Shown in pieces: positions 1 through 64,000 of a stretch of DNA of 64,000 nucleotides. The position numbers were made by a program, and so were the translations under genes. The stretch lies in the NCBI GenBank assembly GCA_030841085.1, contig JAVEDP010000038.1:1-64000 (forward strand), given 5' to 3'. This DNA is from Pyrinomonadaceae bacterium. GTDB lineage: Bacteria > Acidobacteriota > Blastocatellia > Pyrinomonadales > Pyrinomonadaceae. Position 1 is the first letter of the stretch. Every line of letters starts with the position of its first letter. The notes under the pieces were generated by a model. That model searched no databases and was not told the DNA's origin. It saw nothing but the letters and a program-made list of their open reading frames with translations.

Positions 1-26
1 GGGGGGCAACCCCACCCTTCCCGACC
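1..26 (-). repeat. Edge copy of 'GGTCGGGAAGG' repeat (family E)
   Basis: Read on the minus strand this is GGTCGGGAAGGGTGGGGTTG followed by CCCC. The same core recurs at 32088-32216 as an inverted pair and at 33585-33610 as a single copy. The window edge cuts off any partner arm. Confidence 0.6.
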
Positions 27-86
27 TGAGAGGCGGCGTCAGTCGAATGGTTAACTTGCAGCGACTTAAAATCGTGGCTGATCAGG

Positions 87-773
87 ATGAGCACTAATCT
101 ATCAACAGACTTTACGAAGTACGATCAGAAGCTGGAATTCATCCTGCGCAATGCCGCGCGCATTTTTGCCGAGAAGAATTACCATTCGACCACCATGCGC
201 GACATCTCGCGCGCAACCAACGTCAGCCTCGCCGGCCTTTATCATTACTGCAAATCGAAAGAAGAATTGCTGTTTCTGATTCAGGACAATTGCTTCGGTC
301 GCGTGCTCGAAAGTCTGGAAGAGCGGTTGCGCAATGAAACTGACCCACTCGCTCGGCTGCGCATCTTTATCGAAAACCACCTTTCATTCTTTGCGGCAAA
401 CATGGCCGAAATGAAAGTGCTGTCACATGAAGCTGAATCGCTCGCCGGCGATTTGCACGCGCATGTCTCGACAAAAAAGGACAGGTACACCAAGCTCGCT
501 CGTCGGATTCTGAAAGATTTGCAGCACGCAAAAACTGTCAGCCCGCAAGTTGATTTAACCGTGGCAACCTATGCGCTGTTTGGCATGATGAACTGGATTT
601 ACAATTGGTATGATCCCAAGGGAAAGCTGAAAGTTTCGGAGCTGGTTGAGAATGTAACGCGTTTGTTCCTGCACGGGTTCATTGCCGGATCGTCGCGGGA
701 AGCACTACACTTTGCGCCGCAAACGGTTGCGCCACCGATGAGCGTTTGGCGTGGACCAAGCGACCTTAAGTAA
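87..773 (+). CDS. TetR/AcrR family transcriptional regulator
   Basis: The 228-residue protein has an N-terminal TetR helix-turn-helix at about residues 15-65, including TTMRDISRATNVSLAGLYHY, followed by an all-helical ligand-binding region, with the usual family length. It stops only 17 bases before the start of an enoyl-CoA hydratase gene. Regulators in this setting usually repress fatty-acid or acyl-CoA degradation genes in response to an acyl-CoA ligand. The family call is firm. The link to the downstream genes is inferred from spacing and direction, and no operator was identified. Confidence 0.85.
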   Translation: MSTNLSTDFTKYDQKLEFILRNAARIFAEKNYHSTTMRDISRATNVSLAGLYHYCKSKEELLFLIQDNCFGRVLESLEERLRNETDPLARLRIFIENHLSFFAANMAEMKVLSHEAESLAGDLHAHVSTKKDRYTKLARRILKDLQHAKTVSPQVDLTVATYALFGMMNWIYNWYDPKGKLKVSELVENVTRLFLHGFIAGSSREALHFAPQTVAPPMSVWRGPSDLK

Positions 774-790
774 GTTTGAGGAGAGTTGAA

Positions 791-1618
791 ATGGTGGAAG
801 CGGAAGCACAAGTGAAATCAAACTCGAGCGAGCTGATCCAATATCGCGCGGAAGCCGGGATCGCATTCCTAACACTTAACGATCCGCCGGCAAACACTTA
901 CTCGTATGAAATGATGCAGTCGTTGGATCGCGCAATCCTAACGGCGCGCATGGACGAGACCGTCCAGGTAATTGTGATTACCGGCAATGGCGAGAAGTTT
1001 TTTTCCGCCGGCGCAAACATTCAGATGCTCGCGAACGTCACGCCGACCTTCAAATATTTTTTCTGCCTGCATGCCAACGAAACTCTGTCGCGGCTCGAGC
1101 AAACACCTAAACTCGTTATTGCTGCCATCAACGGGCATTGCGTCGGCGGAGGCCTGGAAGTAGCGCTGGCCGCCGACATTCGCATCGCGCGGCGCGGCGC
1201 GGGCAAGATGGGTTTGCCGGAAGTTTCGCTGGGCGTGCTGCCGGGAACGGGGGGCACGCAACGTCTGACGCGTCTGGTGGGCAAGTCGAAAGCAATCGAG
1301 TTGATGGCAACTGGCGAGCTGTTTGATTTCGAGCGCGGGCTGGAACTGGGAATCCTGAATCAGATCATCGATGCAGAAAACGTCGAGCAGTTTTCTCAAC
1401 AGGTGATCGCTTACGCAAGTCAGTTCACTACTCCAAACAAAGCCTCGGCAGCAGTCGGCAGAATCAAACGCGCCGTGCAAACCGGCAGCGAAATACCTTT
1501 TGAGTCAGCCCTGGCGCTCGAGCGCGAACTGCAACAACAACTTTTCCAGTCGGAAGACGCGAAGGAAGGACTGGATGCCTACGTGGGCAAACGCAAGCCA
1601 GTCTTCAAAGGAAAATAA
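791..1618 (+). CDS. Enoyl-CoA hydratase/isomerase family protein (catalytic glutamates present)
   Basis: Crotonase-fold protein of 275 residues, expected to hydrate 2-enoyl-CoA in beta-oxidation. It has the oxyanion-hole segment NGHCVGGGLEVALAADI and the second motif GLPEVSLGVLPGTGGTQRL. Both glutamates equivalent to the general acid/base pair of rat crotonase (GGGLE and LPE) are retained. An upstream in-frame TTG at 776 exists, but ATG 791 is chosen because GAGGAG lies six bases before it. It is probably co-transcribed with the TetR gene and the second paralogue downstream. The acyl-chain specificity cannot be read from sequence. Confidence 0.88.
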   Translation: MVEAEAQVKSNSSELIQYRAEAGIAFLTLNDPPANTYSYEMMQSLDRAILTARMDETVQVIVITGNGEKFFSAGANIQMLANVTPTFKYFFCLHANETLSRLEQTPKLVIAAINGHCVGGGLEVALAADIRIARRGAGKMGLPEVSLGVLPGTGGTQRLTRLVGKSKAIELMATGELFDFERGLELGILNQIIDAENVEQFSQQVIAYASQFTTPNKASAAVGRIKRAVQTGSEIPFESALALERELQQQLFQSEDAKEGLDAYVGKRKPVFKGK

Positions 1619-1691
1619 GTTTCGAGTTCCGAGTTTCGGGTTTCGAGTTGAAGAACTGGAAACTCGGAACTCGAAACTCGGAACTCGAAAA
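1619..1691. repeat. Low-complexity palindrome of 'TTCGAGTTCCGAG' words
   Basis: Directly after the stop codon of the first hydratase, words such as TTTCGAGTTCCGAG are repeated. They are followed by the complementary words AAACTCGGAACTCGAAACTC, which gives an imperfect hairpin of about 70 bases filling the gap to the next gene. It is one of several word palindromes in the window and could act as a 3'-end or processing structure. Confidence 0.7.
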
Positions 1692-1696
1692 CTATT

Positions 1697-2488
1697 ATGT
1701 CTTACGAACAAATCGATGTAACAGACGACAACGGTATTTCCACGATCACGCTCAACCGGCCCGAGAAGTTGAATGCGCTGGCCGGACACATGCGCCGCGA
1801 TCTCGCCGAAGCGCTGGAAGCGGCGGGCAGCGATCGCACGGTCCATGTGGTTGTAATCACCGGCGTCGGCCGCGCGTTTTGTTCGGGCGGTGACGTCGCC
1901 GCGATGGCCGACTTGATCGAACGCCAGGATGCCGACGAGTTCTCGCGTTTGCTGGGCTCGGCGCGCCGCGTAGTTACCGCCATCCGTCACATGACTAAAC
2001 CGGTAATCGCTTCGATCAATGGACCAGCTATCGGCGCCGGTTTTAATCTCGCGCTGGCCTGCGACCTGCGCATTGCATCGAGTAACGCCACGTTCAGCCA
2101 ATCGTTTGCAAAAGTTGGCCTGCATCCAGATTGGGGCGGCACATATTTTTTGCCGCGACTGGTCACTCCTAACAAAGCCTGCGAAATGTTTTTTCTGGGC
2201 GATTCAATCACCGCTGAAGAGGCGCAACGCCTGGGACTGATAAATTTCGTAGTTGCGCCGTCGGAGCTGGAGACTGAAACCCGCAAGCTCGCGGAACGTT
2301 TGCGCGAGGCGCCCGCGATCGCCATTGGCGCAGCGAAACAAGCAGTGTATATGAGTCACTCGGCGGAGTTGGAAGAAATGCTGCGTTATGAAACTGAAGC
2401 GCAGATGCGCTGTTTCGATTCTGACGATGGCGCAGAAGGCGTGCGAGCGTTCCTCGAGAAACGACCACCAAAGTTTACGGGCCGGTGA
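1697..2488 (+). CDS. Enoyl-CoA hydratase/isomerase family protein, PaaG/isomerase-like
   Basis: Crotonase-family protein of 263 residues. It has NGPAIGAGFNLALACDLRIA and AKVGLHPDWGGTYFLPRLV. Both glutamates used for hydration are replaced: Asn in GAGFN, and His-Pro-Asp in place of the usual Pro-Glu. An aspartate in this second position is typical of PaaG-like ring-epoxide or enoyl-CoA isomerases. So it is called a crotonase-fold isomerase-like enzyme rather than a hydratase. It follows the first hydratase after a 78-base repeat-filled gap and is probably in the same transcription unit. Confidence 0.82.
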   Translation: MSYEQIDVTDDNGISTITLNRPEKLNALAGHMRRDLAEALEAAGSDRTVHVVVITGVGRAFCSGGDVAAMADLIERQDADEFSRLLGSARRVVTAIRHMTKPVIASINGPAIGAGFNLALACDLRIASSNATFSQSFAKVGLHPDWGGTYFLPRLVTPNKACEMFFLGDSITAEEAQRLGLINFVVAPSELETETRKLAERLREAPAIAIGAAKQAVYMSHSAELEEMLRYETEAQMRCFDSDDGAEGVRAFLEKRPPKFTGR

Positions 2489-2509
2489 TGTGGTATTAGA
2501 ATTAGTTCA

Positions 2510-2776
2510 ATGCAAGTTACCGTTGAAATTCCTGAGGATATTGCTCGATTGCTAAACTCGAAGTGGTCTAATCTGCCGCGAGCTGTGCTTGAGAGTGTGG
2601 CGTTGGAAGCTTACCGTTCTGGCACAATAAGCACCGCGCAGTTGCGTCGGCTGTTGGGCTTTGAAACACCGATGGAAGTCGATGCTTTTCTTAAGCAGGC
2701 CGGCGTTTACCTTGATTATGGTTTGGAGGATTTGCGCGAAGATCTTGAAACCATTCGCAAGGTGCGAGGCGAATGA
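2510..2776 (+). CDS. UPF0175 family protein, probable antitoxin
   Basis: Small 88-residue protein beginning MQVTVEIPEDIARLL, with the UPF0175 pattern (AVLESVALEAYRSGTISTAQ, then LRRLLGFETPMEVDAFL). UPF0175 proteins are commonly the antitoxin partner of DUF3368/PIN-domain toxins, and here the next gene is exactly that. The two reading frames overlap by ATGA (2773-2776), which implies translational coupling. The antitoxin role comes from family and gene pairing and has not been shown for this protein. Confidence 0.82.
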   Translation: MQVTVEIPEDIARLLNSKWSNLPRAVLESVALEAYRSGTISTAQLRRLLGFETPMEVDAFLKQAGVYLDYGLEDLREDLETIRKVRGE

Positions 2777-3252
2777 CGGCAGTCTCGAATACCTCGCCGC
2801 TCAATTATCTGATTCTCATCGGACGAGCGAACATCCTCCCTAAACTATTCGGACAAGTGCTCATCCCTGAGGCAGTGTTCAGCGAACTAACATCGGCAAG
2901 TACTCCTCAACTAGTGAGTGAATGGATAGCAAACAAACCCGAATGGCTGGTGGTCCAAAAAGCGGCGCACGTTAGCGTCGGCGAAATGGAAGAGGTTCAA
3001 ATTGGCGAGAGACAGGCCATTTGTCTCGCTCAAGAGATTTGTTCTGACTATGTTTTGCTGGACGATCATCAAGCTCGCCGAACAGCAAAACGTCGCGGCG
3101 TTAATGTTGTCGGAACTTTAGGAATACTAGTCCGCGCCGACGAAGAAAATCTTATTAATCTAAACGACGCAATAAACGACCTTCGGCAAACAAATTTTCG
3201 CGCTTCGTCTGAGTTGCTTGAGTCACTGTTTAATCGAGAAATCCGAAGATAA
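2773..3252 (+). CDS. DUF3368 PIN-domain protein, probable toxin ribonuclease
   Basis: The 159-residue protein opens with SNTSPLNYLILIGRANIL and has GERQAICLA and LLDDHQARRTAKRRG, the acidic and polar positions of the DUF3368 branch of PIN-like nucleases. VapC-like PIN toxins cleave RNA using carboxylate-bound metal. Its start overlaps the stop of the UPF0175 gene by four bases. Its TAA overlaps the ATG of the SDR gene by one base, so the TA pair is embedded tightly in the operon. Toxicity is inferred from the family. Confidence 0.82.
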   Translation: MTAVSNTSPLNYLILIGRANILPKLFGQVLIPEAVFSELTSASTPQLVSEWIANKPEWLVVQKAAHVSVGEMEEVQIGERQAICLAQEICSDYVLLDDHQARRTAKRRGVNVVGTLGILVRADEENLINLNDAINDLRQTNFRASSELLESLFNREIRR

Positions 3253-4034
3253 TGAAACTACAGGATCGCGTTACCCTAATCACCGGCGGCGGACGCGGCA
3301 TTGGTCGTGCGATTGCTCGTACTTTCGCGCAAGAAGGCGCAGCGGTAGCAGTGGCCGCGCGCACCCAAGCACAAGTTGAAAGCGTCGCGAAAGAATTAAC
3401 CGACCAGTTTAAAGTTCAGGCCGTTGCGATTGCCTGCGATGTTTCGGATGGTAATAGCGTTGAGGCGATGTTTGCCGAGGTCGCGGAAGCATTCGGTCGC
3501 GGCCCGGACATTTTGGTTAACAACGCGGGAATCGCGGAAAGCGCCTTGCTCGCTCGCACCGACGATGAACTTTGGCGCCGTCTTCAGGGAATCAATCTGG
3601 ACGGCACTTTTTATTGCATGCGCGCCGCCTTGCCGCAAATGATTGAACGCGGCTGGGGCCGGATCATCAACATCGCCTCCGTTGCCGGCAAAACCGGCGC
3701 GCCTTACATCGCTGCCTACTCGGCTTCGAAACATGGCGTGCTTGGGCTAACTCGTTCAGCGTCGCAGGAGGTGGCGAAAAACGGCATCACCGTCAACGCA
3801 ATCTGTCCCGGCTATGTTGATACCGACATGACCACCCGCGGCGTCGAGAACATCACGCAAAAAACTTTATTGACAAAAGATCAAGCGCTGGACTCGATCA
3901 AAAAGCTGAGTCCCCAGAATCGGCTGGTTACTGCGGAAGAAGTCGCGGCGCTGGCTTTGTTGTTGGCTTCGGAGGACGGGCGCGGAATCAACGGGCAGGC
4001 AATCAATATCGACGGCGGCGGCGTGCTGTTTTGA
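3252..4034 (+). CDS. SDR family NAD(P)-dependent oxidoreductase
   Basis: Classical short-chain dehydrogenase of 260 residues. It has the Rossmann motif TGGGRGIG at residues 11-18, NNAG at 90-93, catalytic Ser143 and the YSASK motif with Tyr156 and Lys160. It resembles 3-hydroxyacyl-CoA or 3-oxoacyl-ACP reductases. Lying downstream of two crotonase-family genes, it could supply the 3-hydroxyacyl-CoA dehydrogenase step. Its ATG shares one base with the toxin stop codon (TAATG), so translation is probably coupled. The substrate is not determinable from sequence. Confidence 0.87.
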   Translation: MKLQDRVTLITGGGRGIGRAIARTFAQEGAAVAVAARTQAQVESVAKELTDQFKVQAVAIACDVSDGNSVEAMFAEVAEAFGRGPDILVNNAGIAESALLARTDDELWRRLQGINLDGTFYCMRAALPQMIERGWGRIINIASVAGKTGAPYIAAYSASKHGVLGLTRSASQEVAKNGITVNAICPGYVDTDMTTRGVENITQKTLLTKDQALDSIKKLSPQNRLVTAEEVAALALLLASEDGRGINGQAINIDGGGVLF

Positions 4035-4140
4035 GTAAAGCAAACTGTTAGTTTGCGGACGATGGCAGGAAAAACGTTGATTCAAAAATTCGCCTGAACT
4101 TTTGACTGCCCCACCAACGCAAACTAACAGTTTGCTTTAC
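4035..4140. repeat. Perfect 23-bp inverted repeat between convergent genes (family C)
   Basis: Arms at 4035-4057 (GTAAAGCAAACTGTTAGTTT plus GCG) and 4118-4140 are exact reverse complements separated by 60 bases. Each arm is itself partly palindromic. The first arm begins right after the SDR stop. The second encodes the last residues and stop of maf on the other strand. A third copy with one mismatch is at 30661-30683. A bidirectional 3'-end structure is plausible. Confidence 0.85.
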
Positions 4141-4699
4141 AATACATCTCATACACCAGGCGCACCGGCAGCCCTACGATATTGAAATAATCTCCAGCGA
4201 TCTCTTCAACAAACAAAGCGGCGGGTCCCTGGATGCCATAACCGCCCGCCTTGCCGCGCGGCTCACCGGTCGCTACGTACCAGTCAATTTCCCCGGCTGA
4301 CATTTCAGCAAAGCGCACTTGCGTGGTCTCGTGATCTACCAAAGGCGGCGCGTCTTGATCGACGCGCAACAGTGCTACGCCCGTTAGCACTTCGTGCCAT
4401 TTGCCGCTCAGCAACTTCAGCATGCGCCGGGCATCATCGTCGTCGGCCGGCTGGCCCAGCAGTTCGCCTTCGACTACCACCGTCGTGTCTGCGCCCAGCA
4501 CTAGACCTTCAGGACTTTTGCGCGCAACCGTCTGCGCTTTGGTCAATGCCAGACGCTTTACGTAACTGACGGCGTCCTCGCCGGCGTGCACAGATTCATC
4601 AATGTCAGCGGCAGCTGCTTCGAATGGCCAGCCAACGGCGCGGAGTATCTCCATGCGTCGTTGGCTGCGGGACGCGAGAATAAGTTTTTCTAAGTGCAT
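4124..4699 (-). CDS. maf: Maf/YhdE family nucleoside triphosphate pyrophosphatase
   Basis: Septum-formation/house-cleaning nucleotide pyrophosphatase that hydrolyses non-canonical or modified NTPs to NMPs. It has the family opening LILASRSQRRMEIL, the SxRR phosphate-binding motif, LGADTTVVV with the catalytic aspartate, and GKAGGYGIQGPAALFVEEI followed by GDYFNIVGLPV. The frame is open further upstream to 4744, but start 4699 (MHLEKLILASRSQRR) matches the family N-terminus and gives 191 residues. The final residues Cys-Lys-Ala-Asn-Cys and the stop are encoded by the family C repeat. Confidence 0.9.
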   Translation of the reverse strand: MHLEKLILASRSQRRMEILRAVGWPFEAAAADIDESVHAGEDAVSYVKRLALTKAQTVARKSPEGLVLGADTTVVVEGELLGQPADDDDARRMLKLLSGKWHEVLTGVALLRVDQDAPPLVDHETTQVRFAEMSAGEIDWYVATGEPRGKAGGYGIQGPAALFVEEIAGDYFNIVGLPVRLVYEMYCKANC

Positions 4700-4744
4700 T
4701 TGTTTAGCCGGAAGTTGGAATGCGGAGTCAGGTTTCAAAACCAT

Positions 4745-5127
4745 TGTCCGATAAGCTTTATAGCTTCTCCTAAGGTCACGACAAACTAAAGCAAGCTCTG
4801 ATTAAGTTGATCGGCAGTTTGATTAGGGTTAGCCCGCGGAGCGTGGCGATAGCGTAAAGCCTGGGGTGGAGCGGAGCGCAACCCCAGGTTGGCGACGATT
4901 ATGAAATTCAAGCGCGCGAAGCGTGCGATAGAGCAAACGCCGAAGGTCACGATGATGAACAGGCTGTCGCCCACTCCGCGGGCTGCAACCTGATATTCCA
5001 GCGATCCTGGGGTTCCGCTCGCAAAGCCTCGCTCCACCCCAGGCTTTAAGCTATCGCCGCGCTCCGCGGGCTCTGCGCAACTACCCATAAGAAACTTGAT
5101 CAGAGCTTCCTAAAGTTTATCGGACAT
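4745..5127. repeat. Nested long palindromic element (family A copy 1 with outer arms)
   Basis: Inner arms at 4831-4888 and 5007-5072 are long inverted repeats containing GCCTGGGGTGGAGCGGAGCG and its complement. Outer arms TGTCCGATAAGCTTTA (from about 4745) and TAAAGTTTATCGGACA (to about 5127), plus AGCTCTGATTAAGTT and its near-complement, enclose them. The element separates the divergent maf and DUF721 genes. Reading frames here are translated repeat and not genes. Similar elements occur at 17931-18165 and 36491-36709. Confidence 0.85.
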
Positions 5128-5257
5128 CAAACTGTCTTCGCTTGTCGCTTCAAACAATTCTCCGCTACACTCGCGAACCGATTAATATTTTGATTTTAAG
5201 TTGCGATTCTAGATTGAAGTCGCTGAATTTCGAAACAGTCCGCAACCTGAGCTTCAA

Positions 5258-5722
5258 ATGGACAGCCTAATACAAACTTTGCCTGCGATCTTGTCCGCCG
5301 TCGGACCATCGGCAGAAGTCGCCGAAGCGGCCTGTTTTGCTGCCTGGAAACACGCTGTCGGAGAAGCGCTCAGTATTCACGCCGTGCCGCTAAAACTTGA
5401 GAATCAAACTCTGATCGTCGCCGTCGCCGACAACATTTGGCAGCGGCAGTTGGAGCAGATTCGCCCGCAGTTGCTCTTTCGACTGAACTCAGTGCTAGGG
5501 CATTCGTTGGTTAAGTTGATTGAGCTGCGTATCGATCCGAATGCACTGCCGAAAACGCGCCTGCCGCAAGGCACGCCGAAGCAGCATTCAGATTCCGCCG
5601 TTCCCTTTGAACTGCGCGCGGCTGCTTCTGAAATTCGAGATGCAGACTTGCGGCGCGCCTTTCTCGGCGCCGCAACGAGCTGCATCAAGCGATTGGAAAG
5701 TAATTCGCAACCTGAAACTTGA
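5258..5722 (+). CDS. DUF721 domain-containing protein (DciA-like)
   Basis: The 154-residue protein has the DUF721 core: CFAAWKHAVGEALSIHAVPL followed by LIVAVADNIWQRQLEQIRPQ and NSVLGHSLVKLIELRI. DUF721 includes DciA, which helps load the replicative helicase DnaB in bacteria lacking DnaC. Replication-helicase loading is therefore a reasonable role, but not all DUF721 proteins are tested. It is followed closely by gatC on the same strand. Its end falls in a short run of repeated ACTTGAAACTT words. Confidence 0.75.
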   Translation: MDSLIQTLPAILSAVGPSAEVAEAACFAAWKHAVGEALSIHAVPLKLENQTLIVAVADNIWQRQLEQIRPQLLFRLNSVLGHSLVKLIELRIDPNALPKTRLPQGTPKQHSDSAVPFELRAAASEIRDADLRRAFLGAATSCIKRLESNSQPET

Positions 5723-5735
5723 AACTTAGACCGCC

Positions 5736-6032
5736 ATGCCTATAACCGAAGTAGACGTCGAAAAAGTTGCGCAACTCGCGCACATGGAAATTACGCCGGA
5801 CGAGTTGAAGATCTTCGCGCCGCAAATGGCCGACATTGTCGCTTACGTCGAACAGCTCAACGCGCTCGACACGGCGGACGTGCAACCTTCACTCGGTGGT
5901 TTGACGCCGGAAGGCGAAACAACTGATTCGGCGCGTGAAGACACGACCGCCCCGTCGCTGGGCCAGAAGACCGCGCTTGCGGAAGCGCCTGATGCGGCGT
6001 CAGGACATTTTCGAGTACCGAAGGTGCTGTGA
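5736..6032 (+). CDS. gatC: Asp-tRNA(Asn)/Glu-tRNA(Gln) amidotransferase subunit C
   Basis: GatC of 98 residues, with the family opening ITEVDVEKVAQLAHMEITPD, the central IVAYVEQLNALDTADVQP and the C-terminal HFRVPKVL (R-V-P-K-V-L is the family signature). It stabilises the GatA-GatB heterodimer that amidates misacylated Glu-tRNA(Gln) or Asp-tRNA(Asn). gatA follows after 290 bases of repeat-rich DNA. gatB is not in the window. Confidence 0.93.
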   Translation: MPITEVDVEKVAQLAHMEITPDELKIFAPQMADIVAYVEQLNALDTADVQPSLGGLTPEGETTDSAREDTTAPSLGQKTALAEAPDAASGHFRVPKVL

Positions 6033-6033
6033 G

Positions 6034-6225
6034 GGAAAGTGGGCAGTGGGCAGTGTGCAGTGAGCGGTGTGCAGCACAACAAGAATTCGTTTTCGCTCCA
6101 GAGGAGCGAGATGTTTATAGCAACGAGCTCTCGCCCAAGGATCTTCGCTCCGTTAGGAGCGAAACCCGGTAGCGGAATCCTTGGCGCAGATGCAAAGCGG
6201 TCCCGCTCCAACGGAGCTTCGGAGT
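6034..6225. repeat. Repeat-filled spacer inside the gatCA operon (family H)
   Basis: Begins with short tandem words (GTGGGCAGTGGGCAGTGTGC). Then come three small hairpins built on the same core: CGCTCCAGAGGAGCG (about 6095-6109), CGCTCCGTTAGGAGCG (about 6146-6161) and CCGCTCCAACGGAGC (6203-6217), with GATGTTTATAG after the first. No gene was seen in it. It separates gatC from gatA and may affect their coupling. Confidence 0.7.
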
Positions 6226-6322
6226 AAAGACAAGGATCATCGGGCTATCTACGGTCTCGCCCGCTCCCAGGCGAAGCGATGGACGATCTGTTTCAGTTCC
6301 CCTTTGATTCGCGACTTTCAAT

Positions 6323-7768
6323 ATGGCTGATAACGGAAAAACAATCTCAGAATTAGCAAGTGGCATTAAGAGCGGCGAAATAACTGCGCGCGCGGTCGTA
6401 GAATCCTCTGTCGCTGCCGCCGAGAAGCTGAATGAAACGCTCAACGCGTTTTTGGAAATCGATCGCGATGGCGCAACGAAGCGCGCGGCAACGATAGATT
6501 CAACTTCCCCACTCGCTGGCATTCCCATCGCGATCAAAGACAACATCTGCGTGCAGGGCATGCAAACTTCCTGCGGCTCGCGCATCCTTGGCGATTACCA
6601 TCCGCCTTATAACGCCACGGTAATTGATCGATTGCTTAGCGCCGGTGCGGTCGTGATTGGTAAAACAAATTGCGACGAGTTTGCGATGGGCTCTTCAAAC
6701 GAGAACTCGGCATTTGGCGCGGTCAAGAATCCCTGGGACACGTCACGCGTGCCGGGCGGGTCGTCAGGCGGTTCAGCCGCAGCCGTCGCCGCGGGCATTG
6801 TGCCGGTGGCGTTGGGTTCCGACACTGGCGGCTCGGTGCGACAACCGGCATCGCTGTGCGGCGTCGTCGGTTTAAAGCCGACCTATGGCCGCAACTCGCG
6901 TTATGGCCTGGTGGCATTCGCCTCTTCGCTGGACCAGGTAGGAATTTTTGCCCGCACTACTGAAGACGTGGCGCGCGTTTTGGAAATCATAGCTGGCCGC
7001 GATCTTCACGACGCGACTACTGCCGATGTGCCGGTACCGGATTACGCTTCGCAACTGAGCGGCGACATAAAAGGCGCGCGGCTCGGTTTTCCGAAAGCAC
7101 TATTCGGTGAAGGACTGGACGCAGAAGTCCGCGCATCGGTTGAAGCGGCGGTAAACGTTTATCGCGACCTGGGTGCGGAAATCGTTGAAGTGGAACTACC
7201 GCACGCGCAGTACAGCATCGCTGTTTATTACATCATCGCAACTGCGGAAGCGTCTTCAAACCTGGCGCGCTTTGATGGCGTGCGCTACGGATTTCGCGCC
7301 GAAGATGCACCGGAACTGCGACAGATGTATCGCAAGACGCGCGAAGAAGGGTTTGGTCCGGAAGTAAAGCGCCGCATCATGCTCGGCACCTACGTGCTGT
7401 CGGCGGGTTACTACGATGCTTATTACCGCAAGGCCCAGCAGGTGCGCTCGTTGCTCAAGCAGGATTTCCAAAAAGCTTTCGAGCGCTGCGACGCGATCAT
7501 CACGCCGACGTCCCCGACGCCAGCGTTTCTCCTTGGCGAAAAAGTTGACGATCCGCTGGCGATGTATTTGAACGACGTCTACACCGTGACGGCGAACCTC
7601 GCGGGCATTCCGGGATTGAGTGTTCCCTGCGGACTTTCTGCCGGCCGATTGCCGATTGGGTTTCAACTGCTCGGCGGTTACTGGTCTGAACCGACGCTTT
7701 TCAAACTCGCACACGCTTACGAAACTGCGCAGCCGTTCACCGAGCGTCCGCCGGTTCATGCAGACTAA
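6323..7768 (+). CDS. gatA: Asp-tRNA(Asn)/Glu-tRNA(Gln) amidotransferase subunit A
   Basis: GatA, 481 residues, is the glutaminase/amidase subunit that releases ammonia from glutamine for tRNA-dependent amidation. The amidase-signature triad is visible: catalytic Lys in [11 protein letters not shown], the Gly/Ser-rich loop [16 protein letters not shown], and the nucleophilic serine in [16 protein letters not shown]. The length is normal for the family. It lies downstream of gatC. The glutaminase and tRNA-binding partner GatB must be encoded elsewhere. Confidence 0.95.
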
Positions 7769-7810
7769 TTATTGCATCGCGTGATTCCTCGAGTGGGGGG
7801 CAGGGAAGAA

Positions 7811-7893
7811 GCCCGAAGGGCTGTCAGTTAATAGCCACGCCCGTAAGGGCGTGGACAGACAAAACCAATGACTGAGCGCCGACGGCGCGACAG
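7811..7893 (+). repeat. REP unit B1 (RAYT-associated)
   Basis: An 83-base unit made of three short hairpins in order: GCCCGAAGGGC, then CACGCCCGTAAGGGCGTG preceded by TTAATAGC, then GCGCCGACGGCGC followed by GACAG. It has the same length and orientation as B2 at 8055-8137. Both lie upstream of the RAYT transposase gene. Confidence 0.85.
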
Positions 7894-8054
7894 TTGTTTA
7901 CTCCTACCAGTTCTAAACCGCTTGCAACAAATTCAGCTAGAAACGCATGAGCAAAGAGCGGCTTTGCCGCCCTCCGTGCGGTAAGGCTCCCAACGGCCGC
8001 CGGTCGGGGCCGAGTAATTATATGTATGGTGTGATCGACCGAATCGAGTTCGAA

Positions 8055-8137
8055 GCCCGAAGGGCTGTCAGTTAATAGCCACGCCCGTAAGGGCGTGGAC
8101 CCGAGAAGAAAACGGCCCAGCGCCGAAGGCGCGACAG
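8055..8137 (+). repeat. REP unit B2 (RAYT-associated)
   Basis: Direct repeat of B1 with the same three-hairpin layout (GCCCGAAGGGC, CACGCCCGTAAGGGCGTG, GCGCCGAAGGCGC) and identical 83-base length. It ends about 130 bases before the RAYT start. The 160 bases between B1 and B2 hold no recognisable gene, only a small AGCGGCTTTGCCGCC hairpin. Confidence 0.85.
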
Positions 8138-8267
8138 TCGTTTTCGTATCGACCAGTTCTCCTGTTACAAGAAATCCTGCTTCAAACTGAAAGTGTCGCC
8201 ACTCGGCAATGGCTTCGTTCTATGCGCGATTAGATCCATAGTCTTCGCCAGAAGGAGACTAAAACCC

Positions 8268-8718
8268 ATGTCAGGAAAATATCTGAGTCTAAATGGCCAT
8301 TTCACCTGGAGTACCGCCAGACGCGAGCCATTGATCGAAACGGCCATCCGCAAAGATCTCTTTGCATTCATTGGCGGGATTCTCAATAACAAAAAAGCCA
8401 AGTTACTTTCTGCAGGCGGAATGTTCGATCACATTCATCTATATGCTTCGTTGCCATCAACGATTAGCATTGCGGACTTCGTCAATGTGGTGAAGTCGAA
8501 TTCGTCGAGATGGATTCACGAATCCTTTTCGCACTTACGAGGTTTTTGCCTGGCAGGAATATGGCGCGTTTAGTGTAAGCAAGTCAGAAGAAAACAAGGT
8601 CATACGATATGTTCTTAATCAGGAACAACACCACGCGAAGCGAACTTTCAAACAGGAATTGCTGAGCCTGCTCAAGAAGCACCAAATCAAATACGACGAA
8701 CGCTACCTTTGGAGCTAA
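8268..8718 (+). pseudogene. REP-associated tyrosine transposase (RAYT, IS200-like Y1), frameshifted
   Basis: An intact version would be about 150 residues. The start ATG 8268 has AGGAG ten bases upstream and gives MSGKYLSLNGHFTWSTARRE. The HUH metal motif is seen in GGMFDHIHLYASLP. After HESFSHLRGF the frame breaks at five Ts (8543-8547). Removing one T restores AWQEYGAFSVSKSEENKVI and RYVLNQEQHHAKRTF, where the tyrosine is the probable nucleophile, ending in KYDERYLWS. RAYTs are single-strand transposases thought to mobilise flanking REPs, and here REPs flank it in opposite orientations. The single-base shift could be inactivation, slippage or a read error. Confidence 0.88.
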
Positions 8719-8727
8719 GAATCTACC

Positions 8728-8810
8728 GCACCTTCGGCGCTGAATTGAACTTGGTCTTAATTCTCCACGCCCTTACGGGACGTGGCTATTAAATTACGGC
8801 CCTTCGGGCC
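8728..8810 (-). repeat. REP unit B3, inverted relative to B1/B2
   Basis: Reverse-orientation copy beginning ten bases after the RAYT stop: GCACCTTCGGCGC, then CCACGCCCTTACGGGACGTG with GCTATTAA, then GGCCCTTCGGGCC. Together with B1 and B2 it brackets the transposase gene. Its outer end encodes the C-terminal residues of the small minus-strand gene at 8794-9087. Confidence 0.85.
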
Positions 8811-9087
8811 TGGGTTGAGGTGGTTCGTTCGACGCTTGATTTCGGTCAGCCTTATCCGGAATCCAGTCGCCGGTAAAAATCTCAACCACATTCTTCGCTG
8901 TGCCTACCACGGGGGTTGCATCAAGTCCAACGTGGACCGCGCCGGCGACCAGGCCTTTCTTCTTAATATCGTGGCCGGCAAAGGCAACGATAAAGACAGG
9001 GCCAATGATCGGAATCGCCTTGAGGACTTTCTTGGCGATTTCCCAACCACCGCGTTTGACGATTCCTTTTTTTCGCTTCTCTGCCAT
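8794..9087 (-). CDS. Small hypothetical protein, possibly pretoxin (PT-TG)-like
   Basis: From MAEKRKKGIVKRGG the frame gives 97 residues. An open extension upstream to 9171 is translated REP sequence and is not accepted. The central part is hydrophobic and glycine-rich (VLKAIPIIGPVFIVAFAGHD), and LDATPVVGTAKNVVEIFTG resembles the D..P..G..K..E..TG pattern of pretoxin-TG domains in polymorphic toxins. That resemblance is suggestive only. The gene lies wholly between REP units, and its last residues (PRPEGP) come from REP B3. Function unknown. Confidence 0.45.
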   Translation of the reverse strand: MAEKRKKGIVKRGGWEIAKKVLKAIPIIGPVFIVAFAGHDIKKKGLVAGAVHVGLDATPVVGTAKNVVEIFTGDWIPDKADRNQASNEPPQPRPEGP

Positions 9088-9112
9088 CGCCTTATCGAAG
9101 TAACTGTCCGAA

Positions 9113-9157
9113 GGCCCGCAGGGCCGATATGTAATAGCCATGCCCGTAAGGGCGTAG
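9113..9157 (+). repeat. Partial REP unit B4
   Basis: Contains GGCCCGCAGGGCC, then GTAATAGCCATGCCCGTAAG and GGCGTAG, the first two hairpins of the REP unit. The third GCGCC hairpin is missing. It has the same orientation as B1/B2. Confidence 0.7.
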
Positions 9158-9229
9158 TTCACGAGTCTCAAAAGTCTTTAAGGCCCGACCGGCCAGCACT
9201 GCAGCAAACATCGACATTTAGTTTGTGCC

Positions 9230-9312
9230 GCACCTTCGGCGCTCATCGTCCTCGGCACTTCTCTATCCACGCCCTTACGGGACGTGGCTATTGAATGCCG
9301 GCCTTTCGGGCC
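9230..9312 (-). repeat. REP unit B5, inverted orientation
   Basis: Near-identical to B3: GCACCTTCGGCGC, CCACGCCCTTACGGGACGTG with GCTATTGAA, then GGCCTTTCGGGCC. With B4 it forms a head-to-head pair (BIME-like) around about 70 bases of other sequence, upstream of the ABC-transporter lipoprotein gene. Confidence 0.82.
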
Positions 9313-9465
9313 TGGAAACAAATCAACTTTGCTCAACAACCCACGTCAGTTTCTTTATTCAGCAGCGCACAATCGGTCGCACAGTTCGAACATCAAGTCG
9401 CCGCGTTTCAAAAGTATATGCTAGCATGCGCGAGCTTCCTAAGTGATGAGACAAACCTGAATCCG

Positions 9466-10500
9466 ATGCGCGCCAAACTCTATGTTTCGATAATTTCTTT
9501 TTGCCTTTTAGGGCTCCTATTTTCCTGCAACCGATCGGCTTCATCCCCTAACAAACTCCTCATCTACACTCCGCATGGTCAGGACATGCTGCGCGACTTC
9601 GTGGCGCAGTACAAAACACAACATCCGGAGGTAACTGTCGAATTTCTCGACATGGGCTCGCGCGAAATTCTTGAACGCGCGCGCGCCGAGCGCAATCGCC
9701 CGCAGGCGGATCTTTGGTGGGGCGCCGCGCATACGACTTTTCAAACTGCAGCGGAAGAAAACCTGTTGGCGCCTTATCGTCCCAGCTGGGCCATGAACGT
9801 TCCGGAAAGTAGTCGCGATGCGAACGATAACTGGTACGGAACTTATCAAACCCCCGAAGTAATCGTTTACAACAGCGACGCAGTTAAAGCGGAAGAGGCG
9901 CCGAAAGATTGGGACGACGTGCTAGATCCAAAATGGCGCGACAAGATTCTGATTCGAAATCCCAATCCTTCGGATTCGATGCGCGCGATTTTTGGTGCGA
10001 TGATTTGGCGCTTCTACAAAGACACCGGTTCGCCAGACAGGGGCTATGACTGGCTGCGAAGGCTGGACGCGAACGTTCATGAATACACTGCCGACGGCAC
10101 TTTGCTAATGCAGAAACTAGTGCGCCGCGAAGGGCTGATAACACTCTGGAATTTGCCGGACGTTTGGCTCTACAAAGAGCAAAAGGGATTTCCGATTGCC
10201 TATAACTTTCCTGCCAGCGGCACGCCGGTGATTACTGACGGCATTGCCATCGTGCGCGGCGCACAGCATGAAGCTGAAGCAAAACGTTTTTATGAGTTTG
10301 TAACCACGTCAGAAGCGTTGGTGCTTGCGGCCCAAAAGTATTATCGCGTTCCAGTACGCAACGATATCGATCGCAGCCAACTGCCGGCGTGGATGAATGA
10401 CAAAGTCAACGCCATGTCGCTCGACTGGAATGTGTTACGTAAGCAGAGCGGCGAGTGGCTGCGCTATTGGGACACCGAAATTCGCGAACACAACAAATAA
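9466..10500 (+). CDS. ABC transporter substrate-binding lipoprotein (ferric iron/AEP type)
   Basis: Periplasmic binding protein of about 344 residues from ATG 9466. The N-terminus MRAKLYVSIISFCLLGLLFS then Cys is a lipoprotein signal peptide with lipobox LFSC. The frame is open upstream to 9295, but that part is REP-derived. The body, LLIYTPHGQDMLRDFVAQYK then ADLWWGAAHTTFQTAAEENL, is typical of FutA/AfuA-like iron binders and related 2-aminoethylphosphonate binders. It heads an operon with an ATPase and a fused permease. The iron role is the best guess; other ligands remain possible. Confidence 0.82.
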   Translation: MRAKLYVSIISFCLLGLLFSCNRSASSPNKLLIYTPHGQDMLRDFVAQYKTQHPEVTVEFLDMGSREILERARAERNRPQADLWWGAAHTTFQTAAEENLLAPYRPSWAMNVPESSRDANDNWYGTYQTPEVIVYNSDAVKAEEAPKDWDDVLDPKWRDKILIRNPNPSDSMRAIFGAMIWRFYKDTGSPDRGYDWLRRLDANVHEYTADGTLLMQKLVRREGLITLWNLPDVWLYKEQKGFPIAYNFPASGTPVITDGIAIVRGAQHEAEAKRFYEFVTTSEALVLAAQKYYRVPVRNDIDRSQLPAWMNDKVNAMSLDWNVLRKQSGEWLRYWDTEIREHNK

Positions 10501-10522
10501 AAGTCAACAGGGATAAGAGGAC

Positions 10523-11086
10523 ATGTGGAATAGCTTTTTCCGCGCGTTTTTTGTTGTTGGTATGGTTATGGGCGGCGAAGAAATTGTGTACAGCGTTTAC
10601 TGGGCTATCAAGAAAAACCGATTGCTGACTCTGAGGTGGCTGCTTCGCGGTACGTCCTTCCTCCTTGTCTACGCTGTTTCTTATTGGTGGTTGTCGTCTC
10701 GTTCGGGCGTTCTTTGGGATGAACCCCTTTTCTACATTTTGGCGTTTTGTCCCACCGTATTAACCATGGCCAGCGAAGTTTATCTAAGAGTCTACGTTGA
10801 GAAGAAACCTGTTGCTTCAATGTTCGAACGACCGTCGGGAAATAATAATGACCCGGAAAGCATGAAGAGGCTCGGTAAGAAACGCTTTGTGGCTGGTTTC
10901 GCGTTGGTGTTCGGCTTGATTATGGTTTGCCCCGCCATTGTCTTCTCTATAGTCTCACCGGAATTGTTGGCATTCTATTGGTGGCCATTAATTATTCTAA
11001 TACTCGCTTTCGTTGGACTCCTCGTCGGCATTAAGCAATGGAATTCCCGAGAAAAGCTATTTCATTCTATGGAGAATCAACCTTAA
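10523..11086 (+). CDS. Hypothetical multi-pass membrane protein
   Basis: Unrecognised 187-residue protein with about five hydrophobic segments (near residues 5-25, 42-58, 68-85, 121-142 and 148-168) and a charged loop EKKPVASMFERPSGNNNDPE between the third and fourth. It sits between the substrate-binding lipoprotein and the ABC ATPase, ending three bases before the ATPase start, so it is probably co-transcribed with the importer. Its composition is less alanine/arginine-rich than its neighbours, which may indicate later insertion. No function is proposed. Confidence 0.7.
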   Translation: MWNSFFRAFFVVGMVMGGEEIVYSVYWAIKKNRLLTLRWLLRGTSFLLVYAVSYWWLSSRSGVLWDEPLFYILAFCPTVLTMASEVYLRVYVEKKPVASMFERPSGNNNDPESMKRLGKKRFVAGFALVFGLIMVCPAIVFSIVSPELLAFYWWPLIILILAFVGLLVGIKQWNSREKLFHSMENQP

Positions 11087-11089
11087 GAG

Positions 11090-12163
<1,074 letters not shown>

Positions 12164-12171
12164 ACGTAGTA

Positions 12172-12292
12172 CTGGGACCGCGGGCGTCCCGCCCGCCAAG
12201 CGTCGTAAGCCGCTCCGCAGTTGGTGAAGACCAGTTGGCGAAACATTTTTCGCGCTTCGCGCTCATTGCGGGCGGGACGCCCGCGGTCCCAG
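12172..12292. repeat. Inverted repeat with perfect 25-bp arms (family F)
   Basis: Arms 12172-12196 (CTGGGACCGCGGGCGTCCCG plus CCCGC) and 12268-12292 are exact reverse complements with 71 bases between them, filling the gap between the ATPase and permease genes. A single related arm is at 35496-35520 with the same flank (AATGAGCGCG). Being inside an operon, it could be a stem-loop in the message. Confidence 0.85.
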
Positions 12293-12303
12293 CAAAACTC
12301 TGA

Positions 12304-14004
12304 ATGGCGAATCCCAAGATTTTTTCACCGCGTCGCCGCCTCGCCCTATCTCCGCGTCTCTTCCTTCTGCTGATCGTCGGCGTCATCCTGCTCTACGGCG
12401 TCATCTATCCCAACCTTCACGTGGTCCTGCAATCGTTACAACGCGAAGGCATCTGGTCACTGCAAAACTATCGCGAGATCTTCGCGCAGCGAATCGTTCT
12501 CAAAGCCATATTCTCCAGCATCTCGATTTCGATTTTGACTGTTGTGTTTTGCGCGGCCATTGGAATTCCACTCGCCTTTCTTTTTGAGCGCTTTACTTTT
12601 CCTGCACGTCGGTTGTTTGCCACGCTCGCCGCGCTACCGCTCGTTTTACCGCCGCTGGTCGGCACAATCGCGTTCATTTTTCTTTGCGGCGAGTCGGGCA
12701 TTTTGGCGCGTTTGGCCCAATCGCTATTTCACCTGGAACGCGCGCCCTGGTCGTTGCGCGGCTGGCCGGCATTGCTGCTGTTTCATGCCTACACGATGTA
12801 TCCGTTTTTTTATGTCTTGACGGGCGCGGGGCTAAGCCGAATCGACGATGCGCTCGCCGAGGCGGGGAAAAGCCTGGGTGCAACTCGAACGCGCGTGCTG
12901 ACGCGAATCGTTCTGCCGCAGTTGACACCTTCGTTGCTTGCGGCGGCGTTGCTCACCTTTATGACTTCGATGGGTTCGTTCAGCGCGCCGTTACTTTTTG
13001 GCGGCGGCGTTCGCGTACTAACTCTGGAAATTTACACTGCGCGTCAGCGCGGCGATTTGACGCTGGCTTTAACCGAGACTGTGATACTCGCTGTGATTTC
13101 GCTTGGCGCGCTGGTCTTCTTTCAACGGTACGAGGGAACGCGAAGGTTTGCCGCAGCAGCGATGAAGGGCACCGCGAAAACTCGCCGCAGCATAGCGACC
13201 GGTACCACGCGCGTTGTTGCTATCGCTTTTGCAGTTTTGTTTTCCGTGTTGCTGGTGTTGCCGGTTTTGACGCTGGTCCTGGTGAGCCTGGCGCGCGAAG
13301 GCAGTTGGACCACACAAACCTTGCCGACCTCGTACACGCTGGCGAATTACGCCCGGATTTTTTCTGACAACTCGGCGCGCCAAGTCTTTCTGAACAGTCT
13401 GTCAATGTCGGCGATTGCAGCCGTTGCGGCGCTGCTTTGGAGCTTTTGCGTAGCAACTCTGATTGTCAAAAAGCGACGGCGCGCCTGGCATCGCATACTT
13501 TCGTGGTTGATACTCGTGCCCTGGGCATTGCCGGGAACCGTGGTTGCCGTCTCGCTCGCCGAAGCTTATGGCAAGCCCTCGGCACTGATGGGATCTTTCA
13601 TTCTCGTCGGCACTTTTTGGATTCTGCCGGTCGTTTATTTTCTGCGCTTCATGCCACTCGTGGTGCGGGCGGTGCAAGCAAGCATGGAGCAAATTGATGA
13701 AGCACTCGACCAGGCAGGTCGCAGTTTGGGCGCGCGTTGGCGGCAAAGATTTTTCCGCATCACCTTGCCGCTGGTGTGGCCGGGCGCTGTGGCCGGCACG
13801 TTGCTGGCTTTTGTAATCGCGCTGGGTGAATATGTGGCTTCGGTGTTGGTGTTCGTGCCGAGTAACCGGCCGATCTCGATTGCGATAGCATCGGAGTTAC
13901 GCGATTTCAATCTGGGCACGGCGGCAGCTTACGGGGTTGTGCTGATGGCGATCATCGCCGTCAGCATGATGGTGGCGGGAAGACTTGAGCGGTTGAGGTC
14001 GTGA
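12304..14004 (+). CDS. Fused iron ABC transporter permease (FbpB-like, two BPD domains)
   Basis: Permease of 566 residues with two binding-protein-dependent transport domains in tandem and about 12 membrane segments. Two EAA loops are visible: EAGKSLGATRTRVLTRIVLP in the first half and QAGRSLGARWRQRFFRITLP in the second, each contacting an ATPase subunit. Internal duplication in one chain is typical of FbpB/AfuB iron permeases. It completes the importer with the lipoprotein at 9466 and the ATPase at 11090. Confidence 0.9.
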   Translation: MANPKIFSPRRRLALSPRLFLLLIVGVILLYGVIYPNLHVVLQSLQREGIWSLQNYREIFAQRIVLKAIFSSISISILTVVFCAAIGIPLAFLFERFTFPARRLFATLAALPLVLPPLVGTIAFIFLCGESGILARLAQSLFHLERAPWSLRGWPALLLFHAYTMYPFFYVLTGAGLSRIDDALAEAGKSLGATRTRVLTRIVLPQLTPSLLAAALLTFMTSMGSFSAPLLFGGGVRVLTLEIYTARQRGDLTLALTETVILAVISLGALVFFQRYEGTRRFAAAAMKGTAKTRRSIATGTTRVVAIAFAVLFSVLLVLPVLTLVLVSLAREGSWTTQTLPTSYTLANYARIFSDNSARQVFLNSLSMSAIAAVAALLWSFCVATLIVKKRRRAWHRILSWLILVPWALPGTVVAVSLAEAYGKPSALMGSFILVGTFWILPVVYFLRFMPLVVRAVQASMEQIDEALDQAGRSLGARWRQRFFRITLPLVWPGAVAGTLLAFVIALGEYVASVLVFVPSNRPISIAIASELRDFNLGTAAAYGVVLMAIIAVSMMVAGRLERLRS

Positions 14005-14040
14005 TGAGGAACCGAACCAGGGACATATGACAGCTTGTCG

Positions 14041-14201
14041 TGGGTCGGCGAATACAGAACCGGGAGCGGTAGCGACTGGGTCTGCGAAGCGTTGAGTTCA
14101 CCGTCATTGTAACGACGTTCTCGGCGATCCATGAAAACGAATTGTGTCATCACGAGTCAGACCCGGTCGCTACCGCTTCCGGTTCTGTATTCGTCGACCC
14201 A
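14041..14201. repeat. Inverted-repeat element D1
   Basis: Arms 14041-14084 and 14158-14201 are near-perfect reverse complements, about 44 bases each, containing CAGAACCGGGAGCGGTAGCG and CGCTACCGCTTCCGGTTCTG. Related elements are at 22861-22981 and, as a single arm, at 35686-35716. It lies between the permease and PIG-L genes. Confidence 0.85.
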
Positions 14202-14213
14202 CTGTGCGACTAT

Positions 14214-16739
14214 ATGATTAAACTTTTCAACAAATACCAGCAGGTTGGCGCTCTCTTTATCGTCGCAATTTTGTCGCTCGGATCGATTGATCCAACGCGA
14301 GCCCAGCAACCAGCCTCCTCGCCAACCCCAGTCACTCCAGCTGCGCGCAAAGCTGAGCTGCACCAAGCGCTGATCGATCTGACGAATCCTTTTACGGTGA
14401 TGTGCGTCGCGGCGCATCCGGACGATGAAGACGGCACCACGCTGACGATGCTGCGGCGAAAGTTTGGCGTGCATACCGTCAGTTTGTTTTCCACTTACGG
14501 CGAAGGCGGGCAAAACGCGGTGGGGCCCGAGCTGTACGAAGAGCTGGGGGTGATTCGCGCGCGCGAAACAATGGCGGCGGCACGCATCCAGGGTTCAGAA
14601 CCGTATTTCCTTGGCCTCAAGGACTTTGGTTATTCGAAATCACCCGAGGAAGCATTTCGGATCTGGGGACACGACGAAGCCTTGCGCCGCATGGTACTGA
14701 AGATTCGCGAGCTGCGCCCCGATGTGATCATCACTAACCATTCCGTAGCTAACCACGACCACGGTCATCATCAAGCAACGGCGCGGTTGATCTTGGAAGC
14801 GTTCGACGCGGCCGCCGATCCCAAACGCTTTCCCGAACAACTTGGCCAACTGAAACCGTGGCAGGCGCAGCGGCTGTTTGTGCGGATTTTCGGCGCGGCG
14901 AACAACAACGCGCCCGCTGCCACCGATAAAGTTGTCGCCATCGATCCAAATGAAGTTGATCCGGTGCGCGGTAGTTCGTTCGCGGAACAAGCGCTCGACG
15001 CGCTTCAGGAACACGCCACCCAGGGTCCCTGGCCGAAAACGATTGAAGACTTAATGCGAATGCGCGGCGGCAGTGGTGGAAAGTTGCCGGCAATCCGTTA
15101 TCAATTGGCGCGCGAAGCGCCGAATGCTCCTGCACTGACGGCGGATTCCATTCCCCTGCTTAGCGGTTTGAAATTAGCCGATTCACTCGTCTACCACATC
15201 ACGCCGTTCAAGACGCAGGATGCGACCTTGATCGATTTCCTGGATCAGCCGGTAGTCGTACTCGAGAGCTTGATCGAATGGCGGAAAGCTAATCCGGCAA
15301 TTGAAGCGTCTTCGCGCGATCCGCAGCGCGCGCAAATGATGAAGGCGCGTTTCGATCGTGCACTTGCCACCGCCGCAAATATTTCGCTGACGATTACGCC
15401 GGGCGATGAAGTGCTCATTCCGGGAAACAAAAACACCTTCACTTTGGACCTGGAAAACAACGGCGATCGCTCGGTGGGAATCGACAAGGCATCATTTACC
15501 GGCTGGGGCCAGACCCAGCAGGTAAAAATCGCGGACCAACTTCTGCCGGATACCGAAGCCGCAGGAACGGTCGAGACGCTCACGCCCACCAGCGCAAAGA
15601 TCACAGTTCCCAGCGCCAGACATCTCTATGACGGGCTTTTGTTTGGAAACAATTTTGTAGCGACAGCGGAAGTTGAAATCGATGGCGTTCACTTTGACTT
15701 AAGCAGCGAAGTCAAGGTGGATGTAGCGCCCGCCATCGAGATTTTAAGTATCACTCCATCACCATGCGTGCACACGGATAACTCCGCAGAACGCTGCGAA
15801 GAGTTTGAAGTGAAGCTCGAAAATCATTTAGCGAGCCCACCGCGCGACACCTCGATTATCATCAACGATGGTGACGGCCACGCCTGGCCTGCGGTTTCCC
15901 ACTTGGAGTTAGGACCGCATGAAACGCGCACCCAACAAGTGTTGGCAATACCATCAATCCCAATCCCACCGAAGTACGTCCTTCCCGTTCAGCGACATTC
16001 ACCCCTTACTTTGAAAATTTCTATACTTAAACAGGGTGGCTCCTTAATAACCGAGGAAGCTGTTCCAGTCATTTACGCGAATGCTCAGGTGCCGGCCGGG
16101 CTAAAGGTTGGATATGTTCTTAGTTTTGATCAAACGATCGAACGATCGCTGGCGGCGCTTGGAGTGTCTGCGAAAGCGATAGCGGCTGATGAAATCAAAA
16201 GCGCCGACCTCGCGGCGTATACCACGATCATCATCGACAATCGCGGCTACGAAGCGCACCCGGAATTGATCGCTGCGAATTCCAAACTGCTTGAATTCGT
16301 TAACGCGGGCGGGACGCTGATCGTTTTCTATCACAAGTCGAATGAGTGGAACCCTGATCCAAAACGAAATCGGCCGCAGCTAGCGCCCTATCCAATTTTG
16401 CTTGGTGACGAGCGAGTCACGGATGAAACCGCGCCGGTTAAGTTTCTGCAACCCGCTCACCCACTGCTGAATTTTCCTAACAAGATTAGGTTGAGCGACT
16501 TTGATAACTGGATTCAGGAGCGTGGACTTTACTACCCGAAAGAATGGGATAGTCACTACACCGCATTGTTTTCGATGAATGACCCAGGCGAAAAACCTTT
16601 AACCGGCGGGTTGCTGGTGGCTAAATACGGCAAGGGAAACTACATCTATACGAGCATGGTGTGGTACCGACAATTGCGCGCCGGGGTGCCGGGCGGCTAC
16701 CGGATGTTTGCGAATATGATTAGCCTTGGCAAGAAGTAG
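14214..16739 (+). CDS. Secreted PIG-L family deacetylase
   Basis: From ATG 14214 the protein is 841 residues with a signal peptide (KYQQVGALFIVAILSLG, cleavage near TRAQ). The N-terminal PIG-L/LmbE domain carries the zinc motif AAHPDDEDG (His68, Asp70, Asp71) and the distal NHDHGHHQ (residues 180-187). The family removes N-acetyl groups from sugar derivatives such as GlcNAc-inositol. The C-terminal 450 residues form beta-rich modules and a Rossmann/GATase-like region (YTTIIIDNRGYEAHPELIAA). An upstream in-frame start at 14142 is inside repeat D1 and is rejected. The substrate is unknown. Confidence 0.85.
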   Translation: MIKLFNKYQQVGALFIVAILSLGSIDPTRAQQPASSPTPVTPAARKAELHQALIDLTNPFTVMCVAAHPDDEDGTTLTMLRRKFGVHTVSLFSTYGEGGQNAVGPELYEELGVIRARETMAAARIQGSEPYFLGLKDFGYSKSPEEAFRIWGHDEALRRMVLKIRELRPDVIITNHSVANHDHGHHQATARLILEAFDAAADPKRFPEQLGQLKPWQAQRLFVRIFGAANNNAPAATDKVVAIDPNEVDPVRGSSFAEQALDALQEHATQGPWPKTIEDLMRMRGGSGGKLPAIRYQLAREAPNAPALTADSIPLLSGLKLADSLVYHITPFKTQDATLIDFLDQPVVVLESLIEWRKANPAIEASSRDPQRAQMMKARFDRALATAANISLTITPGDEVLIPGNKNTFTLDLENNGDRSVGIDKASFTGWGQTQQVKIADQLLPDTEAAGTVETLTPTSAKITVPSARHLYDGLLFGNNFVATAEVEIDGVHFDLSSEVKVDVAPAIEILSITPSPCVHTDNSAERCEEFEVKLENHLASPPRDTSIIINDGDGHAWPAVSHLELGPHETRTQQVLAIPSIPIPPKYVLPVQRHSPLTLKISILKQGGSLITEEAVPVIYANAQVPAGLKVGYVLSFDQTIERSLAALGVSAKAIAADEIKSADLAAYTTIIIDNRGYEAHPELIAANSKLLEFVNAGGTLIVFYHKSNEWNPDPKRNRPQLAPYPILLGDERVTDETAPVKFLQPAHPLLNFPNKIRLSDFDNWIQERGLYYPKEWDSHYTALFSMNDPGEKPLTGGLLVAKYGKGNYIYTSMVWYRQLRAGVPGGYRMFANMISLGKK

Positions 16740-16760
16740 GACAGGCATTCCTGCCTGTCC
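16739..16760. repeat. Short perfect palindrome at PIG-L 3' end
   Basis: GGACAGGC-ATTCCT-GCCTGTCC, an 8-bp stem with a 6-base loop, starting on the last base of the stop codon. No T-run follows, so it is not a clear intrinsic terminator. It fits the general habit of hairpins starting at stop codons in this window. Confidence 0.6.
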
Positions 16761-16793
16761 AGGTTGAGTGAAATTGATTGAGGGCAAGAAAGA

Positions 16794-16988
16794 TTTTCCA
16801 TTTGCCATTTTACATTTCTCATTTTCCATTTCAGAGAAAAGCAAGCACGCCGTTGCGGCTCTTAAGCAGATGGGAATCTGATGCCTGAATCTAATTGTCA
16901 AAAATAAAAGGCTCCCTGAAGGAGCCTGAAGTTTCGAAACGCGGCGATGAAAAATGAGAAATGGAAAATGGTAAATGGTAAATTTTCT
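16794..16988. repeat. 'TTTTCCATT' word palindrome around a terminator
   Basis: Left arm 16794-16836 consists of words like TTTTCCATTTGCCATTTTAC. Right arm 16948-16988 has the complement (AAAATGAGAAATGGAAAATG, then GTAAATGGTAAATTTT). The arms enclose about 110 bases that include the terminator hairpin at 16900-16927. No gene was seen. Confidence 0.7.
16900..16927 (-). terminator. Rho-independent terminator for the SRPBCC gene
   Basis: On the minus strand: AGGCTCC stem, TTCAG loop, GGAGCCT stem, then TTTATTTTT. A 7-bp GC-rich hairpin followed by a U-run, about 80 bases downstream of the stop of the minus-strand SRPBCC gene. Confidence 0.8.
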
Positions 16989-17008
16989 TTTCGCTTGTGG
17001 GTGGCGTA

Positions 17009-17515
17009 CTAGGCCTCTTGCTCTAAGTTCGACTCGCCTTCCAACTTCACCCGCGCGCGCTCAAGAAAAGTTTTGATCATCTCCCCAACGCGCTTCTGCA
17101 TTTCCGAACTGATAGCGCCTTCCCCTACCAGCGCTGCGAAGCGATGCAAGTCGCGCGCATGCGACCGGCGCAACTCGACATGCTGCGAAACCTTGATCAG
17201 GACGTTGTGGCCGCGTACTTCAAAATTCGCTGCATAGCGCAGATAGTTTTTCATCTCTGAACCCGCCGGCGACCATTCCAGCCGCTCGGGCCGGTCTTCT
17301 GTCTTGCGTACGGCAAAACTTGCCTGCACCGATCCAATCACCGGCACTTCGGCGCGCACGATCCAGCGCGCGATGCCGCCGCTCTCTTTGCGAATGCCTT
17401 CGATGCCGGGCATCAGGTCGGCAAAGTTTTTGAAGTCGCCAAAAAATTCGCGCGCGCGTTCGAGCGTGGTTTTTAGTTCCAACTGACCTGTATACGAAGC
17501 TTTAATGCGAAACAT
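17009..17515 (-). CDS. SRPBCC (START-like) family protein
   Basis: The 168-residue protein has a polyketide-cyclase/CoxG-like SRPBCC fold pattern: a start strand (FRIKASYTGQLELKTTLERA), a helix with REFFGDFKNFADLMPGI, several strands around GIARWIVRAEVPVIGSVQAS, and a long C-terminal helix from about residue 130. This fold binds hydrophobic ligands in an internal cavity. It appears to be a single-gene unit ended by the terminator at 16900-16927. Ligand and role are unknown. Confidence 0.75.
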   Translation of the reverse strand: MFRIKASYTGQLELKTTLERAREFFGDFKNFADLMPGIEGIRKESGGIARWIVRAEVPVIGSVQASFAVRKTEDRPERLEWSPAGSEMKNYLRYAANFEVRGHNVLIKVSQHVELRRSHARDLHRFAALVGEGAISSEMQKRVGEMIKTFLERARVKLEGESNLEQEA

Positions 17516-17618
17516 TTCCTGGTCCTTATTCGTGTTCTTAATTTACTGATGCCTGGCCGCGTCGGTTTGTTGCTCGACAACTTGTTCCCACAAATTTTCT
17601 GGGATATCAACGACAAGC

Positions 17619-17634
17619 TAAAGCTTATCGGACA
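17619..17634. repeat. Stray copy of TAAAGCTTATCGGACA repeat
   Basis: Matches the outer arms of the nested element at 4745-5127 (TGTCCGATAAGCTTTA, reverse complement). It lies 300 bases before family A copy 2, between the SRPBCC and zinc-ribbon genes. Two of the three A copies thus have this motif nearby. Confidence 0.6.
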
Positions 17635-17709
17635 TAGATTAAGTTACATGATTGAGCAGGGATCGTAAACAAGCAATTTTTGTCACGTTTCTGATGAGGG
17701 AGTTTCGAA

Positions 17710-17904
17710 ATGAATATTGATGACCGCTGTCCGCGCTGTGGCGCAGGCAGAATGAAGAGTTGGCATGAGCTTGAAGATGAGGAACGGGAAGTAGTGAAAC
17801 GACTGCCCGCTGCCGCCGAAGGTGAGAGCGCAGAGCGCCAACGCCGACATCGATGGTGCATTAGATGCTGGTATGAATCGCGCGGCGAGGAGACCGTGAC
17901 GTAA
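17710..17904 (+). CDS. Small zinc-ribbon-like hypothetical protein
   Basis: A 64-residue protein with CPRCGAGR near the N-terminus and CIRCWYESRG near the C-terminus. The CxxC...CxxC spacing is that of a small zinc ribbon, and the region between is acidic and helical. A GAGGGAG ribosome-binding site lies about ten bases upstream of the ATG, which supports the call despite the size. It stands alone between an SRPBCC gene and repeat A2. Function unknown. Confidence 0.7.
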   Translation: MNIDDRCPRCGAGRMKSWHELEDEEREVVKRLPAAAEGESAERQRRHRWCIRCWYESRGEETVT

Positions 17905-17930
17905 AGGGTGTCTGTGAAAAATCTGCAAGC

Positions 17931-18165
17931 AGCCCGCGAAGCGCGGCGCCAGCATAAAGCCTGGGGTGGAGCAAAGCGGAACCCCAGGATCGTTCAAGTA
18001 AAAAACAACGAGCCCGCGGAGTGGGCGGCAGCCGAATAGCAAAAATGAATTGCAGGGTTTGCGCTGTCGGACGCTTCGCGCACTTAGGATCTTCTAACTA
18101 TCGTCGTCCTGGGGTTCCGCTCCGCTCCACCCCAGGCTTTATGCTATCGCCGCGCTTCGCGGGCT
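17931..18165. repeat. Long palindromic element, family A copy 2
   Basis: Arms 17931-17988 and 18108-18165 are 58-base inverted repeats holding AGCATAAAGCCTGGGGTGGA and its complement. An extra partial arm (GAGCCCGCGGAGTGGGCGGC) sits inside at about 18009. It fills the gap between the convergent zinc-ribbon and glnE genes. There is no protein-coding content. Confidence 0.87.
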
Positions 18166-18197
18166 GAAGAAATGCCCGAATTGACTTGAGAAACGTT

Positions 18198-21128
18198 CTA
18201 GCTTTCCGCACGCGCCGTAATTCGATCGTATGCTGCACGAATCGCGCCCATGCGCGCCTGCAGAGTTTCGTGCAGCGCCGTCGCCGTCTCGAACCCGAGT
18301 TTCGCGGCAATCTCTTCGGACTCTGCATGATCGCTGAAAGGCAAGCTCGCAACCTTACCGACAATCAGCCGAAGCTGATGATCTATCGCACGAAGCAATT
18401 CATAACCTTCGCTGAGCGCCGCGTAGTCATCAGCTTCCAACGAGCTAGCCCGCTCCAGTCGTTCTAAAGTTGAAGCAGTTGAGCGGTCTTCACCCTCGTC
18501 CGAAATATCATCGCGCAGTTGCAAATAACGAACTGCAAAATAGACATCAAGCATGCCGCCCGCTCCATACTTAATGTCCACAGCGTCCGCTCGGCGGCGT
18601 CTGGTCTTTTCTTTCTCGAGCCGCTCGCGAATGTGCCGCGTCTCGCGCTGCAACTCGCTCACTTCCATCGCCGCCGCGCGTTCGTGGACAGCGTGCCGCG
18701 CATGAGTTTCAATCATACGGCCGAGTTCCAAATCACCGGCGACCGCGCGAAGTTTGACGTATGCCAGCCATTCCCAAACCGCACTGCGCTGCTTTAGATA
18801 CTCCAGAAAGCTTTCCGAACTTGAAACCAGCGGCCCATTCTTGCCATCCGGACGCAGCCGCAAATCAACTCGATACAAGTAGCCTTCGCGCGTAACACTG
18901 GATAGAGCGGCCATCATCAGCTCGCACAGGCGCGCGTAAGCTTCGTCGCGAGTCAGCGAACTAATCGGCGAACCAACGAGCGAATCGTAAAGAATGATGA
19001 GGTCCAGGTCGGATGCGTAATCGACCCCGCCACTCGCGAGCCGGCCAAGCGCCAGCACAGCAATACGCGGACCGGCGTCCACGCGGCCGTAGCGACGGCC
19101 CAGCTCACGGCGTGCGATTAGGTAGGCAACGTTTATGCTGGCGATGGCCAGCTCAGTCTGTTGATGATTCGACTCCGCAACGGTAATCTCGCCGGCCGCG
19201 TCCTGCGCCCCGATTTCAATTAGCAGCTTGGACCACTCGCGCCGAAACGCAGACAATTCCGCGGCGAAAGTTTTTTCGGCATCAACGCAAGCACGTAACT
19301 GCGCGCGATAGTCTCGCTGGTGCAATTTGCGCGCTGGTCCACTCAACACGGCGAGCAATGCGGGATTAGCCGCAACCATTTCGCCGAACATTTCGGACGC
19401 TCCGCAAAGGCGGACAAACGCCAACAAGCCCTCGCGCGAAAATTCAATTTCTTCTTCAGCCTTTGTGAGCGAGGCAGCGACTCGAGCTGTGAACGCCAGC
19501 GCACGCTTTGAATTTGCGGACTGAAATGCCGTGTCGGTCAATAACTGCGCAAGCGTTTCGGCATCAACAGAATTCGAGGTTTGTTTATTGAGATGCGCGG
19601 CAAACACTGCTGCCGTGTGTTGAATGACTGTTGCTTCGCGAGCAATCGCGCTGCCGTCGGGCACAAAAACGGAAGGGTTTGCCGTTGCTTCGCCAACGCT
19701 TTCGGCAAAGACGCGATCATAGGCGCGGCGAACGTTGGTCGTGTTCAATGCCAAAGCGCGATTGAAGTTCATCAGCGCAGTTGCACCCGAAAAGCCCATT
19801 CGTCTGGCTACCAAAGTTCTTTGCCCATCGTTTTCAGGGACCGTGTGGGTTTGCAGTCCGTGTTCCATTTGCAAGCGATGCTCCAGCACACGCAGAAATT
19901 CATAGCCTTCCGAAAGCTGCGTGCGTTCCTGCTCCGAAATCAAATCTCGATCAGCCAGACGACCGAGACTTATCAAGGTATGCGCGCCGCGCAGCCATTC
20001 GTCCAGTCCACCATGGGCCAACTGCAGTGCCTGGGCAATGAATTCGATTTCGCGAATTCCGCCGCGTTGCAGTTTTACGTTGAAGCCAGACGCGCTGCGC
20101 TCGACCTGACGATCAATTTTTTGTTTGGCCAACCTGACGCTGGCCAGCGCGTCTTTTACCGAAACATTCGGGCGATAAATATATTTCTGCACCGCCCCCG
20201 CGAACCGCGAAAACAACTGGCTAGAGCCCGCTGCGGCGCGACTGCGAATTAAAGCCTGGCGCTCCCATGCCTGTGCCGTCTTGTCGTAATACTTCAGCGT
20301 TTCAGCAAGCGAGGATGCCAGCGCGCCGTCGCGGCCGTGCGGGCGCAAACGCAAATCTACGCGATACGCCGGCGATTCTCCCGCCGGTTGCCCCACCAAT
20401 TTGCTGATTGCTTCCGCCAACTTGACGAAGTATTCGCGATTGGTGACTTTGTCGCGTTCACCCGAGCCGGCGGTCGTGCCGTCGTCTGAATAAATGAAAA
20501 CCAAGTCGATGTCGGAAGCGTAATTGAGTTCACGCGAACCAAGTTTTCCCAGCGCCAACACACAAAACTCTGCCGTTGCGATTCGACCATGACCATCATC
20601 GCAAAGCGGCGCGCCATATTTGTTGTCGAGCGATTGCCGAGCCAGGCTCAAAGCGTAGTCCAGAATCGCGTCGGCCAGATTTGAAAGCTCTTCAGTTGTC
20701 TCGACGAGGGTGTGGGCGCGCCGCACGTCATGTAAATAGATCCGCAAAAGTTCGCGACGACGAAAGCGCGCGAACAGGACCGCGGGCGTTAAAGATGAAT
20801 TCGTCAGTGCAAATCTGGCGAGCGATTCTCGTAACTGTTCGGCTGTGCGAACGCGAGTGTCAGCGCGTTCGCGCGCCAGCCAGGGAATGTAATCCGGATT
20901 CTGTTCAAGCGTCGTCGCCAACAGCGGGCTGTACGCTGCCAGGGCGAGCGCGTCGGAAAGCAAACCGGTTTCTTTGAGCAGTTTTTGATGCGTGCGCGGT
21001 CGCTCGTTTATTAAATTTTCGAGAAACAGGCGAGCACTTTGCGGATCAGGAAGATCACGAATAAGTGATTCAATCTCAGCGTTGGAAGTCACCGAGGTAT
21101 TGTACGCGGCGGATGCCGAGCCAGTCAC
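18198..21128 (-). CDS. glnE: Bifunctional glutamine synthetase adenylyltransferase/adenylyl-removing enzyme
   Basis: GlnE of 976 residues with two nucleotidyltransferase halves. The N-terminal (adenylyl-removing) half has LGKLGSRELNYASDIDLVFI. The C-terminal (adenylylating) half has LGRLASGGVDYASDLDLIIL. Both keep the G...(D/S)DxD metal-binding aspartates, and each is followed by YRVDLRLRP. The start is GTG 21128, with AGGGA six bases before it. It modifies a tyrosine on GlnA under PII/glutamine control. glnA lies 1.9 kb away on the same strand, and its target tyrosine is conserved. Confidence 0.95.
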   Translation of the reverse strand: MTGSASAAYNTSVTSNAEIESLIRDLPDPQSARLFLENLINERPRTHQKLLKETGLLSDALALAAYSPLLATTLEQNPDYIPWLARERADTRVRTAEQLRESLARFALTNSSLTPAVLFARFRRRELLRIYLHDVRRAHTLVETTEELSNLADAILDYALSLARQSLDNKYGAPLCDDGHGRIATAEFCVLALGKLGSRELNYASDIDLVFIYSDDGTTAGSGERDKVTNREYFVKLAEAISKLVGQPAGESPAYRVDLRLRPHGRDGALASSLAETLKYYDKTAQAWERQALIRSRAAAGSSQLFSRFAGAVQKYIYRPNVSVKDALASVRLAKQKIDRQVERSASGFNVKLQRGGIREIEFIAQALQLAHGGLDEWLRGAHTLISLGRLADRDLISEQERTQLSEGYEFLRVLEHRLQMEHGLQTHTVPENDGQRTLVARRMGFSGATALMNFNRALALNTTNVRRAYDRVFAESVGEATANPSVFVPDGSAIAREATVIQHTAAVFAAHLNKQTSNSVDAETLAQLLTDTAFQSANSKRALAFTARVAASLTKAEEEIEFSREGLLAFVRLCGASEMFGEMVAANPALLAVLSGPARKLHQRDYRAQLRACVDAEKTFAAELSAFRREWSKLLIEIGAQDAAGEITVAESNHQQTELAIASINVAYLIARRELGRRYGRVDAGPRIAVLALGRLASGGVDYASDLDLIILYDSLVGSPISSLTRDEAYARLCELMMAALSSVTREGYLYRVDLRLRPDGKNGPLVSSSESFLEYLKQRSAVWEWLAYVKLRAVAGDLELGRMIETHARHAVHERAAAMEVSELQRETRHIRERLEKEKTRRRRADAVDIKYGAGGMLDVYFAVRYLQLRDDISDEGEDRSTASTLERLERASSLEADDYAALSEGYELLRAIDHQLRLIVGKVASLPFSDHAESEEIAAKLGFETATALHETLQARMGAIRAAYDRITARAES

Positions 21129-21178
21129 TTTGCGTCCCTATTGTGTACTGGTTCAGTTTCAATCCGGCCGATGCTTCA

Positions 21179-21357
21179 GGTCCGAAGGACCGAGAGTTAG
21201 TAGCCCCGTCCCGTGAGGGCGGGGGATGCTATGTTTCTGAGATGGCCGAGGCCCGAAGGGCCGGCACCTATATCGCGCACCTTCGGCGCTCCGGCAACTA
21301 ATCAGGCCTCTACCCCCGCCCTCACGGACGGGCTATTAACTAGCGGTCCTTCGGACC
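21179..21357. repeat. Head-to-head REP pair B6, remote from the RAYT
   Basis: A diverged pair of REP units: GGTCCGAAGGACC plus GTTAGTAGCCCCGTCCCGTG in forward orientation, and CCGCCCTCACGGACGGGCTA plus GGTCCTTCGGACC in reverse, with GCGCACCTTCGGCGC inside. Stem bases differ from B1-B5 by compensating changes, so pairing is kept. It lies between the divergent glnE and 21527 genes. Confidence 0.8.
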
Positions 21358-21526
21358 TGGGAATCCAAATTGAACCAGTACTCCCTGTTGCCAAGAAACG
21401 CCGAAAGGAATATTCTCTGACGCGCCTAGAATCCAACGCTTTTTCAAACAAGCAATTCGGGAAACCCAAAAGTTGATTCATCTGCCCAGGAATGGGACAT
21501 CTGCCATAAGTTGATAGGAGGCGAAA

Positions 21527-22753
21527 ATGAGACGTTCGTTTCTTTTACTCGTTCTTTGCATGACGGTATTCTTTATCTCACAGAATGCTTCAGCGCAGTT
21601 CAAGATACCCAAGCTCCCCAAACCAAAACCGCAACCGACGCCAACGGAAACTACGCAGCCGGCACCAACGCAATCAGAAACTGCGCAGCCTGTCGCTCCC
21701 AGCAGCACGACGAGCCAGTCGCCGGGCGGATCCGACGAGCCAAGTCTCCAGTTCGATACGCTCCAAGTGACCGCCTGGACTAACAACTCCTACAAGGGGA
21801 ACTTCGACGTGTGGAGTTGGGTTCCGGAATTTAAGTTCCGCGTCAACGGCCCCATCGCGAGCGGCAGCCAATTGTACGTGGAAGTCCAGCAACCCGGCGG
21901 CGCGGTGCCGTGGCTGTCGTTTGACTGCGACACGGGCGAAGCGCAGAAGGGCTATTGGTGGAAGACCGAGTGCGGCGGTCGTCAAGTCGAAGACAAGAAC
22001 ATCCTACCGGTGGGCCCGGTGAACTTTGCCATCAAGTTGCGCAACGAGTTGGCCGGCACCAGCACGACGATCGTCACGGGCAAGTTCAAGGTTGCCAAGA
22101 CCCACTCTGGCGAAGTCGGCCCGAAGGCAGCCCAGAGGTTCGTCTACTACGTCGATCAGGACTGGAACCTGCCCATCGGCTACGTTTGGTACGCGCCTGA
22201 CAGCGTGTACGGGTGGGACTACCCAGACTTCCACCTCGCGTTCTGGGTGCGCGGCGACGCGTATAAGTTCGACCCGCACCTCTTTTACCAGGGCAAGGAA
22301 GTCGGCAGGATGTTCATGGACGGCACGCAGGTGGGCGCGGCCAGTTGCGGCTCGGTGGTTGACCTTCAAACAACGATCTCCCCGGCCAATACTTTTCCGC
22401 AGCAGGCGAAGTGGTCGCGCATTGAGTGCAGCTTTCCCATCGTGAAGCAATGGGACAAGACGAATGGTGGGCAGGGACAGTCAAACACGAACGAGATGTT
22501 CAAGATGGCCTCGAACCCCGGCCAATACGAGTTCAAGCTACTGTGGAACAACAAGCTGGCGCGTTCGATCAAGTTCACGGTGGGACCGAACGGCAAGCTC
22601 GATAATGGCATTGCCTCATCAAATAAGCTGGGCATCGAGCGCGTCGTCGTGCCCGTTACGATCATCGGCGATCAGGACGGCACCTGGAACAAAGCGACCT
22701 GGCAGACAGATGCTTTTTATGGCCATCCGCTCACTGGCTTCATTTGGCCGTAG
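21527..22753 (+). CDS. Secreted hypothetical protein with proline-rich linker
   Basis: The 408-residue protein has a signal peptide (SFLLLVLCMTVFFISQNASA) and then a Pro/Thr/Gln/Ser-rich linker to about residue 70. The remainder is aromatic-rich with WxxP and cysteine-containing motifs (WLSFDCDTGEAQKGYWWKTE, SVYGWDYPDFHLAFWVRGDA) that look like repeated beta-sandwich modules. AGGAGG about seven bases upstream marks the start. No family is recognised. Export to the periplasm or outside is inferred from the signal peptide. Confidence 0.8.
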   Translation: MRRSFLLLVLCMTVFFISQNASAQFKIPKLPKPKPQPTPTETTQPAPTQSETAQPVAPSSTTSQSPGGSDEPSLQFDTLQVTAWTNNSYKGNFDVWSWVPEFKFRVNGPIASGSQLYVEVQQPGGAVPWLSFDCDTGEAQKGYWWKTECGGRQVEDKNILPVGPVNFAIKLRNELAGTSTTIVTGKFKVAKTHSGEVGPKAAQRFVYYVDQDWNLPIGYVWYAPDSVYGWDYPDFHLAFWVRGDAYKFDPHLFYQGKEVGRMFMDGTQVGAASCGSVVDLQTTISPANTFPQQAKWSRIECSFPIVKQWDKTNGGQGQSNTNEMFKMASNPGQYEFKLLWNNKLARSIKFTVGPNGKLDNGIASSNKLGIERVVVPVTIIGDQDGTWNKATWQTDAFYGHPLTGFIWP

Positions 22754-22860
22754 ACGTCGCGGGGAAGATGCGCGACGAGACGGTCGCACTAACCCGGGTG
22801 CGGCGCGCGAAAATTTTTACTCAAAATGAAATGCCGGTCTCACGAATGGGACCGGGCTTA

Positions 22861-22981
22861 TGCAGAACCGCGAGCGGTAGCGACCGGATGTCAGCACTCA
22901 ATCTCCCGAAGAATCTGAGTCGGAATCTCTTCACGAAAGGTTGAGTATTCACGTCCGGTCGCTACCGCTCGCGGTTCTGCA
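22861..22981. repeat. Inverted-repeat element D2
   Basis: Arms 22861-22888 (TGCAGAACCGCGAGCGGTAG then CGACCGGA) and 22954-22981 are exact reverse complements. The core matches D1 at 14041-14201. It fills the space between the convergent 21527 gene and glnA, and could serve both 3' ends. Confidence 0.87.
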
Positions 22982-22994
22982 TTCAGTTGAATGC

Positions 22995-24419
22995 CTAGAT
23001 ATCAAAATACATTTGAAACTCCAGCGGATGCGGACGCATTCGCAATGGCGTAATTTCCTTTTCACGTTTGTACGTAATCCAGCGATCAATGAGTTGCTGG
23101 CTGAAGACGTCGCCCTTCAACAGGAAGTCGTGGTCGGCTTCCAGCGCTTTCAACGACTCGTCAAGCGAACCCGGCAGCGTCGGCACATCCTTCAACTCTT
23201 CCGGCGACAGATCGTAAATGTCTTTCTCAAGCGGATCGCCGGGATCGATACGGTTCTGAATTCCATCGATACCCGCAAGCAGCATCGCCGAGAACGCAAG
23301 ATAAGCATTGCAAGACGGATCAGGCGGACGAAACTCAAGCCGTTTGAGTTTTGGATTGGTGGAGAACATCGGAATGCGAATCGCAGCCGAACGGTTCCGC
23401 GCTGAATACGCCAGATTTACCGGCGCTTCAAAGCCCGGCACCAGACGCTTGTAACTGTTCGTTGTCGGCGCTGCAAAAGCAACGACGGCCGCAGCATGTT
23501 TCAAGAGTCCACCGATGTAATAGCGCGCCATCTCCGAAAGCCCGGCATAACCATCGCCGGCAAAGAGCGGCTTGTCATTTTTCCAAAGCGATTGATGACA
23601 GTGCATCCCCGAACCATTGTCGCCAAAGAGCGGCTTGGGCATGAACGTCGCAGCCTTGCCGTATTGGTAAGCAGTATTGCGGACTACGTATTTGAAGACC
23701 TGGAGATTATCGGCCGTGCCAAGCAGCGTGGCGAAACGGAAATCAATTTCGCATTGACCGGCAGTCGCAACTTCATGGTGATGGCATTCGACCGTTACGC
23801 CACACTTCGCCAGCGTCAACGAAATTTCTGAACGCAGATCGCTGAGTGTGTCTGTCGGCGGCACTGGCACATAGCCTTCTTTGGGCCGAATGCGATAGCC
23901 AAGATTCGAACCCTGAAACTCATTCGCATCGCGGCCGCTGTTCCAGTGACCTTCGTCTGAGTCGATCGAGTAGCCGGCCGAGTTTTGTTCGTTATGAAAT
24001 TTTGCCGAGTCGAAAACAAAAAATTCCGCTTCCGGACCAAAGAAAGCGGTGTCGCCAAGTCCGGTGAACCTCAGATAATTCTCAGCGCGCACCGCGACCG
24101 AGCGCGGATCGAACGCATAGCCTTCCTTGGTGATCGGATCCACCGCGTTGCCAATCAAACAAAGAGTCGGCTGCTCAGAAAAGGGGTCCATCCAAAAGCG
24201 GCCCGCGTCAGGCACCAGCAACATGTCTGATTCGTGTATGGCCGCCCAACCGCGAATTGACGAAGCGTCGAAACCAAAGCCATCTTCGAACTGGTCTTCG
24301 CCAAGTTCGGCGATGGGAAAAGTCAGGTGTTGCCACGAGCCCGGCAGATCGGTAAACCGAATAGAAACGAATTTTGCGCCCTGGTCAGAGGCATACTTCA
24401 ACACAGTCTTTGCATTCAT
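22995..24419 (-). CDS. glnA: Glutamine synthetase type I (GSI-beta)
   Basis: GlnA, 474 residues, makes glutamine from glutamate, ammonia and ATP. Typical segments are [20 protein letters not shown]-like beta-grasp residues at the N-terminus, the metal/ATP region [24 protein letters not shown], and [16 protein letters not shown]. Tyr402 in [11 protein letters not shown] aligns with the adenylylation tyrosine of the enteric enzyme, which suits the nearby glnE. A consensus sigma-70-type promoter is at 24560-24587. No sigma-54 promoter was noticed. Confidence 0.95.
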
Positions 24420-24559
24420 GAGTTCTCCTGCTGGAAAAAGGGAGTGTTAGGGGTGCTCTTCGCCCCGGCGTGGAGTTTGGCGCGAAGTGTTGTGGAAGCC
24501 GAAAATTACTACCGCAAAGTGCGAACGTCATTTAATCAGACGCGCGTAAAAAAGTAGGC

Positions 24560-24587
24560 ATTATAGTTTGCTCGCAAAGCATGTCAA
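24560..24587 (-). promoter_or_regulatory. Consensus sigma-70 promoter of glnA
   Basis: Minus strand: TTGACA (24587-24582), a 16-base spacer, then TATAAT (24565-24560). Both hexamers are perfect. Transcription would begin near 24552, leaving a leader of about 130 bases before the glnA ATG at 24419. Confidence 0.8.
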
Positions 24588-24840
24588 GGATTTTGCTGAC
24601 AGGAATTTTGCGAATCATTACTTTTTGTCGATAACCCGTTTCCCGACGTTAGTTAACACTCGAAAGAAAGTTAGCCGAAACAAAAAAGTTATAGACCCTC
24701 CTGCCGTTTTCTGTTACATTGCGGCACTAAGCGTCCCATCCAAGACAATCTCCGCTACACCGACTCGGGATGTGCACAACTACGTTTAGGCTTCGGAAAA
24801 CAAGCATCCAAGTCTCGCAAGTAAATCAGGAGACCGCGAA
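24588..24840. other. Divergent upstream region of glnA and speA
   Basis: AT-richer than its surroundings with no open frame of note. The glnA promoter lies at its left edge. The speA promoter must lie here but no convincing hexamer pair was found. AGGAGA is present about seven bases before the speA TTG start. Confidence 0.5.
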
Positions 24841-26778
24841 TTGACCACGGCAATAGAGCAGACCCTTGAGACCTATGGCATTGAGAATTGGGGCGCGGGT
24901 TACTTCGACGTAAATCGTAAGGGAAACCTGATCGTCCGGCCCGCCGAAGGTGATTCCCGCTCAGCAGATTTGAAGGAGATTATGGACGATCTCGCCCGCC
25001 GTGGCATCGGCGCGCCCGTCCTGCTGCGTTTCCCTCAACTCGTAGCCGCGCAGGTGCGCAAACTTCAGCGCGCTTTTAGTCGCTCCATCCGGGAATTTGA
25101 ATATAAGGGCGCGCACATGTGCGTCTACCCGATGAAGGTGAATCAACAGCGCTCGCTGGTTGAGGAATACCTTCGCGAAGGCTCGCGCTACGACTTCGGT
25201 CTCGAAGCAGGATCAAAAGCGGAACTCTATGCGGCACTCGCGCTGGAGCAAACTCCGGACAGCTTGTTGGTGCTCAATGGTTTTAAGGACGAAGAGTTTA
25301 TTGAGCTGGCTTTTGCCGGCGCGGCGTGTGGCAAACGTGTAGTCATCGTGATTGAGAAACTCAACGAGCTCGATCACGTTTTGAATATTGCCGAGCGGCA
25401 CGAACACGCGTTGCCGGTCTTGGGCATGCGTGTAAAGCTTTACTCCAAAGGCTCCGGGCGCTGGGAAAAGTCGGGCGGCGAAGCGGCCAAGTTTGGTTTA
25501 ACTACGACTGAGATGCTGGAAGTTATCCGGCGACTGGAACGCGCCGATCGTCTCAGCATGCTCAAGCTGCTGCATTTTCACATCGGCTCGCAACTAACCG
25601 ACATCAAGCGCATTAAGAACGCGATGAAAGAGGCGGCCCGCGTCTATGCCAAGATTTATCAGATGAAGGTGCCGATCGAATTGCTCGACGTAGGCGGCGG
25701 TATGGCGGTCGACTATGACGGTTCAAAGACTGCTTTTGAGTCTTCCGCCAACTACAGTGCGCAGGAATTTGCCAACGACGTTATCTACACGATCAAGCAA
25801 GTGTGCGACGACGAAAACGTTCCGCACCCGACCATCATTCAGGAATCCGGACGTTACCTGGCGGCGTATCACGCCATGTTGATTACCAACGTGCAGGATG
25901 AAATCGAAACGGTCGTCGAAGACATTACGCCGATTGAAATTGACGATGACGATCCGCAGGTCGTAACCGAGTTGGGCGAGCTGCGCGAATCGATCACTGT
26001 GAAGAACTATCGCGAGTACTACCACGACGCCCTTGAGCATCGCGAAGAATTGTTTACGCTTTTCAACCTCGGTCTCGTCTCGTTGGAAGATCGCGCCAAA
26101 GGTGAAGTGCTGTTCTGGGACGTCTGCGAACGCGCGGACAAGTACGCGCAACAAGCGAAATACGTTTCGGAAGAATTCGAGGACCTGCGCCGCCTGCTGT
26201 GCGCGAAGTACTTGACCAACTTCTCAGTGTTTCGCTCAGTGCCCGACAATTGGGCGCTGGGACAGTTGTTTCCGATTGTTCCGATACACTTGCTCAACAA
26301 GACGCCCACCGAGTACACGACGCTCTGCGACATCACCTGCGATTCAGATGGCATCGTCGATAAGTTTGTCGACTTGCATGACGTCAAGCACGTCCTCGAA
26401 CTGCACGCACTGGTGCCGGGCGAGACTTATTATTTGGCGTTCCTACTGGTCGGCGCTTACCAGGAGGTGATGGGCAATAATCACAATCTTTTTGGCGCCC
26501 CACACGAAGCCCATATTTACATCGACGACGATGGTTACCTGATCAAGAAGGTCATTCGCGGCACGACAGTAGGTGAAGCGACGGAACGTGCCCGCTATGA
26601 ACGCAGCATGCTGCATGACGGGTTTCGTCGCCTGATTAGTCAACGCGTCAAGGACGAAGAATTGACCGAGGCGCAGGGCACCGAACTGGCCCAATTTTAT
26701 GAATCGCGCTACGAGGCGTACACGTACCTTTCCGTTAACGGTGCGAAAACTCGTTCGCGACGCAGCACCGATTATTAG
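24841..26778 (+). CDS. speA: Biosynthetic arginine decarboxylase
   Basis: SpeA of 645 residues, a PLP enzyme of the alanine-racemase-fold type that makes agmatine from arginine for polyamine synthesis. Characteristic parts are WGAGYFDVNRKGNLIVRP at the N-terminus, the PLP-lysine segment CVYPMKVNQQRSLVEE, HFHIGSQLTDIKRIK, LLDVGGGMAVDYDGS, and the C-terminal YQEVMGNNHNLFGAPHEAHI. Length matches the family (about 630-660). The start is TTG with AGGAGA upstream. The following gene is a deoxyhypusine-synthase family member; no agmatinase or agmatine deiminase is seen in the window. Confidence 0.95.
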   Translation: MTTAIEQTLETYGIENWGAGYFDVNRKGNLIVRPAEGDSRSADLKEIMDDLARRGIGAPVLLRFPQLVAAQVRKLQRAFSRSIREFEYKGAHMCVYPMKVNQQRSLVEEYLREGSRYDFGLEAGSKAELYAALALEQTPDSLLVLNGFKDEEFIELAFAGAACGKRVVIVIEKLNELDHVLNIAERHEHALPVLGMRVKLYSKGSGRWEKSGGEAAKFGLTTTEMLEVIRRLERADRLSMLKLLHFHIGSQLTDIKRIKNAMKEAARVYAKIYQMKVPIELLDVGGGMAVDYDGSKTAFESSANYSAQEFANDVIYTIKQVCDDENVPHPTIIQESGRYLAAYHAMLITNVQDEIETVVEDITPIEIDDDDPQVVTELGELRESITVKNYREYYHDALEHREELFTLFNLGLVSLEDRAKGEVLFWDVCERADKYAQQAKYVSEEFEDLRRLLCAKYLTNFSVFRSVPDNWALGQLFPIVPIHLLNKTPTEYTTLCDITCDSDGIVDKFVDLHDVKHVLELHALVPGETYYLAFLLVGAYQEVMGNNHNLFGAPHEAHIYIDDDGYLIKKVIRGTTVGEATERARYERSMLHDGFRRLISQRVKDEELTEAQGTELAQFYESRYEAYTYLSVNGAKTRSRRSTDY

Positions 26779-26848
26779 TTAACGCGCCTCAGCACTGATC
26801 CGCGTAAGACTCTTTTTTCATTCTGGCAAGTCGAGAGGTTCAACCTTT

Positions 26849-27907
26849 ATGGTCACTCAGCGAAAACCCAAAGCATCAAAGTATTTAACAACGCCGACGC
26901 GGCCCGTTCAGGTCGATCGCGATCGTTCGGTGGCTGGCCTGCTCGAGAAAATGGAAGGCGCCGGCTTTGGCGGGCGCCAACTGGCGGAAGCGCATCGCAT
27001 TTGGCTGGACATGCTCGGTGACAACACGACGATTCTCGTCGCCGGTTCCGGAGCCTTGATCCCTGCCGGGATGCGCCGGCTGTTGGCTTACGTGATTAAG
27101 AATCGCTTCGTCGACGTGCTGGTTCTGTCCGGCTCGTTGCTGTTTCACGATCTGCATGAAACGCTGGGTCGCTATCATTTCCAGGCGCATCCGAACATGA
27201 CCGATGCGGAATTGGATTCGGCACAGATCAGCCGCATGTGGGATCTGCTGGCGAGCGATGAAGAATATCGTGAAGCAAATGAATGGGTCGCCGGGTTTAC
27301 CAACCAGCTCGATCAAAGCCGGCCGTATTCCACTCGCGAGTATTTACATTTGCTCGGGCGCGAATTGGCTGAGATTGCAACCGAGGACGGCGTATTGACG
27401 TCGGCCTACAAGGCTCGCGTGCCGATTTTTTGTCCTGGAGTCGCTGACAGCGGCATCGCGATCGGCATTGCCTCGGCACGCTTTGAAAAGAAGAACAGTT
27501 TCATGTTTGACCTGGTCCAGGACGTTCTCGACATAGCCAACGTTACGGCGCGCGCGCGGCTGACTGGAGTTATAAATTTAGGCGGCGGCACTTCAAAGAG
27601 TTTCATTCAGCAGACTGAGCTCTCTTCATTCATCCTGAAAAACCATCATCAGGGACATAAGTACGCGATTCAAATCACCACCGACGCGCCGCATCCCGGC
27701 GGCCGCTCCAACGCTGTCACGTTCGATGAAAGTTTGGTCTACGGCAAACTCGCGCGCGGCGCGCACAGCGCTTATGTCAACTGCGATGCGACCATTGCAT
27801 TGCCGATTTTGATCACCGCGCTTTCACAAACAGCGGCGAAGTATTTGAAGGGGCGCAAACGCCCGAACTTCACTTTCGGACGCGAGTTGATTATCGAAGT
27901 GCCATAG
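26849..27907 (+). CDS. Deoxyhypusine synthase family protein
   Basis: The 352-residue protein has the DHS fold pattern: ILVAGSGALIPAGMRRLLAY and VLVLSGSLLFHDLHETLGRY, FCPGVADSGIAIGIA, and GVINLGGGTSKSFI. Lys300 in VYGKLARGAH aligns with the imine-forming lysine of eukaryotic DHS (SWGKI). A His pair (KNHHQGH) matches another active-site region. Bacteria lack eIF5A, so a hypusine role is unlikely. Bacterial members are linked to homospermidine-type aminobutyl transfer. Position 70 bases after speA supports a polyamine role. Confidence 0.85.
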   Translation: MVTQRKPKASKYLTTPTRPVQVDRDRSVAGLLEKMEGAGFGGRQLAEAHRIWLDMLGDNTTILVAGSGALIPAGMRRLLAYVIKNRFVDVLVLSGSLLFHDLHETLGRYHFQAHPNMTDAELDSAQISRMWDLLASDEEYREANEWVAGFTNQLDQSRPYSTREYLHLLGRELAEIATEDGVLTSAYKARVPIFCPGVADSGIAIGIASARFEKKNSFMFDLVQDVLDIANVTARARLTGVINLGGGTSKSFIQQTELSSFILKNHHQGHKYAIQITTDAPHPGGRSNAVTFDESLVYGKLARGAHSAYVNCDATIALPILITALSQTAAKYLKGRKRPNFTFGRELIIEVP

Positions 27908-27930
27908 TTCGCTGCGTTCCTGGTACAGAC

Positions 27931-28914
27931 TCACCCTGAAACCATCACTAACGTTAATCCACCCTGTCGTTGATTGGCAGGTCCGATCTGCGTCAGGTGA
28001 AAGATAAAAGCATCGCCAAACTCCGCGGTCCCGAGGTCTGCAACAAAGGGCAGGTGAACTACCTGGTTGGTCTCCAGATTGATGCTGGCAGTAAATCTCC
28101 GTTGCCCTCCGAGCAGGAGTCCTAAGCATCCCGGTGCTCCAGTGTGATCGCTGATTTTCGCATCTGGAAATTCCCGCAGATCGAAACGGAATCCGCTGGG
28201 CGCGCGTGTCGCAAGTTTTTTGAATCCCGCCTGCCGCTCCAGTGAGCGCAAGACGGTTGTCCGCACAAACTCGTTTGGATGTAGATCCAAAATTGCAGAG
28301 ACAGTCACGCGTTCGGCTTCCTTAAGATTGATATTCGCCGTCGTCACCTCGAAGCCACACGGTCCGGGCTTGCGCGCCGCGCCAGGTCCGCCGCAAGGAA
28401 CAACACAAATATTACGTTGAGCTACGTGTTGATCGCCGGGAACGAAAAAACTCGTCCCGCTGGGCACGAGATTGTCTGGATACACTCGCGCAATCAGGCA
28501 TTTGTGTCCCGGGCTGTCGGGTTGTGAAGGCGGCACATTTGCCCCCAGCGCCCAATTGATGTGTAGCGTTCCACTGCTGCCTTCTGGCGGCAGCTGAGTA
28601 CCGATGAGCTGAATCTGTTTGGTACTGGTCTGATTACCTGGAGTCATAGCAATCGACGGATTGCCTACCCACAATTCGACGATTAGCGATTCCGCACCCG
28701 GAAAGGAACAGTTACTCTCGGCGCCCTTGCGATGAAAATTGACGTCTACCGAATTAACCTGGCCCGGATCCGCTTTGTCCGGCCCGGACACGGGACCATT
28801 AAGTACTATGTCCGGACTGAGCCACCAAACATTCGCATTGTGCACTCCACCATCACCAGAAACAGATTCCATAAAGATGCAAGTATCAGCAGCGAGACCG
28901 GGGTCGTTGGACAT
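27931..28914 (-). CDS. Hypothetical protein, no recognised domain
   Basis: The 327-residue protein has no signal peptide or membrane segment. The first 170 residues look beta-rich (HNANVWWLSPDIVLNG, LIVELWVGNPSIAMTP) and contain several cysteines (CFSPG-like and VVPCGGPG motifs). A glycine/proline turn region is followed by an alpha/beta C-terminal part with TTVLRSLERQAGFKKLATRA. AAAAGGAGA upstream supports the ATG at 28914. It is convergent with the DHS-family gene, 23 bases apart. No function can be assigned. Confidence 0.65.
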   Translation of the reverse strand: MSNDPGLAADTCIFMESVSGDGGVHNANVWWLSPDIVLNGPVSGPDKADPGQVNSVDVNFHRKGAESNCSFPGAESLIVELWVGNPSIAMTPGNQTSTKQIQLIGTQLPPEGSSGTLHINWALGANVPPSQPDSPGHKCLIARVYPDNLVPSGTSFFVPGDQHVAQRNICVVPCGGPGAARKPGPCGFEVTTANINLKEAERVTVSAILDLHPNEFVRTTVLRSLERQAGFKKLATRAPSGFRFDLREFPDAKISDHTGAPGCLGLLLGGQRRFTASINLETNQVVHLPFVADLGTAEFGDAFIFHLTQIGPANQRQGGLTLVMVSG

Positions 28915-29059
28915 AGTGATCTCCTTTTAAGAAATGGGAACTAGCGGTTCAGGGATGTTTCCGACGCGAGGATACGCGCGGAGTATAACAGCGCGGCAAC
29001 AAGCGAGCGAGAGGATTTCGCCATTCCCAGCGATGCCGACAATTCGAATGGAAAATTGA

Positions 29060-29227
29060 TTAGCTGCGACGCCGAGCGGCAACGATTGAGGCGATGCCGA
29101 TGACCAGCAGCGGCGCGTTAAGCCATAGCATTCCGAGATTGCCCACGCGTTTGAGATTCAATAGTGCGACAACTGCCGCCGCCACCAGGAAAAGAATCCC
29201 AATTATTCGAAGAGTCGTAGCTGACAA
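29060..29227 (-). CDS. Small two-helix membrane protein
   Basis: A 55-residue frame starting at TTG 29227, preceded by GGAGG with a seven-base spacing. Sequence: a first hydrophobic helix IIGILFLVAAAVVALLNLK, a short polar turn KRVGNLG, a second helix MLWLNAPLLVIGIASIVAA, and a basic tail RRRS. The strong ribosome-binding site and helical-hairpin design support a real gene. It lies 35 bases downstream of a truncated toxin remnant on the same strand. Function unknown. Confidence 0.65.
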   Translation of the reverse strand: MSATTLRIIGILFLVAAAVVALLNLKRVGNLGMLWLNAPLLVIGIASIVAARRRS

Positions 29228-29261
29228 CTTCTACCTCCAATTGTTACTACGCTTTTTCTAA

Positions 29262-29321
29262 CTATCCAAAGTTAATGATTAGGCTGGCGTCTGCAAGGCA
29301 TTCATCAAGCAGGACCTTCAT
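29262..29321 (-). pseudogene. Truncated DUF5615 PIN-like toxin remnant
   Basis: A 19-codon frame, MKVLLDECLADASLIINFG, then TAG. MKVLLDECL is the typical opening of DUF5615 PIN-like toxins, which are normally about 110 residues and follow DUF433 antitoxins. Its ATG overlaps the antitoxin stop by ATGA, as in intact pairs. Only the first strand and acidic motif survive, so the toxin is deleted. Confidence 0.65.
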
Positions 29322-29542
29322 ATCCGCGCGTCTTTCAGCAGCCCCTTGACACGTTCCAACAGCTCCAGAGTCTGCTCGCGACTCACAGTAGGGAAATCAT
29401 CCAGGAACTCTTCCAGCGGATGGCCACCAGCCAGGTAATCGATAAGGCTTTGAACCTGCACACGAGTACCAGCGAATACCGGTGCGCCGCTCATAATCTC
29501 GGGTGAGCGAGAGATTACTTGAGTTTCGGTTTCCATTTTCAT
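29318..29542 (-). CDS. DUF433 family protein, probable orphan antitoxin
   Basis: The 74-residue protein has the DUF433 pattern SPEIMSGAPVFAGTRVQVQS, then LIDYLAGGHPLEEFLDDFPT and VSREQTLELLE. These are winged-helix-like antitoxins usually paired with a DUF5615 PIN-like toxin encoded directly downstream. Here the partner is cut to 19 codons (29262-29321), so the antitoxin now stands alone. It may persist as a relic, or to protect against a related toxin elsewhere. Confidence 0.82.
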   Translation of the reverse strand: MKMETETQVISRSPEIMSGAPVFAGTRVQVQSLIDYLAGGHPLEEFLDDFPTVSREQTLELLERVKGLLKDARI

Positions 29543-29652
29543 GCGTTCATTTTACCACGCGTCCGACGCGACTTCATGCACGTTCAATCTCATTAACCAA
29601 GTATACGCCGCGATTGGAATTCCAGCCGACCTGCGCGATTGCACAAATCAAC

Positions 29653-30471
29653 CTAACCCAGCCACTGAAGCACTTCTTCCTCCCGCGTCGCTGGTGCTCC
29701 GCCGACGACCTCGACAAAGTATTCTTCCAGCGAGACCGGCCCTTTTTGCTGGCCTTCTTCGGTCAAGCCGACGCCTTTTTTCAATTCGGCGAGTGGACCG
29801 GCGGCAAGCAGTTTGCCCTGCGCGATGATCGCGATGTCGCTGCAAAGGCGCTCGACAATTTCAAGCACGTGCGATGTGAGAAACACCGTTAGACCACGCG
29901 CGGTCAAACGCGAAAGTAGATCTTTCAGAGTGCGCGAAGCTATCGCATCGATGCCTTCGAAGGGCTCGTCCAGGAAAAGAATTTCCGGACGATGAATCAG
30001 CGCGCACGCCAACGACAGCTTTTTCTTCATGCCGTGCGAATACTCAACGATCAACTTCTTCGGCTCGTTGCGCAGCTCCATCAAATCCAAAAGTTCCGGC
30101 AGCCGCTCGGCAATCTCAGTTTTTTGCAAACCATACATGCGTGCCGTAAAGGAAAGCATTTCCGCGCCAGTCAATCGCTCGAAAAGATTCAAGTCCTCGG
30201 GAACTACTCCGATTCTTCGCTTCACTTCCAGAGGCTCGACGGCGATGTCACGGCCAAGCACAAGAATCTTGCCGCTGGTCGGCGCCAGCAATCCGGTCAG
30301 CATTTTTATCGTGGTGGATTTGCCCGCGCCGTTCGGGCCCAGGAAGCCGAAGAAACTGCCGCGTTGAACGGTGAGATTGAGATTGTCTACAGCGGCAAAA
30401 TCGCCGAAGCGGCGCACGAGGTCGAACGTCTCAACTGCTTTCGCCGCGTTGGGTGATTGTGAATCCGGCAT
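29653..30471 (-). CDS. ABC transporter ATP-binding protein (ABC-2 export type)
   Basis: ATPase of 272 residues: Walker A GPNGAGKSTTIKML, signature variant YSHGMKKKLSLA (the usual SGG is SHG, as in many ABC-2 exporters), Walker B EILFLDEPFEGID, and switch histidine in LTSHVLEIVE. Such proteins pair with an ABC-2 permease. None lies next to it: upstream is GtrA and downstream a TA remnant. The cognate permease is therefore elsewhere or lost. Confidence 0.88.
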   Translation of the reverse strand: MPDSQSPNAAKAVETFDLVRRFGDFAAVDNLNLTVQRGSFFGFLGPNGAGKSTTIKMLTGLLAPTSGKILVLGRDIAVEPLEVKRRIGVVPEDLNLFERLTGAEMLSFTARMYGLQKTEIAERLPELLDLMELRNEPKKLIVEYSHGMKKKLSLACALIHRPEILFLDEPFEGIDAIASRTLKDLLSRLTARGLTVFLTSHVLEIVERLCSDIAIIAQGKLLAAGPLAELKKGVGLTEEGQQKGPVSLEEYFVEVVGGAPATREEEVLQWLG

Positions 30472-30660
30472 TCATAGGTTTGTACTTGCGCGATAACCGA
30501 TGCGTCAAGCAGCGAGGAGGAAATGGACAGGATTTACACGATTAACAAGAAGAGAAATGAACGGGCTATTGAGATTGGTTTCTGAATCCTGTGTATCATG
30601 TAAATCCTGTCTGCTAGTTTCTAATTGCCGGCCTTCCAAGTTTGAGTGCTAACGATCCAT

Positions 30661-30683
30661 CGCAAACTAACAATTTGCTTTAC
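30661..30683 (-). repeat. Third copy of the 23-bp family C repeat
   Basis: CGCAAACTAACAATTTGCTT plus TAC, one mismatch to the copy at 4118-4140. It overlaps the TAA stop of the minus-strand GtrA gene, as the second copy overlaps the maf stop. Confidence 0.8.
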
Positions 30684-31075
30684 GCTGCGACCTTAAACGC
30701 AAGTCGATCGGCGAGGATGAAATTCAACAGCGAGCACGCAAGCACACTAATTAAGTTGGCGAGCACAATTGCGAGACCAAAGCGCCCAACCAGGATGCTC
30801 ATAAAAACCAGATTTCCGGCAATTGAAACGAGCCCAGTCGTAATGTTGAATTTAGCCAGGCGGCGCAGCGTTTCGTTGACCGACAGCGATGGGCGATCGC
30901 GCCAGGTCCAGAGCTGATGCCAGAAAAAGTTGTTTAGTATGGCCAGCTCGACTGCCAATGCCGTTGCCGTTAGATAACTAATCGGATGCGAGCGGTGCGT
31001 GAGTACAAAAAGCGCGCCAAGCTGTAGCACAAAGCCAAGCACGCCAACCACGTTGAATTTTATCCAGTGCGCCAT
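30680..31075 (-). CDS. GtrA family membrane protein
   Basis: The 131-residue protein has four hydrophobic segments and the GtrA opening FNVVGVLGFVLQLGALFVLT, a central ELAILNNFFWHQLWTWRDRP, and a C-terminal NLISVLACSLLNFILADRLAF. GtrA-like proteins are thought to help flip or move polyprenyl-linked sugars in surface polysaccharide modification. The neighbour on the same strand is a CDP-alcohol phosphatidyltransferase. The stop codon lies in a repeat. Confidence 0.85.
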   Translation of the reverse strand: MAHWIKFNVVGVLGFVLQLGALFVLTHRSHPISYLTATALAVELAILNNFFWHQLWTWRDRPSLSVNETLRRLAKFNITTGLVSIAGNLVFMSILVGRFGLAIVLANLISVLACSLLNFILADRLAFKVAA

Positions 31076-31092
31076 AAGCAGAAGGCAGAGGC

Positions 31093-31351
31093 CCGAGTCA
31101 GAGGTCAGAAGTCAGAGGTCAGAGGTCAGAGGTCAGAGGTCAGTCGTTAATGGTTAGTGGTCAGATGTTGAAATATCTTCCGACGAAAAGCCTGGCGTTC
31201 TCAGCTCTAATCCCTGATCTCTGACCTCCGACCTCTGACCGGCCTCTGGCCTCTGGCCTCCGACCTCCGACCTCTGATCTCTGATCTCCGACCTCTGATC
31301 TCCGACCTCTGACCTCTGATTTCTGACCTCCGGCCTCCGGCCTCTGACCTC
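31093..31351. repeat. 'GAGGTCAGA' word palindrome
   Basis: Left arm 31093-31143: tandem GAGGTCAGA words. Right arm 31211-31351: many CTGACCTCCGACCTCTGATC-type words in complementary sense. Together they can form a long imperfect hairpin. The right arm reaches the stop codon of the phosphatidyltransferase gene. No gene was seen within. Confidence 0.8.
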
Positions 31352-32021
31352 ACGGCAGACGCTCCAAGTGGTAAAGAGCATGTGTGTTTTTGATAGATGA
31401 GAAGACCAGCATCGTGGCCATGGCAATTATGCTGACCACGCCGCCGACATCGAACAGCAGAAAACGTCGCCCAAACAAATGCGTATGCGAACTGTGAAGC
31501 AGGTAAAGATTGCCGATGATTAAGACCAGGCGCATCTCAGTCGGTCCCAGCTTCCATTGCGATATTTTGAAAATGCCCAGGGCGTAAGCAGCGAGATACG
31601 AGTTGATTGCCAGCATCAGGAAAACGACCAGCAACGCTGCCGCCACGCGTTCGCTCATGAAACCCGAAAGCGCCAGGCCGAAAATGAAGAACAGCGCGCC
31701 GAAAGTGTCGATGATGTGGTCCACATAGAACCCATAACGCGGCCGTTGCCGATCACGGTAGCGCGCCAGCGTTCCATCCAGGCTGTCGCCAAACCAATTG
31801 AGAAAAATAAAAACGTTGACGAGGTGTAACATCGATGGCCTTTGTCCGCTGGCCGCGTAACAAACGCCGGCCATAAACATAGCTACCAATCCAAGCAGCG
31901 AAAGATGATCCGAGTTGACCCAGCGCGGCATGCGTCGCGCCAACCCGCGCAATGCTGCCCGTTCGAGTGGCGCGAGAATGCTTGTCTGTTCGCGCCGCGC
32001 GTCGTGAAAATTTTTAGTCAT
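31350..32021 (-). CDS. CDP-alcohol phosphatidyltransferase family protein
   Basis: Membrane enzyme of 223 residues from ATG 32021 (GGAG seven bases upstream; an extra upstream start at 32045 is not favoured). It has about six membrane segments. The catalytic pattern DG..AR..G...D...D is present (Asp82, Gly83, Ala86-Arg87, Gly97, Asp101, Asp105), with nine rather than the usual eight residues between AR and G. It transfers a phosphatidyl group from CDP-diacylglycerol to an alcohol or inositol phosphate. The acceptor is not determinable. Confidence 0.87.
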   Translation of the reverse strand: MTKNFHDARREQTSILAPLERAALRGLARRMPRWVNSDHLSLLGLVAMFMAGVCYAASGQRPSMLHLVNVFIFLNWFGDSLDGTLARYRDRQRPRYGFYVDHIIDTFGALFFIFGLALSGFMSERVAAALLVVFLMLAINSYLAAYALGIFKISQWKLGPTEMRLVLIIGNLYLLHSSHTHLFGRRFLLFDVGGVVSIIAMATMLVFSSIKNTHALYHLERLP

Positions 32022-32087
32022 TGAATTCTCCAACCTATCCGACAACTTGAAACTTCGATTTAGACAACTTAGTCATTCACCACCCAA

Positions 32088-32216
32088 CGGGGGCATGCCC
32101 TTCCCAACCTACGAGACTGCCCGACTTACTCCGTGATATCGCGTGAAGCCTTCGAGCTGGGCCTAATGACCTCAATTGCAAACCAGCTTGTGGTCGGGAA
32201 GGCGGGCATGCCCCCG
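32088..32216. repeat. Inverted-repeat pair, family E
   Basis: Arms 32088-32109 (CGGGGGCATGCCCTTCCCAA then CC) and 32192-32216 (GGTCGGGAAGGCGGGCATGC then CCCCG) are near-complementary. They lie in the gap downstream of the TPR gene and upstream of the phosphatidyltransferase. Related single arms are at 1-26 and 33585-33610. Confidence 0.8.
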
Positions 32217-32247
32217 CTGATTCGCCACCACAATCGCGAATTCTTTC

Positions 32248-33531
32248 TTATGTTCCGCTGGCTGCGCTTTCAGTTTTGGCTATGCTTTCCGTTCTGTACG
32301 GCTTGGTGAGACCCTTCTTTGCTTCATCGTGCGCCGCATAAATGTCCGGCCGCGTCAGCACTTCACGATACTGGGCCAACGCTTCTTCGCGTTTTCCTGC
32401 CAGATCGAAAGCGCGCGCCGCGTAGAGATGGGCCATCGTTACCAAAGATGGTTCAGCGCGTTCGACACGTGTGGCCGCCAGGAACTCGCGCGCCGCTCGT
32501 TCGCCTTCGCCCGCGGTTAACAAAACTTCGCCATACTTGAAATGGACCAGATCAAGCGCGCGCGAAACCGTCTCGCGCACGGTTCGGTCGTGCAGCAAGT
32601 CTTCAAAGGTTGCGAATGCTTCGCGCTCCGCCTTGACGGCGGCATCTGTGTTCTTCGCGCTTCGTTCAACCTCCGCCTGGGCCACCAGCGCATCCGCTGC
32701 TTCCAAGCGAAACAAATAATTGCGCGGATACTGCGCGCTCAGCTCCCGCGCATTTGCCAGCGCATCCGCGAAGCGTTTCTCACGCGTGTAGAGAACTATC
32801 AAAAGCGTTCGGGCATCATCGCGGGCCCAGTTGCCGTTCCGCGCAACACTTTCAATCAACGCTAAGCCCTTTTTCTTCGAGCCACGAAAGCCGGTGACGC
32901 CGGCAACGACTTTGATCGGCAGCGGCAGCGAGCCCACCACGTATTCGTAAAGCCCTGCGATCAGGCTGGCATCGATGAAAGTTGGATCAAGTTTCAGCAC
33001 TTCGCGATGATGGTCCACCGAGTCGTCGCCATCTTTTAGTGCGGCAAAGTGGCGACGCTCGACCGCTTCCTCAAACGAAGCCTTCAGACCTTCAGTCGCG
33101 CCCAGCCAATAAAGCGCTTCAACCTCTTTGGGATTCTGTTTCAGGCGGACCTCGGAGAGTCGTTTCGCTTCGCGCGTCAAGGTGCGAAATTCGTTAATAA
33201 CTTTCGGGTCAACCTTGTCGTCGCCGCTGGAGTAGAAGCTTTCCGAGTTATACAGCGACGACTGCAGCCGCCGCGACTCGTAAAGGGTCTTGATCCAGAC
33301 GCGCGCCGCCAACAATTGCGGCCCGGCCGCGTGGGTCGGGTAGAGCTGGCTTATCTCTTTGAAATCCTTTTGCGCTTTGTCGTAATCGAGATTGTAGAGC
33401 GCTTCCAGACCGCTGCGACGCAGCGCATCAAACTTCGCGCGATCCGTTTCAGCGATCCACGCGTTGCTTTGCGCCGCGACTGTAGTAGCGAGCGTAACTA
33501 ATATCGTAAAAACAAAAATCAACTTCTTCAC
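32248..33531 (-). CDS. Secreted TPR-containing protein
   Basis: The 427-residue protein has a signal peptide (KKLIFVFTILVTLATTVAAQ) and helical repeats. TPR-like units are seen at ALYNLDYDKAQKDFKEISQL, ARELSAQYPRNYLFRLEAAD and LAGKREEALAQYREVLTRPD. It probably acts in the periplasm as a protein-binding scaffold; the partner is unknown. Both ends are bordered by family E repeats, at 32088-32216 after its stop and at 33585-33610 before its start. Confidence 0.8.
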   Translation of the reverse strand: MKKLIFVFTILVTLATTVAAQSNAWIAETDRAKFDALRRSGLEALYNLDYDKAQKDFKEISQLYPTHAAGPQLLAARVWIKTLYESRRLQSSLYNSESFYSSGDDKVDPKVINEFRTLTREAKRLSEVRLKQNPKEVEALYWLGATEGLKASFEEAVERRHFAALKDGDDSVDHHREVLKLDPTFIDASLIAGLYEYVVGSLPLPIKVVAGVTGFRGSKKKGLALIESVARNGNWARDDARTLLIVLYTREKRFADALANARELSAQYPRNYLFRLEAADALVAQAEVERSAKNTDAAVKAEREAFATFEDLLHDRTVRETVSRALDLVHFKYGEVLLTAGEGERAAREFLAATRVERAEPSLVTMAHLYAARAFDLAGKREEALAQYREVLTRPDIYAAHDEAKKGLTKPYRTESIAKTESAASGT

Positions 33532-33584
33532 TTCTCGTGCTCCTTATTTCGCTGACTAAAAAATCCAAGTCGCCCAGATTTGCA

Positions 33585-33610
33585 GGTCGGGAAGGGTGGC
33601 TTGCCCCCGC
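33585..33610 (+). repeat. Single family E repeat arm
   Basis: GGTCGGGAAGGGTGGCTTGC then CCCCGC. Matches the window-edge copy and the arms of the pair at 32088-32216. It lies between thrC and the TPR gene. Confidence 0.75.
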
Positions 33611-33651
33611 TTAGGCTGAGTAGGATTCAACTGTGCCGAATCTCCATCTGA

Positions 33652-34815
33652 TCAACTGAACGCCTCCAGGTATTTCACGCCGGCGCCGGTATCGAACAAG
33701 ACAACTCGCTCATCCGGGTTAACCAAGTCCGCGTCGATTAATTTTCTCAACGCCGGCAAGCAGGCGGCGCCTTCGGGCGCGCAGAAGATCCCCTCGGCAG
33801 CGCCAATCTCTTTCACCGCGGCGATGAGTTCTTGATCGGTGATTGCGACTGCGGTGCCGCCCGATTCCCGCAGTGCATCGAGAATCAAAAAGTCGCCGAT
33901 AGCTTTGGGAACTCGCAAGCCCGAAGCGACGGTTGCGGCATCGGCAAACTCATCCGCGAACCGCTTCCCTGTTTCAAACGCGCTAACGATGGGCGCGCAG
34001 CCACTCGCCTGCACCGTCACCATGCGCGGCCGGCGCGAATCAATCCAACCCATCTCTTCCATTTCCGCAAACGCTTTCCACATGCCTATCAATCCCGTGC
34101 CGCCGCCGGTTGGATAAATAATCACGTCCGGCAGTTCCCAATTAAATTGTTCCGCCAGCTCGTAACCCAAAGTCTTCTTGCCTTCGACGCGATAAGGTTC
34201 TTTCAAAGTCGAAACGTCAAACCAGCCTTCTGCGTCTTTGCGCCGCGCGACTTCCGCGCCACAGTCCGTAATCAATCCCGCCATCAACGTCACGTGCGCG
34301 CCGGTCTGTTCACACTCAATCACATTGGCGCGTGGCGTGTCGTCGGGCATGAAGATGAAGCATTCAATTCCGGCGCGGGCGGCATAAGCAGCGAGCGCTC
34401 CGGCTGCGTTGCCTGCTGAGGGAACGGCGAGCTTAGTCGCACCAAGTTCTTTTGCCATCGAGACCGCCGCCGACATGCCGCGAGCCTTGAAACTCTGCGT
34501 CGGATTCTGCGACTCGTCTTTGATGTAGAGCTGATCGATTCCAAGTTGTGCCCCTAAATTTTTCGTCCGCAGCAGCGGGGTCCAGCCTTCGCCGAGTGAA
34601 ACAATGTTCTCGTCATTTTCAACCGGCAGGACTTCGCGATAGCGCCACAAGTCCGCGCGCCGTCCTGCCAATGATTCTCGTGTCAAAGTGCGCGCTGCCT
34701 GCCATAGGTCATAACGAACCAACAGCGGTTTTCCGCATTCACGACAAAGGTTGAGCAACCGCCGTGCCTCGTGTTTCAGATGGCATAAGGCGCATTCAAG
34801 ATGCGTAACGTTCAT
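33652..34815 (-). CDS. thrC: Threonine synthase
   Basis: PLP-dependent enzyme of 387 residues converting O-phosphohomoserine to threonine. An N-terminal zinc-ribbon-like part has Cys8, Cys11, Cys24 and Cys27. [10 protein letters not shown] follows. PLP Lys110 is in [10 protein letters not shown], the phosphate loop is [18 protein letters not shown], and [15 protein letters not shown] is near the middle. This is the archaeal/Thermus-type short form. A threonine-synthase-like PLP lyase of another specificity cannot be fully excluded. Confidence 0.87.
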
Positions 34816-35000
34816 TGATTAAAGGCCTTTCTAACCGGGTTCTACATAAGCACTCTTCAACTGAGTCGCGCTTTCGCGGCAGTTGGAGCAATCGTATTGC
34901 ACCGCGAAACAAACAACCTACGCACAAGTGACAATCGCAACTAATCAAAGTATCTTGGTTGTTCAATACTAACAAACTGTGAGGTTTTCAAAGGACAAAC

Positions 35001-35486
35001 ATGCCAAATCGCACCGCCGCCATTCAAACGAACAAGGGCACTATTCGCGTCGAACTTTACGAATCAGATGCGCCCAAGACTACTGAAAATTTTATTACGC
35101 TCGCCGAAAAAGGTTATTACGATGGTGTGATTTTTCATCGCGTGATCAAAGGCTTCATGATTCAGGGAGGCGATCCAACCGGTACCGGGCGCGGCGGAGA
35201 ATCCGCAGCGGGCGGGCGCTTTAACGACGAGATTGATGCATCGTCGGCGGTGTACCAGCGCGGTTACAAGAAAGGCATTGTGGCGATGGCCAATGCCGGA
35301 CCGAACACAAACGGCTCGCAGTTTTTTATCATGCATGCCGATTATCCGCTGCCGCCGAGCTACACGATTTTCGGGCGCGTAATCGATGGCCTTGATGTCG
35401 TGGACGCAATCGCAACCAGCGAAACCGATCGCAACGATAAGCCAACATCAGAAGTTAAGATGGAGCGCGTGACTATCGAGGAGTAA
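35001..35486 (+). CDS. Cyclophilin-type peptidyl-prolyl cis-trans isomerase
   Basis: Single-domain cyclophilin of 161 residues, cytoplasmic (no signal peptide). The catalytic core is FHRVIKGFMIQGGDPTGTGR with the active-site Arg and Phe, GGRFNDE, and MANAGPNTNGSQFFIMHAD. AAAGGA lies six bases before the ATG. It assists protein folding by isomerising X-Pro bonds. A strong hairpin with a T-run lies 110 bases downstream and probably ends the transcript. Confidence 0.92.
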   Translation: MPNRTAAIQTNKGTIRVELYESDAPKTTENFITLAEKGYYDGVIFHRVIKGFMIQGGDPTGTGRGGESAAGGRFNDEIDASSAVYQRGYKKGIVAMANAGPNTNGSQFFIMHADYPLPPSYTIFGRVIDGLDVVDAIATSETDRNDKPTSEVKMERVTIEE

Positions 35487-35495
35487 ACCTGCTTA

Positions 35496-35520
35496 CTGGG
35501 AGCGCGGGCGTCTCGCCCGC
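35496..35520 (+). repeat. Single arm of family F
   Basis: CTGGGAGCGCGGGCGTCTCG then CCCGC, 23 of 25 bases like the arms at 12172-12292. The following AATGAGCGCG is also shared. It starts ten bases after the cyclophilin stop. Confidence 0.7.
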
Positions 35521-35593
35521 AATGAGCGCGCAGCGCGAACTGCCTGGCCGCGTAGTGGCCAAACGTTTATAGAACACGACCATTCAAATGATC

Positions 35594-35643
35594 TTTCGGG
35601 GCGAAACGAAATGCACCATTTCGTTTCGCCCCGAAAAGTTTTT
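35594..35643 (+). terminator. Perfect 20-bp hairpin with T-run, probable terminator
   Basis: TTTCGGGGCGAAACGAAATG, loop CAC, then the exact complement to 35636, followed by AAGTTTTTAG. The stem is unusually long for an intrinsic terminator. It is bracketed by GTTTATAGAA (about 35564) and TTCTATAAAC (about 35656), which are also inverted. It would end the cyclophilin transcript. Confidence 0.7.
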
Positions 35644-35685
35644 AGCCAGCACCGGTTTCTATAAACATTCCGTGCCTACGGCACT

Positions 35686-35716
35686 GGGACCCGGTCGCTA
35701 CCGCTCCCGGTGCTGA
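35686..35716 (-). repeat. Single arm of family D
   Basis: Minus strand: GTCAGCACCGGGAGCGGTAG then CGACCGGGTCC. Matches the arms of D1 and D2. It overlaps the last codons of thiD. Confidence 0.75.
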
Positions 35717-36480
35717 CTTTGCTTGGCGTTGCGAAGTTCATTCAACACGAAATCTTTCGCTTGTCTGACGGAATCTTCCAAAGACAATCCTTTACCCAAT
35801 CCCGCTGCGATCGCTGCTGACAACATACAACCTGACCCGCGAATGCTAGCGCCGGGAATAAAAGCAGCGCGGAACACAGTCACCTTTCCGTCATCGTCGA
35901 GCACATCAATCGCTTCTTCTGGAAACGCGCCGGGCGCTGCTGGAAGGTGTCCGCCTTTGATCAAAACCGCGCGCGCGCCGAGCCCGCGAATAATCTTCGC
36001 GGCCTCGCGCATCTGGGCTTCTGAAGTTATGTGCAAGCCAATTAGCGCCTCGGCTTCGGGAATATTTGGTGTGACCGCGCGCGCCACGGGCAATAACTCG
36101 GCAACGAAAACATCGAGCGCGTCTGCTTCCATCAAACGCAGGCCCGAACTGGAAACCATAACTGGATCGACGACCGGCGCCGGCAACTCGCTCTCGCGAA
36201 AGATGCGCGCGACCTCTCGCACAACTTCGCGTGTCGGCAGCATTCCCGTCTTCGCACAACCAAACTGAAACTCTGCCCGCAATGACTCTAGCTGACCGCG
36301 AACCGTCGCGGCCGTTTGATGAGCTGCACCGGTCGCGCTTCTGTCGTTTTGGAAAGTGATTGAGGTGATCGCGGCAGACGCGCGGTAACCAAAGGACGCA
36401 AAAGTCCTGGCGTCCGCGAGCACGCCGGCGGCGCCCGACGGATCAAAGCCTGCGATGGTTAATGCATTTGGCAAAGGCAT
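35698..36480 (-). CDS. thiD: Hydroxymethylpyrimidine/phosphomethylpyrimidine kinase
   Basis: ThiD phosphorylates HMP and HMP-P in thiamine synthesis. Start 36480 gives MPLPNALTIAGFDPSGAAGV, the conserved family opening, and 260 residues. A longer frame to 36552 is translated repeat A3. Other motifs are KTGMLPTREVVREVA, VVDPVMVSSSG, and the C-terminal anion hole GASIRGSGCMLSAAIAAGLG. Its last residues run into a family D repeat arm. thiE lies upstream on the same strand, with repeat A3 in between. Confidence 0.92.
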   Translation of the reverse strand: MPLPNALTIAGFDPSGAAGVLADARTFASFGYRASAAITSITFQNDRSATGAAHQTAATVRGQLESLRAEFQFGCAKTGMLPTREVVREVARIFRESELPAPVVDPVMVSSSGLRLMEADALDVFVAELLPVARAVTPNIPEAEALIGLHITSEAQMREAAKIIRGLGARAVLIKGGHLPAAPGAFPEEAIDVLDDDGKVTVFRAAFIPGASIRGSGCMLSAAIAAGLGKGLSLEDSVRQAKDFVLNELRNAKQSQHRER

Positions 36481-36490
36481 GAAACCACTC

Positions 36491-36709
36491 AGCCTGCGGA
36501 GCAGGCGGTAGCATAAAGCCTGGGGTGAAGCGGAGCGGAACCCCAGGTCCATAGTTCAAAAGAAGCGAGCCCGCGGAGCTGGCGGCAGGCTTGCCGGGAT
36601 GTGAACGCTGTCGCCCGCGCCGCGGGCTCGGCCACTCTCAATTCATGCCTGTCCTGGGGTTCGCTGCGCTTCACCCCAGGCTTTATGCTACCGCCCGCTC
36701 CGCAGGCTA
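36491..36709. repeat. Long palindromic element, family A copy 3
   Basis: Arms 36491-36547 and 36654-36709 are inverted repeats with GCATAAAGCCTGGGGTGAAG and its complement. Internal GAGCCCGCGGAGCTGGCGGC and GCCCGCGCCGCGGGCTCGG add more stems. It is 219 bases long, placed between thiE and thiD. The right arm encodes the final residues and stop of thiE. Confidence 0.87.
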
Positions 36710-37362
36710 GTATCAGATTCCTCATGAATCCTTACGACGATAGAACTCAATAGCTGCGGTTCACCAAACATTCTTATCGCGGCAATCCCTCGCGCGCCGG
36801 CGCTTAAGCATTCAGCGAAATTGTCTTCGCCGATACCGCCAAGCGCCAGAACGGGAAATTCATTCAGCTCCGCGCAAACGTGTTTCAATTGTTCCAGTCC
36901 CACCGGTGGTCCGTATTTTTCTTTTGACGACGTGGGAAAGACTGGACCAAAAACAACAAAGTCGGCGCGCGCTTCACGAGCCTCGCGGGCTTCGGCTAAC
37001 GAATGAGTTGACACCCCTATTAGAAAATCATCGCCAAAAGATTTCCGCACAACTGATACAGGCAAAGATTGCGTTGTCAGGTGAACTCCATCCGCTCCCG
37101 CCGACGCGGCAACATCAGCGCGTTCGTTCACCAGCAGTTTCGTCGTACTGTTGCGCGTATTCTCAGCCGCACTCGCCACGAGCTCATACAATACTTTCGT
37201 TGTCAGAGCTTTTTCGCGGACTTGGATCAGATCGATATTTGCTGCAACGGCAGCTTCGACAAGCTGGAGGATGGATTGGAAGTCTTTACTGCTGGACGTC
37301 GTCGCTGCCGTCGTCTGGCCGCTGGTGATGAGGTAGCTGATTGGCTTTTGCGGGCTGTACAT
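36688..37362 (-). CDS. thiE: Thiamine-phosphate synthase
   Basis: TIM-barrel enzyme coupling HMP-PP with thiazole phosphate. From ATG 37362 it has 224 residues: YLITSG at the start, IDLIQVREKALT, LLVNERADVAASAGADGVHL, and VVFGPVFPTSSKEKYGPPVG with ALGGIGEDN near the end. The N-terminal codons overlap the upstream membrane-protein gene by 77 bases in another frame. The C-terminal residues SLRSGR and the stop come from repeat A3, suggesting the natural end was replaced. Together with thiD it forms a thiamine gene pair. Confidence 0.9.
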   Translation of the reverse strand: MYSPQKPISYLITSGQTTAATTSSSKDFQSILQLVEAAVAANIDLIQVREKALTTKVLYELVASAAENTRNSTTKLLVNERADVAASAGADGVHLTTQSLPVSVVRKSFGDDFLIGVSTHSLAEAREAREARADFVVFGPVFPTSSKEKYGPPVGLEQLKHVCAELNEFPVLALGGIGEDNFAECLSAGARGIAAIRMFGEPQLLSSIVVRIHEESDTSLRSGR

Positions 37363-37672
37363 ATCTCTTATCGGTGGTCGCACCAACCTGTTGCAGCGCG
37401 GCGACGCTTTGTTTGAAATGAAAGATTTCCCAAAAAGCCATTCCCAGATTCAGCACGCCCAGGCCGGTGACCGCGCCGCGCACCCAGCCCGAAGCTACCA
37501 CGGTTTGCAACCCGTACATTCCGCTCTTGCGTGCCGCATACAGCAGAAAATAATTGTTGCCCCAGTCGCTGAGGCCCAGCGTGCCCTGCGGAATCCATGG
37601 CAACAGCGCGAGCACTATGCCAATTTCAAGGCATAGAATGATGTAGAAGATAACACTTAGTTTAGCGGACAT
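37286..37672 (-). CDS. Hypothetical membrane protein overlapping thiE
   Basis: A 128-residue protein with hydrophobic segments at about residues 5-25 and 55-80, possibly a third at 38-50, and a polar C-terminal tail (KRYVQPAKANQLPHHQRPDD). No family is recognised. The tail overlaps the start of thiE by 77 bases. The tail lacks hydrophobic or structured character, so the original gene may have ended earlier and read into thiE after loss of a stop. Confidence 0.6.
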   Translation of the reverse strand: MSAKLSVIFYIILCLEIGIVLALLPWIPQGTLGLSDWGNNYFLLYAARKSGMYGLQTVVASGWVRGAVTGLGVLNLGMAFWEIFHFKQSVAALQQVGATTDKRYVQPAKANQLPHHQRPDDGSDDVQQ

Positions 37673-37680
37673 GGGGTGTT

Positions 37681-37916
37681 CGTAAATCGTTAATCGTAAA
37701 TCGTAAATCGTAAATCGTGAATAGATGTTCTTGGTCTTTGGTCTTTGGTCTTTGGTCTTTGGTCTTTGGTCTTTGGTCTTTGGTCTTTGGTCTTTGATCT
37801 TTGATCTTTGATCTTCGGTTTGTTTTGTGGTTTCTGTTTCCTGTTTCCTGTTTCCTGTTTCCTGTTTTCTTCGGGCTCGTCACCATTTACGATTTACGAT
37901 TCACGATTCACGATTT
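37681..37916. repeat. Nested word repeat: 'CGTAAAT', 'GGTCTTT' and 'CTGTTTC' tracts
   Basis: Outer left arm from 37681 is (TCGTAAA)n. Outer right arm 37884-37916 is its complement (ATTTACGATTTACGATTCAC). Between them lie about nine GGTCTTT units and four CTGTTTC units in direct tandem. The right arm encodes the last residues Arg-Lys-Ser and the stop of the TPR gene. The tract length may vary between strains. Confidence 0.85.
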
Positions 37917-40196
37917 ACGGTCTTTCTTCTTCTTCTGGCGCGCTTGTAAACTCTGCAGCCGGTCCGCGACATCGCGATAGCTGACATCGACGCCATAAAC
38001 TTCCGTGAACGCACTCACCGCGCGCGTCAAATCGCCCATCTGTTCATAAGCCGAACCCAGCTCGTACTGCAGCGCCTTGTACTCTTCGGCGCCGCGCCCG
38101 GGAACATCCAAACCCTTCTTGAACCACAGCACGGCTGCTTGCGGCAAACCCTTCTGCACAAAGCAATGGCCCAGCATGTTACAGCATTGCAGGAATCGCG
38201 GCGTGTTGTCACTGGGACCGGTCAAACCGGCAGCCGCCTGAAACTCTCTGATAGCCTCGTCAAGCAAGTCCATCTCTTTGTAGGCCGTCGCCATGTTGTA
38301 GTGAGTTTCAAAATCCTCGGCGACAGGGTTCTGTTCGCCTTCCGCTTCGACGCGAAACTCTTCAAATATCTCGGCCAGGCCGGAATCAATTCCACTGCCC
38401 GTCGGCGCCGCGTTCGCAGTAATTTGCGAAGCTCCATCGGCAATGCTGTGAACTGCTTCATCGGCGACTATGATCGTTTCGACTTCAGCTGCCTTAACCG
38501 GCGCGGCTACCGAATTACTTTCAAACTCAATCGTCGTTGTAGCCGATTTCGCTGCGTCCAGTTGGGCGCGGCGTGAAGCGAACTCAGGATCCGGACCGAA
38601 CTGCCGTTCCAATATTTCGAGTGTGTCGAGAGCAATGTCCGAGTAGCCTTGAGCGATGTAAAAGTCAACGCTTTCCAGCTCCTGCTTGATCATCGCGTCC
38701 TTCCGCGGCCCAGCTTCCGAGTCATCGTTCGGATTTACCTCGGTCTCGGTCGCCCCGGAATGTGGCAGCGGATAGTCCTGTGCAAAGGGATCGACAAAAG
38801 CCGGATCAGGCGCGAGCTGTTCCGAGTCCTCGCTTTCGTTTAGGTCCGCAAAGGAAATATTAGTCGAGTTGTTAGAAGCTACAGAATTCCATTCGAACTC
38901 CGCCGCGGGTTCGCTGAGGTTGTTATCAACCATCGTGGCGCTATCGTCGACAATCGCAAAACTTTCGAAGGTGGGAACGACGTCCGCCGCAAGCTCGTCG
39001 CTTTGATGCCGCTCCACCTCTTCGTCGAGCGCTCCACCAATAGTCTCCAACCGTTCGGCGTAGCGCGATTCGTCGGGAGCGAGACGGATCAATTGCGTCA
39101 ACGCATAGCGCTCGTCCTCGACCATGCCGGCCGCTTCTGCGGATTCCGCCAGGCGCTCGAGTACGGACCGAAGCTTTTCAGTATCGCGTTGCCACCAGTG
39201 AATGCGGGCCAACAAACGCAACGCGCCAACATGCTCCGGAGCACTTGCCAAAATTTCATCGACCAGCTCTAACAGATCGCTTTCTTCGCGACCGGCCAAC
39301 ATCCTTTCCAGGATTTCGCCGAGCACGCGCACCGCTTCGTCTTCCTGGCCCAGCTTTAAATAGACGCGCGACACCTCGATATAACGGCGATAGCCATCCG
39401 GGTCGTGCGCCAGCAACAAAGCAGTCGCGCGTTCAGCACCGGGCGCATCATCCGCGGCAACATAAGCGTCGGCCAGCATCGCAGCCAAATCCGGATCATC
39501 CGGCATTTCTGCAGCTGCTTTTTCCAGGATTTCCGCCGCATCTTCCGCCGTTCCCAGCGCGCTGGTAACTGAGAGCAAACCGCGCAGCAGCGTCTTGTCG
39601 TTGGATTTCAATTCCAGGGCCCGAATGTAGGCTGAATGCGATTTTTCCAGATCGCCGTTTTCAAGTAATCGCTTGGCCGCTTCACCGAAAGCTTTCGCAG
39701 CTTCGTTTTCCATCCCCTCTTTGAGATAACCTTCAGCGAGCTGAACCCGGACATTGGTGTTGTGCGGGTCGAGGTCGGCGATGCGGTGCAGCACGCCGAG
39801 GGTCTTGCGCGTTTCGCCCGCGCGCGTATAACCATCGGCGACGATAAGAAACTGCGCGCGCGCATCAACGATCAGGCCCTGGGCTGCATAGAGTTCGCCG
39901 AGTTTATTTGCCGTTTCGGGATCGCGAGGTTTGAGCTTCTCGATCTTCCGGTACATCGCGATGGCTTTCAGCCGGAATTCCTGTTCGCGATAATGTTCGG
40001 CAATCTGCGAGAAGCAGGAAATCGCTTCGTCTTTCTGGCCGGCACGCGCCAATAAATCGCCCAGCATGTTGACAGCAGTAAGATCCTGCGGATCATGCTT
40101 GATGATTTGGCGGTACTCTTTGATGGCGGCATTGATCTTTCCCTGGGAAAGAAATTTCTCTGCCGCTTTCAGAACCTTAGCTTTTTCGAAAGCCAT
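37908..40196 (-). CDS. Large cytoplasmic TPR protein
   Basis: The 762-residue protein has no signal peptide. TPR units run through the first 370 residues (KINAAIKEYRQIIKHDPQDL, ALLAHDPDGYRRYIEVSRVY) and return near the C-terminus (NMATAYKEMDLLDEAIREFQ). Between about 390 and 590 is an acidic, low-complexity region. The end is lysine-rich (RQKKKKDRKS), the last three residues coming from repeat DNA. Proteins of this build in Acidobacteria and Myxobacteria act as scaffolds, for example with motility or secretion systems; no specific partner is evident here. Confidence 0.78.
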   Translation of the reverse strand: MAFEKAKVLKAAEKFLSQGKINAAIKEYRQIIKHDPQDLTAVNMLGDLLARAGQKDEAISCFSQIAEHYREQEFRLKAIAMYRKIEKLKPRDPETANKLGELYAAQGLIVDARAQFLIVADGYTRAGETRKTLGVLHRIADLDPHNTNVRVQLAEGYLKEGMENEAAKAFGEAAKRLLENGDLEKSHSAYIRALELKSNDKTLLRGLLSVTSALGTAEDAAEILEKAAAEMPDDPDLAAMLADAYVAADDAPGAERATALLLAHDPDGYRRYIEVSRVYLKLGQEDEAVRVLGEILERMLAGREESDLLELVDEILASAPEHVGALRLLARIHWWQRDTEKLRSVLERLAESAEAAGMVEDERYALTQLIRLAPDESRYAERLETIGGALDEEVERHQSDELAADVVPTFESFAIVDDSATMVDNNLSEPAAEFEWNSVASNNSTNISFADLNESEDSEQLAPDPAFVDPFAQDYPLPHSGATETEVNPNDDSEAGPRKDAMIKQELESVDFYIAQGYSDIALDTLEILERQFGPDPEFASRRAQLDAAKSATTTIEFESNSVAAPVKAAEVETIIVADEAVHSIADGASQITANAAPTGSGIDSGLAEIFEEFRVEAEGEQNPVAEDFETHYNMATAYKEMDLLDEAIREFQAAAGLTGPSDNTPRFLQCCNMLGHCFVQKGLPQAAVLWFKKGLDVPGRGAEEYKALQYELGSAYEQMGDLTRAVSAFTEVYGVDVSYRDVADRLQSLQARQKKKKDRKS

Positions 40197-40592
40197 TAAG
40201 GATATTATGTATCACTGAATATGGGAGCGGAGTCAAACGCAGGATCGCGAGTGGCACGTAATGGGAGCGACGAAATCACTTTTGGACGAGGACTTTTCCA
40301 GGATGAAAAAGTCAAAACGTACGCTAACATGCGTAAAAAGAGCCTGTCAACGCCGTTAATTTTCAGCTACTGATGCACTTCGATTTGAGGCGACTGAGTG
40401 TCGTAAGGTCAGTACCGTCTGCGGTAGCGGATGGGTTCCGACATTGCCCTCATTGCCACCGCGAGGCCGTTCATTCAAACTGCGCCACTACCAATTTTCA
40501 CGTTCAAACCCGGAGTTTACTGCTATAAACACCTGCGAGATTTTGATCGATTTAGAATACTTATGCTGCGTCACCGATGTTAGCTTCCTAAA
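40197..40592. other. Intergenic region, divergent, no gene seen
   Basis: Upstream of both the TPR gene (minus) and the O-antigen ligase gene (plus). About 40410-40440 contains GTACCGTCTGCGGTAGCGGA, a degenerate relative of the family D core. Nothing else recognisable and no convincing promoter pair. Confidence 0.5.
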
Positions 40593-42101
40593 TTGAACAA
40601 TCAACCAAACCAACTGCAGGTCGCTCAATTCCCCAACCGGGCATGGTGGTCAACGGCGGGGGCAAGCGTCGCCACCGCGGGCCTGGTGCTCTATTCGGTT
40701 TTCGCACCCCACTCAATCGCGGCCGGCGAGATTTCACTCGCCATCGCGGGCGCCGGCTGGTTGGTGCGCACCGTTGCGGGCCGCGCTACCGGTTTTCGCC
40801 GTACGCCTTTTGACCTGCCCATTTGGCTATTTTTTCTTTGGACCATCCTGTCGTCGTTTCTTTCCGTCGAACCGCACATCAGTATTGCCAAGATTCAATC
40901 GACCTGCGTCATTTTTCTTTTTTATCTGACGCAGGCAATTGCGACGCGGCGCACCGCGGTGTTGCTGGTGTCGCTGATGATTTTGTCGGGTGCGGCCGGC
41001 ACTGTCTACAGTCTTTACGATTTGCTGCACGGACGCGGCGTCGTTGTTGAATCGATTGCGCCGGAAAGTCCGTTGCACTCGGTCAACGTTCTACCGAACG
41101 ATGCAATTTGGCGGTTGGGTGGGGAGCGCGTTCATTCTGTCGCCGATGTCGACCGAGTGATAAGAAATTCGCCAGCCAACTCAAGCATCACGGTCAGCAT
41201 TATTTCGCAAGGCGAACACGTTGAGCGCCCGGGAATGATTGTGACTGACGAGGTAAGAAGCCGCACCTCGCCCTCCGGAATCAGTGGGACGAAATCAAGT
41301 CATCGCTTTCGCGCATCGGGATGGACCAGACACTACGAAACATATGCTGAGATCGTACAAATTCTGGCGCAGCTGGCGTTAGGTCTGGCGCTTGCCCAAC
41401 TCCTAAATCACGGATTCAATCGTTGGTCCAGGTTGGCATTCCTCGCCACCGGCTTGCTGGCGCTAGGTCTTGCCTTAACCGCAATGCGAACAACGTTGAT
41501 TGCTTTTGCTATCGGCGTGGTAGTGATTAGTTGGCGCGCGTTGCGCGGACGCGCAAAGATTGCGGTCCTGGCCGCTCTCAGCGTGTTGTTAATCGTCGGC
41601 GCTTTCGTCGTCTATCAAACTCGCGCACGCCAGGCGCTGTTTCTTAAGGATCCAAGTTCTTCGCTGCGCGTCCAGGTTGCCAAGGTGGGCGTGGCGCGAA
41701 TCATGCTGCATCCCCTGTTTGGCCACGGTATGGATGCGATGCACGTGCATTGGAATGAATGGGGCTTCCCAGGCAGCGACATGCTGCACCTGCATTCGAC
41801 ACCGCTTCAATTGGCATTCGATCGCGGCTTGCCGGCGCTGTTCTTATGGCTTTGGATTGTGTGGCTATTTTGGCGGACCGTCAGCCGGAATGAAAAAAGT
41901 TTGCGCGAGACTGGGGACACAAACCGTTACGGCATTCTGCTCGGGGCGACAGGGGCGCTGGCCGGTTTCTTCGCCAGTTCGCTGGTCAACTACAACCTTG
42001 GCGACGGTGAAGTTGCGTTGGTGTTCTGGTGGTTGCTGGGCCTCGTCGTGGTGCTGTCCGCCAACGGAGAATCGACACCCGCACATCCACGCTCGTGTTA
42101 G
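40593..42101 (+). CDS. O-antigen ligase family protein with PDZ-like insert
   Basis: Polytopic membrane protein of 502 residues, about 10-12 segments, with the Wzy_C region around LHPLFGHGMDAMHVHWNEWG and HLHSTPLQLAFDRGLPALFL. O-antigen ligases join polymerised glycans to lipid A-core or proteins in the periplasm. Between segments, residues about 149-212 resemble a PDZ fold: VVESIAPESPLHSVNVLPND, AIWRLGGERVHSVADVDRVI, ITVSIISQGE. This insertion is unusual. The start TTG is the only candidate near the N-terminus; no clear ribosome-binding site. Confidence 0.82.
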   Translation: MNNQPNQLQVAQFPNRAWWSTAGASVATAGLVLYSVFAPHSIAAGEISLAIAGAGWLVRTVAGRATGFRRTPFDLPIWLFFLWTILSSFLSVEPHISIAKIQSTCVIFLFYLTQAIATRRTAVLLVSLMILSGAAGTVYSLYDLLHGRGVVVESIAPESPLHSVNVLPNDAIWRLGGERVHSVADVDRVIRNSPANSSITVSIISQGEHVERPGMIVTDEVRSRTSPSGISGTKSSHRFRASGWTRHYETYAEIVQILAQLALGLALAQLLNHGFNRWSRLAFLATGLLALGLALTAMRTTLIAFAIGVVVISWRALRGRAKIAVLAALSVLLIVGAFVVYQTRARQALFLKDPSSSLRVQVAKVGVARIMLHPLFGHGMDAMHVHWNEWGFPGSDMLHLHSTPLQLAFDRGLPALFLWLWIVWLFWRTVSRNEKSLRETGDTNRYGILLGATGALAGFFASSLVNYNLGDGEVALVFWWLLGLVVVLSANGESTPAHPRSC

Positions 42102-42128
42102 TTAGCTCGCAGTTTGTAATTGATTTGG

Positions 42129-42953
42129 CTAGATCACGTCGGCAAAATTTCTGCGGGTCTTCGCGAACCACCAGTAACCAAAAACAAACAGAACTAAAGC
42201 GACCACGCAGAAGTACGCGAGGCTGGGCCAGTCGGGCGCTAAGCCTTCGAGAAAGATTCGACGGTAGCTGCGGATTAGCGCGGTGAAAGGATTGGCATTA
42301 ATAAAAAGCCGGTACCGCTCCGGCACAATCGATTCGGGATAAATAATCGGCGTCAAATACATCCAGGCCATCAAAATCAGAGTGATGCCCTGCGCGATGT
42401 CTCGGAAAAAAACACCGAGCGACGCAACCAGCCAAGCGGCTCCAAAGGTGGCAACGAGTTGCGGAATAAGCACCATCGGCAGCCATAAAACTGTAAGGTG
42501 CAACTCGCGATGAATGAGCGCGGTCGCCAATAACAACGCCACGGTGCCAAACAATTGATTGCCCAACGCCGACAATGCCTGCGCTACTGGTAACGTCTCC
42601 AGGGGAAAGACGACGCGCTTAACCAGGTTTGCATGCTCGACGATGGTGGTCGACGCGCGCTGCACGGTTTCCTGAAACATGGTCCAGGGCAGCAGTCCGC
42701 AAAAAAGATAGAGCGCGTAATCCCAGGTCGAACCGCGCGCGCCAAAGCGGGCGCCAAAAATTCCCGCGAAGATAAAGGTGAAGATCGCAATCATCACGAT
42801 GGGCATCAGGATGGCCCAGAGGATTCCGAGCGCCGAACCGCGGTAGCGGGCCAACAGATCGCGACGGGCCAGCGACAGGATAAGTTCAAAACGTCCTGGT
42901 AACTGCCAGAGCGGTTTCCAAATCGCGCGTCGTGCTGTTTGAGCAGAAATCAT
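42129..42953 (-). CDS. Polysaccharide ABC-2 type export permease (Wzm-like)
   Basis: Permease of 274 residues with six membrane segments and the ABC-2/Wzm pattern: LARRDLLARYRGSALGILWA, GSTWDYALYLFCGLLPWTMF, and TPIIYPESIVPERYRLFINA near the end. It would export lipid-linked polysaccharide with a Wzt ATPase. Such an ATPase is 9 kb away on the other strand (51914), so the pair has been separated by several unrelated genes. Confidence 0.88.
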   Translation of the reverse strand: MISAQTARRAIWKPLWQLPGRFELILSLARRDLLARYRGSALGILWAILMPIVMIAIFTFIFAGIFGARFGARGSTWDYALYLFCGLLPWTMFQETVQRASTTIVEHANLVKRVVFPLETLPVAQALSALGNQLFGTVALLLATALIHRELHLTVLWLPMVLIPQLVATFGAAWLVASLGVFFRDIAQGITLILMAWMYLTPIIYPESIVPERYRLFINANPFTALIRSYRRIFLEGLAPDWPSLAYFCVVALVLFVFGYWWFAKTRRNFADVI

Positions 42954-42956
42954 GCG

Positions 42957-43110
42957 TTCGTGAATCGTAAATCGTAAATCGTGAATAGTACAGAATGGGC
43001 TGTGGGCTTTGGGCTTTGGGCTTTGGTCTTTGGTCTTTGGTTTTTGCGCTTTGCGCTTTTGAAAAAGAATCTACATCGAAAGATCGAAGAGCCAAGACCA
43101 AAGACCAATC
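42957..43110. repeat. Word repeat: 'CGTAAAT' and 'GGTCTTT/GGGCTTT' tracts
   Basis: Runs of AATCGTAAATCGTAAATCGT, then GGGCTTT and GGTCTTT units, then the complementary AAGACCAAAGACCA near 43091-43108. It uses the same words as the element at 37681-37916. It exactly fills the gap between the Wzm start and the methyltransferase stop. Confidence 0.75.
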
Positions 43111-43111
43111 T

Positions 43112-44107
43112 TCAGATCTTGCCAAAGCCACGCCAACTGTTGCTGTTGTGCCAACCGATGTTCACTTCAGTTGCATGGACGTCTTTCCACCACTCTGCAA
43201 ACTCTTGCCGGCTGATGTAATGGGAAGTCGGCGCCACCAAATGATCAAAGACAATCGTATGCTGTTCGCGCCACCCGAATTTTGAGATAGCGTTCAGGTA
43301 GTCGTTATAAAACAAGTGGTCCGCCAGTTCCCTGCCACCCGCACCGCGATTCAGTGGTCCATAGACAAGCTTTGTCGCCAGATACATCAAAGCAGCGGGA
43401 ATTTTTGAAGCCTGTAGCAACGTTCGCTGATCGATTCGCGAGGTTATTTTGCGCACCGGGTTGATGTAACGCGTGATCCAACGGTTGTTTTCGGCGCCAT
43501 AAACCCAAGCCGAAAGATGACCGCCGGGCTTAACCCGCGACGCGAGCGAGCGAAAGCCCGCCCGCGGGTCGGGCAGATGATGCAGCACGCCAACCGAAAA
43601 CGCGTAATCAAATGCGCGCGCCAGCGGCAAGTTATAAAGGTCGGCTTGAATGATGTGCGCGTTCTCAAGATTGCGCGTGGCGGCAAATGCAGTTTCAACC
43701 GCGCTGCTCAAGTCCACACCTACAACTTCTCGCGCTCCCCAGCGCGCCGCCAGTTCAGTGTGCCTGCCTTTGCCGCAGCCACCTTCAAGAACAATCTTGT
43801 CCTGAAAAAAATCCGATTCGACCGGCGCAATCCAGCCCAGGAATTGATCGGCATAAAGTTCATCGGTGTGCGTGAAGTGTTGCCATTGCCAGCCAAAACT
43901 TTCAGCAGTCGCCGCTTTGTCCGCTTCCAACAGTTCAGTGCTGACAAAGCGCGGCACGCCACGGACGATCGGAAACCCCGACTTGCAGGCAGCGCATACC
44001 AGCCGCCCCTGCATAATTTCTTCCCCTTCAATAACAACTACTTCAGTCAGATCTAATTGCGCTGCACAGGCCGGGCAACGTAGATAATCAAGGAGCTTGC
44101 GCTTCAT
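43112..44107 (-). CDS. Methyltransferase with N-terminal Trm112-type zinc domain
   Basis: The 331-residue protein has an N-terminal Trm112p-like module (LRCPACAAQLDL, LVCAACKSGFPIVRGVPRF) with four cysteines. It is followed by a class I SAM-dependent domain: KIVLEGGCGKGRHTELAARW, VVGVDLSSAVETA, and FSVGVLHHLPDPRAGFRSLA. Members near polysaccharide genes often methylate sugars or lipid intermediates, but the substrate is not readable. It lies next to the Wzm gene on the same strand. Confidence 0.85.
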   Translation of the reverse strand: MKRKLLDYLRCPACAAQLDLTEVVVIEGEEIMQGRLVCAACKSGFPIVRGVPRFVSTELLEADKAATAESFGWQWQHFTHTDELYADQFLGWIAPVESDFFQDKIVLEGGCGKGRHTELAARWGAREVVGVDLSSAVETAFAATRNLENAHIIQADLYNLPLARAFDYAFSVGVLHHLPDPRAGFRSLASRVKPGGHLSAWVYGAENNRWITRYINPVRKITSRIDQRTLLQASKIPAALMYLATKLVYGPLNRGAGGRELADHLFYNDYLNAISKFGWREQHTIVFDHLVAPTSHYISRQEFAEWWKDVHATEVNIGWHNSNSWRGFGKI

Positions 44108-44202
44108 GCTAAGAGATTAGCACTTGAATTGTTTTCTATGGAATTACAGAGTCGGGCGGCAAGCGCTCGAAGTTGTTCATCTGCCTTGCGGCAAAGGCTT
44201 GA

Positions 44203-44279
44203 AGTTCAGAGTTCAACCAGTCCAACCTTTAGGTTGCTCTTGCGCATGGCAGCGGCAAGCTAAAGCTGGACTCTAAACT
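44203..44279. repeat. Family G repeat, copy 1
   Basis: AGTTCAGAGTTCAACCAGTC, then AGGTTGCTCTTGCG, then GCAAGCTAAAGCTGGACTCT and AAACT. The ends are inverted. The second copy is at 54141-54207. It lies between the methyltransferase and matrixin genes. Confidence 0.75.
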
Positions 44280-44306
44280 GCTTTGCGTTAGCTGGGTCTT
44301 ATTGGC

Positions 44307-45671
44307 TTATTGTTTTGGCCCAACAACCAGGGCCCCTACGAGGTAGGCGATCTCTCCGGAGTTTGATTGCAGTCGCAGGCTGTAGTCACCCGGCGGCGCA
44401 TCCAGCGCGACGGTTACATCAAAACTAATTACTGGTGCAGTACCACCAAATTGATGCGACCTGAGGCTCGCGGGATTCACTGTTAGATAGGGCGAAGTTA
44501 CTAACAGTCCCGTTCCCGGCACCTGGTCCACTGCATCGCCGCTGAGATAAACCGTCAACGTCGCGCCCCGAGACGCAGGTATTGGCACAGTTGATAACTC
44601 GTTATTCAAACCCGCAAAGCGAGGATTTAGAGTTGCAGCTGAGTTTTGCGGCGGCACCAGAACGTAGTTAACCGACGCAGACTTATTTGCGGCAACTCGT
44701 AACCCACCGGCAATTTCAACTGTTCGAAAACTCTGTGTTCCGGAACGACGCTCTTGATCAATACTCAGCGTTTGCTCCGCAGCCGTACTCGAGTCCAGAT
44801 ATTCAGTCATCAGCCGGTAAAGTCCCGGCACAATGCCGGCAATATCAAAAGCGCCGCTGGAATTTGTAACGCCACTGGCCATTACTCGTCCGGACACTGC
44901 GTCTTCAAGCCACACGTGCGCTCGCGCCGCCGGCAGAAGAGTGCCTTGCTGGTTGCTCAGTATGTGGCCAGCAACAGATCCGGTTTCGGAGCGCGAGCCA
45001 TAAATACTTTTCACTGCGGCGATATCGCTTTCGCTGAGCGTGCGCTCACTTACCGCCGGCAAACCAAACATGCCATTCAGTGCCTGGGTCGCGTTCATCG
45101 TCGCGCCAAGTACGCTGGAATGATTGAGCCCGAGCAGATGTCCAATCTCGTGCGTCAGTGTCGACTGAAGATCGTACGTTCCTGGCGTGCCGTCCGTTGA
45201 AAACTCAATTGGCGCCCCGGCAACTGAATACAAGTAAGGATTGATGACGATATCCGCTTCGCTGATTTCTCCCGTGTCGGCGTCATAAAAAACTCGAGTG
45301 CGCGCCGGACTGTTTTCGTTTCCAAAGATTGCAAGATTTTCCGAAGTCGCGGCAATGGTGATCAGATTGATTCCGTCCGGACGATTGGCCGGACTGATCG
45401 ACTGAAGATTTGAAGGCACTTCAATAAAGTTGATGTTAGCGGCAATGGACCACGTTTCCAATGCGCTATGAATCGCCGCGGCTACGTCGCTGCCGGCGGC
45501 GATACTTGCATTTGGCAAAGTAAGCGAAGACGAGACTGCAATCGGCATCGCTTTTTTCGTCCAGCGGACTTGTCGCTTAGCCGACCGCGCTGGTTCAAAA
45601 GAAGCAGGTAGGCCAACGCCGGTGCAGGCCAGCATAGTCAACAGCGCTAATAGAAACTTAAACCGTCGCAT
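44307..45671 (-). CDS. Secreted matrixin-like zinc metalloprotease
   Basis: The 454-residue protein has a signal peptide (FKFLLALLTMLACTGVGLPA). The zinc site is THEIGHLLGLNHSS, with His174, Glu175, His178 and His184 in the HExxHxxGxxH arrangement, and a Met-turn candidate in GATMNATQ. This matches the metzincin/matrixin family. After about residue 215 come Ig-like modules, including a carboxypeptidase-regulatory-like repeat (GSVAGHILSNQQGTLLPAAR). It is likely exported and active outside the cell. Confidence 0.87.
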   Translation of the reverse strand: MRRFKFLLALLTMLACTGVGLPASFEPARSAKRQVRWTKKAMPIAVSSSLTLPNASIAAGSDVAAAIHSALETWSIAANINFIEVPSNLQSISPANRPDGINLITIAATSENLAIFGNENSPARTRVFYDADTGEISEADIVINPYLYSVAGAPIEFSTDGTPGTYDLQSTLTHEIGHLLGLNHSSVLGATMNATQALNGMFGLPAVSERTLSESDIAAVKSIYGSRSETGSVAGHILSNQQGTLLPAARAHVWLEDAVSGRVMASGVTNSSGAFDIAGIVPGLYRLMTEYLDSSTAAEQTLSIDQERRSGTQSFRTVEIAGGLRVAANKSASVNYVLVPPQNSAATLNPRFAGLNNELSTVPIPASRGATLTVYLSGDAVDQVPGTGLLVTSPYLTVNPASLRSHQFGGTAPVISFDVTVALDAPPGDYSLRLQSNSGEIAYLVGALVVGPKQ

Positions 45672-45798
45672 GCTTGAAAAGTCGATGGGCTCTAAAGACG
45701 TTGTGGTTCGATTGACGGCGTGCGGGGAAACACGCTACCGGGCGATAGTACACTTTCCGTAGTCCTGGGAGCTACAAAAACGCGCGATCGAAGACAAC

Positions 45799-45831
45799 AA
45801 AAAAGCCCGCACGGTTCGCACGCGGGCTTTT
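45799..45831 (-). terminator. Rho-independent terminator
   Basis: AAAAGCCCGC, loop of about 11 bases, GCGGGCTTTT. It is symmetric, with an A-run on one side and a T-run on the other, so it can act in both directions. It ends the minus-strand secreted-protein gene whose stop is at 45856. Confidence 0.85.
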
Positions 45832-45855
45832 AGAACTTACCAAAACACTACGTCT

Positions 45856-48372
45856 CTAGTTTATTTTGATTCTAGGCGCGGTGGCCGCTGCCCGGCTCTG
45901 GAACGGCCCGCCCGTCTTGGTGACAGTCACAATCACCGGCACATCGCCCGCCCCAGCCAGCGAGGCTGGTAACGCAACGGTAATCAAGTCCTCGCCAAAG
46001 AACTTAGTATTATTAATGACGTTGGTCGGCGTGATTACCGTCGTACCAATCGTCACTGTTACTTCACTCGGCAACTCGCCTCGCATTCCGGTCGCATGAA
46101 TCTCGAGTAACGTTGGCACCTGCGCGCCGGTAGAGTCTGCCGTAGTTACGTTGAACGGCTCCATAATGCAACCCGCCACAACAGTGGTGACGTTGCAGAC
46201 GACTGCGCGTCCGCCTGGGCCTCTGGGAACTGTGTAGATATCAGGTTGGGAAATGACAATGGGCACAAAGCCGCGGAAAACTTTTCCATTGTTGTTGACG
46301 ACGATCGTGGCTATTCCCAACTGAATGCCAATGGGAACCACAAATTGGATCTCGGTCGCGCTAACGAAATATAGCGGGGCGGCCGCGCCATTAATCGAAA
46401 CCGAAACGCCGTTCAGTTCAACTGGATAAATCGGGTTGCGATCGATCTCGGAACCGCCGACGGCCTGCTTCGTTCCTGGAGCTAAGGTTCCCGCCGATCG
46501 AATAAGGCTGAACTCGCCGGTCGCCAGACCCGCTCCTGCGGTGCCCGGTGCCGGCGTAGGCGTCGCAGTCGGTGATGGCGAGGGAGCAGGACTTGCGGGC
46601 ACTTCGAAAGCGCTGCCAGCAGTAAAGTACGTAAGCGCATCAGGTGCTTCTGACGTCACGGTCGGACTGAGCAAGTAATAAACTTCCGTCGATAAATCAG
46701 CATTGCCGCCGCCGAGTTCGGCGCTGGTCAAACTGAAAGTCATTCGGTTTCGCCTGGCACTGGGGATCGGCCGAATAGGTGTATCGCTGGTCAACGAACC
46801 AACTGGATTATTCGTCAGTCGCTTAAAAGTGCTGGTGGACGAAACCGGAAGGTCAGTAATAAAAATTTGCGGTTGACGGGTAGGGTTCAAGCCAGTGGCG
46901 TCGTCGGCCGCCGCCGGAAAACTTCCATCGGTTTTAAAATTGAGACCGGAAGCAAACACCAATGCGCCGGGAACGTTCCCGGTGTAATCAGTAAATGTTG
47001 GGAAGTGCCTGATGTCTGTGCACCCCACATCAGGTTGACCAAGGCAAGGACGCAGACCGACTTGAGTAAAAGTATCACCCGCAACGTTGTAAACGAAGGT
47101 AGCCAGGGACGCCAAATTCGTCGCGCTGCTGTCGCCTTTGGGATCCGCCGCTCTTGACTCGAAAGCAAGCAAAGCTCCGTCACGGCTCAGTCGGCGCCCG
47201 GGACTGAAAAGGTTGACACTCGATCCGGTAAAAGGTCCGCTTGTCTCAGACTGTGTGCGGGTAACCTGCGTCACATGATCCAAACCGGAGGCGGTAACGT
47301 CTGCAATGTAAATTTCGGTGTTGCCATCACCGTTAATTTTTGGCGAGGCCAGGTCGGCGGTGGAAATGAAAGCTACCTTATTGCCGCTGGCCGACAACGA
47401 CGGGTTTTGTTGGAACCGCGAAATTATTTTCACACCGTTGACAGCGTCAGCTGTATTCGTTCCCTGTATGAATGCGCCGGAGGGCGCGGCTGTGTTGCGA
47501 AAGAAAAGTTCCGGGTTGCTATCCGTATTGCCGGTACCAACTAAATTGCGCGTCGAGATGAAAGCGATAATGGCTCCGTCGTCGCTAATTGTTGCTTCAC
47601 GATTATCGTCAATCACGTCTGCCGGAGTAATCGCCGGCCGTAATCCCGTTGGACGGCTGCACACGGTATCTGTCACGCGTGTAAAGGTGCCGATGCTGCT
47701 GAGATCTAAAGACGGTACTTCATCGCCGCTCGACAAATTGCTAACCTCGGGGACAGTAAACCGATAAATCCAAAGTTCCTGGTTTCCCTCAGTAGCCGGA
47801 GCGCTGGTGGTGCCGACAAATCCTGCCAGGTCGGCGCCGGCAAAGCTGGGAAGAGTGGGCGCGTTTGAACTAAAGACAATAGTGTAACTCCGCGATCCCG
47901 GCGGGCCACCGACTAGTGCTGGTTCAAAACTGAGCACGGGACGATTGCTGCTTATCTCATATTTAATTAGAGCTGGATCTGCCGGAGTCGGCGCGGGTGT
48001 TGCCGTTGGACTAGCGCTCGGACTTGGACTTGGCGAAGCTGACGCAATGGGAACGTTCGTAGTATTCGTGATCTGAAAGATGCGCCGCTGCGCATAATCA
48101 ACCAGAAAAATTTCCCGATTGCCATCTGCATTATTCCGATTTTGTGTAGCGACGTCGCCATTCGACTCAAACACTACAAACCGGCCGTTGGCGGAAATAT
48201 CGCCCGCGAAAGATCCGAATGGATTGAAGACATTACCAGCTGGTGACGAAGTTAACTGCGTAACAAACGGATCCGGTGTGGGGCTGCCGGATTGCGCAGA
48301 TGCGGGTGAAAGCGCGCCGCAGACCAGCAAAAGCAGGGCCAGGGCACAGCATGAACCAAAAACTTGCTTCAC
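45856..48372 (-). CDS. Secreted WD40/PD40-like protein with acidobacterial TIGR03437-type C-terminus
   Basis: From GTG 48372 (GGAGG seven bases upstream) the protein has 838 residues; an upstream frame to 48465 is not favoured. A signal peptide (GSCCALALLLLVCGALSPAS) is followed by TolB/PD40-like repeats with ISANGRFVVFESNG, ISDDGAIIAFISTRN and LSASGNKVAFISTAD, plus Pro/Ser/Thr linkers. The last 200 residues match the TIGR03437 pattern (GVSVSINGAAAPLYFVSATE, IQFVVPIG, ATGMRG), found mainly in Acidobacteriota. The function is unknown; surface location is likely. Confidence 0.83.
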   Translation of the reverse strand: MKQVFGSCCALALLLLVCGALSPASAQSGSPTPDPFVTQLTSSPAGNVFNPFGSFAGDISANGRFVVFESNGDVATQNRNNADGNREIFLVDYAQRRIFQITNTTNVPIASASPSPSPSASPTATPAPTPADPALIKYEISSNRPVLSFEPALVGGPPGSRSYTIVFSSNAPTLPSFAGADLAGFVGTTSAPATEGNQELWIYRFTVPEVSNLSSGDEVPSLDLSSIGTFTRVTDTVCSRPTGLRPAITPADVIDDNREATISDDGAIIAFISTRNLVGTGNTDSNPELFFRNTAAPSGAFIQGTNTADAVNGVKIISRFQQNPSLSASGNKVAFISTADLASPKINGDGNTEIYIADVTASGLDHVTQVTRTQSETSGPFTGSSVNLFSPGRRLSRDGALLAFESRAADPKGDSSATNLASLATFVYNVAGDTFTQVGLRPCLGQPDVGCTDIRHFPTFTDYTGNVPGALVFASGLNFKTDGSFPAAADDATGLNPTRQPQIFITDLPVSSTSTFKRLTNNPVGSLTSDTPIRPIPSARRNRMTFSLTSAELGGGNADLSTEVYYLLSPTVTSEAPDALTYFTAGSAFEVPASPAPSPSPTATPTPAPGTAGAGLATGEFSLIRSAGTLAPGTKQAVGGSEIDRNPIYPVELNGVSVSINGAAAPLYFVSATEIQFVVPIGIQLGIATIVVNNNGKVFRGFVPIVISQPDIYTVPRGPGGRAVVCNVTTVVAGCIMEPFNVTTADSTGAQVPTLLEIHATGMRGELPSEVTVTIGTTVITPTNVINNTKFFGEDLITVALPASLAGAGDVPVIVTVTKTGGPFQSRAAATAPRIKIN

Positions 48373-48595
48373 AAAAATCCTCCGGAATAAAGACGCAGAT
48401 ACGAGCAGATTAGATGCCCTCGGGGAGCGAGCAGCAGCACGCGCTGGCTGAAAAGAACTGAACACCCAGCAGCAAAAGAGTCGCCATTTTACGCAGAGAC
48501 TCCGCTAATCGCAAGCTGGGCGTAAGCCGAACCAAATAAGGCTTTAGAGCGAATATGTACGTGCCAAGGCGTAATTTAAAATCAAACAAAATTTC

Positions 48596-48624
48596 TTGAC
48601 AGCAATAGTTCGTAAGTTTAGAGT
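48596..48624 (+). promoter_or_regulatory. Probable sigma-70 promoter of the TIGR03118 gene
   Basis: TTGACA (48596-48601), 17-base spacer, TAGAGT (48619-48624). The -35 is perfect and the -10 has four of six consensus bases. It would leave a leader of about 240 bases before ATG 48867. The rest of the 48373-48866 gap holds no gene. Confidence 0.5.
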
Positions 48625-48866
48625 CTCGACGTTCCCTAGAAACGGCTGTCATTACCAACGAGGACTTTTCCTCGCCCGGTATTACTTCAAAGTCCGAGTA
48701 CCCAGACTCGGATACGTCCTGAATTTCAAATTCGCAAATCCCCCATCAGAACCATTAGTCAAACTATGTCTCCCGACATACGAGCTTCGATCCGCGAGAC
48801 GGCCCGAAGACCAATCGACTTCGTAAACGCAGAGAACCAATCGTTCAGTAAAACAGGAGAACAAAG

Positions 48867-50255
48867 ATGCGTCAGTACTCAACCAGAGGCTTGAGCGCAA
48901 GGCTCGCCAGTGTCGCCATCAGTTTCTTTCTTTTTGTATGTATGCTGCCGGTAATTCCAGCAACGCCTGCGGGTGCAAAATCGATCAACCCGAAATCAGA
49001 AATGGACGATCAGGATCTGAGGCCGAATATTCCTATTATCGCGCCGGGCTCGGCCTATCGGCAGACCAACTTTGTCTCGGACATTCCCGGCTTGGCGCCA
49101 GTGCTTGATCCCCTGCTGGTAAACCCATGGGGAATTTCGATGACTTCGTCCAGTCCTTTCTGGGTCGCGAATAATAAAACCGGCAGCAGCCAGCTTTTGA
49201 GAGGCGACGTATCGGGTAGTCCTGTCGTACTCAATCCCAGTCCGCAAACCGTGACCATTCCCGGTAACTTGCCAACTGGAACAGTCGCCAGCAACGTATC
49301 GACGGAGTTCGTGCTTCCGGGAGCCTGTGCCAGCGCCCCATGCGGCGCGAATTTTCTGTTTGCGTCGATTACAGGCAATATCACCGGGTGGGATCCCAAT
49401 GCTCCAACTGCCGGTTCAACCACCGCCGTCACAGCTGTATCGCAGCCGGGGCATGTCTACACGGGTCTGGCGCTCGCCAACAATGGTTCTGGCAACTTCC
49501 TTTACGCAGCCGACTTCGCCAACGGCAAGATTGACGTCTTCAACACCTCGTTCGCCTTGCAACCGACGGCCAGCTTCCCGTTTGCCGACGCGACAATTCC
49601 CACGACATTGGGGAACACGTATCACCCTTTCAACATCCAGAACATCGGCGGCTCGCTGTATGTGATGTATGCGAAGGTGGGCACGGACGGAAAGGACGAA
49701 GAAGGTGTTGGTAACGGCTTTGTCCGCAGGTTTACTGCCAGCGGCGTTCGCGACCCGACCTTCGGCATCAACAATGGACCGCTGAATTCGCCTTGGGGTA
49801 TCACACTCGCCCCGGCGAGCTTTGGTATCTTCGGCGGCGCGTTGCTGGTCGGCAATTTCGGCGAAGGGAACCCCAGCATTCACGCGTTCAACCCGACAAC
49901 GGGTGCGTTTCTCGGCACGTTGCAGAACGAAGCAGGCGACGGGATCGAGATCGATGAGTTATGGGCACTCACTTTCGGAAACGGCGGTGCCGGCGGCGAT
50001 GTCAATACGCTTTACTTCAGCGCCGGCACTGCTGAGGAAGAGCACGGCCTGTTCGGTTCTTTGAAACCGACGACAGCTTCCGCCACTTCTTTAATTCAAT
50101 TCTCGACGGACGAGTACGCTATCAGCGAAGGCGTGGCCACATTGACATTACCGTCACGCGCAACGGCGATGCTTCGGGTACCGCAAGCGTCAACTACAAC
50201 ACCTTTGATGAGTCACTGCCCGGTCATGCTTCGCAAAAGTCAGATTACGAAATAG
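48867..50255 (+). CDS. TIGR03118 family secreted protein, 5' part of a frameshifted gene
   Basis: Signal peptide (SVAISFFLFVCMLPVIPATP) then a TIGR03118-type beta-propeller-like domain: PLLVNPWGISMTSSSPFWVA, GVYTGLALANNG-like repeats, GKIDVFNTSF, and NSPWGITLAPASFGIFGGAL. After EYAISEGVA the frame turns into nonsense (TLTLPSRATAMLRV). One missing C at 50137-50138 would restore a Calx-beta domain read at 50139 onward. So the true product probably runs to 51706, about 946 residues. AACAGGAGA precedes the ATG. Deletion may be real or a sequencing error. Confidence 0.8.
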   Translation: MRQYSTRGLSARLASVAISFFLFVCMLPVIPATPAGAKSINPKSEMDDQDLRPNIPIIAPGSAYRQTNFVSDIPGLAPVLDPLLVNPWGISMTSSSPFWVANNKTGSSQLLRGDVSGSPVVLNPSPQTVTIPGNLPTGTVASNVSTEFVLPGACASAPCGANFLFASITGNITGWDPNAPTAGSTTAVTAVSQPGHVYTGLALANNGSGNFLYAADFANGKIDVFNTSFALQPTASFPFADATIPTTLGNTYHPFNIQNIGGSLYVMYAKVGTDGKDEEGVGNGFVRRFTASGVRDPTFGINNGPLNSPWGITLAPASFGIFGGALLVGNFGEGNPSIHAFNPTTGAFLGTLQNEAGDGIEIDELWALTFGNGGAGGDVNTLYFSAGTAEEEHGLFGSLKPTTASATSLIQFSTDEYAISEGVATLTLPSRATAMLRVPQASTTTPLMSHCPVMLRKSQITK

Positions 50256-51706
50256 CGTTGGGCAGCGTGACCTTTGCGCCCGGCGAAACTTCAAAGACTT
50301 TTCGCATCTTGATCGTCAACGACAATTTTGTCGAAGGCGATGAGACCGTGTCGCTCGCACTCTCGAACCCAACTGGCGCGGGCGTAGGCCTTGGCAGTCC
50401 GAACATCGCCGAGCTGACGGTTTTGGACAACGACGTGGTGCCACCGTCAGCCAATCCGATTGACACCGCAAGTTTCTTTGTCCGGCAACACTATCTTGAT
50501 TTCCTCAATCGCGAGCCCGACGCGCCGGGATTAGCTTTCTGGACCAATGAAATTACTTCGTGCGGCGCTGATGCGTCTTGTATCGAGCGCAAGAGAATCA
50601 ATGTCAGCGCGGCCTTCTTTCTTTCAATTGAGTTTCAAAAAACGGGCTACCTGGCATACCTGACGCACCGCGTTGCTTTCGGGCCGAATGCCACGGGTGG
50701 CTCTCCAGTTCCAATCCTGTACGGGAACTTCGAGCGCGATACGCAGACGCTGCAAAGGGGCTACGTGTTCGGTGCGGCGGGAGCTGAGGCCCAGCTTGAG
50801 GCAAACAAGGTCGCGTACTACAACGATTTTGTGGCGCGTCCCGAGTTCGTCTCCAAATATCCGAGCACGCTGACCAACGAGCAATACGTGGATGCATTGC
50901 TCGCGAGTGCTAACCTGACGCCGTCCGAAGTAAGAGTCTTCACAGTCAACCTAACAAACTCGCAGGAGGTGCCGCCGACAGTGCCGACGACAACCACCGG
51001 AGCTGCCAGGCCAGCTTCGTCAGGCACCGCCCGGTTCCAATTTAACGCGGCCCAAACAGCGATGACGTTTACTGCGACGGTAAACAATATCGACTTCACG
51101 GGATCGCAAACGGCCGATACTAACGACAACCTGGGCAACGCCCACATTCATGCGGGACCGTCGGTTGCGCCGGGCGTTAATGGTCCGGTGGTGTGGGGCT
51201 TCTTCGGAAGTCCATTCAACGACAACAATCCTAACGATCAGGTCGTTACTCCGCTTAGCGGCGGCGTCGGCGGCACGGTCAGCGGCAAATGGGACGCGCC
51301 CGAAGGGAACGGCACAACCCTGGCGGCTCAGTTAACTAACTTGCGCGAGGGCAGGGCCTACATTAATTTCCACACCGTTCAATTTACTGGTGGTGAAATT
51401 CGTGGCAACTTCCCCGCGGCTGATGCTTTCCGCAACGCACTGGTTGCGGGATTGAATGGCTCGACCGAAACACGAGCGACCGTGCTTCGCAAAATTGCCG
51501 AGGCGGACGAACTGCAAACACGCGAGTTCAACGCCGCATTCGTAGCGATGGAGTACTTCGGCTACCTGCGTCGCGACCCGGACACTGCCGGATATAATTT
51601 CTGGCTTAACAAACTGAACGCATTCAATGGCAACTTTATCAACGCCGAGATGGTCAAGGCGTTCATTTTGTCGTCCGAGTATCGGCAACGCTTCGGACCA
51701 AGCTAA
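50139..51706 (+). CDS. Calx-beta, split DUF4214 and CHRD domains, 3' part of the frameshifted gene
   Basis: Reading from 50139: HIDITVTRNGDASGTASVNY and SVTFAPGETSKTFRILIVND form a Calx-beta domain. The first DUF4214 half follows (FFVRQHYLDFLNREPDAPGL). Then comes a CHRD domain at about 50936-51410 (NLTNSQEVPP, AHIHAGPSVAPGVNGPVVWG, GGEIRGNFP), and a second DUF4214 half with AMEYFGYLRRDPDTAGYNFW. A start at 50258 is open but lies inside the Calx-beta domain, so this is not an independent gene. It is likely a cell-surface module chain. Confidence 0.8.
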
Positions 51707-51707
51707 C

Positions 51708-51898
51708 GGCTGCAGCAGCAGACGGCAGGAGGCGGAAGGCAGTAGGCAGACGGCAGGAGCAGTCGGCAGCAAATAGAGCTGCGGTGCTCCGGCCTTCTGC
51801 CTAGTCCCTTCTGCCGTCTCCCTCCTGCCTCCTGCTCCTGCCTCCTGCTCCTGCCTCCTGCTCCTGCCGTCTGCTTCTAGCTTCCGTTTCCTGACTTC
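51708..51898. repeat. 'GCAGGAG/CTCCTGC' word palindrome
   Basis: Left arm from 51708: CAGACGGCAGGAGGCGGAAG and similar. Right arm 51795-51890: CTCCTGCCTCCTGCTCCTGC in many copies. Together they can fold into a long hairpin. It fills the gap between the TIGR03118 gene stop and the Wzt-like ATPase start. Confidence 0.85.
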
Positions 51899-51913
51899 TG
51901 CTACATTCAGCGC

Positions 51914-53245
51914 ATGACCGCTGCCCTGCGCGTTGAAAAAGTCTCCAAGCAATATCGCATCTACACGCGACCCGGCGATCGCCTGAAGGAATCGCTTACG
52001 CGCGGTCGACTGCGCCGGCATAAAGAATTCTGGGCCCTGCGCGACGTGGACTTCGAAATCGAGGCCGGCACCACCGTGGGCATTGTCGGACCAAACGGTT
52101 GCGGCAAGTCGACCTTGTTGCAGATCATTTCGGGCACGTTGGCGCCGACGCACGGCGACGTTTGGCACGACGGGCGAATCGCAGCACTGCTCGAACTTGG
52201 CGCCGGCTTCGATCCGGAATTTACCGGCGTGGAAAACGTTTATATGAACGCCAGTCTGCTGGGATTGACCAGGCGCGAAACCGATGCGCTTTTTCCGGCC
52301 ATCGAGCGCTTCGCCGAAATCGGTCCGTTTCTTTATCAGCCGGTGAAAACTTATTCGAGCGGAATGTACGTGCGCCTGGCCTTTGCGATCGCGGCAAGCG
52401 TCGAACCCGACATCCTGATCATCGACGAGGCGCTCGCGGTCGGCGACGCAGTTTTTCAACATCGTTGCCTTCGTCGCATAAATGAATTGCACGAGCGCGG
52501 CGCCACGGTGCTGTTCGTTTCGCACGACGCCGCGGCTGTGCGCGCGCTGTGCTCGCGCGCGATCATGCTTCGGGCCGGCAGCATCATCGCCGACGGCAAG
52601 CCCGCCGACGTGCTCAACCTCTATCAGAAAATTATTATGGAGCGCGAACAGGCCTACGAAGCGGCGGCCGGCGCCCCGCGCGACGAACGATCTGAAGCCG
52701 ACGAAACTCTGGCGCCCGTAAGCTGTGCCTACCGCCACGGCGATGGCAGCGCCGAGATCGTCGGCGCGGAACTTTCTGACGTTACGAAAGCGCGCGTCGA
52801 CATTGTCGAGAGTGGCGAACCGCTAACCTTGCGCCTGGCTGTTCGTTTTCATCACGACGTTCCCGATCCGGTAATTGGATTTTTGATTCGCAACTCCCAC
52901 GGCATCCACGCCTACGGCACAAACACGAAAGAACAACAACTCGAGTTTGGCACGGTGCGCGGCGGCGAACTGGTCGAGATAAGTTTCGCGTTTCAATGTT
53001 GGCTGGGTGTGGACCAATATACAATTTCACTGGCCGTGCATAGCCGCGAAGGCCTCGCTTACGACTGGCTCGACGCCGCGCTTTTCGTTAGAGTCACGAG
53101 CATGACGCTGACCGAAGGCGTCGCTAATTTGAATGCCGGCGTAACCGTTCACCAGCGCGCCGCACCATCAGACAACTCGCAACCAGAGTCGCAGCGCGAA
53201 GGTGCGACGATCGCCGGCAATCACGAAACTGTGAGTTATGGCTGA
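51914..53245 (+). CDS. Polysaccharide ABC transporter ATP-binding protein (Wzt-like)
   Basis: The 443-residue protein has Walker A VGPNGCGKSTLL at residues 58-69, signature YSSGMYVRLAF, and Walker B PDILIIDEALAVGD, with the switch histidine in LFVSHDAAA. The C-terminal 150 residues form a Wzt_C-like carbohydrate-binding module (PVIGFLIRNSHGIHAYGTNT). It would drive export by the Wzm-like permease at 42129. Its last eight bases overlap the coiled-coil gene, so the two are co-translated. Confidence 0.88.
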   Translation: MTAALRVEKVSKQYRIYTRPGDRLKESLTRGRLRRHKEFWALRDVDFEIEAGTTVGIVGPNGCGKSTLLQIISGTLAPTHGDVWHDGRIAALLELGAGFDPEFTGVENVYMNASLLGLTRRETDALFPAIERFAEIGPFLYQPVKTYSSGMYVRLAFAIAASVEPDILIIDEALAVGDAVFQHRCLRRINELHERGATVLFVSHDAAAVRALCSRAIMLRAGSIIADGKPADVLNLYQKIIMEREQAYEAAAGAPRDERSEADETLAPVSCAYRHGDGSAEIVGAELSDVTKARVDIVESGEPLTLRLAVRFHHDVPDPVIGFLIRNSHGIHAYGTNTKEQQLEFGTVRGGELVEISFAFQCWLGVDQYTISLAVHSREGLAYDWLDAALFVRVTSMTLTEGVANLNAGVTVHQRAAPSDNSQPESQREGATIAGNHETVSYG

Positions 53246-54074
53246 AACAGAAGTAGCAAGCATTCTGCGTGAAATTCGCGAGCGAGTAATTACGCAGCAA
53301 CGGTCGGCCCAGGACGTAACAACCGCCGCTAATATTGCGGCCAACGGAGACAGTCGCGTTGCGGAATCGCCGATCGCCGCATCGGGCAACCGCGAATCAA
53401 CTGCCAAAAATCTGGCATTGATTAACTCCTACCTGACAACAACCGCGCGGGCCTGGGACCGTCTGCCGCCGGTCGTTAGCAATCGCAGCGGTTTCGTCGC
53501 AACACTGGAGCTTTGGTGTAAACGACAAATGAAACGCGCGACGCGCTGGTACGCCTGGGAGCAGGTGAATTTCAATGCCGCGGTCCATCACGCATTGCGC
53601 GACCTGCTGCCCGTGCTGGCGGCTTATGAATACGAGTTGGAAAAACTGCGCGCGGAAACTACTGCGGCGCATGACGCGCAACGGATTGAGTTGGAGCAAA
53701 ACCAAAACGCGCTGGCTGGATTGCGCGCGGAACTCGCTGCGTTGGGCGCGGAACTCGCTGCGTTGAGCGCGGAACTCGCTGCTTTGCGCGCGGAACAGGC
53801 CCACCGGCGCGCAGAAACTGTAGCAACGTTGCAAGCCCAAAGTGATTTAACGAGAGCGCAAAACGCTGGAGTGGAGGCACAACTGCGGGACTTGATTGAT
53901 GAATTACGCGCACGTGATGAAATCCTGCGCGCGGAACAACGCGTCTGCTTCAAGCAACTCTCGCTGCAAACTGGCGAGGCCGCCACGCTCGAGGATCGCG
54001 CCCGGCGCAAGAACGAAACGCTGTTAGGGGAACTTCAGCGCCGCATCGATGAAATTGAGAAGACGGAAAAGTGA
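53238..54074 (+). CDS. Coiled-coil hypothetical protein with tandem heptads
   Basis: Unrecognised 278-residue protein, no signal peptide. A helical N-terminal half (SYLTTTARAWDRLPPVVSNR) leads into a long coiled coil from about residue 130. At residues about 163-187 the 7-residue unit (A/R)AELAAL is repeated three to four times, with a 21-base DNA repeat (GCGCGGAACTCGCTG...). It begins eight bases inside the Wzt gene. Coiled coils next to Wzt can set glycan chain length (as WbdD does); that is a possible, untested role. Confidence 0.7.
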   Translation: MAETEVASILREIRERVITQQRSAQDVTTAANIAANGDSRVAESPIAASGNRESTAKNLALINSYLTTTARAWDRLPPVVSNRSGFVATLELWCKRQMKRATRWYAWEQVNFNAAVHHALRDLLPVLAAYEYELEKLRAETTAAHDAQRIELEQNQNALAGLRAELAALGAELAALSAELAALRAEQAHRRAETVATLQAQSDLTRAQNAGVEAQLRDLIDELRARDEILRAEQRVCFKQLSLQTGEAATLEDRARRKNETLLGELQRRIDEIEKTEK

Positions 54075-54077
54075 AGT

Positions 54078-54243
54078 GTGATGGGTAATGAGTGATGAGT
54101 CATGAGTAATGAGGGATGAGTGATGAGTAGGCGCTAACAAGTTCAGAGTACAACCTTCAGGTTGCTCTTGCGCTGTTAAGAAGCAAGCTAAAGCTTGGAC
54201 TCTGAACTTCTGACTCACAACTCATCACTCATCACTCATCACT
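54078..54243. repeat. 'ATGAGTGATGAG' word palindrome enclosing family G copy 2
   Basis: Left arm 54078-54128 has GGTAATGAGTGATGAGTCAT. Right arm 54211-54243 has ACTCATCACTCATCACTCAT. Between them, 54141-54207 is family G copy 2 (GTTCAGAGTACAACCTTCAG ... TTGGACTCTGAAC). One repeat is nested in another. It lies just after the coiled-coil gene stop. Confidence 0.85.
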
Positions 54244-54267
54244 TATATCGCGTTGCAGCTAAATTTT

Positions 54268-55617
54268 ATGCCGAAGGAAACTTTATACGAGCGCGCCGGC
54301 ATTACCGACGTAGCAGAGTTCTATCGAACGAAGTTTGTTTCCGACGAAGTTCTGGATAACCGCTACTTCAAAGCACTCGATCGTTTCGACATTCGCTTTG
54401 CGCGCACCATGTGGGTTTACGATAACGTGCGCGCCGGCTCGTGCGTGCTCGAACTCGGCTGTGGCGCCGGCATGCTGGCGTTGCTTAAGCGAAAAGGAAT
54501 TGTGCTCACCGGTGTTGACCTCTCAAGTGAATGTGCGCTCGCCGCTCGCCTCAATGGTTACGATGCGACCTTCGCCGCGGAACTTTCACGTCTTCCCTTT
54601 CCTTCGGCCAGCTTCGATTATGTTGTCAGTCTCGACGTCTTGGGCCACGTGGAAGCAGAAGCAAAAGATGCGGTGCTCGCCGAAGTCAAACGCGTTCTGC
54701 GTCCCGGCGGGGTCACAATGCACGGAATTGAATGTACGGACCGCACCTCGCGCAAAGGCTACGACGAAATGAGCGCGGAAGAATTGCGTACCTTCATCGA
54801 GATCGATGGACACGTAGGTTTGGAAGAAGAGCAGGAGCAGGCGGCGCGCTTTCGCAAGTTTTTTTCCCACGTCGCCTGGGAGCCGCGTTACGCGCTCTGC
54901 CTCAGCGGCGAAGAGTTTCTCAAGCAGGCCGAACGTTACGGCCTCCCTTTCGAAGACGATTTTCTCGATTACCTGCGCGGCCTTTCGTTTAAGGAGCGGC
55001 GCGCCTTTGATATGGCGATGGGCTACGTGTTTGGAAAGGTCTCTGACCTCAACCTGCACTTGCCCAAGAGCGGGCTCTACGTGCTTGTGAAAGCGTCCGA
55101 CGCGTCGCTTGGTGCGTTCTATAACGAACACCGCGATCGCCGGAATCTTTTTTCAGACAGTTCTCAAGACGCGCTTTCATTAGCGAGCACGACAACTGTT
55201 GCCGAAGAACTTTGCCTGGACCGCAACCTCGAAGTCGAATTCGACGATGGCTGGTTCGAGCCAAACATGTTGCCGCCAATCGCGCGCTGGATGGGCCAAC
55301 AAGCCGCGGTTAAGTTTCGCGCAGCCAACGTTTCGGAAATTCGTCTGGACCTGATTACGCACCTGCCGGATCTAAGCACGCGGCCGCTCGGTGTGGAGTT
55401 ATTTCTGAACGGCGAGCGATTATGCGCCTTTTCACTTTGGCACTACGGTTGGCTGGAGTTGCGGATCCCGGTTTTCGAAAACTTAAGTGAACCGGCAAAC
55501 GGCGAGTTTGAATTGGAACTACGAACTGATCGCACTTGGCAGCCACGCCCCGTCGCCGGTGAAACGCGCGACGACCGAGAGCTGTCGATCGCCGTCTGCA
55601 ATATCGTTGTTCAGTAG
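54268..55617 (+). CDS. Class I SAM-dependent methyltransferase
   Basis: From ATG 54268 (a TTG at 54253 is also in frame) the protein has 449 residues. The SAM domain is seen as CVLELGCGAGMLALLKRKGI, LTGVDLSSECALAARLNGYD, FDYVVSLDVLGHVE and VLRPGGVTMHGIE. The C-terminal 150 residues are a beta-rich extension (VEFDDGWFEPNMLPPIARWM, LFLNGERLCAFSLWHYGWLE) like those appended to glycan-related methyltransferases. It lies in the export/glycosyltransferase cluster, so a sugar methylation role is plausible. Confidence 0.85.
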   Translation: MPKETLYERAGITDVAEFYRTKFVSDEVLDNRYFKALDRFDIRFARTMWVYDNVRAGSCVLELGCGAGMLALLKRKGIVLTGVDLSSECALAARLNGYDATFAAELSRLPFPSASFDYVVSLDVLGHVEAEAKDAVLAEVKRVLRPGGVTMHGIECTDRTSRKGYDEMSAEELRTFIEIDGHVGLEEEQEQAARFRKFFSHVAWEPRYALCLSGEEFLKQAERYGLPFEDDFLDYLRGLSFKERRAFDMAMGYVFGKVSDLNLHLPKSGLYVLVKASDASLGAFYNEHRDRRNLFSDSSQDALSLASTTTVAEELCLDRNLEVEFDDGWFEPNMLPPIARWMGQQAAVKFRAANVSEIRLDLITHLPDLSTRPLGVELFLNGERLCAFSLWHYGWLELRIPVFENLSEPANGEFELELRTDRTWQPRPVAGETRDDRELSIAVCNIVVQ

Positions 55618-55619
55618 GG

Positions 55620-55770
55620 CTGTCAGTGGTCAGTTGTCAGTTGTTCGTGCTTTGAACTTTGTACTTGGTTCTTCGTCTTCTGAAAGCCCGATAAATTAGG
55701 CAATTAACTAAGCGCAAAGTTCAAAGTACTAGCCACTAACAACTGACCACTGACCACTGACCACTGACCA
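55620..55770. repeat. 'GTCAGTGGTCAG' word palindrome with nested inner arms
   Basis: Outer arms 55620-55643 (CTGTCAGTGGTCAGTTGTCA) and 55740-55770 (CAACTGACCACTGACCACTG). Inner arms GCTTTGAACTTTGTACTTGG (55649) and GCAAAGTTCAAAGTACT (55713) are also inverted. It starts three bases after the methyltransferase stop and ends eight bases before the glycosyltransferase ATG. Confidence 0.85.
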
Positions 55771-55777
55771 ATACCTA

Positions 55778-56830
55778 ATGATTCGCAACGTCCTAATCTG
55801 CACAACGCAAGTTCCCTTCACCACCGGCGGCGCTGAGTCCCATGTCGCCGGACTGCGCGGCGCGTTGGTTGAGGCGGGTTACAACGCGGAAGTGGTGGCG
55901 CTGCCCTTCAAGTGGTATCCACCTTCCGAGATCATGCAGAGCGCGCTCGCCTGGCGTCTGCTCGACTTGAGCGAAGCCAACGGTAAGCCTGTTGATTTGG
56001 TGATCGGCATGAAGTTTCCCGCGTACTTCGTCGCACACGAGCGCAAGGTACTTTGGATCATGCATCAGTACCGCGCGGCTTATAACCTGTGGGGTACGCC
56101 ATTCGACGACCTCTCGACTTATTCGGATGGCGCGCAGGTGCGCCAATGGATTCAACAGGCGGACAATCGTTTGATACCGCTCGCCAGGAAAGTGTTTGCC
56201 AACTCAAAAACTGTTGCCGAACGTCTGCTCCATTACAACCAAATTGAGAGTGAGCCGCTGTATCATCCGCCGCCGCGCGCGGAAAGTTTGCGCTGCGGCG
56301 AGCAGGGTGATTACATTTTTTATCCCAGCCGTCTTGAACCTCAGAAGCGACAGGAATTGCTGATTGAGGCGGCGCAGCACTTGCGCACGCCGTTAAAGAT
56401 TGTTCTGGCCGGCGGCTCTGGCGATCCGAAACGTTACGAAGCGTTAGTCAAGAAACAAGGTGTCGCGGATCGCGTGTGCCTGCGTGGCTTCGTATCCGAA
56501 TCGGAAATCATTGATTTGTACGCAGACGCGCTGGGAGTTTGTTATTTGCCGTTTGACGAAGACTACGGTTACGTCACGCTCGAGGGGATGCTCTCGGGCA
56601 AGCCGGTGGTGGTCGCGCGCGATGGCGGTGGTGCGGCGGAATTCATTGATCACGACAGCGAAGGCCTGATTGTCGAACCGGAACCAGAAGCGATCGCCGC
56701 CGCCCTCGACTCACTTTATTCCGATCGACCGCGAGCACACGCTATGGGCCAACGCGGCCGCGACAAGCTGCTGGCGCTGAATCTCTCCTGGTCCAACGTG
56801 GTCCAAAGGCTAATCAACGGCGCCGGGTAA
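55778..56830 (+). CDS. Glycosyltransferase family 4 protein
   Basis: The 350-residue protein has the GT-B fold of GT4: an N-terminal TTGGAESHVAGLRGALVEAG, a central YIFYPSRLEPQKRQELLIEA, VCLRGFVSESEIIDLYADAL, and the C-terminal EDYGYVTLEGMLSGKPVVVA with the donor-binding EDYG...E and GLIVEPEPEAIAAAL. It adds a sugar from a nucleotide donor. The acceptor and linkage cannot be read. It is part of the surface glycan cluster. Confidence 0.9.
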   Translation: MIRNVLICTTQVPFTTGGAESHVAGLRGALVEAGYNAEVVALPFKWYPPSEIMQSALAWRLLDLSEANGKPVDLVIGMKFPAYFVAHERKVLWIMHQYRAAYNLWGTPFDDLSTYSDGAQVRQWIQQADNRLIPLARKVFANSKTVAERLLHYNQIESEPLYHPPPRAESLRCGEQGDYIFYPSRLEPQKRQELLIEAAQHLRTPLKIVLAGGSGDPKRYEALVKKQGVADRVCLRGFVSESEIIDLYADALGVCYLPFDEDYGYVTLEGMLSGKPVVVARDGGGAAEFIDHDSEGLIVEPEPEAIAAALDSLYSDRPRAHAMGQRGRDKLLALNLSWSNVVQRLINGAG

Positions 56831-56879
56831 TCCGAACATGAGCGCCAGATGTGGCGGGGAGCAAAACGCCCACACTTAA

Positions 56880-58364
56880 ATGAGACGCCCGCAACTCAGC
56901 CGCCTCGAGGTGGTCCTACTGGCAGTCAGTCTGCTCGCCTGCATCGTTTACTTTGCCGAGGTGTCGCACAACTCGCCCACCTTTTTCGTCGACGAAGCAT
57001 CGATCGCCTACAACGCACACACCATTTCTCAAAGCGGCGTCGATGAACACGGCGAAAGATTTCCGCTCTACTTTCGCGCCTTCGGCGAATACAAGAATCC
57101 CGTCTTCATCTATGCGCTGGCGGCGCTGTATCGCTTTACGGGACCCAGCGTGTTTGCCGCACGCTTGCTGAGCGCGTTGCTGGGAATGGCGGCCGCGTTG
57201 TTGCTTGGACTGCTGGCTATACGCATCACAAAGCAACTCGGCGCGGGCCTGCTCGTCTTTTTGAGTGTCTTGCTTACACCGTGGACATTTGAAATTAGCC
57301 GCCTCGTCTTCGAAGTCGCCATCTTTCCCGCGCTGCTCGCTGGTTTCCTGTTGCTGCTCTATGAAGCTTCGCGCCGCATGCAATGGTCCTGGCGCATCGC
57401 TGCGGGACTCGGCGCACTGCTGGGCCTGATGACCTACACCTATTCGATTGGACGCTTGCTCGCGCCGCTGTTCGCGCTGGGGCTCGCGTTCTTTTTCACG
57501 CGCAACCGTCGCCGGGGAATAGTCCTCACCTGGATTGTTTTCGCTGTCATGCTGCTGCCGCTTGCGACGTTTAGCCTGCGGCACCCCGGCGCGCTCAGCG
57601 AACGATACAAGTTTGTTACTTACGTTAAGCCGGGAGATACAAATACGCGGATCGTGCTGCGGTTTGTACAAAACTATGCTGGCAACTTTGGTCCCGGGAA
57701 TTGGTTCCTCAAGGGCGATCCGGAACCACGTCATCACCTGCAATGGCACGGGAGCCTGCTTCTCGGCATGGTGCTGCTGGCGGCAATTGGATTTGTCGTT
57801 GTAATCCGCGGGCACTGGCGAGAAGCGTGGTGGCGATTCATTCTTTACGGCCTGGCTGTCGCTCCCATTCCCGCGTCACTTACGCTCGATCATTTCCACA
57901 CGCTGCGCTTGATTGCGCTGCCAATTTTTCTTTTTGTGCTGATGATGACGGCGATCCAGTTTCTTTCGGCGGAAGCGAGGCCACGACCACGCGCCAGACG
58001 CGCGCTACTCGCGACGCTGGCAGTCTTCTTGTTGGTCCAGGGATCCATTTTTCAATGGAAGTTTTATGCGGCCCCGACGCGCGTGGATGCGTTTGACAGT
58101 TATTATCCTGAACTGCTCAACGCGGCGCTGGCCCAGCCGGAGCGACCCGTTTACTTACTCGATAAAACTCCGGCGGCCTACATGTACGCGTATTGGTATG
58201 CGACGCTGCGCGGTCTGGATTTGCATAATTTTCAACGCGCCAGTCAAACGACGCCGCCGCCGGCCGGTGCGGTAGTCATCAGCCACGAATTGCCGTGCAC
58301 GAGTTGTGAAATGATTTTGGAGCGCGGACAGTTTCGTGTTTATAAAGTAAACAGCAAACAGTAA
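56880..58364 (+). CDS. ArnT/PMT-like membrane glycosyltransferase (GT-C)
   Basis: The 494-residue protein has about 11-12 membrane segments. A large first periplasmic loop has FFVDEASIAYNAHTISQSGV, with the Asp-Glu pair typical of GT-C enzymes using polyprenyl-phosphate sugars, then FPLYFRAFGEYKNPVFIYAL. It probably transfers a lipid-phosphate-linked sugar in the periplasm. The final residues Asn-Ser-Lys-Gln and stop are encoded by the left arm of a palindrome shared with the convergent gene. Confidence 0.85.
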   Translation: MRRPQLSRLEVVLLAVSLLACIVYFAEVSHNSPTFFVDEASIAYNAHTISQSGVDEHGERFPLYFRAFGEYKNPVFIYALAALYRFTGPSVFAARLLSALLGMAAALLLGLLAIRITKQLGAGLLVFLSVLLTPWTFEISRLVFEVAIFPALLAGFLLLLYEASRRMQWSWRIAAGLGALLGLMTYTYSIGRLLAPLFALGLAFFFTRNRRRGIVLTWIVFAVMLLPLATFSLRHPGALSERYKFVTYVKPGDTNTRIVLRFVQNYAGNFGPGNWFLKGDPEPRHHLQWHGSLLLGMVLLAAIGFVVVIRGHWREAWWRFILYGLAVAPIPASLTLDHFHTLRLIALPIFLFVLMMTAIQFLSAEARPRPRARRALLATLAVFLLVQGSIFQWKFYAAPTRVDAFDSYYPELLNAALAQPERPVYLLDKTPAAYMYAYWYATLRGLDLHNFQRASQTTPPPAGAVVISHELPCTSCEMILERGQFRVYKVNSKQ

Positions 58365-58429
58365 ACAGCAAACAGCCGGAACTCGCGTGCACTGCTTTGC
58401 TGTTTGCTGTCTGCTGTTTACTGTTTGCT
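58346..58429. repeat. 'AAACAGCAAACAG' palindrome shared by two convergent gene ends
   Basis: Left arm 58346-58376 (GTAAACAGCAAACAGTAAAC) and right arm 58395-58429 (GCTTTGCTGTTTGCTGTCTG, then CTGTTTACTGTTTGC). Each arm, read on its own strand, has AGC-AAA-CAG-TAA, giving Ser-Lys-Gln-stop for the genes ending at 58364 and 58418. Confidence 0.9.
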
Positions 58430-59203
58430 CTCTTCCGGTAGTTCCCGAAACGATGAGCGCAGACTGCAAAAGAGGTTGAAGCGAATCACCAGCCAGACCG
58501 CAGTCAGACCATCGATCATCGTAACTTTTTTGCCTTCGTCATAAGTGCGCCCGTAGTAGCTGATCGGCACTTCGTAGATCGGCACTTTCAACTTGGCTAT
58601 CTTGGCCACCACCTCAACCTCAAAGCCAAAGCCGCTCGAGACAATCGTCATGTTGCGAATGATGTCGCCGCGAAACGCTTTGTAACCGGTTTCGACATCG
58701 GTCATGTTCAGGTTGGTCAGCGAATTGGAAAGAAACGTCAGGAACTTGTTGGCGACGTAGTGATAGAAATACAGAACCCGCGTGGCCCGGCGCACGAGAA
58801 AGCGGGAACCGAAGACAGCGTGTGCATGCCCTTCGAGTATCGGACGAATCACGCCGTAAATATCCGTCGGGTCATATTCGAGATCCGCATCCTGAACGAT
58901 AACAATCGCTCCAGTGGTCAGCGCGAATCCGGTTTTAAGCGCTGCGGTCTTGCCGGCGTTACGCGGCTGCCGCACTACACGCACCTGGCTATGCGTTGCC
59001 GCAAGCTCGGCCGCGACCTCGCCTGTGCGGTCGGTTGAGCAGTCGTCGACGATGATGATTTCGAGCAGGCAGGGAACGTCCAACAATTTGCGCACCACCT
59101 CGGCCAAAGTCGCCTGCTCGTTGTAAACCGGCACGACTACGGACAGACAAGCCGGGTACTGCTCGCTGTCCTGCGACTCATGATTGTTTTGGGCGTGATT
59201 CAT
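58418..59203 (-). CDS. Glycosyltransferase family 2 (dolichyl-phosphate-mannose synthase-like)
   Basis: From ATG 59203 the protein is 261 residues; an extended frame to 59362 overlaps the upstream gene and is not used. GT-A motifs: SVVVPVYNEQATLAEVVRKL, IIIVDDCSTDRTGE, VIVQDADLEYDPTD, and GYKAFRGDIIRNMTIVSSGF with GFEVEVVAKI. No C-terminal membrane helices. It probably makes a polyprenyl-phosphate sugar, a donor for GT-C enzymes like the one at 56880. It starts four bases after the stop of the upstream membrane protein. Confidence 0.88.
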   Translation of the reverse strand: MNHAQNNHESQDSEQYPACLSVVVPVYNEQATLAEVVRKLLDVPCLLEIIIVDDCSTDRTGEVAAELAATHSQVRVVRQPRNAGKTAALKTGFALTTGAIVIVQDADLEYDPTDIYGVIRPILEGHAHAVFGSRFLVRRATRVLYFYHYVANKFLTFLSNSLTNLNMTDVETGYKAFRGDIIRNMTIVSSGFGFEVEVVAKIAKLKVPIYEVPISYYGRTYDEGKKVTMIDGLTAVWLVIRFNLFCSLRSSFRELPEESKQ

Positions 59204-59207
59204 TCCG

Positions 59208-61883
59208 CTACTTCTTCTCGATCCCTTCATATTCGCCCGAGGCTCGGAAGGCTCGCGACACGCGGCCAATTTCTCCAGATCTTTCAATCTCCCGGACCCA
59301 GAAATTGAAGCCGTCGAGATTCTTATCCGGCGGATCATCAGGATTGCGCCGCAGGTAACCAAAATAGTGAAGCAGAACCAGCGAACGGTTCTCTTCTTTC
59401 TTAACCAGTTCGGGGTTGTCCACGATCGCGAGCAAAGCCTGCGCGCGTGTCAGCAACCCGCCGTTAAGTTTCTCAATTAAGGCGGCACGCTCCGCCGGCG
59501 CGAGGCTGATGCCGGCATGTTCGCTCAACGTATCGACATAACGCTCGTTCGTCATCGTTTGATAGAGACTGCGAAACTTCGCTCGCTCGACCCAGGCAGC
59601 GGCAAACTCGTTGATGTTAGCTTCAAGTCTCCCTTCGTCGGCGAAGTTGGCCGTCACTCCCCTACCGATGATCTTCACGTCCGGCATGAATTCCGCGTAA
59701 CGCGGCAGCGCACCAAAGGACACCAGGTAAAGACGGTAAAGTTTCTGACTCCGCTCGCGATAATCGCCGAGCACGTTGACTGGATTCTCGTTGAGTAACG
59801 TTGTCCAGTCTTTGAGCTCCAGGGCAAAGGGCATCGCCGCTTCCGTCTTCGCCTGCGGCTCGGTTTTCACGACCGCATAAAGATCGTCGCGCCCATCGAA
59901 ACGATTGACGTACCGCAACCGCCCGTTTACGACTGCCCGCGCCAGAAAAGTTTCATAGTCGACGCGGCGCTCGGGCGCAATCAAGTGGTTCTCGACTACG
60001 ACATAGGACGCGGGAATTTTTTCGAGGAGATCCATGAACTGCGGCGTTATAGTCCCGCTGCGTGTCATAGTCTCAATGTCATATTCGTACGGCGTAATGA
60101 AGCCGGACGTGCCGACGATGAGTGGCTTGGCGTGATCCGCTGCACGCAGGATATGGTGGTGGTTAAAGTCGGCGCCGGCCGGAAGCACAACTATCCCCGC
60201 GCTCATCGGAGTTTTTTTAAGCCGCAGCGTTACCGCGTCAGGATAAACATCACCACGCATGAACTTCAATGGCGCGGCGTTAAGTTCGAAAAGAAGCAAA
60301 ACGCATAACACTAAGTAGACTGCCGCGGGTCGAACAAGCGGGACCTTGAGAACGATCCTTTCTGAGAGCCGCTTCGCTCCAAGGCCGGCAAGCAGCGCGA
60401 TACCGAGATATGCGATCATGGCGCCACGCGTTACGACCCGCATACCTTTGAAGAGTGGAACAACATCATAGAGAATCCGGTAGACAAAGAAGTTCCAACC
60501 TAGCGAGTAGCAGAAGCCGACGATGACCCAGACCAATCCCAGCCAGAAGGCCTCCGTGCGGCGCGGTGAACGAAGAGTTTCGATTAGACTTGCGTTATCC
60601 CCACGCCTGAGAAAGCTTGGATATGCGAGGCAGAGTCGCGTCAGGATGGCGACGAGCAGAAGGGACAGAGCACGCTCCGATGTGACGTGATTAAAGAGAC
60701 CGCGGAAGACATCAAGTCCCTCAAACCCGATAGCCATAATGGCGACGGCAAGCGAGAGAACAATGAGCGTGTCGAGCCAAAAGAGTAATCGCTTGCTCGC
60801 CGATGCTTTGTCCACACGCTCACCGGCTTGAGCCGGCTCGATCATAACCAGCGCCGCTAACGAGAGCAGCAAGGGCAGAAGTCCGGGAAACAATTTAAAC
60901 TTCCAACCCTCGTTAATATTGCTGCCGAAACCGCTCCAGAACTTGTTGCGCACCTCGACCGAAAGCCAGTGAATCGGCCAAGCAGACTCAGACTGCACGT
61001 CCTCGATGCGGCGCGTGAAGCCATACATCCTTGAAACCCAATAGTAAGGCAACATAAACGGCAACAACGCCACTGCGGCCACACCGAGCGCGACCGCGCC
61101 ACGTCGCCAGAAAGCGTGATCGCGCCACAGTCCATAACGCGTCAACAAAATAGCGGCCGACAGTGCAAACGGCAGCAGTGATAGGGTAAGCCAGGAAATC
61201 GTTGTCAGTCCCGAAAGAAAGAATGCGCAACCGAGCCATAACGCGCGCTTCCAACTGCGTTTGCGCGCAAATAATACGAGTGCTTCAAAAAGCAACGGCA
61301 CCCAGGGAGAGAAGAGATAGGCCACCTGCGACATCATGCCAAAGCGGTACGGAATAAACGCGAAGATGATCCCGGAAACCCAGGCCACGCCATAGGAACC
61401 GGTCAGGGTACGCGCGAGCCTGAATGCAGCGTAACCACATAGAGCGAAGCCGCAAAAAATTGCCACCGCATGGACCGTCAGCGGTCGCGCTCCCAACGCG
61501 AATAGTGGAAAGAAAAGCATCGCAATGCCGTAGCTGTGCTCGCTGAAGGCTAGAGTGTAACGGTATGGATAGAAGACGTTCGCGTGGAAAAGATTGAGCG
61601 GGTCAGTAAAGGTGGCGTGATAATCCCACCAGAGAATCCAGGAAATGAGATAGGGGTCACCCGGATCTACGACTGCGTCGCGCAGCCGTGTCACATAAGG
61701 CCACGTCAGTACGGCCGTCATCGCGAAGAAAGTAAGGACGATTAGTAACTCGCGGATCGGTGGGTGCCGGACAACGGCGCGCCAGACAGAACGGAGTTTA
61801 CTGGAATACGATATGACCCTGTTGGCTTTCAGTCTTCGGGAGTTAGGCTCGGAAATGATAAGGTGCACCTCTTCTTCGCGCAT
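59208..61883 (-). CDS. Polytopic membrane protein (GT-C-like) with C-terminal DUF4214
   Basis: The 891-residue protein has about 12 membrane segments in the first 500 residues (FFAMTAVLTWPYVTRLRDAV, DPGDPYLISWILWWDYHATF) and resembles GT-C glycosyltransferases with a loop acidic pair. A soluble region of about 200 residues follows. The C-terminus has DUF4214-like parts (ERYVDTLSEHAGISLAPAER and LLHYFGYLRRNPDDPPDKNL, DGFNFWVREIER). This fusion is uncommon. The GT2 gene downstream, four bases away, is likely co-transcribed and could supply its lipid-linked sugar. Confidence 0.8.
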   Translation of the reverse strand: MREEEVHLIISEPNSRRLKANRVISYSSKLRSVWRAVVRHPPIRELLIVLTFFAMTAVLTWPYVTRLRDAVVDPGDPYLISWILWWDYHATFTDPLNLFHANVFYPYRYTLAFSEHSYGIAMLFFPLFALGARPLTVHAVAIFCGFALCGYAAFRLARTLTGSYGVAWVSGIIFAFIPYRFGMMSQVAYLFSPWVPLLFEALVLFARKRSWKRALWLGCAFFLSGLTTISWLTLSLLPFALSAAILLTRYGLWRDHAFWRRGAVALGVAAVALLPFMLPYYWVSRMYGFTRRIEDVQSESAWPIHWLSVEVRNKFWSGFGSNINEGWKFKLFPGLLPLLLSLAALVMIEPAQAGERVDKASASKRLLFWLDTLIVLSLAVAIMAIGFEGLDVFRGLFNHVTSERALSLLLVAILTRLCLAYPSFLRRGDNASLIETLRSPRRTEAFWLGLVWVIVGFCYSLGWNFFVYRILYDVVPLFKGMRVVTRGAMIAYLGIALLAGLGAKRLSERIVLKVPLVRPAAVYLVLCVLLLFELNAAPLKFMRGDVYPDAVTLRLKKTPMSAGIVVLPAGADFNHHHILRAADHAKPLIVGTSGFITPYEYDIETMTRSGTITPQFMDLLEKIPASYVVVENHLIAPERRVDYETFLARAVVNGRLRYVNRFDGRDDLYAVVKTEPQAKTEAAMPFALELKDWTTLLNENPVNVLGDYRERSQKLYRLYLVSFGALPRYAEFMPDVKIIGRGVTANFADEGRLEANINEFAAAWVERAKFRSLYQTMTNERYVDTLSEHAGISLAPAERAALIEKLNGGLLTRAQALLAIVDNPELVKKEENRSLVLLHYFGYLRRNPDDPPDKNLDGFNFWVREIERSGEIGRVSRAFRASGEYEGIEKK

Positions 61884-62071
61884 TGCGAGACACAGGACAC
61901 AGACTTGATTTATTGCAATTCTTAACAGGCTGAAGGACGAGCATTTTCAATGTCTCAAAAATGGATGTCAAGAACAGCCTCTGACCGGGCATCTGGTTGC
62001 TCCTGCTTTGCGTCGAGAGCCGCCTTACCGGAGAATGTGCTTTTCACCGCCGGCTTTGCTCCGCAACCACG

Positions 62072-62800
62072 ATGACCCCGACACCAGGAATTCTCATTGC
62101 TATCCCGGCCTACAACGAGGCCGGCACAATCGCCGCCATCGTCGGGCGCGTTCGTGACTCATTGCCGGATTACGATCTGCTGGTGGTCAACGACGGGTCA
62201 CAAGATGCAACCGGCCAGATTCTTGAACAACTCAATGTCAGAGTTGCCGCGCACATGTGTAACCTCGGTTATGGGCGCGCGGTGCAGACGGCGATCATGT
62301 ACGCCCTTGAATGCGGGTATGACGCCTTGGTGACACTTGATGCCGATGGTCAACATCAGCCGGAGCAAATCGAGTCGTTGCTCAGTGAGTTTAAGCAAGA
62401 AGGCTGGGACGTACTCATTGGATCGCGTTATATCTCTGCCCGCAGCTACCGCGGCGCCCCATTGGGCCGGCGTCTGGGCATGCAGCTTTTCTCGGTGCTG
62501 GTGAAGCTGATCATCGGCCGGCGCGTCTACGACACAAGTTCAGGACTCAAGGTCATCAGGCACACCGTGTTTGAACCTCTGACACACTGGCACTTTGTGG
62601 ATTTCCACGCCGAGGCCATCGTGTATCTAATGCGGCTCGGATACCGCATTGGTGAATTCCCTGTAACCGTCACCGAGCGAACCCAGGGTCGCTCGATGTA
62701 TACACCGATTAACTATTTTAAGTACCCACTCAAGACCTCGATGCTGGTGTTGCTCGGCATCATTGAGGCTGCTTTAACTCGCAGGAGGCATCGCTCATGA
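62072..62800 (+). CDS. Glycosyltransferase family 2 (polyprenyl-phosphate sugar synthase-like)
   Basis: From ATG 62072 the protein has 242 residues; an upstream start at 61997 is possible but adds an untypical leader. Motifs: ILIAIPAYNEAGTIAAIVGR, LLVVNDGSQDATGQIL, LVTLDADGQHQPEQIESLL, and the end GEFPVTVTERTQGRSMYTPI. The gene overlaps the DUF2304 gene by ATGA. This GT2-DUF2304 pair is a common arrangement in surface glycan clusters. Confidence 0.88.
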   Translation: MTPTPGILIAIPAYNEAGTIAAIVGRVRDSLPDYDLLVVNDGSQDATGQILEQLNVRVAAHMCNLGYGRAVQTAIMYALECGYDALVTLDADGQHQPEQIESLLSEFKQEGWDVLIGSRYISARSYRGAPLGRRLGMQLFSVLVKLIIGRRVYDTSSGLKVIRHTVFEPLTHWHFVDFHAEAIVYLMRLGYRIGEFPVTVTERTQGRSMYTPINYFKYPLKTSMLVLLGIIEAALTRRRHRS

Positions 62801-63144
62801 GTCTGCAAGGCGTTCTTGTTCTCAACCTAATTGCGCTCGCGCTTCTTTTGTGGGTGCTTAATCTCGTCAGGCATGGACGGCTCTATGTCGGCTACGGTGT
62901 GATTTTCGTAATCGCTGCGCTGGGTACGACGTTGCTTGTTTCGGTGCCTTGGCTGCAGACGACTTTGACCCACGTCATCGGCGCAGTTTTTCCGGTGTCA
63001 GCTCTAACGTTGCTGGCGCTGTGCTTTATCGTCTTAATGCTTTTGTACACGCTAACGCAGCTTACGATTGTTTCGAACCGCCTCTCGAAGCTGGTGCAGG
63101 AGCTGGCCATCGAGCGAGCGAAGCGCGGCGGCGATGCGCGCTAA
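62797..63144 (+). CDS. DUF2304 domain-containing membrane protein
   Basis: The 115-residue protein has three hydrophobic segments (VLVLNLIALALLLWVLNLV, VIFVIAALGTTLLVSVPWL, FPVSALTLLALCFIVLMLLY) and a basic-acidic helical tail (LSKLVQELAIERAKRGGD), matching DUF2304. Its ATG overlaps the GT2 stop by four bases. DUF2304 proteins usually follow GT2 genes and may anchor or assist the enzyme at the membrane; this is inferred from neighbourhood. Confidence 0.85.
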   Translation: MSLQGVLVLNLIALALLLWVLNLVRHGRLYVGYGVIFVIAALGTTLLVSVPWLQTTLTHVIGAVFPVSALTLLALCFIVLMLLYTLTQLTIVSNRLSKLVQELAIERAKRGGDAR

Positions 63145-63180
63145 TGCCCAGCCCCAGGAATTGCGAAATCAACTGTGCGA

Positions 63181-64000
63181 ATGATCATGCCCAGCGACAA
63201 AGCGGCGACGGAAGGTGAAGCGCTTAGTAACACGAAGCGCCGCCTACTTAACGTACGCGCAGAACGCTCGGCGTCTGACGCTTCGCCACCCTCTAGCGCT
63301 AGCTGTCTGGTCTGCGATGCCTCCGGCGAAAGTCGGTTACTCTTTCACACGTCACGGCCCATCTTGCAATGTCGAGTTTGCGGTCTGGTCTATGCTGATC
63401 CGCACAGCGCTGAAACACATCAGGATTATTCCGAGCATTATTATCGCGAGGGCGTTTACGCCGATTACCTGGCCGACCGCGATGCCATTCAACGGAATGC
63501 GCCAAGAGCGCTTGCGGAACTCGAGCGCCTGGTTCGGGGACGAAAGCTCCTTGACGTCGGCTGTGCCACAGGATTCTTCCTCGAAGCGGCTCGGGCCCGC
63601 GGCTGGGACGTCTTTGGGCTGGAGGTTTCGGAATACGCAGCAAACTATGCGCGATGCGAATTAGGATTACCGGTGGAGACAGCTTCCATAGTTCAGGAGC
63701 CGGCCGGGTTACGGCAGTTTGACGCGATCACTCTCTGGGACACTATCGAACATCTAGATCGGCCCGACATTGCGCTCGCGAATATCCGGCGGCTATTGGC
63801 CCCGGATGGTATTTTTGTCTTCAGCACCGGTGACTACAACAGCCTGCTGCGACGATTATCGGGAAAGGGGTGGCGACTCTTCGCCGACCCGACGCACAAT
63901 TTCTTCTTCGACGAGCGGGTATTGCGCCTCATGCTGAAGCGCGCCGGCTTTGAAGTATTGCGAGTGAGCCACCGCGGCAAACGAGTGAGTCTTGCTTTAA
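63181..64000 (+). CDS. SAM-dependent methyltransferase with zinc ribbon, 3' end outside the window
   Basis: Open from ATG 63181 (GTG 63175 and ATG 63187 also possible) to the edge, 273 codons without a stop. The N-terminus has a CLVCDASGES...CRVCGLVYADP zinc-ribbon pair. The class I SAM domain follows: KLLDVGCATGFFLEAARARG, VFGLEVSEYAANYARCEL, FDAITLWDTIEHLDRPDIAL and IRRLLAPDGIFVFSTGDYNS. The zinc-ribbon/SAM layout is typical of C-methyltransferases and related enzymes in sugar clusters. The start is uncertain because no good ribosome-binding site is seen. Confidence 0.82.
   Translation, partial: MIMPSDKAATEGEALSNTKRRLLNVRAERSASDASPPSSASCLVCDASGESRLLFHTSRPILQCRVCGLVYADPHSAETHQDYSEHYYREGVYADYLADRDAIQRNAPRALAELERLVRGRKLLDVGCATGFFLEAARARGWDVFGLEVSEYAANYARCELGLPVETASIVQEPAGLRQFDAITLWDTIEHLDRPDIALANIRRLLAPDGIFVFSTGDYNSLLRRLSGKGWRLFADPTHNFFFDERVLRLMLKRAGFEVLRVSHRGKRVSLAL

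Follow-up and report, generated by a model that had tools for sequence, protein, structure and literature searches.

The inverted repeat between the convergent genes that end at positions 58364 and 58418 is best read, at a probability of roughly 0.55, as belonging to a class of hairpins that are built from heptanucleotide repeats and seated at gene boundaries in this lineage of Blastocatellia; in this class the stem would be kept, the two arms would stay alike, and altered protein tails would arise as a by-product. The element lies in a window of 64,000 nt (contig JAVEDP010000038.1 of assembly GCA_030841085.1, Pyrinomonadaceae bacterium, positions 1 to 64,000 of the forward strand) and consists of two inverted arrays of the 7-bp unit AAACAGY flanking a 19-nt loop.

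The steps proposed for this class are (i) in many elements, the pairing of two inverted arrays that share a 7-bp word and enclose a mostly unique loop, (ii) growth and turnover of the arrays, probably by 7-nt slippage, (iii) maintenance of likeness between arms, which may proceed through copying or conversion templated by the hairpin or through exchange of the entire element for another, (iv) selection for a stem at the gene end, which could act as a 3′-end hairpin or a ribosome-termination-type structure, (v) closure of the focal convergent pair, so tight that each reading frame enters its arm and stops at an in-frame CAG TAA, and (vi) alteration of protein tails, which would be incidental and confined to places where an array crosses a stop. 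If the stem is what selection keeps, almost any heptad would therefore do.

The focal stem and its two stop codons

The features of the focal locus are as follows.

56880-58364, + strand: ORF of 494 aa, PMT_2 / PMT glycosyltransferase-like (both slightly under the Pfam cut-offs), ending ...FRVYKVNSKQ*
58347-58376, + strand: left arm, tandem AAACAGY heptads, containing the final codons and TAA of the + gene
58353-58364, + strand: AGC AAA CAG TAA, the heptad-encoded SKQ* of the + gene (stop at 58362-58364)
58377-58395, no strand: focal loop, 19 nt
58396-58429, - strand: right arm, AAACAGY heptads inverted, containing the final codons and TAA of the - gene
58429-58418, - strand: AGC AAA CAG TAA, the heptad-encoded SKQ* of the - gene (stop at 58420-58418)
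58418-59362, - strand: ORF with a Glycos_transf_2 domain (PF00535, E 5e-35), true start uncertain, ending ...FRELPEESKQ*

The original prediction held that both genes finish with the codons AGC AAA CAG TAA, and the sequence and ORFs agree. It further ascribed the two ends to a single AAACAGC palindrome; each arm does encode one end, but the structure really comprises two arrays of 7-bp units, inverted relative to each other and separated by the loop. Tandem Repeats Finder detects the arrays of both arms, and the two TAA stops, as read from the sequence, are out of register by one heptad. A second copy of the loop was not found in 864 kb of the home genome, a search in which a 19-nt query has low power. 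The bare 7-mer AAACAGC is in weak excess in the window (20 against 12.7 expected; 5 of 100 shuffles reach 20).

As RNA, positions 58340-58436 fold into a long stem on either strand (−42.1 and −45.7 kcal/mol), with a z of −6.6 for each strand against 200 shuffles. Both stops are inside this stem and not ahead of it. A simple consensus scan of 58200-58600 returned no intrinsic terminator (GC-rich stem plus U tract) and no promoter-like consensus, and an intrinsic terminator at the focal site is rejected on the basis of this empty scan. By eye, the loop of another element, L069, contains a classical-looking terminator-type hairpin.

The shared end follows from the repeat itself. On the array strand of AAACAGY repeats, the sole stop is the TAA in CAG TAA, which forms where a unit ends in T, and a unit ending in C ahead of it yields the codons AGC AAA CAG TAA. 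The identical SKQ on both proteins is thus dictated by the word itself together with the symmetry between arms, and a special event is unnecessary. SKQ* terminates four ORFs at three loci of the home genome, namely the focal pair, a 303-aa ORF ending KKQESKQ* (L074), and a 273-aa ORF ending EAKESKQ* (L075/L211); blastp detects no similarity among the four proteins (best E 0.17). The genome contains 20 AGYRAACAGTAAACAG sites, several of them sharing one element, and three of the 20 have an ORF of 100 or more codons in frame: those of the two window genes and that of L211. Other frames can pass an AAACAGY array, as in the ORFs of L058 and L065, which continue through NSKQ and stop downstream. 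A second heptad, CGTRAAT, gives the end R[KE]S* to three ORFs (window 37908, C12 97429, and C12 359734), among which blastp likewise finds no similarity (best E 9.7).

The heptad class in the genome

Arrays of period 7 number 18 in the window and 45 in 400 kb of contig C12, whereas periods 5, 6, and 8-12 at the same threshold give 0 each in the window and at most one each in C12. With a laxer threshold, C12 holds 57 period-7 arrays against up to six of any other period. Periods 7 and 14 are both enriched, and the tandem units are 7 nt long, degenerate, and present in several copies. At a score of at least 13, the arrays per 100 kb amount to 28.1 in the window, 11.2 in C12, and 15.8 in contig C15 of the home genome; elsewhere, with one contig stretch per genome, they amount to 15.8 in the same-genus G014, 3.3 in the same-family G017, and 6.2 and 0 in the same-class G036 and G045, respectively. 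The AAACAGY dimer occurs 19 times in the home genome against once for the reversed control, and its pattern is present in 6 of 149 sampled Acidobacteriota genomes, the home genome included. In G156, from a different acidobacterial family, the reversed control pattern matches 33 and 23 times, which suggests another abundant heptad word there.

A sample of 864 kb (753 called genes) contains 82 heptad elements, about one per 10 kb, which are mainly intergenic (72 in gaps, 10 not). Same-word inverted arms occur at about half or more of these elements, and the words vary between loci, the 151 arrays of the sample using 46 different words. Two inverted arrays of one word are detected in 35 of the 82. 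A looser search near the elements raises the inverted partners to 51, leaving 31 with none detected, and gives 8 direct, 1 reversed, and 3 complement-only partners. Among 52 same-locus array pairs, of which those from one cluster are not independent, 26 are inverted at a unit distance of at most 1 (null 4.3%) and 7 are direct. The order of unit variants is not common to the two arms (43 pairs, four pairs without unit variation being omitted; mean permutation p 0.44, with one pair at or below 0.05). Because this order differs between arms, there is no sign that whole arms were recently copied in inverted form, and simple inverted duplication of one arm as the sole story is rejected.

The elements lie close to stop codons. 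Leaving aside the 10 outside gaps, the median distance from element edge to stop is 11 nt, compared with 33 nt for random placement in the gap; 36 of 73 stop-side edges fall within 10 nt and 14 of 73 overlap an ORF. Genes were called with home-made callers that leave start positions uncertain. Subject to that uncertainty, start-side edges have a median distance of 24 nt, and 28 of 71 lie within 10 nt of a start codon, which counts against a pure 3′-end role. Eight elements are situated between convergent genes, and the focal element alone is entered by both frames.

Sister elements in the window, none with an assigned strand, are given below.

1618-1687: AGTTTCG arms
16793-16983: ATTTTCC arms between convergent genes, with a near-identical word in the congener G011
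31097-31351: GTCAGAG arms at the stop of ORF 31350-32045 (-)
37680-37919: outer arms of TCGTRAA enclosing arrays of TTGGTCT and TTCCTGT, supplying the DRKS* end of ORF 37908-40196 (-)
54071-54243: GTGATGA / ACTCATC arms flanking a dispersed palindromic core
55622-55770: GTCAGTK arms

Other repeats share the window. Arrays of heptads and 13-bp units, GCAGAAG / CTCCTGC, occupy 51718-51875 between ORFs 50258-51706 and 51914-53245; none of the fetched G011 contigs matches the left flank. ORF 53238-54074 contains a 21-bp tandem repeat, in frame and of 3.6 copies (53721-53796). A MITE-like palindromic family of about 220 bp (AGCATAAAGCCTGGGGTG...) is found at 36491-36708, 17930-18166, and 4831-5072 and is matched several dozen times in G011. 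A second family of palindromes (CAGAACCGGGAGCGGTAGCGAC), at 14040-14202 and 22860-22982, supplies by eye the ...RER* ends of a GT2 gene in G014 and of window ORF 35698-36552.

Orthologous boundaries and competing explanations

The comparison with G011 covers gaps of at least 50 bp with both flanks on one fetched G011 contig in the same orientation. Across 103 such gaps, heptads are present in 24 of the home genome, 17 of G011, and 16 of both (P 5e-12); the C15 stretches compared were chosen for their home-genome heptads, and the tests condition on the home-genome set. Without the nine gaps whose words are the same or differ by one letter, 94 gaps remain, with heptads in 15, 8, and 7, respectively (P 4.6e-6). 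Further removal of C15 71366, which by eye resembles one ATTTNCC family in both genomes, leaves 93 gaps with 14, 7, and 6 (P 2.5e-5). For gaps of 60-350 bp containing a 3′ end, the corresponding values are 68 gaps with 11, 6, and 6 (P 4e-6). Eight of the 24 home-genome heptad gaps have a G011 counterpart in which no heptad array reaches the threshold applied, and one G011 heptad gap is without heptads in the home genome.

The seven different-word gaps are the focal one and C15 4601, 12538, 19253, 71366, 131975, and 316398. The focal gap carries AAACAGC in the home genome and GAGTGCT plus GATGAGT in G011. In the G011 gap orthologous to C15 4601-4704, two ATTGCCG-type arrays enclose more than 400 nt of other sequence.

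Two window boundaries were read in further genomes at threshold 9. Heptad arrays occur at 54074/54253 in all six readable genomes, the home genome included (G007 is unreadable): GTGATGA in the home genome and G011, CTGACTT in G014, CGTRAAT in G005, ACTGACA in G012, and GTCAGTT in G006. At 55617/55778, program-found arrays occur in four of six genomes read (G005 is cut off), with GTCAGTT in the home genome, GTCAGAG in G011 (weak) and G014, and ATTTTTG in G006; G012 has an ATTTTCC-like array by eye only, and G007 has no heptad array at this threshold. Two arms are listed for the home genome, G011, and G005 at the first boundary and for the home genome and G006 at the second.

The element at C15 76344-76552 illustrates how the two sides of a stem change. 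It aligns with its G011 counterpart at 76% over 271 nt including flanks, and a stricter setting aligns roughly half of the sequence outside the arrays, with the best match in the right part of the loop. The word is GAGTRCT, and its sixth base is C in all nine home-genome units (four left, five right) and A in all eight array units of G011 (four per arm); the pattern matches a ninth time in the G011 loop, and the locus is tallied as a same-word gap. Judged from this alignment, both arms changed jointly and part of the loop was retained.

These comparisons prompt a fuller reading, which is tentative and stands somewhat short of an even chance: gene boundaries may be lasting hairpin slots in which structure is inherited and sequence is not, with arms co-rewritten by hairpin-guided copying or conversion, unrelated heptads in relatives, and C-termini as collateral. 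Replacement of one word class by another, known from one intron stem (Nostoc trnL), becomes countable at many boundaries with paired species, and it becomes possible to test how a repeat stem comes to change on both sides at once.

Alternatively, the arrays could be function-free slippage debris tolerated only between genes, with palindromes promoting slippage and template switching at fixed hotspots. This account is unlikely, although several observations agree with it: the unit order is scrambled between arms, some arrays run into ORFs, the focal site lacks a terminator consensus, and the non-array sequence of heptad gaps aligns very poorly (median aligned fraction outside arrays of 0.28 where both genomes have heptads and 0.00 where only the home genome does, versus 0.78 in heptad-free gaps). 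It is weakened by the recurrence of other-word heptads at the same gaps, which holds even for the 60-350 bp gaps containing a 3′ end; a site-bound mutational hotspot would explain this recurrence too.

At the G011 counterparts of elements 31097-31351 and 1618-1687, no heptad array is found, and inspection by eye shows a different palindrome. Also by eye, a third family of palindromes (GGGAAGG.GG.TTGCCCCCGCTC) lies in G011 at the junctions orthologous to window 1618, 31075, and 42953, where the home genome carries heptad arrays.

Insertion of a mobile cassette between the two genes, that is, a MITE- or REP-like palindrome with heptad arms, is improbable. Of the 35 loops between same-word inverted arrays, 24 are found once in 864 kb, six are too short to find, and five repeat, three of which themselves contain heptads; a conserved mobile loop or shared REP-MITE body is consequently rejected for most judgeable loci. 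Different words at one gap in congeners also exceed chance, and at C15 76344-76552 the change of both arms left some of the loop in place. A cassette would account for the excess of AAACAGY dimers over the reversed control, for the other palindromes visible by eye in G011 at corresponding boundaries, and for the core AGTTCAGAGT... common to window 54071 and C15 130550, with 19 places each in the 864-kb sample.

A regulator that binds DNA or RNA, with the heptads as its repeated sites, has been proposed for the Beggiatoaceae TAACTGA repeats (PMC4679880) and the Geobacter heptanucleotide elements (PMC2700814). Such a role is very improbable here, as 46 words in 151 arrays and inverted arms at many loci are ill-suited to one sequence-specific protein.

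Protein tails and published relatives

The original prediction asked for an alignment of both proteins with their orthologues, on the expectation that the natural ends had been replaced. For the + gene, the five closest orthologues of 16 rows were compared (52-88% identity; G002 is a fragment), the remaining rows being at about 50% identity or less, some fused to further sequence. Four of the five lack an array across the stop and end in QK*: ...VYRQK* in G011, ...VYVQK* in G014, ...SYIQK* in G001, and ...VYVQK* in G002. In the focal gap of G011, a different heptad array begins 2 nt past the VYRQK* stop. The G006 orthologue ends ...VYVQNGHEVSTVAR*, its frame entered by another palindrome. For the - gene, where 13 of 30 loci were compared (those with at least 66% identity), 8 residues follow the S[FY]x motif, versus 15-28 in the 13 best-hit orthologues. 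This tail differs among all orthologues read, and that of G011 ends TNDE* within a GTGATGA-type array. On these alignments the SKQ ends are lineage-specific; SKQ ends in array-free orthologues, which had been named as contrary evidence, are absent from the orthologues read. For the - gene, with its variable tails, replacement of a natural end amounts to no more than a shorter tail.

The broader expectation that the repeats rewrite protein tails holds when an array begins before the stop and is not supported as a general rule. The survey comprises 163 genes whose orthologue in the fetched G011 contigs is at least 75% identical, aligned with free ends and with ORF 53238-54074 left out. Where the array begins before the stop, tails differ by at least two residues in one of the pair in five of five genes and the stop is displaced in four; two of these five are the focal pair, and some tail difference is expected by construction. 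Where the array is at or past the stop, the tail differs in 3 of 15 genes, which resembles the 32 of 143 genes without an array. The gene at boundary 55617 is scored in the at-or-past group, the stop-replacing array of G011 there having fallen below threshold. An earlier, smaller count gave 4 of 17 versus 11 of 49 changed tails, with an alignment that scored LERLP/LERLPEQP as unchanged. General tail rewriting by heptads is therefore not supported: tails are rewritten only where an array crosses the stop, and the class overall shows no raised tail change.

A reading of the shared SKQ as coincidence, or as a functional signal at the C-terminus, as identical ends in two adjacent glycosyltransferase-type genes might hint, can be dismissed almost entirely, for the array dictates the end, SKQ is absent from the orthologues read, and it also closes two further ORFs at two further AAACAGY arrays. 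The hairpin class also shows a route by which unrelated proteins gain an identical short C-terminus from intergenic repeats, and caution is warranted in such genomes, where C-terminal differences can be repeat-encoded.

By analogy, the single focal observation is a variant of known things, because heptad stems, stop-overlapping heptamers, and C-terminus-replacing repeats are all in print. Locus-specific heptad hairpins with slots and word switches at gene boundaries were not found described among the matches listed for open-access PMC, as searched mostly through titles and the starts of abstracts.

The nearest precedent is the P6b stem of the Nostoc trnL (UAA) group I intron, which is built from mutually pairing 7-nt words, and in which the classes TDNGATT and NNTGAGT repeatedly replace each other at one site; the paper states that the origin of the heptad classes is not known (PMC4476775). 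Like P6b, the focal element and the 51 of 82 elements with an inverted partner have the same word inverted on two sides of a stem. Unlike P6b, which is one intron locus, the elements described here number about one per 10 kb, lie at gene boundaries, use many words, and form some ORF ends; the focal one is located not in a trnL group I intron but between convergent glycosyltransferase-type genes. The two Nostoc word classes exceed letter-shuffles among the 151 arrays (13 against a mean of 2.2 and maximum of 7, and 8 against a mean of 0.9 and maximum of 5), the two arms of one element being counted separately. Cyanobacterial STRR sequences have a period of 7 with tandem units, are mostly intergenic, and in some cases lie over stop codons.

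The GGGNATC heptamers of Xanthomonas and Nostoc, one G-rich word family studied as a G-quadruplex, are also of period 7, tandem, mainly intergenic, and partly overlapping with stop codons, and differ from the elements here, which have many words and often inverted arms (PMC4692102). The TAACTGA repeats of marine Beggiatoaceae share the period of 7 and consist of a single word repeated directly (indirectly in one case), for the most part shortly ahead of start codons (PMC4679880). Heptamers overlapping stop codons are in print for both groups (PMC4679880, PMC4692102). GGGNATC and TAACTGA are each matched by 0 of the 151 arrays, and the focal word AAACAGY matches none of NNTGAGT, TDNGATT, TAACTGA, and GGGNATC. 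In Geobacter metallireducens, four tandem GGGACCG-type heptads occur at 49 places, and a second class of five tandem heptads, MTYCTGA, is drawn as paired or looped sites; these elements share the tandem heptads and differ in being predicted regulatory or binding elements with fixed words (PMC2700814).

Three further groups resemble the elements in position or effect. Enterobacterial RU elements fused to gene 3′ ends remove the normal stop and supply a new C-terminus; they are MITE-like, 103-168 bp long, and without heptads in the excerpted passages, in contrast to the heptad arrays here (PMC2759123). REPs are hairpins situated for the most part after genes, in the spaces that separate convergent or unidirectional ORFs, and thus resemble the elements as gene-end hairpins, but they form 20-40 bp sequence families (PMC3733652). 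Ribosome termination structures, also gene-end hairpins, lie directly past stop codons and are defined by folding energy, not by repeats (PMC7518266). The focal element has the stable fold, yet holds both stops within its stem, and the arrays of the class start at a median of 11 nt from stops.
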